A DNA stretch of 34,999 bases from Pseudomonadota bacterium (GTDB taxonomy: Bacteria > Pseudomonadota > Gammaproteobacteria > Steroidobacterales > Steroidobacteraceae). Shown here piece after piece: positions 1 through 34,999 of this stretch; positions within the stretch are counted from its first letter, which is position 1; each line of letters begins with the position of its first letter. Both the position numbers and the translations under genes were made by a program. The stretch lies in NCBI GenBank assembly GCA_021838635.1, contig JAKCDC010000027.1, forward strand, positions 1 to 34,999. The letters are read 5' to 3'. The notes under the pieces are model-generated. The model did no database searches. It was given only the letters and a program-made list of their open reading frames with translations, and was not told where the DNA came from.

Positions 1-1
1 G

Positions 2-94
2 CATAAGATCGAATTTTTTGTTCGGGACCGCATGAAATGCAAGTTGGTCCTCGACGGCTGCAAGTGCGGACCCCGTGAAATGCAAGGCGGATAG
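2..94 (+). CDS. 3' end of an unknown gene (partial)
   Basis: An open frame enters from the left edge and stops with TAG at 92-94, giving the last 30 residues of a protein. The visible tail is basic and cysteine-containing (MKCK, then DGCKCGPRE). A perfect rho-independent terminator follows 18 bp after the stop, which fits this being the true end of a plus-strand transcription unit. An ATG at 32 could instead start a 20-residue peptide, but the frame is open upstream of it. No function can be assigned. Confidence 0.4.
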   Translation, partial: HKIEFFVRDRMKCKLVLDGCKCGPREMQGG

Positions 95-112
95 CGGTTA
101 CCCTGATTGTGG

Positions 113-139
113 CCCCTCGCATCGTGCGAGGGGTTTTTT
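113..139 (+). terminator. rho-independent terminator
   Basis: A perfect 9-bp stem (CCCCTCGCA / TGCGAGGGG) with a TCG loop is followed directly by six T residues. It would end the plus-strand unit that enters from the left edge. The stretch 140-393 after it holds no ORF I can support. Confidence 0.9.
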
Positions 140-393
140 GGTGCTGTCATGGGCGCCTTATTTCGGTGCCGCTGTCGCTCAGCGCGACACCGGTTCTCTA
201 CTATCTGATGGTCGAATTGCACCGGCGGACTATCATTTCACGCGGTCTCCCGGAGATACCACGAGCATTGACCGATCGGTTCCAGGACCCGGGGACCGGG
301 TTTTGGTATCTGATGATGGACGCATTCAATGCTCCCTTTGGGCGGAAGAGGCGGGTCCACCCGTGACGCCGGAGGTGCAGGGGCGGTACGCGA

Positions 394-1086
394 TCAGTCC
401 GGCTTCGGCACTTCCTCGTAGGCAAATCGGAATTCCGCCGCATTTACCGGCTGATCGGCCATGATGCGGAACACGCAGCGACCATCACCGTCCTGGAAGC
501 GCCGCTCTCGTGCCACGCGAACTCCGAGGAGCCGGCTGAGCACGGACACCGTGACGCTGCACAGGTGCGGCCGTTGCAGAGCGAGGCTGAGGTACGGACA
601 GTTGTGCTCCACCAGCGCCAAGCCTCTCCGGTCGCGGCGCACCGAGGTGTACGGGTCGTCAATAAAATAGATCCCTTTGAGCGCCTCGAGTCGATCCGCA
701 AGAGCCATACCCTGCAGCCGGGGCTGGTGATACTGCACCTGCAGGTCGGCCAGAGCGGCAAGCAGCCGCGTCAAGCCCTCAGTACCGAACTGCGCCGTAA
801 CCAAATCGAGCAAGGCCAGCGAAAGCGTGTCGTAGTTCTTGGGGAACAGTCCATCGCCACGATCCGTCAGTGCAAAGGCCACACGCGGGCGCCCCCGTCC
901 GGTCGTCGTCGTGGCGGCGCGGCTCACCAGACCTTGCTCCTCGAGAAGCGCCAGCTGCTGGCGGGCCGCCTCTCGAGAGACATGTAGCCGACGCGCCACG
1001 CCGGCAGCGCTCAACGGCCCGTGTCTCCTGAGCACTCCGAGCAGGGCACCGCGAGTTTCCGAGAGCATATCTCGCCGCGGGTGCAT
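394..1086 (-). CDS. SufR-like Fe-S transcriptional regulator
   Basis: This 230-residue protein has an N-terminal winged helix-turn-helix (about residues 12-75, with the helix region VARRLHVSREAARQQL) and a C-terminal cysteine domain. Cysteines at 163, 176 and 204 give C-x12-C-x27-C, the spacing I recall for the [4Fe-4S] ligands of cyanobacterial SufR. I infer a DNA-binding repressor that senses Fe-S cluster status or oxidative/nitrosative stress. The ATG at 1086 was chosen because it lies 7 bp after the stop of the upstream membrane-protein gene; longer starts would overlap that gene. It is the last gene of a three-gene minus-strand operon and no suf/isc gene is visible, so its target may be this operon itself. 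The SufR-type family assignment is firm; the regulon is inference. Confidence 0.8.
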   Translation of the reverse strand: MHPRRDMLSETRGALLGVLRRHGPLSAAGVARRLHVSREAARQQLALLEEQGLVSRAATTTTGRGRPRVAFALTDRGDGLFPKNYDTLSLALLDLVTAQFGTEGLTRLLAALADLQVQYHQPRLQGMALADRLEALKGIYFIDDPYTSVRRDRRGLALVEHNCPYLSLALQRPHLCSVTVSVLSRLLGVRVARERRFQDGDGRCVFRIMADQPVNAAEFRFAYEEVPKPD

Positions 1087-1093
1087 TTGCTGC

Positions 1094-1567
1094 TTAGGGG
1101 CCTGGTTGCGACCCACGCCCTTGATCATCCTGTCCGACACCATAGCGATATACGAGCTGTGCGCCAGCGTAAGCGCCGGCCAGCAAGAGCGCAAAGCCTC
1201 CAAGTGAAAGGATCATTCCCGCGCTGGCCCGGCCCGGCGCGGGCGGCATCGCTGGGGACCTCAACAGCAGGTCGCAGGCAAAGACAGTCCAAACGGCCCC
1301 CATGAGCAGCAGATGCCGCCAGCCAGTGCGCTGCCCAGGGTGGTCAGCCGGCAGCGCCAGCAGGTCGAGAAACCCGGCCGCCATGGCCGGCAGTGCCAGC
1401 GCCAACCCTCCGCCGATCGCCCAGAATGCGCAGCGCCACCACAGGTCGCCGCCGCGAAAGCGCTGCAGCAGATCAGCCACTGGCGCCACCGTCCAGAAAA
1501 CCAGCGGGAAATGCACTAGTGCCGGATGCAGCGGATGGCGGCCGAGCCTCAGGCCACGCATGTCCAT
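1094..1567 (-). CDS. DUF2231-type membrane protein
   Basis: This 157-residue integral membrane protein begins with the motif HPLHPALVHFPLVF, diagnostic of the DUF2231 family, whose conserved histidines sit at the start of the first helix. Four hydrophobic segments follow (roughly residues 18-35, 46-72, 82-102 and 115-138), with a polar tail. The biochemical role of DUF2231 proteins is unknown; they are often found with redox or cytochrome genes. It starts 12 bp after the upstream small membrane protein and ends 7 bp before the SufR-like regulator, so the three are probably co-transcribed. A second in-frame ATG two codons downstream is an equally good start. Confidence 0.75.
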   Translation of the reverse strand: MDMRGLRLGRHPLHPALVHFPLVFWTVAPVADLLQRFRGGDLWWRCAFWAIGGGLALALPAMAAGFLDLLALPADHPGQRTGWRHLLLMGAVWTVFACDLLLRSPAMPPAPGRASAGMILSLGGFALLLAGAYAGAQLVYRYGVGQDDQGRGSQPGP

Positions 1568-1579
1568 TCTCTGCGGCGC

Positions 1580-1936
1580 TCAGCCGCGGCCGGACTGCAC
1601 GATGGCGGCGAGCAGAATCAAGAATCCCACGAGCGCCACCAGCGCATGCACCACGATAACGGTGCGTGGGTGTTGCTGCTTGCGGACGTGAAAAGATAGC
1701 AGATAGAAGCCTCCCAGCGCGGCCACGATCAACACGACCAATGCGATGGTCCCCGCATGTCCCACCTGACCCAGGAGCGCGGCCACAATCAAGAGCACCA
1801 ATCCGCTCGCGACCAGTACGCCGTGCAGTGCCGCCAGCGGCACCGGAATTGACTGTGCCTTGAAGGCGCGTATCGCCATCGCCAGGCCGCCGAGCGCACC
1901 GATCGCAAAGAGCACCGCCGCATAGATCAGCAACAT
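1580..1936 (-). CDS. small four-helix membrane protein
   Basis: This 118-residue protein is almost wholly hydrophobic, with about four membrane segments (residues 2-24, 32-54, 60-80 and 92-113) separated by short basic loops. I do not recognise a named family. It is the first gene of the operon with the DUF2231 protein and the SufR-like regulator. A good ribosome site (GGAG, seven bases before ATG) supports the start at 1936. The short inverted repeat at 1962-1977 lies just upstream and is the only visible candidate operator. Confidence 0.65.
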   Translation of the reverse strand: MLLIYAAVLFAIGALGGLAMAIRAFKAQSIPVPLAALHGVLVASGLVLLIVAALLGQVGHAGTIALVVLIVAALGGFYLLSFHVRKQQHPRTVIVVHALVALVGFLILLAAIVQSGRG

Positions 1937-1961
1937 GATTGCTCTCCTTCAAACTATTTGT

Positions 1962-1977
1962 GCAAGCTTGTGCTTGC
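1962..1977. promoter_or_regulatory. inverted repeat upstream of SufR-like operon
   Basis: GCAAGC-TTGT-GCTTGC is a perfect 6-bp inverted repeat 26 bp upstream of the first ATG of the minus-strand operon. The surrounding sequence is AT-rich compared with its neighbours, as in a promoter. It could be an operator for the SufR-like protein encoded in the operon, but nothing here shows binding. Confidence 0.35.
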
Positions 1978-2305
1978 GAAAATAATAGTAGCGTCGAACG
2001 AGGGAAAGTCAAGCGATCTCTGCCGCGCTCATCCGACCGACGGCATTGCATTCTACGGGGCACGATTTCAGAAACGGTCTGTCACACGCACGCGTGCGAT
2101 CAGCGCGTAGCCGACGTGCGGCGCAAGCGCCGGATGGTGCATTGCCGCATTCTGTATGCATTGCCTCAGCCGAACCCATACCATTTTCCGTCATTGCTCA
2201 TTTGAAAGGTCTCTTTCGGCGCGACCCTCTGTCAGAAAGCAATGATGCAGTCTCAGCTTGCCCTCTCTGCGCGGGCGGAATCGGCGCGCTCGCTGGCGCT
2301 ACCCG
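1978..2305. other. intergenic region, no supported gene
   Basis: This stretch lies between the start of the minus-strand membrane-protein operon and the decayed transposase. ORFs here are short, overlap one another in several frames and show no recognisable protein motif or ribosome site. I see nothing in it beyond the promoter region of the operon. Confidence 0.5.
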
Positions 2306-2872
2306 ATGGCCACGAGCCGGGCACCGAAGCAGATTTTGACGGAGTTCATTGCCGCCACCGGCTACCATGGGAAGTACGCGATCCACGCCCCCAATGCCCG
2401 AACGTGCCGACTCAGGGCCTCGCGGCCGTAGCCGAGCATCATTGCACGACAAGACGCAGGCCCTGATCGTACTGTGGGAGGCATCCGTTCGCGTCTGCGG
2501 GAAGCGCCTGAAGCCGCTATCGAAAATCCCGCTGCCGACACTGGAGCGGCACGGCCATCTGAAGCTCGAGGAAACGACCCGAGGCGAGCTAGTCATCATG
2601 AGCGCCTCGACGATCGTCCGGTTGCTGCGGCAACCGCGACAGGCGACGGGTACGAAGTAAAGTCGCCGCATGGTCCCAGAGATTCGGCGCCGCGATGCTG
2701 TGCGCACCTCTGCCGAGTGGCACGACCCTCCACCAAGCGCATGGAAATGGATTTGGTCCCCACCGTGGGGACTCGATCCGTGGCAGCCGCATTCACAGTC
2801 TCGTCCTCAGGGATATTGCCAGCGGCTGGGCGAAGTATGCTCCGCTACGCTTGCTTGAGATCATTGACTTCA
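2306..2872 (+). pseudogene. decayed integrase-core (rve) transposase
   Basis: Fragments of one transposase family appear in order but in different frames. Near 2306-2400 there is an N-terminal piece with TEFIAATGYHGKYAI. At 2450-2660 lies a middle piece with ALIVLWEASVRVCGKRLKPL and a following ERHGHLKL. At 2710-2790 a DPPP / MEMDLV piece follows, and at 2800-2860 a piece with IHSLVLRDIASGWAKYAPL. In intact relatives I recall, these form one protein of the integrase-catalytic (DDE) superfamily with a GYHRKYA motif. At least three frame changes separate the pieces, and the catalytic core beyond the first Asp region is missing. It is a relic of an insertion element and not functional. Confidence 0.7.
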
Positions 2873-3027
2873 CCGGGTGCGGACCGGAGACTTACCTATC
2901 GTCGTATGCATCAGCCGGTCAATGGGCGACTTGATTTCGCGAATCGAAGTGCCGACCGTGCGCGCTGATGTAGAGGACTCTGGGCGGGGATCATTTTGCG
3001 CGTTCTGATTATTTAGGAGCCCTGGCA

Positions 3028-3378
3028 ATGTCCGATTCCGTCTATCCCAATAGTTCCCCGAGGTGGAGTGAGCTGCGTCGCGCCCTGGCTCCTGAGACTG
3101 AAAAGGCCTTTCAGGCGTTCAGCCGTCAAGTGTTCGCCGACGGTGCGCTTCCTGTGAAAGTCAAACAGCTCATTGCCGTGGCCGTGGCACACGTGACCCA
3201 GTGTCCCTATTGCATTCGCGGACACGTCAAAGGGGCACTACGCGCAGGGGCGACACGAGAGGAAGTCATGGAGGCGATCTGGGTCGCCGCCGAAATGCGC
3301 GCTGGAGGCGCATATGCCCATGCGACTGTCGCGCTCGCGGCGATGGAGGAGGCGCAGTCGCAGCACGCTGCGGGGTAA
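3028..3378 (+). CDS. AhpD-like carboxymuconolactone decarboxylase family protein
   Basis: This 116-residue protein has the AhpD/CMD fold signature: a CPYC pair (Cys59, Cys62) followed by His66 and the downstream helical stretch AGATREEVMEAIWVAAEM. Family members with this CxxC-x3-H are small alkylhydroperoxidase-type redox proteins, so a peroxide or thiol redox role in the cytoplasm is likely. The start has an AGGAG ribosome site (about 3017). It is the first of four short plus-strand genes (3028-4422) that look like one transcription unit. The family is clear; the physiological substrate is not. Confidence 0.85.
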   Translation: MSDSVYPNSSPRWSELRRALAPETEKAFQAFSRQVFADGALPVKVKQLIAVAVAHVTQCPYCIRGHVKGALRAGATREEVMEAIWVAAEMRAGGAYAHATVALAAMEEAQSQHAAG

Positions 3379-3423
3379 AAGCCGCAGCCGCGTTGTGGTG
3401 CGCTTCCTCTCGAGGAAATCTCT

Positions 3424-3789
3424 ATGATCCGTTCCAATGAGATGCTCGACGTACGAATCAAGCGCGCTTACCTGCCCGCATCTACTCGCGACGGCACCCG
3501 CATTCTCGTGGATCGCATTTGGCCTCGGGGATTGCGCAAGAGCGATGTCGCGATCGAGCGCTGGGTGCGGGAGGTCGCGCCGAGCACGGGACTACGACAC
3601 TGGTTCGGACACGACCCCGCGCGATGGGAGGAGTTTCAGCGTCGCTACCGGGCCGAACTCAAGGACAAGACGGTACTCATCGATGAGCTTAGGGAGATTG
3701 CCCGCCACCAGCCGCTCACGCTCGTGTATTCCGCGCATGACGAGCAGCACAACCAGGCGATCGTCTTGAAGGATATCCTCCTTCATTGA
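3424..3789 (+). CDS. DUF488 family protein (YeaO-like)
   Basis: This 121-residue protein matches DUF488 throughout. It has an N-terminal VRIKRAY block, then TRILVDRIWPRGLRKSD, the conserved WVREVAPS and RHWFGHDPARWEEF segments, and a C-terminal LVYSAHDEQHNQA. The biochemical role of DUF488 is not established. A GAGGA ribosome site precedes the ATG. It sits between the AhpD-like gene and two small unknown genes, each with its own GAGGA-type ribosome site, consistent with an operon. Confidence 0.85.
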   Translation: MIRSNEMLDVRIKRAYLPASTRDGTRILVDRIWPRGLRKSDVAIERWVREVAPSTGLRHWFGHDPARWEEFQRRYRAELKDKTVLIDELREIARHQPLTLVYSAHDEQHNQAIVLKDILLH

Positions 3790-3807
3790 CGATCCGAGGA
3801 AATCATC

Positions 3808-4134
3808 ATGACAACCGTCGCCGTCCGTCTCGACCTCTCACGCGCTCTGCTCGACCCCGCTTCGACATTCGAATCCCCGGAAGCGGTGATGAAGAACGGA
3901 GACCTGTCAACGGACAACAAGATCGAGATCCTGTGCCGTTGGGCTTACGATGCCACGGAGCTTGCGGTTGCGGAGGAGGAGGGAATGGCGGGCGGAGAGC
4001 GCAGTCAGCTCGATAGTGTTCTGCAAGCGTTGGACGGCTTGACCGGTGGTTTCAATGCAGAGCAGGTCGCTCCGACGAAGCATAGTGGCTTCTGCCTGTG
4101 TGCGAAGCAAAGTACCGCGGGTGCGTCACCGTGA
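3808..4134 (+). CDS. conserved hypothetical protein
   Basis: This 108-residue cytoplasmic protein is acidic and helical. The segment from FESPEAV through KIEILCRWAYDATELAVAEE resembles small proteins of unknown role in other proteobacteria (recollection, not a search). A GAGGAAATCATC leader gives a good ribosome site. It lies 18 bp after the DUF488 gene, likely in the same transcript. The C-terminal CLCAKQ stretch has two cysteines; no catalytic motif is visible. Confidence 0.65.
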   Translation: MTTVAVRLDLSRALLDPASTFESPEAVMKNGDLSTDNKIEILCRWAYDATELAVAEEEGMAGGERSQLDSVLQALDGLTGGFNAEQVAPTKHSGFCLCAKQSTAGASP

Positions 4135-4164
4135 GGGTTGTGCGAAGACCGGAGGAGAAACGAC

Positions 4165-4422
4165 ATGAGTCAGAAAACTGATGACCCGGGTCAGGAGCGG
4201 GGCTCCTTTTCCTCTCCGCCATGCTTGATGCACGAGCTCGATCCCGAGACGCTAGGCTTTGTGCCTGAACCTGAGGCACAGACCGAGATCGACGTCGTGC
4301 GTCGGCGTGATGCGAAGCGCGAAACCCTGCTTATAGCGTGCGCGGCAATGCCGGATGAAGAGCGCTCAAGAATCGATTCGAGCAATGCTGTAAATCTGGA
4401 AACTAACATCGTCGAGGAATGA
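4165..4422 (+). CDS. small conserved hypothetical protein
   Basis: This 85-residue protein has the motif SPPCLMHELDPETLGF near the N-terminus and an acidic C-terminal half. The ATG at 4165 was chosen because GGAGGAG lies 7 bp upstream; an earlier ATG at 4138 lacks a ribosome site. It is the last gene of the four-gene run starting at 3028 and is followed at once by a hairpin. The SPPCxMHE motif recalls other short unknown proteins, but no function is known to me. Confidence 0.65.
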   Translation: MSQKTDDPGQERGSFSSPPCLMHELDPETLGFVPEPEAQTEIDVVRRRDAKRETLLIACAAMPDEERSRIDSSNAVNLETNIVEE

Positions 4423-4424
4423 CT

Positions 4425-4459
4425 GTCCCGTGCCTGATCATGGTTATAAAGGCAGGGAC
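4425..4459 (+). terminator. hairpin after the 3028-4422 operon
   Basis: GTCCC-(GT)-GCCT and AGGC-A-GGGAC form a long stem with a one-base bulge, beginning two bases after the stop codon at 4422. There is no T-tract, so it may be an imperfect terminator or a 3' stabilising hairpin. Confidence 0.4.
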
Positions 4460-4540
4460 GAGCGCCTGTGTAAAGTCACTACGTCACGGATCTATTTGAC
4501 ATGAAAGTCCTGGGCGAGCTCCGCACGGAAACAAACGGTC

Positions 4541-5113
4541 TCAAGAACCTTGACAGCGGAAAGACAGGATTGCGTACCGGCGTTGGGAAAATTGGAACGA
4601 CCCTATCCGGGTCATCCCGAAGCTTCGCTCATGGACTGCAAGCGAGTGGGGATTGTCGTCGTCGATGAACAGGAGTCCCACGTCGAAGCGGGACGCAAAT
4701 TCATGCTTCAGTGCGCGGTACAGCCCGCGCGCGACGCCCCGCCCCTGCCATGCGAGCGCGACGCAGACGGGCCCGTAAAAGAACGCCCGGAGAGCAGCCA
4801 CCGGACGCCCCTCGAACTCGGCCTTCGCGCAGGCATCCAGCAACGCGCGTAGGATCGGGGCGTGCCGGGCGAAATCACGCGTGGGCGAGCATGGAAACCC
4901 CACAACTTCGCCTTCCGCATCCGCCACCAGAATGCCAAGGTCGGCGTTGAAGGCCGAGACCTTTGCGACATCAAAATGACCGGTCAGGAATCCCTGTCCA
5001 CGCGCAGTCACATCAGGGTTGTCGCGAGCGTTGTCTGCGGCGATACGAGCCAATGCAGGATAATCCGACTCCTCGGCGCGACGATAGTGTACCGGTGCAC
5101 CGCTCGGCATCAT
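4541..5113 (-). CDS. GNAT family N-acetyltransferase
   Basis: This 190-residue protein is a GNAT-fold acetyltransferase. It begins with YRRAEESDYPALARIA and contains the acetyl-CoA-binding motif A region CVALAWQGRGVARGLYRAL (Q-x-x-G-x-A type, about residues 117-135). It ends with a terminal FGMTRIGSFQF segment typical of the fold. The substrate cannot be told. The start codon overlaps the stop of the upstream flavoprotein gene (ATGA), so the two are translationally coupled; a second ATG follows immediately. Confidence 0.8.
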   Translation of the reverse strand: MMPSGAPVHYRRAEESDYPALARIAADNARDNPDVTARGQGFLTGHFDVAKVSAFNADLGILVADAEGEVVGFPCSPTRDFARHAPILRALLDACAKAEFEGRPVAALRAFFYGPVCVALAWQGRGVARGLYRALKHEFASRFDVGLLFIDDDNPHSLAVHERSFGMTRIGSFQFSQRRYAILSFRCQGS

Positions 5114-6336
5114 GCGCCCATATCAACGTCTTCGAGCGGTGCCGCCTGTACTGCCGGTGCGGCCGCAGCGAGGATATCATCTCGATTGCGGGTTCGCGGC
5201 GGATAGATGCGCTCGCGGTTGATCATCTGCTTGATGCGCTTGGCCTGCTCGCCTTCAGTTACGAGCTTGCGATCACGGCCTTCGGTGTACACCGCTCCCC
5301 AGGGGCCGAGATCCACGCAGGTCACGTAATAGTCGATCCGCAACGGCAGCATGGACTCGCTCAGAAGGTCGGCTGCAACGTTGTGACCGCAATATCGGCC
5401 CATCGGCCGGCCGTATTGGCAGGACATAATGGAGTCATGCCGCCCGTCGATCGGGAAATTGGCGCAGTCGCCGGCCGCAAACACGCCCGGAACACCCCTG
5501 ACTCGCAGGTACTCGTCGACCTGAATGCGCCCGAGCTTGTCGAGCTCGACTGGAAACTCCTTGGTCAGCGCGTTGGCGCGCATGCCGCCGCACCACACCA
5601 CCGTTGCTGCCGCGATTGATTCTCCGCCTTCGAATTGCACGCCAGAAGCGGTCACCCGGGTAACGTTGACGCCGGGGCGCAGTTCGACGCCCAGCGCGTG
5701 CATGGCTGTTTCGATGACCGGCTGCGCTCCGCCCATCTGATCGGCGATCCGTGGGGCGTGATCCATCAGGATCACGCGCGTGCCGTTCCGCTCGCCCGCA
5801 GCTTCGGCCAGGCGCGCGGGCAACTCCGACGCAATCTCGGATCCTGTCAGGCCGGCGCCGATGACAACTGCGGTGTAACGCCCGGTTGATGCGTGGCGCG
5901 ATGGCAGCGACTGCAAGTGATCCCGTAGCTTCGCCGCGCCTTCGCAGGTGTCGACGTCGAGCGCGTACTCCGCAAGTCCCGGAATCGACGGATATACCAA
6001 CGAGCTGCCTAGGGCCATCACCAGACGTGTGTAATCGAGGGTTTCCTGTCCCGCGGCGGTCTCTACCTTCACCTTTCGCTTGGCGGCATCAATATGGGTC
6101 ACCTTGCCCTGGAGCCACTTCACGCCGATCGGCTCGAACACATCCGCCAAAGGCACCTGCGTGGCCGTGAGATCCATCTCATAGTTACGCACCCGAATGC
6201 TGTGGAATGGTCGGGCGTCGACGACGAGGATTGCGATGGGCTCGTGTGGGGGCCTCTCCTCGGCCAATTTGCGCGCGGCGCCCACTGCGGACCACAGGCC
6301 GGCGAAGCCGGCGCCCAAAACCAGGATTCGTTGCAT
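5110..6336 (-). CDS. NDH-2-like FAD/NAD(P)-dependent oxidoreductase
   Basis: This 408-residue two-dinucleotide-domain flavoprotein has an N-terminal FAD motif (ILVLGAGFAGLWSA, residues 3-16). Its second Rossmann motif (TAVVIGAGLTGSEIASEL) lies near the middle, and a C-terminal FAD-binding segment carries GVFAAGDCANFP. This layout is that of type II NADH dehydrogenases and sulfide:quinone reductases; the absence of clear SQR redox cysteines favours an NDH-2-like enzyme feeding quinone. The start at 6336 places the FAD motif at the N-terminus and has an AGAGG site upstream; a longer ORF start at 6390 is less likely. It lies next to the NO island, where quinol is the donor for NorZ, which would be a natural partner (inference). 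Confidence 0.8.
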   Translation of the reverse strand: MQRILVLGAGFAGLWSAVGAARKLAEERPPHEPIAILVVDARPFHSIRVRNYEMDLTATQVPLADVFEPIGVKWLQGKVTHIDAAKRKVKVETAAGQETLDYTRLVMALGSSLVYPSIPGLAEYALDVDTCEGAAKLRDHLQSLPSRHASTGRYTAVVIGAGLTGSEIASELPARLAEAAGERNGTRVILMDHAPRIADQMGGAQPVIETAMHALGVELRPGVNVTRVTASGVQFEGGESIAAATVVWCGGMRANALTKEFPVELDKLGRIQVDEYLRVRGVPGVFAAGDCANFPIDGRHDSIMSCQYGRPMGRYCGHNVAADLLSESMLPLRIDYYVTCVDLGPWGAVYTEGRDRKLVTEGEQAKRIKQMINRERIYPPRTRNRDDILAAAAPAVQAAPLEDVDMGA

Positions 6337-6733
6337 CCTTTGTACCTCTGAAACAGCGAATTTCCATTGGGCGTCTCGGCGCCGGCTCACCGTCGCCCCG
6401 CGGGGCGCCCGTGGTCCCTACACGACGGACCTCATAGATGGGGATTGATCGACGTGTTGCATTCTGCGCGCATGCTCGCTTGGCGACAAGCGTCCGAGTG
6501 ATGAGTGCAGACTGGATTTGCCCTCGATTTATGGATCCTACAGCTGGGACCGTTACGCATCCTGCCTGTTCCGAGCGGCAAGCCAAACCCGTTCGAATTG
6601 TGTCTGGCTGCCGAAGCCCAGAGACGACTGAAGCCGCCGATGGTCGTAAACGTCAGCCATTTGCAAATCTCGCTCACGGCATCGCGCGAGCCTGTCAGAA
6701 ATTTCGGCTCTATCGAATTCAGAGTGGGTATAG
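6337..6733. other. intergenic region upstream of the flavoprotein
   Basis: No convincing gene. A perfect 14-bp palindrome, CGCCCCGCGGGGCG, lies at 6394-6407, about 60 bp upstream of the flavoprotein start, and could be a regulatory site. Overlapping ORFs of 70-100 codons on both strands have no recognisable motif or good ribosome site and are not called. Confidence 0.4.
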
Positions 6734-6934
6734 GTCCTGAAGAATCACGATTATCCAGTCGGAATTCTATGGAGCATCACTCCCCTTCTGGATAAGGAGA
6801 GAACCTTCAAGCGTCTTATAGACCAGAATTACGAGCGCGAGGAGAAGGCACTCTTTCGCGAGGAGCGCGCAGAGCTGCGCGCCGAAGCAGGCATGCGGCT
6901 CGCGAGAGAGATGATTGCGTGCGAGCTTCATTGA
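6734..6934 (+). other. start-less short ORF (possible gene remnant)
   Basis: An open frame of about 66 codons, without a usable ATG/GTG/TTG near its beginning, encodes a charged, helix-prone peptide. It contains LLDKERTFKRLIDQNYER, then a Glu/Arg-rich stretch, and ends REMIACELH. Its composition looks protein-like, unlike the shadow ORFs around it. It could be a gene that lost its 5' end or one using CTG at 6737. It ends 19 bp before the end of the convergent nnrS gene. No homologue is recognised. Confidence 0.25.
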
Positions 6935-6953
6935 CGCTCGAGCGCATTTGCGG

Positions 6954-8144
6954 TTAGCGATCGATTCGTGGGCGCAGGAGGAGTGGAGCGTAGTGCACCG
7001 CGAATAGCGCGAAAGCGGCAATCCAAAGCCCCGCCGCTGCGAGCAGGAGGTCTTCGCTCGCAGTACCGGCGAATGCTGCGGCGATCCGCAAGCATACGGC
7101 GAGGATGACTAATGCGTAGATCAGGATGGTCGCGGCGTCTGCCGTCAAGTCATGACCGGTGTGTCCGCGTGATACCCGGGTCATCACGGCAAGGATCATT
7201 GTGCCGATAGCGCCCGCAGTGAGTGCGTGGATCGCTGCGTCCAAGGGAAAGGCAGTATCGAGAGTGGCAGCGCCAAGCGCGGCAACGCCTAGTATCAGCC
7301 ATGCGTATCCCAGATGCAGGATCAGAAGCAGCATCTCCGAGCGCGTCGCCGCGCCTCGCCACCTGAGCAGACGCCACAGATTGAGCGCGGAACCGACGAG
7401 CAGCGCCATGCCGGTCGCACGGTTTTCCGGAAAGAAGGCCCACGCGAGCAGCGCCGCATGCAATATACCGAGTGATACACGATCGAGCAGCTCGACCGGT
7501 GGGGGGAGGCGATTCTGTCCAAGCCGGGCGAGCCAATTGCGGGTGAAGCTGGGCACGATACGTCCGCCGACCACGGATATCAGAATCAGGATCGTCGCGA
7601 GTCCAAGCCGCCATCCATACCCGGTGAGAGCACCGAGGCCACCCTCCGCGCCGAGGTCCGTCATCAACTGCGCCAGCGCGAGCACTACGACGGGCACGAT
7701 CATGCGATAATTTCGCCGGTTTCTCGCGGCGATGATCTCGCGGGCTACGATCGCAGCGAGAGTGAACGGGAAGGCGATGTCCGCCGTGATGGCGAGCCAA
7801 GCGGGGATGAGTGCGCTGATCAAGGCATCGAGGCGACCGACCAGCCACAAGCCCGCCAGCAGCCCCAGTAATGCACCGCTCACCGGCCGGCGTCCCGTCC
7901 ACTCGGAAATGGCGGTGAGCAGGAACCCTGCTACAGCCGCGGGCACGAAGCCGAAAAGCATTTCGTGGATGTGCCAATCCAGAGGATCAAGGCGGCTCGG
8001 CAGCGCAAGACCCACCGTGAGCATCATGATCCACAACGCCAGAGCGATCGCTGCCCATAGCGCCGCCCCGAGAAAGAAGGGGCGAAAGCCGTACGAGAGC
8101 AGCGTCCGTGGTGTGCGCGCCTCGGAACTGACTGTCGTGCTCAA
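6954..8144 (-). CDS. nnrS: NnrS family haem/copper membrane protein
   Basis: This 396-residue polytopic protein has about 12 hydrophobic segments. It carries the family signatures YGFRPFFLGAALWA near the N-terminus, DPLDWHIHEMLFGF, and later GRIVPSFTRNWLARLG and HALTAGAIGTMILAVMTRVSRGHTGH. NnrS proteins contribute to resistance to NO stress in denitrifiers and pathogens. I chose the TTG at 8144 because AAGGAGG lies 5 bp upstream; it overlaps the TGA of the NO reductase gene, implying translational coupling. An ATG far upstream would bury the start in norZ. Co-expression with norZ fits a joint role in NO handling. Confidence 0.9.
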   Translation of the reverse strand: MSTTVSSEARTPRTLLSYGFRPFFLGAALWAAIALALWIMMLTVGLALPSRLDPLDWHIHEMLFGFVPAAVAGFLLTAISEWTGRRPVSGALLGLLAGLWLVGRLDALISALIPAWLAITADIAFPFTLAAIVAREIIAARNRRNYRMIVPVVVLALAQLMTDLGAEGGLGALTGYGWRLGLATILILISVVGGRIVPSFTRNWLARLGQNRLPPPVELLDRVSLGILHAALLAWAFFPENRATGMALLVGSALNLWRLLRWRGAATRSEMLLLILHLGYAWLILGVAALGAATLDTAFPLDAAIHALTAGAIGTMILAVMTRVSRGHTGHDLTADAATILIYALVILAVCLRIAAAFAGTASEDLLLAAAGLWIAAFALFAVHYAPLLLRPRIDR

Positions 8145-10477
8145 TCCGCCTCCTTTTGCGCCGACCGCGCCAGCGCACCCCCGCCGCTGGTCACCGACGC
8201 CGGCCAGCGGCCGAACAGGGGGCGTAACTTGACGAGAAAGTCCCAGGCCATGAGCAGCGCGCCCGCAGCGAACACGATATCGCCCGGCATGCGCATCCAC
8301 TGCCAGAACGTCGTTGTGGCGTAGAAGGCCTGGCTGCGCGCGTAGGCATAGCCGTGTTCATACACTGCGGCGAGCTGCGGCCAGCCGATGGGGAAGAAAT
8401 TGAACACGATCCACAGCACCAAACCGGCATTGTAGAGCCAGAAAGCCCAACGACCGGCCGTCTCGCTGAAGTGCTGCCGCTCGCCGGCGGCGTAGCGCAG
8501 ACAGAAGTAGATGAGCCCGATGCCGAGCAGGCCAAAAGCGCCGAAGAGCGCCGTGTGGGCGTGATTCAGCGTCAGGAAGGTACCGTGCTCGTAGTAGTTG
8601 ACGAGCGGCGCGTTGAGCGTGCCGCCGCCGAACACCCCGGCGCCGACGAAGTTCCAGAACGCCGCCCCCAGGATATAGAGGTAGGCGAGCCCATAGCGGA
8701 ACTCGCCCGCCGCCTTGATCAGACGGTGCTGCTGCAGAGCCTCGATGACCAGCAGCAGCAGCGGCAGCACTTCGATGAAGGAGAACATCGAGCCGACCGC
8801 TACCCACAGGCCAGGCTCTCCGACCCAGTACATGTGGTGTCCGGTGCCAAGTACCCCGCCGAGGAAGATCAGGATGAGCTCCAGGTACACGGCCCGCTCG
8901 GACAACTGGCGCGAGACCAGTCCGGTGGCCATCAGGAGGTAGGCGCTCACGGTGGCGGCGAAGAACTCGAAGGACTGCTCGACCCATAGGTGCACCACCC
9001 ACCAGCGCCAGAAGTCCGTAATGGTGAAGGACTTCTCGATCCCGGTGAGCGGAATCATGCCGAAAGCGTACAGCAGCGCGATGTTCGCCGTTGAGGCCCA
9101 CAGCAGATGCTCGAGCCGGATGCGCCCCGACCAGAACGCACGCCGCGCGCCGCGCGCGGCCGCCCGGCTCGGCCACAGCGCCCGGAACATCAGCGCACTC
9201 CAGATCGCCAGCCCCGCGAAGAAGCCGATCTGCCAGGCTCGGCCGAGCTGGAGGTAGGACAGTCCCTGCTCGCCGAACCAGAACCAGCCCTTGTGCAGGT
9301 AGCCCATGATGTCGAGGTAGTTGCCGGCGAGCGCCCCGATGACGATGGCGACGGTGACCCAGAAGAGCGCATCGACGAGCCAGGCCTGTCCCTGCGGTTC
9401 CTCGCGGCCGATGATCGGCGCGAGAAACAGTCCTGCCCCGATCCATGACAGTCCGATCCATACGATGGCCGACTGGATGTGCACGTCGCGGGCGAAGTTG
9501 AACGGCAGGAACCGGTCGACGGGAATACCGTAGAAGCTGCTCCGATCGGAGTAGTAGTGCGCCATGACCGTGCCGGCGAGGATCTGCAGCAGCAACACGC
9601 CTGCCACGACCAGGAAGTACTTGCCGACCCGACGCTGACTCGGCGTGAGCGTCTTGAAGGCGAGCGCAGGCTCCATGGGGCCATGGTCGGGGCCGTGGAT
9701 GTAGCGCTCGTATAGAAAGATCACCGCGCCGAACGCGAAGAAGGTGAAGCAGAAACTGATCCACGTCCAGATGAAGGTACTGGTGGTAGGCGTGTTGCCC
9801 ACCAGCGGCTCGTATGGCCAGTTTTGCGTCCAGGAGGCCACGCCGCCCGGTCTGCGGGCGACCGTCGTGATGGAGGAATAGATCAGGAAATCGGCAGTCT
9901 GGGCGGCGGCCGCCGGATCCAGGCTGTGCACCTTCGTCCAGCCCTGGGCGTAATCCGGTTTGAGCAATGCGGCGGCGATCTGGCTGCGCAGTGTTCCGAC
10001 AGCCTCGGCTACGGCCGCCGGCAGCGTGACGACGGGACGGGTCAGATCGATGCCCTGCAGTGCACGCTGCATGGAAGTCTTGACGACGGCCCGATTGCCC
10101 GCAGTGAGTAGTGCGAAGGGCTGTCCGTAGCGCGCCTCGGCGATAGCGTTCTCGGTCAGTGTGGCGAGCTTGACGAGATTGGCGGCAGTGTAGTCTTCTC
10201 CAAAGTAAGAACCCATGCCGTAGAGACTGCCGTAGTCCATCAGGTCAGCGCGCTGGAAGCCGGCCTTGCCGGCTTCGATGTCCGCAGCCGTGAACACGGC
10301 GGCCCCGCCAGGCGCCACAAAGCGCGTCGGAGTGGGAGGGGCGAGCTCGTAGGTGCGACTCGTCGCCCAGCCGAATAGCGCGAACGTGACGATGGCAACG
10401 ACAAGCAGAACCCACTTCAAGACACTGCCAATGGCGTCCTCGCGGGCGCCTGCGAGAGTGGTATGAGGATCGGTCAT
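8141..10477 (-). CDS. norZ: quinol-dependent nitric oxide reductase (qNor)
   Basis: This 778-residue haem-copper-superfamily enzyme reduces 2 NO to N2O with quinol electrons in the cytoplasmic membrane. It has an N-terminal transmembrane anchor (about residues 16-38), then a roughly 190-residue periplasmic domain of the fused NorC type without a CxxCH haem motif. The twelve-or-more-helix NorB core follows. Catalytic-core motifs are visible: HLWVEQSFEF, GTGHHMYWVGEPG and NHAHTALFGAFG, the last carrying the haem-ligand histidines. The ATG at 10477 is preferred over upstream ATGs because AGGAGA lies 7 bp before it. It is transcribed with nnrS (overlapping stop/start). The upstream region carries a MarR-type motif (10537-10551) and a small CCCGCG/CGCGGG hairpin (10501-10517). 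Confidence 0.95.
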   Translation of the reverse strand: MTDPHTTLAGAREDAIGSVLKWVLLVVAIVTFALFGWATSRTYELAPPTPTRFVAPGGAAVFTAADIEAGKAGFQRADLMDYGSLYGMGSYFGEDYTAANLVKLATLTENAIAEARYGQPFALLTAGNRAVVKTSMQRALQGIDLTRPVVTLPAAVAEAVGTLRSQIAAALLKPDYAQGWTKVHSLDPAAAAQTADFLIYSSITTVARRPGGVASWTQNWPYEPLVGNTPTTSTFIWTWISFCFTFFAFGAVIFLYERYIHGPDHGPMEPALAFKTLTPSQRRVGKYFLVVAGVLLLQILAGTVMAHYYSDRSSFYGIPVDRFLPFNFARDVHIQSAIVWIGLSWIGAGLFLAPIIGREEPQGQAWLVDALFWVTVAIVIGALAGNYLDIMGYLHKGWFWFGEQGLSYLQLGRAWQIGFFAGLAIWSALMFRALWPSRAAARGARRAFWSGRIRLEHLLWASTANIALLYAFGMIPLTGIEKSFTITDFWRWWVVHLWVEQSFEFFAATVSAYLLMATGLVSRQLSERAVYLELILIFLGGVLGTGHHMYWVGEPGLWVAVGSMFSFIEVLPLLLLVIEALQQHRLIKAAGEFRYGLAYLYILGAAFWNFVGAGVFGGGTLNAPLVNYYEHGTFLTLNHAHTALFGAFGLLGIGLIYFCLRYAAGERQHFSETAGRWAFWLYNAGLVLWIVFNFFPIGWPQLAAVYEHGYAYARSQAFYATTTFWQWMRMPGDIVFAAGALLMAWDFLVKLRPLFGRWPASVTSGGGALARSAQKEAD

Positions 10478-10536
10478 TCGCATTCTCCTGGCCATGACGC
10501 CCCGCGTCTTGCGCGGGCGCATCGAGTGTGCTTACA

Positions 10537-10551
10537 TCGTGCTACGATATT
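10537..10551 (-). promoter_or_regulatory. predicted MarR-type operator upstream of norZ
   Basis: On the norZ strand the site reads AATATCGTAGCACGA and continues TGTAA, giving an ATCGT-N3-ACGAT inverted repeat 60 bp upstream of the norZ start. The same 15-bp motif, with R/Y changes only, lies upstream of both clc genes (16455-16469 and 20330-20344), the latter between clc and marR. I infer control by that MarR protein. Confidence 0.55.
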
Positions 10552-10656
10552 CAACGCGAAGCGGTACCTGAGCCGTAATACGTAGAAACGCGGATCATCT
10601 ATCGGCACAGCGCCCATCGTGCACGCTGCAACGGATCGAGTGAGAATGAAAGCCTG

Positions 10657-10980
10657 TCAGCGCTCGAGTAACGGAAGCTTGTCTGGCACGCCGTCCCATT
10701 GTTTCGCATCCTCGGGCGCAGCGATTTTCTGCGCGAGGACGGGCCACTGTGGGGCGAGCTGCTTGTTGAGCTCAAGGAAGTGCTCCTGTCCCTTTGGCAC
10801 CTGGTCTTCGGGGAATATCGCCTCGGCGGGACACTCCTCAACACATAGGGTGCAATCGATGCACTCATCGGGGTCGATCACCAGCATGTTGGGCCCGGCG
10901 TGAAAGCAGTCCACCGGGCACACTTCGACGCAGTCGGTGTACTTGCACTTGATGCAGTTTTCGGTGACGACGTGTGTCAC
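10657..10980 (-). CDS. fdxA: seven-iron ferredoxin, FdxA type
   Basis: This 107-residue ferredoxin is of the Azotobacter FdI type with one [3Fe-4S] and one [4Fe-4S] cluster. Cysteines lie at 9, 12, 17, 21, 40, 43, 46 and 50, in the pattern [19 protein letters not shown] and then [14 protein letters not shown]. The C-terminal extension after residue 60 is typical of the type. The GTG at 10980 was chosen because GGAGAGAGCC precedes it; the longer frame upstream is GC-biased shadow. It lies on the same strand as norZ and divergent from the Crp/Fnr gene, with an FNR/Dnr box in between, so it is probably induced by low oxygen or NO. It may donate electrons or support Fe-S repair (inference). Confidence 0.92.
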
Positions 10981-11047
10981 GGCTCTCTCCTTTCCGCAGC
11001 TGCGGCCTTCCATCAAAGAGCCTAGCGTCTGCCGGCCGTCGTGAGCC

Positions 11048-11061
11048 TTGATGAGCATCAA
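11048..11061. promoter_or_regulatory. FNR/Dnr-type box between fdxA and the Crp/Fnr gene
   Basis: TTGAT-GAGC-ATCAA is a perfect match to the FNR/Dnr consensus TTGAT-N4-ATCAA. Its centre is about 75 bp upstream of the fdxA GTG and 143 bp upstream of the divergent regulator ATG. It most likely activates fdxA. Confidence 0.8.
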
Positions 11062-11197
11062 GCGGGCCGCTTTGTATCGGCCTCGGTAAAGTCGCGGACA
11101 GCGGGGCGGCCGTTCCACGAAATCCGGGCTCGTGTGATAGAGTAAAAGAGAATTAACCCTTATTGATGCACCTCTGGACCGTCCGCTTCGAGGCAGC

Positions 11198-11884
11198 ATG
11201 CAGACAAACAGCGCGCTGGCCCGCGAACTGAGCCGCCACTACCTGTTCTGCGCGTTGACGCATGTTCAGCAAGAGCAGCTGCTCGCGAGCGCGGTATCCC
11301 GGCAACTTGCTCCCGGTGAGCGCCTCTTTAGCCACGGGGAGCGGGCGGGGCAGTTTTTTATGGTGCGGAGCGGCTGCGTGAAGCTGTATCGCCTATCGGC
11401 GGAGGGACACGAGAAGATCATGAGACTCGTCCGGCCCTCACAGACATTTGCCGAAAGCATCCTGTTCATGGATGTGCCGCAATACCCCGTGCATGGGGAG
11501 GGTGTGGAGGCCGCCGAACTCATCGCCTTCGATCGTGAAACATTCCTTGCAATCTTACGGGAGTCTTTCCCCACGTGCCTGGCGGTGCTGGCGCAGATGA
11601 CTCGGCGGATCCAGGTGCATTGGGATGAGATCGAGACGCTGGCTCTCCAAAACAGTCGCTATCGTGTGGTGCACTACTTGCTTGGACTCCTGGATCGAAC
11701 CGCCCAAGGCCGGGTTTCCGTGACCCTTCCGGCGCGCAAGATGGTGATTGCCGCACACCTGGCCGTCACACCAGAGACGCTCTCGCGAACGCTGCGGAGC
11801 CTCAGCGATGAGGGCCTCATCGAGAGCACGGGGGATGAGGTAACGATTGTCGACGTCGAAAAGCTCCGTCGCCACATGCATTGA
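11198..11884 (+). CDS. Dnr-like Crp/Fnr-family transcriptional regulator
   Basis: This 228-residue regulator has an N-terminal cyclic-nucleotide-binding-type beta-roll (about residues 15-120, with [20 protein letters not shown]), a dimer helix, and a C-terminal winged helix. Its recognition segment [14 protein letters not shown] carries the E-x3-R pattern of FNR-class proteins that bind TTGAT half-sites. It lacks the N-terminal Cys cluster of FNR, which places it with Dnr/NnrR-type NO-responsive regulators. Matching boxes at 11048, 11888 and 14956 surround it. I infer haem/NO sensing and activation of the NO island; direct cofactor evidence is not in the sequence. Confidence 0.85.
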
Positions 11885-11887
11885 CGC

Positions 11888-11901
11888 TTGATGGCCATCA
11901 A
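11888..11901 (+). promoter_or_regulatory. FNR/Dnr-type box upstream of the orphan membrane protein
   Basis: TTGAT-GGCC-ATCAA is a perfect FNR/Dnr palindrome starting four bases after the regulator stop codon. Its centre is about 41 bp upstream of the chosen ATG at 11936, close for a class II activator site unless the transcript is nearly leaderless or the true start lies further downstream. It argues against the earlier ATG at 11891, which lies inside the box. Confidence 0.75.
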
Positions 11902-11935
11902 GGCGCAAAGGGAGGGTTGCGAGGACGCTTCGACC

Positions 11936-13282
11936 ATGGCCGTGCTCAGCAATCGACTGTCGCGCTGGACCCTGCCGATGTTCACCTGTGCACTCGTGAA
12001 CTTCCTGGCAGCCCAAGGGCTGATTCTCGCTGGTTTGACTTGGCCCGCAGAGTCGATCTCCACCTCCGGGACGCTCGCCGCAGTTCATCTGCTGGTGATC
12101 GGCTGGCTATTGCTGCTGGTGCTCGGGGCTTTGTTTCAATTCGTCCCGGTCATTACATCCCGCCCGCTCGTGAGCCAGTCCATGGCGCTAGTGACGCTCA
12201 TCGCTCTCGAGACGGGTATGGTGGGCATGGTGGGTGGATTCTTCAGCATCGGTGCCGGCTATCCGACGCTCGCGATGGCGCTGCCGCTCGGCGGCCTAGC
12301 GGTGTGCCTTGGGGTATTGATCGCGTGCTGGAACATTGGAGTACCGCTGATTCGCTCGCGACCGTTACCGCTCCCCGGGCGAATGATACTCACCGGATTG
12401 GCATTCCTGATCCTGACTGTGACGCTCGGATTCTCATTCGCCCTCACGCTGGCGGTGCCGGTACTTGCGCCGTACTTAGCACCGCTTCTTGCGGGTGTAG
12501 GCGATCACGCGCTTGCCGGTCTCGGTGGATGGTTCACCCTCACCGCCATGGGAGTGAGCTACAAGCTGCTGCCGATGTTCATGCTTGCTCCGGAGGAACG
12601 CGGAATTGCCGGGGATTCCGTTCATATCCTTGGAACAGTGGGGTTCGCCCTGGCCGTCGGAGCGGGCCTCGCGCGGGTGTGGAGCGCCGCAGGGCCCTTG
12701 CGGACCGCAGAATTGGTTGGATATGCGGCGGTTGCCATTGCCGTGGTCCTCTATCTGTGGGATGTCGCCAAGATCTATCGCACACGCAAACGTACCGTCG
12801 TCGAAGCGCACAACCGGGCCGCCATTGCCGCCTTCGCCTTCCTCGGGCTTGGCTCGGCGCTCGCTATCGGCTTCCTGATGACCGGTCACCTCAGCGTCGG
12901 TGCACCCGCGATCGTCTTTCTCATCGTATTTGGCTGGCTCGGCGGCCTCGGACTCACCCAGCTCTACAAGATCGTTCCCTTTCTCACCTGGTTGTCCCGC
13001 TACGGTAGCAGTCTCGGGCGAGGACACGTGCCGCGTGTTCAGGATCTGGTCCTCGAACGGCGCAGCTATCCATGGTTCGCGTTGTATTTTCTCGGCGTGC
13101 TGGTGGGAGCCCTTTTCGGGCTGCTCGGGAGTCCACGCGGGTTTCGAGCATGTATTGCGCTCGTGACGCTTGCGACCGTCGGTCTCGTCATCGAGTACTG
13201 GCGAGCCTGGCGCGGTCACTACGCCCACTTGCGCCACGGCGAGTCTGCCACACCCCCATTCCTGCCAACTCAGAGAGGCTGA
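11936..13282 (+). CDS. orphan polytopic membrane protein of the NO island (haem-copper subunit I-like)
   Basis: This 448-residue protein has about 12 membrane segments. Histidines lie inside helices in AAVHLLVIGWLLLLV and GVGDHALAGLGGWFTLTAMG, followed by SYKLLPMFMLAPEERG. The arrangement recalls stand-alone proteins distantly like the NorB/CcoN haem-copper subunit I found near nor and nnr genes, but the full set of metal ligands is not evident. The start at 11936 is downstream of the FNR/Dnr box and has a GAGG site 9 bp before it. It is followed at 2 bp by a DUF2249 gene, so it is probably the first gene of a Dnr-controlled operon. Possible roles are NO or quinol handling; this is inference. 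Confidence 0.65.
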   Translation: MAVLSNRLSRWTLPMFTCALVNFLAAQGLILAGLTWPAESISTSGTLAAVHLLVIGWLLLLVLGALFQFVPVITSRPLVSQSMALVTLIALETGMVGMVGGFFSIGAGYPTLAMALPLGGLAVCLGVLIACWNIGVPLIRSRPLPLPGRMILTGLAFLILTVTLGFSFALTLAVPVLAPYLAPLLAGVGDHALAGLGGWFTLTAMGVSYKLLPMFMLAPEERGIAGDSVHILGTVGFALAVGAGLARVWSAAGPLRTAELVGYAAVAIAVVLYLWDVAKIYRTRKRTVVEAHNRAAIAAFAFLGLGSALAIGFLMTGHLSVGAPAIVFLIVFGWLGGLGLTQLYKIVPFLTWLSRYGSSLGRGHVPRVQDLVLERRSYPWFALYFLGVLVGALFGLLGSPRGFRACIALVTLATVGLVIEYWRAWRGHYAHLRHGESATPPFLPTQRG

Positions 13283-13284
13283 TC

Positions 13285-13797
13285 ATGCCCGAGCCCCTTA
13301 CACTTGATGTTCGTGACGAGCTGCGCAACGGAGGGGAGCCGCTGCCACGGATCTTTCAGGCCGTATCAAGGCTCGCGCCGGGTCAGGCGCTGTGCCTGCT
13401 TGTCACCTTCGAACCGCTGCCACTCTACGCCGTGCTCGGCCGCAAGGGCTTCGATCACAAGGCGGTGCGTCATGGCGAGGGAGACTGGGAAGTGCTGTTC
13501 TCGCCCCAGGTGCCGCAAGCGAAATCCGCTTCGCCGGCTGCGACAATTTCCAAGGAGTCGTCCACGGCTGGATGGCCGAAGCCGAGTACGTACCTCGACA
13601 ACCGTGGTCTGGAGCCACCGGAGCCGATGATCCGGATTCTTGATGCGCTCGAGCACCTGGGGCCGGGAGAGGTCCTAGAGGCGCTCAACGAGCGTGATCC
13701 AGTCTTTCTCTATCCAGAGCTGCAGGCGCGCGGCGCTGCGATCCACACCGAGAAGGTGAATGAGGGCGTGCGGCTCATGATCCGACGCGCGGGGTGA
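13285..13797 (+). CDS. protein with two DUF2249 domains
   Basis: This 170-residue soluble protein contains two tandem DUF2249 modules. One spans about residues 4-75 (LDVRDELRNGGEPLPRIFQA, then APGQALCLLVTFEPLPLY). The other spans about 98-168 (LDNRGLEPPEPMIRILDAL, then GPGEVLEALNERDPVFLY). The linker is Pro/Ala/Ser-rich. DUF2249 proteins are TusA-like small folds common in denitrification and NO-response clusters; their reaction is not known. It starts 2 bp after the membrane protein gene, with GAGAGG as ribosome site, and overlaps the upstream leader of the MIP18-like gene. The operon therefore appears to be membrane protein, DUF2249-DUF2249, MIP18. Confidence 0.8.
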   Translation: MPEPLTLDVRDELRNGGEPLPRIFQAVSRLAPGQALCLLVTFEPLPLYAVLGRKGFDHKAVRHGEGDWEVLFSPQVPQAKSASPAATISKESSTAGWPKPSTYLDNRGLEPPEPMIRILDALEHLGPGEVLEALNERDPVFLYPELQARGAAIHTEKVNEGVRLMIRRAG

Positions 13798-13802
13798 TCG
13801 CG

Positions 13803-14120
13803 ATGAGCACAGAAGTTTCCTTGAATCGTGACCTCGTATTGGATGCGCTGCACGACGTGATCGATCCAGAACTTGGATACAACATCGTCGATCTTGGCCT
13901 GATCTATGAGGTAGAGGTGGGAACCGGCATCGTCGAGATCACCATGACCATGACGACGCCGGGGTGCCCCGCTCAGGATTACATCATGTCAGGCGTCTAC
14001 GAGCGCTGCAAAAGTCTTCCTGGCGTCGACGACGCGAGAGTTCATCTCACGTTCCTGCCAGCCTGGTCACCACGCCTGATGACGCCTGTCGCCAAAGCAC
14101 ATTTCGGCATTCAAGAGTGA
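13803..14120 (+). CDS. MIP18 family (DUF59) metal-sulfur cluster assembly factor
   Basis: This 105-residue protein matches DUF59/MIP18 (SufT/PaaD-like): VLDALHDVIDPELGYNIVDLGLIYEVEV is the family block, shown here only by its key parts DPELG and NIVDLGLIY. It is followed by MTMTTPGCPAQDYI with the conserved TxPGCP cysteine. Family members help mature Fe-S proteins. The ATG at 13803 is used; a GTG at 13794 overlaps the upstream stop and is also possible. It is the last gene of its operon and runs 10 bp into the end of the convergent DUF2249 gene. I infer assembly or repair of NO-damaged Fe-S clusters. Confidence 0.88.
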   Translation: MSTEVSLNRDLVLDALHDVIDPELGYNIVDLGLIYEVEVGTGIVEITMTMTTPGCPAQDYIMSGVYERCKSLPGVDDARVHLTFLPAWSPRLMTPVAKAHFGIQE

Positions 14121-14587
14121 GCGGCCGCGGTGCGGCCGATCTGCACCTGCCAAGTGGCTGGTCCCTGCTCCAGGTAATTCCAGGAGAACTCGCCCGTGTG
14201 CTCCGCCTCGAACTGGTAATAAAGCGGCTTCGGGTCGTGATCGTTGACCAGCACGAAGCTCTCACCGGGCTTGAGTTTGCCGTAGGTCTCGAAGATCAGG
14301 CGGTGTCGGTCCATGGGAATAAGTTTACGAACATCGAGCGTTTTGGGTTGTGACACGGGTATCTCCTCGTCAGGTGTGCCATGTCGAGCACGGGTAAGGC
14401 TGTGCAATGCGCCGTTGAAGCGTTCAGCTTCGCGTGGCTGAGCATGACGCAGAACGGACCATGCGGAAGCGGCAAGCGTGCACGCCGTGTGACGCTGTGC
14501 GTCACCGGCCGTGCCGAGCTCAAGCAGGGCGCGCAAGAATAGACGGCTGATCGCCGGAAGGACCTCGTTCTGATCATTCGCGGTCAT
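14111..14587 (-). CDS. DUF2249 protein with helical N-terminal domain
   Basis: This 158-residue protein has an N-terminal helical region (about residues 1-75, with AISRLFLRALLELGTAGDAQ) of unknown type. A C-terminal DUF2249 domain (about 80-155) carries LDVRKLIPMDRHRLIFETY, PGESFVLVNDHDPKPLYYQF and GEFSWNYLEQGPATWQV. The start at 14587 has GAGG 6 bp upstream and overlaps the end of the Rieske gene, so the pair is translationally coupled. It is convergent with the MIP18 gene and overlaps it by 10 bp. Expression is probably under the FNR/Dnr box at 14956. The role is not known. Confidence 0.8.
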   Translation of the reverse strand: MTANDQNEVLPAISRLFLRALLELGTAGDAQRHTACTLAASAWSVLRHAQPREAERFNGALHSLTRARHGTPDEEIPVSQPKTLDVRKLIPMDRHRLIFETYGKLKPGESFVLVNDHDPKPLYYQFEAEHTGEFSWNYLEQGPATWQVQIGRTAAAHS

Positions 14588-14897
14588 CGCAAACCTCGAT
14601 GATTTCGTCGCGCACGCGCACGCGCACGGGGAAGGTATGTACGCCCTCATATGCGGGCGCTTTGAGTGCCTCGCCGGTGCGTATGGAAAACTCGGCTAGG
14701 TGCCAGGGGCAGACTGCGCGGTCACCTTCCACCCAGCCGCTGGAGAGGTCGCTCCCGAGGTGGGTGCACAAATCCTCGAGAGCGAAGTACTCACCATCCA
14801 GATTGAAGACGGCCACATCGTAGCCGTTGAACGTGACGACCTTGCAGCGACGATTAGCGATTTCGCCGACCCGAGCGGCTTCGAACCACTGCGACAT
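14574..14897 (-). CDS. Rieske [2Fe-2S] ferredoxin
   Basis: This 107-residue soluble Rieske protein resembles the ferredoxin component of non-haem oxygenases and NirD-like small subunits. The two cluster motifs are CTHLG and CPWHLAEF, giving the C-x-H / C-x2-H set for one [2Fe-2S] cluster. The start at 14897 (MSQW) was chosen because GAGGACACGAGAG precedes it and the protein then begins at the Rieske domain. It overlaps the downstream DUF2249 gene. A perfect 8-bp inverted repeat covers the leader and the ribosome site, and an FNR/Dnr-type box lies 65 bp upstream. It probably transfers electrons in the NO response (inference). Confidence 0.9.
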   Translation of the reverse strand: MSQWFEAARVGEIANRRCKVVTFNGYDVAVFNLDGEYFALEDLCTHLGSDLSSGWVEGDRAVCPWHLAEFSIRTGEALKAPAYEGVHTFPVRVRVRDEIIEVCDDRE

Positions 14898-14902
14898 CTC
14901 TC

Positions 14903-14928
14903 GTGTCCTCATGCGACTCCGAGGACAC
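14903..14928 (-). promoter_or_regulatory. hairpin covering the Rieske gene ribosome site
   Basis: GTGTCCTC and GAGGACAC form a perfect 8-bp stem with a 10-base loop, ending five bases before the ATG at 14897. In the transcript the ribosome-binding GAGG is inside the stem, so the hairpin could hold back translation. It could also be a DNA operator. Confidence 0.5.
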
Positions 14929-14955
14929 GGTACGGCGACTCGAGGCGCCGACGCC

Positions 14956-14969
14956 TTGACGAACGTCAA
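14956..14969 (-). promoter_or_regulatory. FNR/Dnr-like box upstream of the Rieske gene
   Basis: TTGAC-GAAC-GTCAA has the spacing and TTGA halves of an FNR/Dnr site, with a symmetrical T-to-C change in each half. Its centre is 66 bp upstream of the Rieske ATG, a normal activator position. The stretch from here to 15184 has no supported gene. Confidence 0.6.
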
Positions 14970-15184
14970 GTGCAAGCACGAGTATCAGAGCAGCATAGGA
15001 GATCTGAGTATCCGCTGCCGACGTTCAGCCGGCACACGACTGCGGTCTATCGCCGTGGCATCACGCGGTACGGGCGATCAAGGCCTGTTCGGCACTATCG
15101 TGACAGGATGCGATCTTGAGGAACGACCGGGATTTGCAATTTTGATCACGATCGTTGCGATAAATGATGGAAAAAGAGACTGTT

Positions 15185-16074
15185 TCACTCATGGGATGAA
15201 GTCTCCATCAGCACGTGCCGCTCATGGCGCCTGTTGTCGGTCTTGGTGATCTCAACCTGTTGACGGCTCTCACCGGAGGAGTATTCCGAGGGCTTCAGTC
15301 CCAAAACCCGCATCAGCTCACGCGTGCCTGCAAAGCAGGTGAAGTCCCCGATCTCGACCACGAGCGTCATGGCTGCTACCCGATCGACGCCACGCAGGGT
15401 GATCAACGCCTCGACCGACGAGGGCATCCGCCAGTGCTCGAGCTGAGAGAGCATCGACTCGGTCAGCCGTTCGACGCGCTCATGAGCCTCGCGCATGGCG
15501 TTACGTTACTCAGCGAAAGCGATGGCCTGCGCGGGCTGGGTGAACGACACGATGGTCAAGTACCGCCTGTGGGCTTCGGTCCAGAAGGAGCAGCCGGTGT
15601 AGCGATGCCCGTGCCGCAGCAGCATCGCCTTAAGCCGCTGGTCCTTCAGGTGCGCCGGCACGGCATCCTCCCGAGCTCACGAGAGATCGCGCTGTGCCTC
15701 ATCGCGCGCGTCGGGGCCACCACGCTCATCAGCTCCCCGGCACGCGTCGCCCTCGCCAGCAGCAGTGCATCTCGCCGATCGGTCTTGATCCGATCCCATG
15801 GACGGCGGGCAACTTTCGCCGGAGAGGCCGCCTCACAGGCATAGCCGCGCGTGCGCAGCTGCCGGGCGAGGGTATAGCCGCAAGGGTCCGCCTCGTACAC
15901 GATTTGCAGTGCCTCGTGCGTGCCCGACCGACCCGGCGCTTTACTCAGTGCTCCCCGCTGAGGGACCACGGCCTCGACAAAGCGCGGCTCCTTGCGCCAA
16001 GCAGCCGCCACCGCACCCGCGACAGTGTTTTGATGAACATCAAATCCGACGAAGGAAGTGACAGTCTTACTCAA
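15185..16074 (-). pseudogene. broken IS110-family transposase
   Basis: The N-terminal DEDD half is clear: a TTG start at 16074 with GAGGAGG upstream, then FVGFDVHQNTVAGA, IVYEADPCGY and WDRIKTDRRDALLLARA. A frameshift near 15670 moves the frame, after which LKDQRLKAMLLRHGHRY and YLTIVSFTQPAQAIAFAE follow. An in-frame TAA near 15508 breaks it again. The C-terminal Transposase_20 half continues from 15496 (LITLRGVDRVAAMTLVVEIG, LGLKPSEYSSGESRQQ) and is cut short at 15185 inside the final conserved segment. IS110 elements move by a DEDD transposase guided by a bridge RNA; this copy is dead in cis. Target-site ends are not evident. Confidence 0.85.
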
Positions 16075-16454
16075 GGGTCTGCCTCCTCTGACTGGGGCTG
16101 CCAGGCTAGTTGCTCTCGAGCGCTCCGCATGTGGATAGGCGCCCCACGGGGCGTAACGCACGATACTCCGGAGGTAGACCTCTTCCCCCCATCGTCCTTT
16201 GCCACGCCTGACCGTCGGTGTCTCGCATCAGGCCATATGATCTAGCAGCGTGAAGACACGGCTCATCACCAAGCGAAACAGGCGGTCGGGTCTGGCAGAC
16301 CAAGGGAGCCGGTGGAGGGTATGGCTTGCCGCGACGAGCACCCGTGAGCGAGGTAAGCAACTGATTGAATCAGCACGGAAATTCCGCCGAAACTTCGGAA
16401 GTTGCCGACGGGGGCGGCAAGCGGGGCGTCGGGCGCACACTGTCGTTTCCTGTT
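16075..16454. other. non-coding flank of the IS110 relic
   Basis: This lies upstream of the transposase start and downstream of nothing recognisable. In IS110-type elements this flank encodes a bridge RNA; a CGCCCC-AC-GGGGCG hairpin at 16140-16153 could be part of such an RNA, but no full structure can be asserted. ORFs here lack motifs. Confidence 0.35.
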
Positions 16455-16476
16455 AATATCGTGGCGCGAGATATTA
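16455..16476 (+). promoter_or_regulatory. predicted MarR-type operator upstream of the first clc gene
   Basis: AATATCGTGGCGCGA (16455-16469) matches the 15-bp motif seen upstream of norZ and of the second clc gene. Here it is extended into TAATATC-N9-GATATTA, perfect 7-bp arms from 16454 to 16476. It is about 220 bp upstream of the ATG. Confidence 0.55.
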
Positions 16477-16523
16477 GTGAGGGATCTTTGGCAAGCTGCC
16501 GAAAGCCGTCCGACGTGGCACGA

Positions 16524-16561
16524 AGCGCCAGTGCGGAAGGCGAAGCTACGGCTCTGGCGCT
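16524..16561 (+). promoter_or_regulatory. stem-loop in the clc leader
   Basis: AGCGCCAG and CTGGCGCT form a perfect 8-bp stem enclosing 22 bases that can pair further. It lies in the roughly 220-base leader between the MarR-type motif and the clc start. No T-tract follows and it does not match the fluoride riboswitch consensus as I know it. Confidence 0.35.
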
Positions 16562-16688
16562 CTCACACTCAGGTTAGTCTCATGACTGGCGGTGGGTCGG
16601 CAAAATTCCCGGGATCGGGGATTCCTCTCCCTGACGCTGGATGCAAAAGCTCGGGCGGCGGCGCCGGGTCAGGGGAAGGCTGACACCC

Positions 16689-18515
16689 ATGGCCGACAGC
16701 AACGGCGGAACCCTTGGCGAGCCGCTGGAGGAATCCCATCGGCTCGGGGATTTCACCACCCGGCCGCGAGTGCTGCTGATCGCAGCCATTGCGATTCTCG
16801 TCGGCACGGCGGGCACGATTGCGGGAGTGATCCTGCTCGACCTGATCCGGCTCTTCACGGGGATCGCCTACTTCGGACGACCAACGCTCGAGCACCTGCG
16901 CCTCGGAACCTCGCCGCTCGGCGTGGCGGCCGTCGCGGTGCCCATCATCGGCGGGTTGATCGTGGGGCTCATGGCCCGTTACGGGACGGACAAAATCCGC
17001 GGTCACGGAATTCCGGAAGCCATCGAGTCGATCCTGCTCGGCCGCAGCCGTCTCGATATCAAGGTGGCGATCCTCAAGCCCCTGTCCTCAGCTATCAGCA
17101 TCGGCACCGGCGGCCCGTTCGGCGCGGAGGGGCCGATCATCATGACCGGGGGCGCGATCGGCTCGCTCGTCGGTCAGGTCTTGCCGGTCACGGACATCGA
17201 GCGCAAAACCCTGTTGGTTGCCGGCGCCGCCGCAGGCATGACGACCGTGTTTGGCACGCCGATCGCCGCGATGATGCTCGCGGTCGAGCTGCTGCTTTTC
17301 GAGTGGACGCCGCGAAGCTTCATACCGGTTGCCGCGGCGGCCATCACGGCAGAAGTGGAGCGGACCTGGCTCGGCCTGCCGCAGCCGCTCTTTCCCTTCC
17401 ACGGCGGCATGGAGGTTTCGCTGGCGGGTGTACTCTGCTGGCTGGTGATCGGCATCTGTGCGGGGCTGCTGTCGGCACTGCTGACACGGCTGGTGTACGC
17501 CTGTGAGGACTTGTTCAGCAAGCTGCCGATCCACTGGATGTGGTGGCCCGCGCTCGGCGGTCTCGTGGTCGGTATCGGCGGCCTGATAGAGCCCGACGCG
17601 CTCGGTCTCGGATACCACGACATCGTGGCGATGCTGCACGGCGATACTACGCCGGCGGCCGGGCTTTTACTGCTCGCAGTCAAGGTCATCATTTGGGCCG
17701 TTGCGCTCGGCTCGGGTACCTCGGGCGGCGTGCTGGCGCCCCTGCTCATCATCGGCGGGGGACTCGGTGTCGCTCTCGGGCCGGCGCTGCCCGCCGCCAG
17801 CCCGGGCTTCTGGGCGATGCTCGCCATGGCAGCCATGCTGGGCGGTACGATGCGCTCCCCGCTCACCGCGACCTTCTTTGCGGTGGAGGTCACAGGAAAC
17901 TCGCACGTGCTGCTGCCCCTCGTGACCGCTTGCATGGTTTCCCATCTGGTCACGGTCCTGTTGATGCGCCGCTCCATCCTGACGGAGAAGATCTCAAGAC
18001 GAGGGCATCACCTGCTGCGGGAGTATCGGGTCGATCCCTTCGCGCTGGCGACAGTCGCAGAGGTCATGACCCCGCAAGTGCAAACGATTTCCGCCGACCG
18101 GACACTGGAGCAGGTCGCCGCCTTCCTGGCGGATCCGACGACGCAGCACCCGAGCTTCCCGGTGGTGGACGCGAACGGTCGTGTCCTGGGCATCGTCGAT
18201 CCGCCGGCCGTGCAGTCTTTGCTCAGTGCCGGGAAGCACCCGAGCATCATGATGCGCGCGGCGCTCGTCGACAGCCCCGCGCCCGTGGCGTACCCGGATG
18301 AGTATCTCGAGGCCGTGATCAGGCGGATGGTGAGCGCGAGCACGGCGCATGTCGCGGTCGTGGCCCGCGCCGACTCCAAGCTCGTGGGATACCTCAGCTG
18401 GCGGGACCTGCTGCGCGCCTGGGAGCAGGCGCAACAGCAGGACGTAAAGCGCACTCACTTCTACCGCCTTCGCTGGCGGAGGCGCGCGGGACTCGGCGAC
18501 GTTCCCCCAGCCTAA
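16689..18515 (+). CDS. ClC-family chloride/anion channel with CBS domains
   Basis: This 608-residue protein combines a ClC membrane core (about residues 25-430) with two cytoplasmic CBS domains (about 455-580). ClC signatures are RGHGIPEAIESI, GTGGPFGAEGPIIMTGGAIG (with the gating Glu in GAEGP) and GSGTSGGVLAPLLIIGGG. ClC proteins are Cl-/H+ exchangers or anion channels; CBS domains usually bind nucleotides and regulate them. The start at 16689 follows GGGGAAGG. It converges with and overlaps the stop of a closely similar paralogue at 18512. A 220-base leader with a MarR-type motif and a stem-loop suggests regulated expression. The transported anion is unknown. Confidence 0.9.
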   Translation: MADSNGGTLGEPLEESHRLGDFTTRPRVLLIAAIAILVGTAGTIAGVILLDLIRLFTGIAYFGRPTLEHLRLGTSPLGVAAVAVPIIGGLIVGLMARYGTDKIRGHGIPEAIESILLGRSRLDIKVAILKPLSSAISIGTGGPFGAEGPIIMTGGAIGSLVGQVLPVTDIERKTLLVAGAAAGMTTVFGTPIAAMMLAVELLLFEWTPRSFIPVAAAAITAEVERTWLGLPQPLFPFHGGMEVSLAGVLCWLVIGICAGLLSALLTRLVYACEDLFSKLPIHWMWWPALGGLVVGIGGLIEPDALGLGYHDIVAMLHGDTTPAAGLLLLAVKVIIWAVALGSGTSGGVLAPLLIIGGGLGVALGPALPAASPGFWAMLAMAAMLGGTMRSPLTATFFAVEVTGNSHVLLPLVTACMVSHLVTVLLMRRSILTEKISRRGHHLLREYRVDPFALATVAEVMTPQVQTISADRTLEQVAAFLADPTTQHPSFPVVDANGRVLGIVDPPAVQSLLSAGKHPSIMMRAALVDSPAPVAYPDEYLEAVIRRMVSASTAHVAVVARADSKLVGYLSWRDLLRAWEQAQQQDVKRTHFYRLRWRRRAGLGDVPPA

Positions 18516-20293
18516 CCAGGGATCGTCAACGGCCTTGCTCGCTCGCGCTCCAGCCTGCCGGCGTGGGCGCGCACACGCAAGAGATCACGCCTGGCGAGCA
18601 GGCCGACGAGCGTGCCCGTAGCGCGATCGACGATTGGCACGCGACCGACATCCGCAGCGGCCATGCGGTCGGCCAGCTGACCCACGAGCTCGTCCGCGTA
18701 GCCCGCGAAAACCTCGCCGACATCCGTGCTCTCAGCCAATGTCTGACCTTTCGGCCAGCCCTCGCGTGACCAGCGCAGTACGTCGGAGCGCGACACCATG
18801 CCGACGACGTGCCCGGCATCGTCCACGACCGGATAGCTCTTGTGGCGCTTGACGCCGTTCTCGCTGTCAAAGAACGCCAGCACATCCTCCGTCGACATGC
18901 TCGCGGGTAGGGTATGCACCGGGTGTGTCATGATGTCGCTTACCTGCGCCACCTCGAACGGGTCAACGGTGTATTCGTAGCTCAGATGACGGCCGCGGCG
19001 AGCGAGCCGTTCCGTGAGGATGGAGCGCCGCATGAGCAGCACTGTCACGGCGAATGAGGCGACGCACGCGACGAGCACAGCCGGCATGACGCGCAAGTCG
19101 CCGGTGAGCTCGATAGCGAACACGGTCGCAGTCAACGGGCAGCGCAGCGTTCCGCCCAGCACCGCCGCCATCGCGAGCAGCGACCAGAAGCCGGCGTCGC
19201 CGAAGGGCAGGATGTGAGCCTCCAGCGTGCCCACTGCGCCCCCCATCATGAGAAGCGGTGCCAGTGTGCCGCCGGAGGTTCCGGAGGAGAGCGCCACGAC
19301 CCAGATGATGGCTTTTACGACGAGCAGGGCGACGGCTGCGTGGATCAGCACCGTGCCGTTGATCAGTGCCCCGATGTTGTCATAGCCGACACCCAGGGCG
19401 GCGGGATCGATCAGGCCGCCGATTCCAACGACGACGCCGGCAATGGCAGGCCACCACATCCAGTGGATCGGCAGCTTCTCGAACAAGTCTTCGAACCAGT
19501 AGAGCGCGCCGGTGGTGATGGCCGACTGCAGTCCGGCGATCACGCCGATGCCGGCGCAGAGGGCCAGTCCCCACCAGGGCATTGGGGGGATGCCACTGTG
19601 GGGGAAGAGCGGCCAGGGGCCGACCAGCCAAGGCCGCCAGGCCATGGCGACGATGGCCGAGACGACCACGGGCACGAAGCTGCGCGGCTTCCACTCGAAG
19701 AGCATGACCTCGATGGCGAGCAGGACCGCCGCCACCGGTGTACCGAAGATCCCCGTCATGCCCGCCGCGGCGCCGGCGACCAGCAGTGTTTTGCGCTCCG
19801 CCGAGCTGAGGTGGAAGAACTGCGCGAAGAGCGACCCCAGCGCTCCGCCGGTCATGATGATGGGACCCTCGGCGCCGAATGGGCCGCCGGTGCCGATCGC
19901 GATCGCGGAGGAGAGTGGCTTCAATGCAGCCACTTTCGGCTGGATGCGGCTCTGGCCGATCAGGATGGCCTCGAGCGCCTCCGGAATGCCGTGGCCGCGG
20001 ATTTTGTCCGAGCCGTGGCGCGCCATCAGGCCGACGATGACGCCGCCGACGATGGGTATGAGGATGGAGGACAGCCCGAGCTTGGCGTGGCTCAGATAGG
20101 ACGTCGCCGTGGAGAGGGTATGGAAGTAGCAGAAGTTCGTAACGAGTGCGATCAGCTTCAGGAGCACCCAGGCGGCGGCGGCGCCGCAGGTGCCCGTCAC
20201 GATCGCCATCGCGGACAGCACGAGAAGGCGCCCGTCGGCGGTGAAGTCACGCAGGGTGTCGTGCACCCCAAGGGTGGAAACAGAGCTCTTCAC
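18512..20293 (-). CDS. ClC-family chloride/anion channel with CBS domains (paralogue)
   Basis: This 593-residue protein has the same architecture as the convergent gene. The ClC core carries GHGIPEALEAILIGQSR, GPFGAEGPIIMTGGALGSL and SSGTSGGTLAPLLMMGG, followed by two CBS domains (VSDIMTHPVHTL onward). The two proteins are clearly paralogous along their whole length. I chose GTG at 20293 because GGAG lies 4-5 bp upstream; an ATG at 20323 is possible but almost abuts the MarR-type motif. It is divergent from the marR gene. The stop codon shares three bases with that of the other clc gene. Confidence 0.9.
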   Translation of the reverse strand: MKSSVSTLGVHDTLRDFTADGRLLVLSAMAIVTGTCGAAAAWVLLKLIALVTNFCYFHTLSTATSYLSHAKLGLSSILIPIVGGVIVGLMARHGSDKIRGHGIPEALEAILIGQSRIQPKVAALKPLSSAIAIGTGGPFGAEGPIIMTGGALGSLFAQFFHLSSAERKTLLVAGAAAGMTGIFGTPVAAVLLAIEVMLFEWKPRSFVPVVVSAIVAMAWRPWLVGPWPLFPHSGIPPMPWWGLALCAGIGVIAGLQSAITTGALYWFEDLFEKLPIHWMWWPAIAGVVVGIGGLIDPAALGVGYDNIGALINGTVLIHAAVALLVVKAIIWVVALSSGTSGGTLAPLLMMGGAVGTLEAHILPFGDAGFWSLLAMAAVLGGTLRCPLTATVFAIELTGDLRVMPAVLVACVASFAVTVLLMRRSILTERLARRGRHLSYEYTVDPFEVAQVSDIMTHPVHTLPASMSTEDVLAFFDSENGVKRHKSYPVVDDAGHVVGMVSRSDVLRWSREGWPKGQTLAESTDVGEVFAGYADELVGQLADRMAAADVGRVPIVDRATGTLVGLLARRDLLRVRAHAGRLERERARPLTIPG

Positions 20294-20329
20294 GGTTCTC
20301 CAACGGTTCCGGATGGCGCGCATTTTCCG

Positions 20330-20344
20330 TCGTACTACGATATT
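20330..20344 (-). promoter_or_regulatory. predicted MarR operator between clc and marR
   Basis: Read toward clc the site is AATATCGTAGTACGA, a TCGT-N3-ACGA inverted repeat. It lies between divergent genes, 37 bp from the clc GTG and 23 bp from the marR ATG, the normal place for a MarR autoregulatory operator. It is nearly identical to sites upstream of norZ and the other clc gene. Confidence 0.6.
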
Positions 20345-20366
20345 ATTCTCCACGAGAACAGCTTCG

Positions 20367-20837
20367 ATGTCTATCACCCCCAAAAAGCAGAGCCAACGCA
20401 GCGCGCCATCACCTGAACTCGCGCCTCACGACTACGAGGTCCTCGCGGAATTTCGCTATCTGTTAATGCGCTTCTCTGCGTTCAGCGAGCAGGCGGCACA
20501 CGAGGCGGGTCTCGCGCCACGTCAGCACCAGGCTCTGCTGGCGATCAAGGGCCACCCGGGCCGCAGAGAGATGACGGTCGGCGATCTGGCGGAGCGGCTG
20601 GGTATCCGCCACCATAGCGCGGTTGGGCTCGTCGACCGGTTGGTGAGCCGGGGTTATCTAGTCCGTCGCGAAGACACATGCGATCGGCGGCGAGCCTTGC
20701 TCTCCCTCACCGCTTCCGCAGAGCAGGCGCTCGCCGGCCTTTCCGCGGCGCACAGGCAGGAGTTGTGTCGCGTCGCGCCGCTGCTCAAATCACTTCTCAG
20801 CCGGCTGGGCTCCGCGGAGATCCGGGGCCGGCCGTAG
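20367..20837 (+). CDS. MarR-family transcriptional regulator
   Basis: This 156-residue protein has a MarR-type winged helix. The first helices (YEVLAEFRYLLMRFSAFSEQ) form the dimer part. The DNA-binding segment VGDLAERLGIRHHSAVGLVDRL and the wing GYLVRREDTCDRRRALLSLT carry the conserved D-x-R-R of the family. The ATG at 20367 starts just before the conserved fold; the leader is poor in ribosome-site character (CGAGAA). It is divergent from the second clc gene, with a shared operator at 20330-20344. I infer that it represses norZ and both clc genes through the repeated motif. Its ligand is unknown. Confidence 0.88.
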   Translation: MSITPKKQSQRSAPSPELAPHDYEVLAEFRYLLMRFSAFSEQAAHEAGLAPRQHQALLAIKGHPGRREMTVGDLAERLGIRHHSAVGLVDRLVSRGYLVRREDTCDRRRALLSLTASAEQALAGLSAAHRQELCRVAPLLKSLLSRLGSAEIRGRP

Positions 20838-20873
20838 CTAGAGTGGGTCACCGGCCCACCAGTCGATGGCCAG

Positions 20874-21269
20874 TTGATCACTCTGCGCCTGCTGCGTGCT
20901 GACGTCCCAACCCGTTATCCCACACTCAAGCTGTACATTGTCAACTTGCGCGGCGACGTTCCATTCTTGGCGCGGCGTATCCACGACAACGCCGAGGATT
21001 TGAGTTCATTCAAGCACTCGCCGCGTGAGGACCTGCGTGAGTTGTCGGTGGAAGCGGCGCACTTCCACGGGCGTTCCTTGTACATGGCGCTGGAGACCTA
21101 CGATGGGGAGAAGGTCATGTACGGCAGAGGTTACCCGTATTTCCAGGATGCCAAGTGCACCCGTGCGGTTACCTACATCCGCGACGCTTTCGCCGCCAAG
21201 GCGGCCGAGCGTTTGCTGGCCAGGAACGCCCTTGCCCTTTATGGCATTGACTCGGCAAGAAAATCCTAA
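20874..21269 (+). CDS. hypothetical protein (uncertain)
   Basis: A TTG-started frame of 131 codons follows marR. The middle reads like protein (HFHGRSLYMALETYDGEKVM, then GYPYFQDAKCTRAVTYIRDA) and the end is helical (AAKAAERLLARNALALYG). I do not recognise a family. The start is weak; a shorter start at ATG 21084 would leave 61 residues. Decayed sequence follows directly, so it may itself be a remnant. Confidence 0.35.
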   Translation: MITLRLLRADVPTRYPTLKLYIVNLRGDVPFLARRIHDNAEDLSSFKHSPREDLRELSVEAAHFHGRSLYMALETYDGEKVMYGRGYPYFQDAKCTRAVTYIRDAFAAKAAERLLARNALALYGIDSARKS

Positions 21270-21302
21270 TAAGCCCGCACATCCCACCGCATGAAACGTT
21301 GG

Positions 21303-21540
21303 CGATGAGTCACTATTTTTGCCGGGAGTTGCTGTTTCAGCCATTTGCGGTGACGTTGGCGGTATCGACGTTGTCGTGCCGCGTGACCCTGCGCACCGCG
21401 GCGGGTCCTTTGATAGCGAGCCGCCGCTCGCCGCAGTTGTTCCTTGGGGTTCAAGTCCTTGCAGCCCGCGGGCAGTACGCCTGACTCCGGTCGCACAGGC
21501 GACAGCTTCAAACGGCGCTCCCACAGCGCCGGCAATGTTA
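21303..21540 (-). pseudogene. decayed small Cys-rich ORF
   Basis: On the minus strand, one frame gives RRCGSAV, a stop, then SCRLCDRSQAYCPRAAR. A second frame continues with EQLRRAAARYQRTRRG, HAARQRRYRQRHRKW and a final IVTH. In my memory intact versions join these as one short zinc-binding-like protein (CxxC, YC, RYQ.S..GR, RQ.RYR.R, VTHQ) of unknown role, often near mobile elements. Stop codons and at least one frameshift break this copy. Confidence 0.5.
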
Positions 21541-21721
21541 CCGCCGATGGGCAGCTTGCACCCACGACCCCCGCAGCACTGGACAGCGCCGGGGGGAGGC
21601 AGGCATAAGGGGCATCCGGCGAAGCCCCACAGGTGCGCCACAACGCCGGGGGTCCGGGGTTGAGTGGTATCGAGCCCAGGCCCTCGCTTCTGGCGTTCAG
21701 CATAGTTCAGAGGCAGCCTTT

Positions 21722-22141
21722 ATGATCGAGCGCCGTGTCGATGGCTTCTTCTATGGGCTCTTTATGGACGTCGACGTCCTGCGCGGCAGCGGTGTCGCGC
21801 CCGTGAGCGCCTCTCGCGCATACGTTGATGACTTCGCATTGTGCATAGGCAATCGCGCAACTCTGATCCCCTCCCCGGGTGCTCGCGCATACGGAATGCT
21901 GATTGCACTGACACACTCCGAACTGCACCGTCTATACAGCGCTCCGGGGCTGGAGCCGTACCGACCGGAAGCGGTTCTGGCTCGCCCGCTCGACGGAGGC
22001 TCCATCCCGGCCCTGTGTTACAACCTTGTTGAATCGCCCGCAGCCAACGAACGAAATCAAGCGTACGCAGTTCGGCTGCAAAAGACGCTTCGTGATCTGG
22101 GATTTCCAGGTGAATACATCGACTCCGTAGCGAGTTGTTGA
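21722..22141 (+). CDS. gamma-glutamylcyclotransferase-like (GGCT/AIG2) protein
   Basis: This 139-residue protein has the GGCT fold signature. It starts with YGLFMDVDVLRG, where the family usually has a YG-x-x-M segment. It continues with AYVDDFALCIGNRATLIPS, GARAYGMLIALTHSELHRLY and the conserved Tyr/Pro-rich PGLEPYRPEAV. GGCT-like enzymes cyclise gamma-glutamyl peptides or amines to 5-oxoproline; the acidic catalytic Glu is not securely placed here. GAGG lies 8 bp before the ATG. It is the last gene before the Tn7-like transposon and a candidate neighbour of the attachment site. Confidence 0.65.
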   Translation: MIERRVDGFFYGLFMDVDVLRGSGVAPVSASRAYVDDFALCIGNRATLIPSPGARAYGMLIALTHSELHRLYSAPGLEPYRPEAVLARPLDGGSIPALCYNLVESPAANERNQAYAVRLQKTLRDLGFPGEYIDSVASC

Positions 22142-22601
22142 TCGCTTGCGAAAGTTGATCACGACCATGCCGCATGCATTGACCACACTCAGCAGCAGCG
22201 AGGCCGCAGGATGCGGCCGTCTACGGCCGGTCCAGCCGACCTCCCACAGGGACGCTCATGATCACATAGAAGCGGATATTTCTTCGCGCTGCCGCCCCTC
22301 GCAGAGGCGAGCACGATCACCGCGCCTGCGGATACTTCGTCGTCTTACGATAGAAGTCGTTCTGCCGCACTACTTTTGGCCGACATGACCGGGCTCCTTT
22401 TGCTTGCGCGTCAGCGCCGCTTGGTCACCACCGCTGGCGATGAGGCGGGGAGAGTTTCGAGGAGGGTGGCGATCGCGGAATAGGACGCCGGGGCTCGATG
22501 GTCTGCCCCCGCTCGGCGTATTGATCCCGAAACTTGACCAGATTTTTGGGATCGCCGTTCAGCCTGATGCCTTCAGAGCAAGTTGTTCGAAATTCGTGCC
22601 A
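22142..22601. other. intergenic region at the transposon's tnsA-side end
   Basis: No gene is supported. A GATCCC/GGGATC hairpin with AAA/TTT inner pairs lies at 22523-22552. The tnsA-side transposon end should fall in or near this stretch, but I cannot fix a terminal TGT or a target duplication. ORFs on both strands lack motifs. Confidence 0.35.
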
Positions 22602-22629
22602 TTGATCGAAGGGTCTTGCCAAATATAAC
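22602..22629 (+). promoter_or_regulatory. predicted sigma70 promoter for tnsABC-tniQ
   Basis: TTGATC (22602-22607), a 16-base spacer and TATAAC (22624-22629) form a plausible promoter 47 bp upstream of tnsA. The stretch is AT-rich compared with the surroundings. Confidence 0.4.
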
Positions 22630-22676
22630 AAAACCGCGTAGAATAATATTTAACATGGAAGAAAAGCAATAAGAAT

Positions 22677-23363
22677 TTGATCGCCCCAATCGATATCCGC
22701 ATCAACTTCCCCGACAACGTTCGCTCCCGCAAGGTGGTCACCCGCTCGCGGGCCCGCCCGACCGGCAAGTACCCCTCCTGGAAAGCCGGCCGGATGCTTC
22801 AGTGGGAGTCCCCGCACGAGCTCAACGCATTCCGGATCCTGGATGCGAACCCGGATGTGCGGACGTTCAGGGAACAGCCGTGCGTCATCCGCTACACCCT
22901 AGCCGGCGAGTCGCGGATCCACTATCCCGACCTCCTCGTCGATTGGGGATCACGCCTCGAGCTGTGGGAGGTCAAGCCCGCCGCTGATGCGGCCAAATCC
23001 GAAGTCATGGAGCGCACGCGCGTACTGGCAGAAGGTCTGCCCAGACTCGGATATGGCTATCGTCTACAGACCGCCGAGGACCTAGCGCGGGAGCCGCGTT
23101 TATCCAATGCCCTGGCATTGCTGAAATTCGGTCGGGCTCCGGTGCCAGCGCTCGCACAAGAGCGTTTGCGACGGATGGCCTCGGCGAGCGGCGGAATTCC
23201 CTGGGGAGCCGTCGTTTCCGGATCGTTGGGGTCGGGCATGCGGGCGGCCGTATGCCGGCTGGCGCTCGAAGGCGTCCTCTTTTTCGACCGCGAATGGCCC
23301 TTGGTCGGTGACTCCCGACTGATCTGGGCCAAGAGTCACGCGTCGACCGGAACGGAGGGTTGA
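22677..23363 (+). CDS. tnsA: TnsA-like transposon endonuclease
   Basis: This 228-residue protein has the TnsA nuclease fold. Glu48 lies in SPHELNAFRIL, Asp85 in HYPDLLVDW and the EVK triad (98-100) in LELWEVKPA. These match the E/D/ExK residues of TnsA, a restriction-enzyme-like nuclease that cuts the 5' ends of the transposon. The C-terminal part (about 135-225) is a winged-helix-like region. The frame opens with TTG at 22677 and a poor ribosome site; no in-frame ATG comes before Met40, so the true start is uncertain. It is followed at 3 bp by tnsB. Confidence 0.85.
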   Translation: MIAPIDIRINFPDNVRSRKVVTRSRARPTGKYPSWKAGRMLQWESPHELNAFRILDANPDVRTFREQPCVIRYTLAGESRIHYPDLLVDWGSRLELWEVKPAADAAKSEVMERTRVLAEGLPRLGYGYRLQTAEDLAREPRLSNALALLKFGRAPVPALAQERLRRMASASGGIPWGAVVSGSLGSGMRAAVCRLALEGVLFFDREWPLVGDSRLIWAKSHASTGTEG

Positions 23364-23366
23364 ATC

Positions 23367-25418
23367 ATGGGGATGGCATCTTTCCACCAGGGCGCATCGG
23401 TCGAGCTCCTCGGTAAGCGGTACGTCCTTCTTCGGAAGGTCGATGAGAAGCTCTGGCAGCTTGAGGAGGATCGCACGGGCCGGATCAGCGAGTACACCGC
23501 CTCGCAGCTGCACCAGCTGTACGTCGAGGCGAAATTACGGTTCGAGGTGGGCCGTCCACCGCGCGCAGATGCGAAGCCCGGGACTGGGTCCCGTCCGGTC
23601 GATCTCGATCCGCGGCACTGGGGCATGGCCAAGATGCGCCGTGCATACGTGATGGCTATTCTCGAGGGTCCTAATACCGAGGACTTCATCGCCCCCCGTG
23701 TGTCCGCTCTCTGGGAAAAACTGAAGGCGCCAGAGCGTGCACCCAACTGGACGACGGTATACCGATGGAAGCGCGCCTACCTCGCCGCGGCGAAGGATGC
23801 GAGCGCCCTTGCGCTCGAGCTCAATAAATCCGGCAACAAGAACAAGCGCTATCCCCAGGAAGTGACGGCCATCGTCGACTCGGCCATCGAGGCCAAGTAC
23901 CTCACGCGCGAGCGCAAGACCATTCAGGACACCCTGGACCATGCCCTCGCACTCGTGCAGCGGGAAAACGAGATTTTGCCTGAGCCTCTTCATCTGCCGA
24001 TGCCGACGCGGCGTCTGGTCAAACGGATGATCGATGAGATCCCTGCCTACGATCGCCATGTCGCCCGGTACGGCTCCACGGCGGCCAGGCAGCGCTTCCG
24101 ATCCGTGCAGGGGCATCGGACGACCGAGGGCCCGCTGGAGCGGGCTGAGATCGACCACACTCCGATGGACCTGATGGTGATCGACGACAATGCCTGCGTC
24201 CCGCTCGGCCGTCCTTACCTGACGTGCTGCATCGACGATTACAGCCGGTGCATCCTGGGGATTTACCTGGGCTTTGAGCCGCCGAGCCACCTCACGGTTG
24301 CGCACTGTCTCAAGGACGCCTTCTTGCCAAAGGTCGGGCTCAAAGAGAAATACCCCACGATCAAAAACGACTGGGACGCGCACGGGATCATGCGCGAGCT
24401 GGTCGTGGACAACGGCTCGGAATTCCACAGTGCAAGTCTCGAGAACGCCTGCTACACGCTTGGCATCGAGATGCACTACGCGCCCCGCAAGGTGGCGTGG
24501 TTCAAGGGCAAGATCGAGAGGTTTTTCGGAACCTTGAACGACGGAACGGCACACGGCAATCCTGGCACGACCTTCCGCAATATCTTTGAAAAGGACGACT
24601 ACGATCCCTCGAAGCATGCCGTGATCCGCCTCAGCCGACTTCAGGAGATCATCCGACTGTGGATCGTCGATTATTACCATCAGAAACCGCACCGAACGAT
24701 CCACGTACCGCCGGCCGTGAAGTGGGATACCTCGATCTGCCCGGAAGACATCCAGGTGCCGGACGACCCCGTGAGACTCGATGCCATCCTCGGGAAGAGC
24801 GACGAGAGACGACTCACTCACAAGGGGATCGAGTACGACGGCCTGTTCTACAACTCTCCTGAACTCGCCGCACTGCGCATGAGTCTCGGCGCGAACCTCG
24901 ATGTCGATATTCGAGTCGACGACTCTGATCTCGGGCACATCGTCGTCCTCTCCGAGGACAAGACGCGCCTGTTCAAAGCCAAGGCCCTGAGCTTCGAGTA
25001 TGCCAACGGTCTTAATCGATGGACGCACCGGGTGTGCAAGAACTTCGCCGCCCGTGAATGGCGCAAGGAAGGTCCAGCATCATGGCTTGAGGCGAAGTTG
25101 CGAATCTCGGAGATCATCGACAAAGAGTTCATGCACAAGCGGATGAAGACGAGAAAGCGCATTGCCCGGTTCCGGGGCGACGCCTCGACGGCCGATACGC
25201 CGGCGCGGGAACACCCGCGGGCGTCCGAGTCCGCCGCAGCGCAGCCCCCGGCGCCCGCCGTGGCTCTCCTCGAAAATGTGTCCAAAGCCGTTCCTACCCC
25301 GCCGCCGGTGCCCGAAGCAGTTCCAAAGGCTGCCGCAGTCGACGTGGCCAACGTGCCGCGCAAGAAATTCACACCCCAATACCGCGAGCGTTCGACCTTG
25401 AACGGTGCGCGCAACTGA
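23367..25418 (+). CDS. tnsB: TnsB-like DDE transposase
   Basis: This 683-residue protein belongs to the Mu/TnsB/TniA class. It has an N-terminal DNA-binding region with a tryptophan-rich helix segment (LWEKLKAPERAPNWTTVYRW). The integrase core has catalytic Asp263 (EIDHTPMDL), Asp348 (VVDNGSEF) and Glu384 (GKIERFF). A Mu-transposase-type beta-barrel follows (about 470-570), then a Pro/Ala-rich tail ending in basic residues, probably the TnsC contact. It binds the ends and joins the 3' strands. GGAGGG lies 8-10 bp before ATG. Confidence 0.95.
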   Translation: MGMASFHQGASVELLGKRYVLLRKVDEKLWQLEEDRTGRISEYTASQLHQLYVEAKLRFEVGRPPRADAKPGTGSRPVDLDPRHWGMAKMRRAYVMAILEGPNTEDFIAPRVSALWEKLKAPERAPNWTTVYRWKRAYLAAAKDASALALELNKSGNKNKRYPQEVTAIVDSAIEAKYLTRERKTIQDTLDHALALVQRENEILPEPLHLPMPTRRLVKRMIDEIPAYDRHVARYGSTAARQRFRSVQGHRTTEGPLERAEIDHTPMDLMVIDDNACVPLGRPYLTCCIDDYSRCILGIYLGFEPPSHLTVAHCLKDAFLPKVGLKEKYPTIKNDWDAHGIMRELVVDNGSEFHSASLENACYTLGIEMHYAPRKVAWFKGKIERFFGTLNDGTAHGNPGTTFRNIFEKDDYDPSKHAVIRLSRLQEIIRLWIVDYYHQKPHRTIHVPPAVKWDTSICPEDIQVPDDPVRLDAILGKSDERRLTHKGIEYDGLFYNSPELAALRMSLGANLDVDIRVDDSDLGHIVVLSEDKTRLFKAKALSFEYANGLNRWTHRVCKNFAAREWRKEGPASWLEAKLRISEIIDKEFMHKRMKTRKRIARFRGDASTADTPAREHPRASESAAAQPPAPAVALLENVSKAVPTPPPVPEAVPKAAAVDVANVPRKKFTPQYRERSTLNGARN

Positions 25419-25438
25419 CATTCAGAGGATTTCCCGAA

Positions 25439-26446
25439 ATGGAGAGTATTCGCAATATCGTCGAGTCGACCTTAGTGCCGCACACGGCCTTTGAGAACGG
25501 ATTGAAGCGGCTCGAGCAGTGCTTCAGTCACGCGGAGTGCGCCCAGGAACCGATCTGTATCGCGGTCATTGGCGAATCGCGGACCGGTAAGAGTCGGGTG
25601 ATCGAGGAGTGCGCGGAAAGCCATCCGACGGTGCGCGGATCCGAGGGACTCACCATCCCAATTCTGCGAGTCAAGACACCATCCACGCCGACCATCAAGG
25701 GGCTGGCGGAGGCGATGCTCGATGCCATGCAAGATCCTCGCGCGGCCACCGGAACGGAGTTCCAGAAGACCAAGCGACTGAAGAAGCTCATGGCCGAGGC
25801 GGGCACCCGGATGCTGATGATCGATGAGTTCCAGCACTTCTACGACCGGATGTCGAACAAGATCATGCACCGCGTCGCCGATTGGCTGAAGATCATGGTC
25901 GATGAGACCAAAGTCGCGCTGGTCGTCGCCGGGCTCCCGTCCTGCCGGGCGGTGCTGCACCAGAACGAACAGCTTGCGGGCCGCTTCTTTGCGCCGATCG
26001 TGATGCCGCGCTTTGACTGGGCCCGGCGAGAGCAGCGGGAAGAATTCACCGCGATCCTCGAGGCATTCCACGAGTCTCTGCGGCGGCACTTCCAGCTACC
26101 CGCTCTTGACTCGGATGAGATGGCTTTCCGGTGTTATTGCGCCACAGGGGGCCTGATCGGATACCTAACGAAGTTCCTAAGACAGGCGGTATGGAATGCC
26201 ATGGATGCAGGTACTGACCAAATCACGTTCGAGGACCTGCGACGTGCTCACGAAGAGGCCGTGTTGATAGAGGACGGTTCAGGGTCGGTTCCGAGTCCCT
26301 TCGCCAGGGATTTTCCGCTGGAGTCGACCGAGCGCCTTTTGGAATCGATCCGTACGATTGGTACGCGCCCGGAACTGCCACCGGAGCGGACAACGCGTCG
26401 TCGCCTCGGCCGGCGCAGCGTGCTTGAGACCCTGTCGGCGTCCTAA
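25439..26446 (+). CDS. tnsC: TnsC/TniB-like AAA+ ATPase
   Basis: This 335-residue AAA+ protein has Walker A GESRTGKS (45-52) and Walker B MLMIDEFQH (125-133). An Arg-finger region follows (LAGRFFAPIVMPRFDW). It couples target selection by TniQ/TnsD to TnsB by forming filaments on DNA. Its length resembles TniB and CAST TnsC, not the 555-residue Tn7 TnsC. An AGAGGA ribosome site precedes the ATG. It is followed at 3 bp by tniQ. Confidence 0.93.
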   Translation: MESIRNIVESTLVPHTAFENGLKRLEQCFSHAECAQEPICIAVIGESRTGKSRVIEECAESHPTVRGSEGLTIPILRVKTPSTPTIKGLAEAMLDAMQDPRAATGTEFQKTKRLKKLMAEAGTRMLMIDEFQHFYDRMSNKIMHRVADWLKIMVDETKVALVVAGLPSCRAVLHQNEQLAGRFFAPIVMPRFDWARREQREEFTAILEAFHESLRRHFQLPALDSDEMAFRCYCATGGLIGYLTKFLRQAVWNAMDAGTDQITFEDLRRAHEEAVLIEDGSGSVPSPFARDFPLESTERLLESIRTIGTRPELPPERTTRRRLGRRSVLETLSAS

Positions 26447-26449
26447 GCC

Positions 26450-28792
26450 ATGCTGGTGCGTACACCCCATCCCGAGGCCACCGAGAGCGCCTTCGGCTAC
26501 GTCCTGCGTCTTGCCGAGGCAAACGGTTATCCGAGCCCCCGGACCGTGCTCGATTACGCGGGATTCGCCAGACAGGGAACCCCGATCAGTACTTTGCCGT
26601 TGACGAAGCTCGCGTCCGTGACGGGATTACCGGAACCGGAACTTGAGACGATCGCCTACGTGGCGCGGGGCGGCGACGGCAGGACTCGGTTCAAGATCCT
26701 GGGCCATGATCTGGGTCAGCACCACTCAGGCCTACCCTTGAGTCTGCGCGACCCGGTGATCTGCCCGGCATGTGTGGCGGAGCAGGGATACATTGATGCG
26801 TTCTGGGACCTCGAACAGGCCGTCGCCTGTCCGATTCACGGCTGCAAGGCTTTGTCCCGCTGCCCAGTATGCAGCGAGCCCCTCTCATGGTTCCGCCCGG
26901 GACTTCTCACCTGCGGCTGCGAGGCGGATCTGTCGGCGGCGCATGCCGAAGCAGCTTCCTCCGAAGTGCTGGCGCTGATGGCGGTCGTGCGCGCCAAGCT
27001 CCATCGAGAGCCGCTGCGCGATCTCCCGAATGACACGGGTCTACCGCACGTAGAGTTGGACTCAATCTCGCTGCGCTCGATGCTCGGGATCCTGAGCACG
27101 CTTGCCCGCTTCAGTTTGGAGAGCAAGGGTCAATCCAAAGAAGTTGGCCGATACTCCGCTATGCGCGAAGCGGCCGAGTGCCTGGCTCGCTTCCCCAAAG
27201 GATTTCACCAGATGCTCGAACACCTGGGACTACGATACCGGGGGGCAACTTCCGGCGCAGTGGGTCTCCGGAAACAATTCGAGCCCTTCTACGCCCCCAT
27301 GTTCAAGCAAAGCGCGTTCCGCAAAGACGCCGCGTTTCTGCGCAATGCGTTCGTGGTCTTCGGCCAGGCGGAGTGGGGGCAGGCTGCCGTGGACCCGAAA
27401 TTGCTGAAGGGAATGCGGGGCAATGCCCAATCCACCGGGTTCTTGACGCTGAACCAGTTGGCCCGAGAAAAGGGTATCCGGCCCATCACGCTGAAACGGT
27501 GGGCGGAGCGTGGCCTGATCACGATTCACTCGATCAAGAGCGCCAACCACGTCCGGCACATTGTTAACGAAGACACTCTTGATTTTGGCAAGCAGGCCCC
27601 GGGTAGGACCATGCACGAACGCAAGGCGGCGGCATTCATCGGGCTTCCGGTGTCCGTGCTGCACGGGTTGCGCGAAAGCGGTCACTACGCCGTGGCGCAT
27701 ATGCCGAAACACAAACACGGCTATCACGAGGCGGATCTCGCGGCGTTCCGTGAGAAACTCCTTGAACGTGCATGCGGGACGAAGAGCGATGGTGCGGCTG
27801 GGGATGCCGTATCCCTCGGGCATGTGATGCGGGAGATGAATTTCCTGCAGCGCGACGGAAAGGCATCTTTTCTCGCGGCCTTCCTGGAAGGCACGATCGA
27901 TGCGATCGGCATGAAGGGTCGGGATATCGCCGCGATTCAGTTCCGCCAGGCGGACGTGACCGCATTCATCAGCAGGAGCCGCCTCAAACCATCGAACGAT
28001 GCATTGACACAAAGAGATGCCTCCTCGTACTTGTCGTGCGATTCCGCGGTCATCCTCGAGCTAATCAGACGAGGATTTCTAAGTGCCGTCCGCGTGGCCG
28101 GGCATGTCCGGGTCGAACGAAATTCCCTCGATACTTTCGCCGGGAAATATCGGTCACTCCTGGCGGTCGCCAACAGGGCAGAGACGTCCGTCGGTCGACT
28201 GACGCGGCTTTGCAGGGATGGCGGAATCGCGGTTCTCAGCATTGCCCGCAAGAATGGGAAAGAGGTGCCATTCATCTCCCGCACCGAAGAGCCGAAGCTT
28301 CTCGAGCATGTCGGGACTCATCCGACTGGCAAGATGCAGCAGGAGTTGAGGGCCCGGGAGAACCCAGGGGTCGTGCAAAAGTTGCGCGCATATTTGCAGA
28401 ATCTCAAGTGCAGCGGAACGGAATTGCCCCGACGAGCGGGGCGGCCGCAGCTCGCTGCAATCGCCATGGCATGCGGTTTCGATCGAGGTGTCCTGTACAA
28501 GAATAAGGAGGCGGTGGCGCTGCTGGCGCGATGGAATGAAGTCGAGCAGCGGCAGCACAGCCACCCGGTGAAGGCGGGTATCATGGACCTACGGAGCTAC
28601 ATCGAAGAACTGGAGACGAGCGGAACGCTACCCAGGCTGCGGGGCGGACGGATAAATCGCTGCCAGCTTGTGAGGCAGTGCGGCGTTCATCGGAACGCTA
28701 TCTACAATGATAAGGCCATCGTTGAATTGTTGGCGCGACTCGATGAAACGTATCTCGCGCCGCTCCCCATAAATTCCGATCGGACCGAGTAG
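26450..28792 (+). CDS. tniQ: large TniQ/TnsD-type target selector
   Basis: This 780-residue protein begins with a TniQ domain (residues 1-160), with TPHPEATESAFGYVLRL and a zinc set CPAC (105-108), CPIH (127-130), CPVC (138-141) and CGC (155-157). The long remainder has several helix-turn-helix-like segments, such as LTLNQLAREKGIRPITLKRW (about 340-360) and LTQRDASSYLSCDSAVI (about 520-540). It ends with two tandem repeats (about 636-704 and 705-768) sharing L-R-x-Y, SGT-x-LPR, GR, CG-x-x-R, Y-x-x-K and LLAR. I infer sequence-specific recognition of an attachment site, as by TnsD. The target is not known. Confidence 0.88.
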   Translation: MLVRTPHPEATESAFGYVLRLAEANGYPSPRTVLDYAGFARQGTPISTLPLTKLASVTGLPEPELETIAYVARGGDGRTRFKILGHDLGQHHSGLPLSLRDPVICPACVAEQGYIDAFWDLEQAVACPIHGCKALSRCPVCSEPLSWFRPGLLTCGCEADLSAAHAEAASSEVLALMAVVRAKLHREPLRDLPNDTGLPHVELDSISLRSMLGILSTLARFSLESKGQSKEVGRYSAMREAAECLARFPKGFHQMLEHLGLRYRGATSGAVGLRKQFEPFYAPMFKQSAFRKDAAFLRNAFVVFGQAEWGQAAVDPKLLKGMRGNAQSTGFLTLNQLAREKGIRPITLKRWAERGLITIHSIKSANHVRHIVNEDTLDFGKQAPGRTMHERKAAAFIGLPVSVLHGLRESGHYAVAHMPKHKHGYHEADLAAFREKLLERACGTKSDGAAGDAVSLGHVMREMNFLQRDGKASFLAAFLEGTIDAIGMKGRDIAAIQFRQADVTAFISRSRLKPSNDALTQRDASSYLSCDSAVILELIRRGFLSAVRVAGHVRVERNSLDTFAGKYRSLLAVANRAETSVGRLTRLCRDGGIAVLSIARKNGKEVPFISRTEEPKLLEHVGTHPTGKMQQELRARENPGVVQKLRAYLQNLKCSGTELPRRAGRPQLAAIAMACGFDRGVLYKNKEAVALLARWNEVEQRQHSHPVKAGIMDLRSYIEELETSGTLPRLRGGRINRCQLVRQCGVHRNAIYNDKAIVELLARLDETYLAPLPINSDRTE

Positions 28793-28856
28793 GCACTGGA
28801 AATCAAGGGGGGGCTGCTGTCGTGCACTCGGGCGCGGCATTTCCGCTCCCAAAGCC

Positions 28857-30254
28857 TCACTCCCATAGTGACCGATTCACCGCGCTGAGGACCGGATCTG
28901 CGCAAAATAGGCAGCCGGGCTGTCGCGGGCGCAATATTCGGCGTCGCGCAAGGGGCGGATGCCACGGGCTGATTCGCCAGTAATTGTCATCGTGGCTACT
29001 CGCTCCAGTGCTCAGGCGCCGGACCAGCTCTAGCGCGAGCATTGTGCCCGCGAGCACTGAAACAAAGGCAAACGGAGCGAGGACTCGTTTCCCTTCGAGT
29101 GTCGTGAGCTTACCTTCGGCGCACAGGTTCTTGAATAGAGTGTCGTACGCAATCCCGACGAGGTCACGTTGGGCAAACTTGGGGTAGCGCCCTGCGATCG
29201 TCGCGGCGGCTGCGGGAGAGACTCGCTCGCTTCGAACATCCTCCAGAGTCACCCCAAGGTGGTCAGCGATGTGCTGCTCCCGCGTACTCTCCTCGGCGTC
29301 GGGCTCGTAGATGCAGCTCATACAGGCATTCTGCGTGGGCTGGACGTGATAGTGGAGAACGACCTCGCGGATATCGGTGGTCGAGGCATCGAACACTTCG
29401 CGTGGAAATTCATTCTGGATGGCCCGTCGAGCACGGCGGCTGTCGACCGCTACGATGAGACGGCGTAACCAGGGTCCACCCTCGGACCTCTCGGGGAGCC
29501 CCTGGAGCCTGCTCGTTCGCGGCTCGAGCTTCAGGTGCGGGAAATGTGGCTGTGCGCGGGCGACGAGACGATCTGCCTTCGGGAGAGTGATGTCGGTTCT
29601 ATCGAACCACATCTGTCGATTAAGGTTCCCGGAGGACACCGCGTCATCGTCGACCACGTCCAGCTGCCCGCGAAGTTGCAGGTACCGTGCCGCCCATAAG
29701 AACCCGTTACCGATCGCCCCAGCACCCGCCAAGTACGCGTGCCCAATGTCGATCGGTTTCTCAAGGTCCGCCAGGTCTACGCCAAGTTGGCGAAATTCGA
29801 CGCTCAACGGGTCGGGAATCGAAAAGGGTAGGGAGCCACCGAGAGCGTGATATAGCGCCACACCAGAGGCATAGCACGCGGCAAGAAGCTGGAAGAGGGC
29901 AGGTAGCCGTGCGCTCGTTTGCGTGGCGCGACGTCCGCGCGAAATCGAGAACCGGTCAGCCTCGATCGTGAGATACACCGGTACGGCACTGGTCCTCGGC
30001 GCAGCGCACCCGATAATGAGCTCCGCGGCAATGGCGCCATCCGCGACTTCAGACGAGATGTCTTGGACCGTACGGCTTAGAAGGGAAATCACCTCGTCGG
30101 CCACGGAACAAGCGACCGCATCGCTCGGATCTGCCGTGACGGCGATACGCAGGTCAAGCGCGTGCGCGGCCTCATCGAAGCTGATGCCGAGAGCGGAGGC
30201 GAGGGCCGCGGCGTTTTCGCGACGCGCCTCGGTCGTCAGAGGATCTCGAGACAT
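28857..30254 (-). CDS. bilD: Bil-type E1 (ThiF-fold) activating enzyme
   Basis: This 465-residue E1-like enzyme would adenylate the C-terminus of the Ubl and pass it to the E2. The N-terminal domain (1-165) precedes a ThiF-type Rossmann core with GAGAIGNG (177-184), an Asp cluster (202-204), NLNRQ (210-214), Lys226 and Asp271. A zinc site is formed by CMSC (311-314) and CLFC (448-451). Cys378 in NLCAEG is a candidate catalytic thiol. The ATG at 30254 overlaps the JAB gene by 19 bp; a longer start at 30290 is possible. It is the last gene of a four-gene operon in the published Bil order (Ubl, E2, JAB, E1). It converges with tniQ 64 bp away. Confidence 0.9.
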   Translation of the reverse strand: MSRDPLTTEARRENAAALASALGISFDEAAHALDLRIAVTADPSDAVACSVADEVISLLSRTVQDISSEVADGAIAAELIIGCAAPRTSAVPVYLTIEADRFSISRGRRATQTSARLPALFQLLAACYASGVALYHALGGSLPFSIPDPLSVEFRQLGVDLADLEKPIDIGHAYLAGAGAIGNGFLWAARYLQLRGQLDVVDDDAVSSGNLNRQMWFDRTDITLPKADRLVARAQPHFPHLKLEPRTSRLQGLPERSEGGPWLRRLIVAVDSRRARRAIQNEFPREVFDASTTDIREVVLHYHVQPTQNACMSCIYEPDAEESTREQHIADHLGVTLEDVRSERVSPAAAATIAGRYPKFAQRDLVGIAYDTLFKNLCAEGKLTTLEGKRVLAPFAFVSVLAGTMLALELVRRLSTGASSHDDNYWRISPWHPPLARRRILRPRQPGCLFCADPVLSAVNRSLWE

Positions 30255-30700
30255 TCCCGTTGCACCTGACAGAAGGGCACTTCGACCCACGTCGCCGCTG
30301 ATGAGAATCGGTAAACCTTGGCATCCTGCATAAAGCTCGACGGCGTGGTGTGGGCAGCAAAGTAGGGCAGGACGAGCGAGAGGGCACCCTCATGCCGGAT
30401 GATGGCCCAGCGATCATCCGCCCTCGAATGGAATGCCTCTGCCGGATGAGAATGAACCTGCGCGGCGACCATGAGCCGTCGCTGGCGCAGCTCCCCGTGC
30501 AGCGCTTGCATGCCTGCGCGGGGAATCTCGAACATGTCCTCGGCGGTCGACTGAATGGGTCGATAGCAGACCTCGATTTGGATATTCGTGGCGGCGCGCT
30601 TGCCGAGCCACAGCACGACGCATTCGCGGCGGCTTCGGCCCGCTTCGCGAAGATGGGAGAGCGTGAGATCGATACACCGCGACGGGCATTGCACCAGCAT
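30236..30700 (-). CDS. bilC: Bil-type JAB/MPN isopeptidase
   Basis: This 154-residue JAB/MPN metallopeptidase would process the Ubl or remove it from targets. Zinc and catalytic residues are visible: Glu26 (RRECVVLWLG) and the JAMM motif His83-x-His85, Ser92 and Asp95 (VHSHPAEAFHSRADD). The gap between the second His and Ser is six residues, one shorter than in classic JAMM proteins. The ATG at 30700 directly follows the TGA of the E2 gene, with AAGGA just before it. The Ubl already ends in free glycines, so de-conjugation may be its main role (inference). Confidence 0.9.
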   Translation of the reverse strand: MLVQCPSRCIDLTLSHLREAGRSRRECVVLWLGKRAATNIQIEVCYRPIQSTAEDMFEIPRAGMQALHGELRQRRLMVAAQVHSHPAEAFHSRADDRWAIIRHEGALSLVLPYFAAHTTPSSFMQDAKVYRFSSAATWVEVPFCQVQRECLEIL

Positions 30701-31138
30701 TCAGTCCTTCCCCTTCTCCCACGCATGCCAAATTTGCGTGAGAATCCCACCGAGCGAATAGCTGGAGCTGCTTTTGATGTTCTCCCAGAGATCCGTCACG
30801 TGACTGGGATGAGTGTGGTATTCCCGCGTGCCGCGCATGCAGACAAAGAACTCGTTCGTCGCCGGATGCCGTTGCGGATGGAATACGTTGCTCGTATTCG
30901 TCAGCGGGGCGGTGAGCAGCGATCCATCCGCTGCGTGCAGCGTGACCGAGGGCGGCAGGTCGCTCCAATCGTCACACCGGAATCTCACCCGCAGTGTCGT
31001 ACGGCGCTCAGCGGTGAATGAGCAGTCGATGAGCGGGTAGGTGAGCGAATGCAGCACCCATTGCCGGCGCCGAGCCAGCTCGGACGACAACGTGGCCACG
31101 TCTCGTTCGAAGAGCGCTCTGGAGGCCGCAAGATGCAC
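30701..31138 (-). CDS. bilB: Bil-type E2-like conjugating enzyme
   Basis: This 145-residue UBC-fold protein would carry the Ubl on Cys100 in FFVCMRGTREYHTHPSH, with conserved His108, His110 and His113 after it. The flanking NVFHPQRHPATNEF and the C-terminal GGILTQIWHAW are characteristic of the bacterial E2 group associated with E1 and JAB proteins. The start is GTG at 31138, immediately after the Ubl stop TAA, so translation is coupled. The ribosome site is GAAGGGGGC upstream. The family call rests on motifs and operon context; structural proof is not available here. Confidence 0.82.
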   Translation of the reverse strand: MHLAASRALFERDVATLSSELARRRQWVLHSLTYPLIDCSFTAERRTTLRVRFRCDDWSDLPPSVTLHAADGSLLTAPLTNTSNVFHPQRHPATNEFFVCMRGTREYHTHPSHVTDLWENIKSSSSYSLGGILTQIWHAWEKGKD

Positions 31139-31456
31139 TTACCCGCCGCCCCCTTCGCTCGGGCCCCAGTCGATCTCGACGTTTCCGGTAAGGCCATTAT
31201 CTCGATAGCTCCGGGTCACATCGATCTGGCGCTTGCCGGTGGGGGAGGTCACCGTGGCAACCCATCCCGTGGTGTCCTTGATTGTCAGCTTCCGCTTGGC
31301 CTCAGCGAGCTCCACCTCCACCTTCTGTTCGGTCGGCACCCGATTGAAGCCCTCCGCCGGGAAAAAGCCCGCCGTGGTCGAAATGGAGACTTCGACGAAG
31401 TGTTCGTGCTCGTGGTGTTCAGGGCTCGAGCCAGCCCCTGTGTGTTCCGAACTCAT
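31139..31456 (-). CDS. bilA: Bil-type ubiquitin-like modifier
   Basis: This 105-residue small protein ends in EIDWGPSEGGGG, four glycines directly before the TAA, as required for activation by an E1. The N-terminus is His/Glu-rich and flexible (residues 4-19). A beta-rich body follows, with VEVSISTTAGFFPAEGF and VEVELAEAKRKLTIKDTTGW (about 21-95). Published BilA proteins are often two-domain, ISG15-like; this one is a single short domain. GGAAGGAG lies 7 bp before the ATG. It is the first gene of the four-gene operon, with a promoter overlapping the inverted repeat 31512-31540. Sequence alone gives weak fold evidence; context is the main support. Confidence 0.78.
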   Translation of the reverse strand: MSSEHTGAGSSPEHHEHEHFVEVSISTTAGFFPAEGFNRVPTEQKVEVELAEAKRKLTIKDTTGWVATVTSPTGKRQIDVTRSYRDNGLTGNVEIDWGPSEGGGG

Positions 31457-31494
31457 CTGCCTGCTCCTTCCGGACTAGCCGGTAGCGTGCACAT

Positions 31495-31522
31495 AGTTTA
31501 AGGCCATTTTCTACATTGTCAA
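31495..31522 (-). promoter_or_regulatory. predicted promoter of the ubiquitin-like operon
   Basis: TTGACA (31522-31517), a 16-base spacer and TAAACT (31500-31495) form a good sigma70 promoter 39 bp upstream of the Ubl ATG. Its -35 box overlaps the inverted repeat at 31512-31540, so binding there should repress this operon. Confidence 0.55.
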
Positions 31523-31540
31523 TGGCTGTTATACAATGTA
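31512..31540. promoter_or_regulatory. operator: long inverted repeat between the divergent operons
   Basis: TACATTGT-N13-ACAATGTA has perfect 8-bp arms. It covers the -35 box of the ubiquitin-like operon and lies just upstream of the promoter of the divergent RHH operon. The RHH or XRE protein encoded next door is the likely ligand. Confidence 0.6.
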
Positions 31541-31547
31541 CTTTTAG

Positions 31548-31575
31548 TTGTCTTTACGGCCGGAATCGCTATAAT
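31548..31575 (+). promoter_or_regulatory. predicted promoter of the RHH-GNAT-XRE-ImmA operon
   Basis: TTGTCT (31548-31553), a 16-base spacer and TATAAT (31570-31575) lie 25 bp upstream of the RHH ATG. A near-perfect ribosome site (GGAGGTGAT, 31590-31598) follows. Confidence 0.55.
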
Positions 31576-31600
31576 CACTGTTCGCAGGCGGAGGTGATCT

Positions 31601-31810
31601 ATGGATCGACGGCAAATGACCCTGATGCTGAGCGACAAGGAAATGACCTTGCTCGATCAGCTGGCAGAGCGTCGCGGGATGTCCAAGACCGCCCTGGTCC
31701 GCCAGGCGCTGCGGTTGTACCAGTCGGTGACCGAGCGGATCGAGAGCGGTGAGAAGGTCTTCGTGGAGCGCCCGTCCACGAAGGAGAAGACCGAGTTGAT
31801 GGTGCTATGA
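31601..31810 (+). CDS. ribbon-helix-helix DNA-binding protein
   Basis: This 69-residue RHH/CopG-type protein has the strand MTLMLSDKEMTLLDQLAERR, then MSKTALVRQALRLYQSV, the G-x-S-x-T-x-x-R-x-A pattern of RHH dimers. A short tail (FVERPSTKEKTELMVL) would be free to bind a partner. Its stop overlaps the ATG of the GNAT gene (ATGA). RHH plus GNAT recalls TacA/TacT toxin-antitoxin pairs, but this GNAT is not an obvious TacT. It probably binds the intergenic inverted repeat. Confidence 0.8.
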   Translation: MDRRQMTLMLSDKEMTLLDQLAERRGMSKTALVRQALRLYQSVTERIESGEKVFVERPSTKEKTELMVL

Positions 31811-32433
31811 AGGAGCATGTCGGCTCGGTCGTTCTCCTCGACCGTACGAGCGGAGAGCCCGTGGCGGCCGATGTGTTTCGGGAGCTCGACGACAAGAACT
31901 TCCAGGATATCGAGACGCTCTGGCGTCCCATGCTCCAGCGCCGCCGGGCCGAATTCCCATCCTGGGAAGCGGCGGGAGGGGCCAATGCCCAAGACTCTCA
32001 CTGGGAATGGGTGGACAAGGCCAAAGAGGCCGAGCGCATCATGGGACGCGATACGTTCGCAGTGGAGTGCGACGGTGAGACGCAAGGGTTGATGCTGATC
32101 GACGTGGCCTATGCGCGCCTACCCGCCCAGCGTGGACGTGAGCTCACGTATATCGAGCTTCTGGCGGCCGCGCCATGGAACCGGACGAAGTTCTTATCCA
32201 CCCCCCGCTACAAGGGTGTCGGGCGAGTGCTCGTCAGTACCGCCATAAGCTTGAGCGTTGATCTCGGATTCAATGGCCGAATCGGCCTACACTCCCTGCC
32301 GCAATCCACAATGTGGTACCAGGGAGCCGGTTTTACTGACGTTGAATTTGATACCGAAAAGGAGATGCGCTACTTCGAAATGTCCGAATCCGATGCGGCC
32401 GCATTCGTCGGACTGAAGAGGAGCACTCTATGA
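31807..32433 (+). CDS. GNAT-like acetyltransferase
   Basis: This 208-residue protein has features of the GNAT fold. After LMLIDVAYARLPAQRG and LTYIELLAAAPWNR come KGVGRVLVSTAISLSVDLGF (the acetyl-CoA loop region) and LHSLPQSTMWYQGAGFTDVEF, the usual fourth/fifth-strand block. The classical Q-x-x-G-x-G/A motif is replaced by YKGVGRVL. It is coupled to the RHH gene upstream and the XRE gene downstream by ATGA overlaps. The substrate is unknown; a tRNA- or protein-directed toxin, or a modifier in the conjugation system, are possibilities. Confidence 0.7.
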   Translation: MKEHVGSVVLLDRTSGEPVAADVFRELDDKNFQDIETLWRPMLQRRRAEFPSWEAAGGANAQDSHWEWVDKAKEAERIMGRDTFAVECDGETQGLMLIDVAYARLPAQRGRELTYIELLAAAPWNRTKFLSTPRYKGVGRVLVSTAISLSVDLGFNGRIGLHSLPQSTMWYQGAGFTDVEFDTEKEMRYFEMSESDAAAFVGLKRSTL

Positions 32434-32936
32434 AACTCTTGTTCTCTAATGATTGGCTGCTCAAGACCATTCCGACCGATCCGGACGACGAGCCTGAGGC
32501 GGGCGGAACGATCGATCCGTCCGTACACGAAGCCCAAATGCACTCTGAGAACACGGCCGTGATCGGGGAGCGCAACGTCGTCCAGTTGCGCATTGCCCTG
32601 GGAACCCTCGTGCGTCAGCTTCGACTCAAAGAAGGCTTGTCCATCGTCGAACTGGCCGAGCGCGCCGACGTTTCCGAGGATGAGCTGCGCCTAGTCGAAC
32701 ATGACCCGCACTACACCGCCCGGCCGCGCCTCATCTTCCAGCTGTCGGAATATTTCCAGGTGCAGCTGGTCAAGCTCTCGCAAATGTCGGGAACCACTCA
32801 TGCGGTCAACCGAGTGCTATATAACGAAGCCGTCCGGTACGCTGCCCGATCTGACGATGTGTCAGCGCTGACGGATGAGGAACGGCAAGCGCTCGATGCC
32901 TTCGTGTCGATGCTCAATGAGCGCGCCGAGATGTAA
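32430..32936 (+). CDS. XRE-like helix-turn-helix regulator
   Basis: This 168-residue protein has a disordered acidic N-terminal part (residues 1-45). An XRE-type HTH follows (about 55-110), with LGTLVRQLRLKEGLSIVELA and AERADVSEDELRLVE. A C-terminal helical region ends with LTDEERQALDAFVSMLNERA. Its ATG overlaps the GNAT stop (ATGA). The next gene encodes an ImmA/IrrE peptidase, the usual partner that inactivates or senses such repressors. It may bind the intergenic inverted repeat, as an alternative to the RHH protein. Confidence 0.78.
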   Translation: MKLLFSNDWLLKTIPTDPDDEPEAGGTIDPSVHEAQMHSENTAVIGERNVVQLRIALGTLVRQLRLKEGLSIVELAERADVSEDELRLVEHDPHYTARPRLIFQLSEYFQVQLVKLSQMSGTTHAVNRVLYNEAVRYAARSDDVSALTDEERQALDAFVSMLNERAEM

Positions 32937-32939
32937 TCC

Positions 32940-33872
32940 ATGCTCAATGGGGAGGTCGGCGAACACGAAAAGAGAGTCATTCGGAAGCAAGTCGACCGAA
33001 TCCTGCGCGACCTCGGAAATCCCGAACCCCCGCTACGACTCACCGATGTTCGAGCGCTGCTTCACCTCGATCTTCAATATTACAGTAGCTCGAACCCGGC
33101 TCTCGTCAAAGAGCTGACACACCGATTCAGGCTACTCGCACGCAAGTCCATCCCGGATCTCGGAAAGCGCCTCCTCTCGGCCCTGACGAAATCAAAGCTC
33201 TGCGCGTTCTGGGTGCCGGAAAGCTCTCGCATCCTGCTCGACACGGAGGTGCCCAAGCCGAAACACCGCTGGATCGAGGCACACGAGATCACTCACAGCG
33301 TGACGCCTTGGCACCGTCATTTTCTCCTGGGCGACAATCACCATACGCTGGATCCGGCCTGCCACGCGATCCTCGAGGCCGAGGCAAACTACGGCGCCGG
33401 AAGGTTGCTGTTTCTCCAGGACCGATTTGTCGAGGAGGCCCGCGACGTTCCTCTCTCGTTCGCATCGATAAAGACACTCGCCAAGCGATACGAGAATTCC
33501 ATCGTCTCCACATTCTGGCGCTTCGTGGAAGACCGTGCGTCAGAACTGCCGGCGTTCGGAATTATCAGCATCCATCCGCACCATCCCGACGTGGGGCACC
33601 ACGATGGGCCCCATCCTTGGCGATATTACATTCGATCGTCAGCGTTTCGAACGCGATACCATACTGTCTCTCCCGATGATCTCTATCAAGCGATCGCCCA
33701 GTATGCCAGTCACAGGAAAACTGGTCCGGTCTTCAGCGCTACGCATGTTCTGCGAAATGCGGTGGGGGATGCCTTTGAATTTCAGGTCGAATCGTTCTCA
33801 ACAAAACACGATCTACTTACGTTTGGCGTGCAAACTGCGCCATTTGCCGAAAGCATTGCTGTCCCGCGGTGA
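32940..33872 (+). CDS. ImmA/IrrE family zinc peptidase
   Basis: This 310-residue protein has the ImmA/IrrE core with the zinc motif His115-Glu-x-x-His119 (EAHEITHS) and downstream acidic candidates Glu146/Glu148 (AILEAEANYGAGRLLF). Family members cut XRE-type repressors during stress or phage induction. The C-terminal half (about 170-310) is an extra domain containing SIHPHHPDVGHHDGPHPW, which is His-rich. It starts three bases after the XRE stop. I infer control of the XRE protein and, through it, of the divergent conjugation operon. Confidence 0.82.
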   Translation: MLNGEVGEHEKRVIRKQVDRILRDLGNPEPPLRLTDVRALLHLDLQYYSSSNPALVKELTHRFRLLARKSIPDLGKRLLSALTKSKLCAFWVPESSRILLDTEVPKPKHRWIEAHEITHSVTPWHRHFLLGDNHHTLDPACHAILEAEANYGAGRLLFLQDRFVEEARDVPLSFASIKTLAKRYENSIVSTFWRFVEDRASELPAFGIISIHPHHPDVGHHDGPHPWRYYIRSSAFRTRYHTVSPDDLYQAIAQYASHRKTGPVFSATHVLRNAVGDAFEFQVESFSTKHDLLTFGVQTAPFAESIAVPR

Positions 33873-33874
33873 CC

Positions 33875-34027
33875 ATGAAGGACTTGATCACGGAGTTGAC
33901 GTTCAATGTGGAACCGAATACGACGGACCATATCTGCAGCCACTGCGTGCGCCTGCCGCGCTTTCCGCGCCGGGCCGGCGCGCCGCCGCCGGCTGACCAT
34001 CGGGCGTTACGGAAACCCGTCCGATAG
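33875..34027 (+). CDS. small CxxC protein
   Basis: A 50-codon frame starts two bases after the ImmA stop. It encodes LITELTFNVEPNTTDHICSH, with CSHC (residues 21-24), then a basic Pro-rich tail. It could be a tiny zinc-binding protein, or the N-terminus of one whose remainder is frameshifted. No ribosome site is seen apart from translation coupling. I do not recognise it. Confidence 0.3.
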   Translation: MKDLITELTFNVEPNTTDHICSHCVRLPRFPRRAGAPPPADHRALRKPVR

Positions 34028-34088
34028 GCCGCCTCCGCTTCATTGGACACCCTGCCATCCATCAACGATCAATCGATTCAAAGCGACA

Positions 34089-34262
34089 ATGACGTGCCCT
34101 AAAGGTCACGTAATAACTCTCCGTTCACACAGAATAAACTCGAACGGGATTGTAATGCCGAGTGTGATGTGTCCTGGCGAGGGCTGTATGTTCCATGCGT
34201 ATGTCCGCCTCGAGGATTGGACTTTCGGCGTCGTCAGTCGAAGTATTTCCGCTTGGCGGTGA
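34089..34262 (+). CDS. small zinc-ribbon-like protein
   Basis: This 57-residue protein has CPKGH at the start and CPGEGCMFHAYVRLEDW further on, a four-ligand zinc-ribbon-like layout (Cys3, His7, Cys28, Cys33). The body reads VITLRSHRINSNGIVMPSV. The ATG at 34089 begins right at the motif but lacks a clear ribosome site; a longer frame from 33906 exists and is less protein-like. Function unknown. Confidence 0.4.
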   Translation: MTCPKGHVITLRSHRINSNGIVMPSVMCPGEGCMFHAYVRLEDWTFGVVSRSISAWR

Positions 34263-34272
34263 TCGCGGCGCA

Positions 34273-34581
34273 TTACGAGTAGACGCCGTATGCAATGCGC
34301 GCAAGCAGGTCTTTGACTTCCTGCGCGCCCTGGGGCTCTCGCGCTACCAGAAGCGGCATCTGACCGTGCAGTTTTGGGTTGGGCGTCCCAAGAAAGGCTG
34401 CTGCATCCAGTCCAAACTCATCCTTCGCCTGAATGCAGACCTCGGCGAGATGCTGAGGCATGTCAAGCGGTTGATGGTCGATTAGAGCCGCCAGCCGCAA
34501 CAGAAGGTCTTTCTCGGTCGCGCGCACCGCCTCCAGGTCGGTGAGGATCTTCTGGATGACGTCATTGGATCCGGTTGCCAT
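34273..34581 (-). CDS. Xre/MbcA/ParS-type antitoxin (DUF2384-like)
   Basis: This 102-residue protein ends with AFLGTPNPKLHGQMPLLVA and VKDLLARIAYGVYS, the toxin-binding (DUF2384) motif of Xre/MbcA/ParS antitoxins, where TPNP and L..I..G are the hallmarks. The N-terminal half is helical. The ATG at 34581 has AAGGGCGA before it. No RES-domain toxin gene is visible next to it in this window; its partner could be beyond the edge or lost. The DUF2384 call rests on the C-terminal motif. Confidence 0.6.
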   Translation of the reverse strand: MATGSNDVIQKILTDLEAVRATEKDLLLRLAALIDHQPLDMPQHLAEVCIQAKDEFGLDAAAFLGTPNPKLHGQMPLLVAREPQGAQEVKDLLARIAYGVYS

Positions 34582-34999
34582 ACGTTCGCCCTTGAATAGC
34601 CTCACTCCGTATCGCGGTAATCCGCGCGACGGAAATCGCCCGATCGACCGCTCCCGACGCCACCGCGCTCGCGATTATCTTCGCATTTGGCGGCCGTGTC
34701 GCCCGCGCAACGCGGCGGTCCCTGTATTGTGATGGCCATGCTGCCCCGGCTGGCGGGCCTGGCAGCGGCCCCGCAGTAGTGCACGGCGGTTTTTATTCGG
34801 CCATGCGGTGCATATAGAGGGATGATCGCGTGAACGCGGGAACTTGTGCCGGTTGCGTAAATTCTTGGTGAAGCTTGCGGCGGATGGGGATTGAGTGTTG
34901 CGCGGATCATGGTCCGGGAACGGGCAAGTCGTTGTTCTTATTTGCGACGGACTTGCAGCTCATCCGTCAACCCACACGCCGTTTTTATCCAACCGCGCC
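34582..34999. other. right part of the transposon, no gene supported
   Basis: No gene is supported here. Two related stretches, CACGGCGGTTTTTATTCGG (34782-34800) and ACACGCCGTTTTTATCC (about 34974-34990), and a looser one near 34929 resemble each other and, in inverted orientation, a sequence next to tnsA (22617-22640). They may be TnsB-binding repeats of the far end. The element may end just beyond the window. Confidence 0.35.

Follow-up and report, generated by a model that had tools for sequence, protein, structure and literature searches.

A Bil-type ubiquitin-like conjugation operon as probable cargo of a Tn7-like transposon beside nrdJ in a member of the Steroidobacteraceae

Genes and features of the locus

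The DNA analysed here, called the window throughout, is a stretch of 34,999 nt from the draft assembly of a Pseudomonadota bacterium of the family Steroidobacteraceae (GCA_021838635.1, contig JAKCDC010000027.1). The core genes tnsA, tnsB, tnsC and tniQ span 22677-28792 on the forward strand and are convergent with a reverse-strand operon (31456-28857) that encodes a ubiquitin-like (Ubl) modifier, an E2-like protein, a JAB peptidase and an E1 enzyme, in the gene order of Bil systems. All of these genes had been named in the original prediction and were recovered at the positions given there. A further unit of RHH, GNAT-like, XRE and ImmA genes adjoins the Bil-type operon and diverges from it. 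An Rfam search of the window returned 0 families at threshold. The features are as follows.

1-18 (+): flank, identical (18/18) to bases 15-32 past the stop codon of the genome's own nrdJ second gene (contig C93)
19-99 (+): transposon end beside nrdJ, with TGCAAG at 38, 59 and 81 (spacing 21 and 22 bp) and a TGT terminus
394-20837: probable cargo (Pfam/NCBIfam; MarR by eye)
22677-23363 (+): tnsA; PF08722 1e-07, NCBIfam NF033179 8.4e-12 (under the NF033179 cut-off)
23367-25418 (+): tnsB; DDE-type motifs by eye
25439-26446 (+): tnsC, TniB-type AAA ATPase; PF05621 5.3e-32
26450-28792 (+): tniQ, 780 aa; PF06527 8.8e-16, HTH_17 2.9e-08, alignment A1
28857-30254 (-): E1 (BilD-like); BilD 8tyz_A 2.1e-25, catalytic Cys candidate C390 (477-aa numbering)
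30236-30700 (-): JAB/JAMM peptidase (BilC-like); PADLOC BilC 2.7e-18, BilC 8tyx_B 1.6e-17
30701-31138 (-): E2-like protein (BilB-like); Metal_CEHH 6.3e-09, CEHH motif C-x5-E-x-H-x4-H
31139-31456 (-): ubiquitin-like modifier; AlphaFold2 model, structural alignment, 50-sequence alignment
31601-31810 (+): RHH/CopG-type regulator; PF01402 4e-08
31807-32433 (+): GNAT-like protein; weak match to Acetyltransf_10 (E=0.054)
32430-32936 (+): XRE-type HTH regulator; HTH_3 4.6e-06, PADLOC HTH_VI 3.5e-07 above capH 0.0016
32940-33872 (+): ImmA/IrrE-type metallopeptidase (CapP-like); PADLOC capP 3.2e-11, HEITH motif by eye
34273-34605 (-): Xre/MbcA/ParS-type antitoxin-like protein; PF09722 1e-09
34759-34976 (-): distal transposon end; TGTGGGTTGAC terminus at 34976-34966 (minus-strand reading), 91% identity to G006:C28:23740-23955
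34977-34999 (+): flank past the distal end, 23 bp

The four genes that mark a Tn7-like element, tnsA, tnsB, tnsC and tniQ, thus occur together, and this tnsB is the only one in its genome at E 1e-5. The TniQ protein combines the HTH_17 domain with a long C-terminal part, in which two similar units can be seen by eye, and is probably the target selector. Its relatives P0001-P0007 show 73-97% identity.

The conjugation operon encodes all four Bil components side by side in Bil order. BilD is the nearest solved relative of the E1 (2.1e-25, with the next at 2.9e-09), and C390 aligns with BilD Cys417; PADLOC also favours BilD (1.1e-06), with E1-E2 a close second at 2.9e-06. The E1 reading frame extends to a GTG at 30290, and its six closest relatives are 465 aa long. 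In the JAB protein, the HSHP and DD residues align with those of BilC, as in a JAMM peptidase of that type. The E2-like protein carries the CEHH residues and matches BilB in PADLOC at 1.5e-05; in the PDB, BilB (8tyz_C) is matched over the motif at 0.0032, ranked after three designed proteins whose matches are short and due to chance. The modifier models as a single SUMO-like beta-grasp domain ending in GGGG, and a PDB sequence search with it gave matches only at 0.071 or worse. Because the chain ends directly in GGGG, no tail needs removing. The Bil-type label proposed at the outset is supported by the nearest solved structures and the aligned catalytic residues.

Transposon ends and the nrdJ flank

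The ends of the element are visible only because junctions at nrdJ in relatives supplied an end model; without this model, a repeat search around tnsA and past tniQ gave nothing above chance. Tn7-like ends in these relatives sit 29-34 bp past the stop codon of nrdJ, the B12-dependent ribonucleotide reductase gene, and three of them (L020, L021 and G012) start with TGTGGGTTGAC. The same sequence lies inverted at 34966-34976 of the window, beyond the Bil module, and matches the ends of those three at 11/11 positions. The 218 bp up to 34976 have a 91% identical counterpart in G006, another genome of the genus, and the similarity ends at the terminus.

The best partner of this right end is base 19. 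Compared over offsets 10-30, it scores 15/20 against the right end, the best of 314 forward TGTs (runner-up 10/20), and the right end is in turn the best of 300 reverse TGTs against base 19, again with 15/20 (runner-up 11/20). The two are thus reciprocal best partners, and only 10 of 200000 random TGT pairs equal their score. If the first 26 bases are compared instead, base 19 has an equal in a TGT at 17212 (17/26 each). When offsets are left free, the likeness of the two ends is modest, with the 20-bp value being reached by 14/500 shuffles and by 68/1372 (against the left end) or 66/1372 (against the right end) internal 150-bp pieces. The cluster of three TGCAAG sites at the left end is the only such triple in the window on either strand. 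At the right end there is a single TGCAAG site, and internal repeats do not rise above chance; repeats are clear at the left end only. Overall, a pair of inverted TGT-type ends bearing TnsB-like repeats, as expected of a Tn7-like element, is found at 19 and 34976. A 5-bp duplication was not seen, the adjacent bases being TTTTT and CGCCG, in flanks of just 18 and 23 bp on a draft contig. The final 19 bases of the distal flank have no second copy in the same genome at up to 2 mismatches. A match of bases 23-67 in one compared genome (G056) lies inside another gene and was dismissed as chance.

The 18-base flank ends 32 bp past the nrdJ stop codon, and its match to the genome's own nrdJ locus has a chance expectation of 0.0001 in 3.47 Mb, counting both strands. 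A search of 40 genomes for nrdJ gave a match in 37, from which 30 loci were taken. Eight were dropped for unreadable tails (L082, L085, L087, L101, L103, L104, L105 and L108), and a Tn7-like end lies 29-34 bp past the stop codon in 5 of the 22 loci with a readable 3' tail, and also in L021. This count treats L090 and L093 as end-free, though their contigs stop 21 and 44 bp past the nrdJ stop codon, and excludes L084 and L094, whose TGTGG (at 21 bp in the former, at 2 bp in the latter) comes without repeats. Within the genus, with the present genome included, 5/15 loci have such an end. A constant insertion point past a conserved gene is therefore found both here (32 bp, judged by the flank) and in relatives (29-34 bp). 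On contig C93, the same nrdJ flank leads into a different Tn7-like end with CCCCATAAG repeats. One genome could hold both junctions, as read, only if the population were mixed or the assembly contained an error.

Given that base 19 is the best partner end and that bases 1-18 are the genome's own nrdJ flank, we consider it most likely that the whole window (about 19-34976) is one nearly bare copy of a Tn7-like transposon. The original prediction of a Bil-type module on a Tn7-like element is supported, and the element is probably larger than was then thought. Its left-hand part (394-20837) encodes an HTH regulator, CMD, DUF488, GNAT, pyridine nucleotide oxidoreductase, NnrS and NorB proteins, a ferredoxin, a Crp/Fnr-type regulator, DUF2249, an FeS assembly protein, two ClC channels and MarR. 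All of these genes, those for nitric oxide reductase and ClC included, are probable cargo, a status that depends on the end at base 19.

Many Tn7-like elements have tnsA near one of their ends. A shorter element, with its left end in 20838-22676 near tnsA, would leave 1-20837 (nor, nnrS, ClC and marR) as chromosomal DNA. Many genomes of the genus contain homologues of the ClC-marR and nor/nnrS clusters, and pieces of 2997-20495 recur in five compared relatives' stretches where no tns gene was found. The DNA searches of relatives' genomes scored 5 candidates per genome, so that absences in them carry little weight. Specifically, G029:C83 is colinear with 6962-14897 at a distance from any tns genes, and a stretch of about 4.3 kb in G034:C157 holds ClC, the start of marR, nnrS and a gene of Crp/Fnr type. 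With these genes away from tns genes in relatives, the 20 kb on the left could belong to the chromosome. However, 20838-22676 contains no matching end (the best forward TGT reaches 7/20), 22144-22676 contains no inverted repeat above chance, and both the matching end and the nrdJ flank are at base 19. We therefore regard the shorter element as unlikely. The conjugation operon would be cargo even so, because the distal end remains 34976.

Far less probable is an arrangement in which the transposon ends right past tniQ and the conjugation operon is a separate, neighbouring island. In L020, L021 and G012, no more than about 210-220 bp separate the last matched tniQ residue from the terminus, so an end close to tniQ does occur among these relatives; a nine-base near-match to the repeat core (CCCCATAAA) is present at 28765, inside tniQ. 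The 64-bp gap between tniQ and the E1 gene (28793-28856), where an end would have removed the conjugation genes from the cargo, nevertheless has no right-hand TGT-type terminus and no inverted repeat above chance. The sole family-type terminus on the tniQ side is 34976, beyond the whole module, which supports the claim that the conjugation genes are Tn7-like cargo.

Relationships and distribution of the conjugation operon

Bil systems are antiphage systems, and their modifier is reportedly attached to phage virion proteins. The solved Bil proteins (8tyx, 8tyy, 8tyz and 8tz0) share four components and gene order with the operon, although the E1 is only distantly related to BilD. The CEHH spacing equals that of BilB, whose residues are given as C138/E144/H146/H151 in a review (PMC11354881). 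According to the same review, BilA consists of two Ubl domains in tandem, whereas the modifier here has one; tandem forms occur in relatives P0244 and P0245. Given that 82-83 residues (16-97) make up the Ubl chain of 8tyx/8tyz, a two-domain BilA may not define the Bil family.

The genes next to the operon recall the CapH-CapP pair, in which CapP cleaves CapH upon binding single-stranded DNA (PMC13373217). Here too an HTH protein and an ImmA/IrrE-type peptidase adjoin a putative immune operon, in this case as part of a unit of four genes, the other two being of RHH and GNAT-like type. The capH match is weak, and the XRE protein is at most weakly CapH-like. For the 32940-33872 product, the B. 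barranii orthologue is annotated ImmA/IrrE, and Pfam gave no peptidase match. By analogy, the XRE-ImmA pair is likely to be a damage-activated switch of the operon. PMC13373217 counts CapW or CapH plus CapP in 219/544 Bub operons, which are ubiquitination-like and can share regulators with the operon described here; a difference is that, among solved E1 structures, BilD is by far the nearest to the present E1.

PMC13373217 notes that phage protection has not been demonstrated for these related Bub operons, and the present operon might instead have a stress or housekeeping role in protein tagging, under either extent of the element. We consider this non-antiviral role rather unlikely for the present operon: its nearest relatives are the antiphage Bil systems, and it is rare in kin and sits beside a CapH/CapP-like pair, as in immune operons. 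We know of no phage assay for its clade.

Among 59 other relatives, 16 have no more than weak partial matches to the E1 (best 5.8e-7, 24% identity). No E1 relative was found in 368 other genomes of the class at 1e-15 or in 397 other genomes of the phylum at 1e-40; a large protein set yielded 968. Such rarity in sampled kin matches the expectation for acquired cargo. The search of viral contigs for relatives of TniQ and E1 ended with 28 and 23 pattern matches, none of them confirmed. The original prediction had proposed searching TniQ relatives for adjacent conjugation genes, and this came out negative: E1, JAB, E2 and Ubl were absent at 1e-4 from all 18 TniQ-bearing loci (5 found in kin, 13 by the genome scan), among which L005, L008 and L020 are one contig and L004-L008 cover only 1.8-4.6 kb. 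We therefore rejected a systematic TniQ-Bil link, and on this sequence evidence the present TniQ lineage and the operon do not go together as a rule. The same eight-gene layout is also present on a plasmid of a rhizobium, where the 22.7 kb shown contains no annotated tns gene; this marks the operon as cargo and not as transposon machinery and also accords with the separate-island arrangement.

Proposed mechanism and implications

The analysis itself shows the gene content, the operon order, the aligned catalytic residues, the sequences of the ends, the insertions past nrdJ in relatives and, as a model, the fold of the modifier. The course of events that we infer, from transposition and target choice by TniQ to conjugation, antiviral effect and regulation, would run as follows. 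TnsB would bind both transposon ends, TnsA and TnsB would excise the element, and TnsC would couple them to the target. TniQ, with its long C-terminal part, would pick that target, which is most likely nrdJ at its conserved 3' end, where insertion about 30 bp past the stop codon would leave the gene unharmed. JAB would process or recycle the modifier, E1 (C390) would activate its terminal glycine, and the CEHH cysteine of E2 would pass it to protein targets, which are probably components of phage virions. The XRE-ImmA pair would probably act like CapH-CapP, with the protease cleaving the repressor after DNA damage, such that the operon is turned on when needed.

Tn7-like elements with TnsABC and TniQ/TnsD, as described in PMC10293859 and PMC8649781, have the same core genes, TGT-type termini and insertion just past a conserved gene. 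They attach at glmS, tRNA genes or comM, whereas the present element lies behind nrdJ, carries ubiquitin-like cargo and, if base 19 is its end, has its core genes in the interior. Our search of the open-licence literature found no report of ubiquitin-like cargo on such an element or of the nrdJ site. It is quite possible that the nrdJ 3' end is an undescribed standard attachment site of a Tn7-like lineage, where several different elements compete or stack, and that these elements move exchangeable immune modules among distant bacteria, one such module being a complete, damage-inducible system for ubiquitin-like conjugation.

With this locus, bacterial ubiquitin-like conjugation would gain a concrete vehicle, a targeted transposon that delivers the system beside a conserved gene in new hosts. 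Furthermore, nrdJ becomes a new candidate landing site and the XRE-ImmA pair a candidate switch for such an operon, and both proposals are testable.

Gene content and position of the conjugation operon

The window corresponds to one complete contig (G000:C96, 34,999 bp) from a draft assembly that comprises 118 contigs. The genes named in the original prediction, a tnsA-tnsB-tnsC-tniQ row together with E1, JAB, E2-like and modifier genes, are all present.

Transposition, conjugation and adjoining genes of the window
22677-23363, + strand: tnsA
23367-25418, + strand: tnsB
25439-26446, + strand: tnsC
26450-28792, + strand: tniQ
31456 to 28857, - strand: modifier, E2-like, JAB and E1 genes, in that order, convergent with tniQ
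31601-33872: RHH, GNAT-like, XRE and ImmA/IrrE-type genes, divergent from the modifier gene
34273-34605: Xre/MbcA/ParS-like gene, after the ImmA/IrrE-type gene

The proposal that the conjugation genes are transposon cargo is supported by the right end. No right-hand TGT terminus was found between tniQ and E1, and a family-type terminus lies beyond the operon, where the exact complement of TGTGGGTTGAC occupies 34966-34976, 23 bp from the window's right edge. The 218 bp before this terminus are 91% identical to G006:C28:23740-23955, from a genome of the same genus, and the similarity ceases at the terminus. Therefore, judged from sequence, the operon is inside the predicted element whichever left end is right.

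To the left of tnsA, 21304-22331 is a patchwork of pieces present elsewhere. Bases 21304-21689 are 75% like a G018 contig that also carries an IstB-like gene (by eye). Pieces 21604-21689 and 22197-22275 adjoin each other in another genome (G003), so the stretch at 21690-22196, with its weakly GGACT-like gene, has the look of inserted DNA.

Probable landing site behind nrdJ and the proposed left end

TniQ relatives (31-38% identity) were found at 13 loci in named genomes. Two of these, L020 and L021, have their tniQ side turned towards an operon for an adenosylcobalamin-dependent ribonucleotide reductase (nrdJ, TIGR02504; the second gene has a TSCPD domain), whose 3' end is the nearer one. At L009, L014, L015 and L019 such a reductase gene (34-41% identity) is on the tnsA side. 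The L020 nrdJ (5056-8259) contains an intein start (TIGR01445, 1.4e-07, residues 323-402). Compared with element-free nrdJ loci (L112-L114), likeness persists until the coding region ends (L020 4276; L021 near 9968), and the 29 bp that follow lack conservation; the junction was called from the transposon terminus, not from conserved flank. Read away from nrdJ, the end starts with TGTGGGTTGAC in L020, L021 and G012, TGTGGGTCACC in G006, TGTGGGTGAC in G018 and TGTGGTTTACC on G000:C93, a contig of the window's own genome, and these termini are followed by CCCCATAAGxTGAGACTT-type repeats that vary somewhat. Such an end lies 29-34 bp behind the nrdJ stop codon in 5 of 22 loci with readable tails (G011, 29 bp; G012, 31; G006, 33; G000, 34; G018, 31); none of the 7 loci from outside the genus is among them. 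G006:C28 (L064, L065) also holds a cluster of tns genes, along with what look by eye like LexA and type I restriction genes, about 20 kb from the block that shares 91% identity with the right end of the window; two elements may be stacked there behind one nrdJ.

Bases 1-18 of the window are identical to the nrdJ flank on C93, where this stretch runs out 32 bp past the stop codon. From base 19 there follow TGT and three TGCAAG sites spaced 21-22 bp apart, a triple that occurs nowhere else on either strand of the window; the site nearest the left terminus sits at an offset equal to that in the right end. When the 314 forward and 300 reverse TGTs are compared, the termini at 19 and 34976 pick each other as best partner (15/20; next 10/20 and 11/20), a same-offset likeness reached by 10 of 200000 random TGT pairs. 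This likeness is strong only because both sites are equally distant from TGT; with offsets free it is modest (reached by 14 of 500 shuffles, and among 1372 internal pieces by 68 and 66). The TGT at 17212 scores equal to base 19 if the first 26 bases are compared.

Other observations count against these ends. The five bases outside them differ (TTTTT and CGCCG), forming no 5-bp duplication. On C93 the nrdJ flank is identical to the window's and then meets a different end (CCCCATAAG type): its terminal 175 bases (from about 3390 in L109) hold a second, different Tn7-like end, with TGTGG and four CCCCATAAGxTGAGACTT repeats, 34 bp past the stop codon. The search of this genome yielded a single tnsB. 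The C93 junction could mean that the population is mixed, that an older remnant persists or that the assembly is faulty.

Because the ends at 19 and 34976 match, and the best left-end candidate near tnsA agrees with the right end at only 7/20, the predicted element most likely extends across the window. The 20 kb on its left would then be further cargo, including NorB, NnrS, a Crp/Fnr-type regulator, DUF2249 and two ClC channels. A shorter element, with these genes as plain chromosome, is unlikely but keeps some weight because they recur in the genus without tns genes nearby. Of 60 genus genomes, the window's own included, 54 show a match to this region at 1e-20, many over one ferredoxin stretch only; G029:C83 is colinear with 6962-14897, and G034:C157 groups ClC, a marR start, nnrS and a Crp/Fnr-type gene, with no tns gene in either stretch read. 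The left-hand genes could have been captured from the genus or could simply be chromosomal.

The conjugation module and its proposed switch

The eight conjugation and regulator genes travel together. On a Bradyrhizobium barranii plasmid, E1, JAB, a CEHH protein, modifier, RHH, a hypothetical gene (counterpart of the GNAT-like one), HTH and ImmA are arranged as in the window, and the 22.7 kb displayed include no annotated tns gene. In this record (L074:11129-11674) the modifier C-terminus lies in a different frame from the annotated gene. Two modifiers (P0244 and P0245; 184 and 179 aa) are tandem two-domain versions, the single-domain form being the common one. Three more distant plasmid copies of the operon (E1 37-48% identical) have divergent-side neighbours differing from the window's: a WYL protein, an Xre/RES pair, and HTH and ImmA, respectively. 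A Marinibacterium plasmid (L077:5923-8224) has a similarly arranged RHH-to-ImmA-like four-gene row without the conjugation operon, in which only RHH is named and DNA-matched and the other three are assigned by position; a gene annotated Cas9 adjoins it.

Passages of PMC13373217 describe CapP as a protease that is activated by single-stranded DNA and cleaves the repressor CapH, and place CapH-CapP pairs beside immune operons. On this basis, we propose that the XRE-ImmA pair may act as a CapH-CapP-like switch of the conjugation operon.

Relation to published elements

In the open-licence literature searched, we found no report of Tn7-like elements with ubiquitin-like cargo and TniQ, nor of a Tn7-like attachment site at ribonucleotide reductase; given this coverage, such negatives are not proof of novelty. 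Among the matches listed, two papers mention both Tn7 and nrdJ and concern, by title, Pseudomonas physiology, and none of those listed on Bil, defence and Tn7 deals with this cargo. Neither 'ubiquitin' nor 'ribonucleotide reductase' appears in the main text of PMC8649781 or PMC10293859. Phage-defence genes are already known as cargo of Tn7-like elements, as passages of PMC8649781 report; the new points are the cargo (a ubiquitin-like conjugation operon), the landing site (nrdJ) and the layout.
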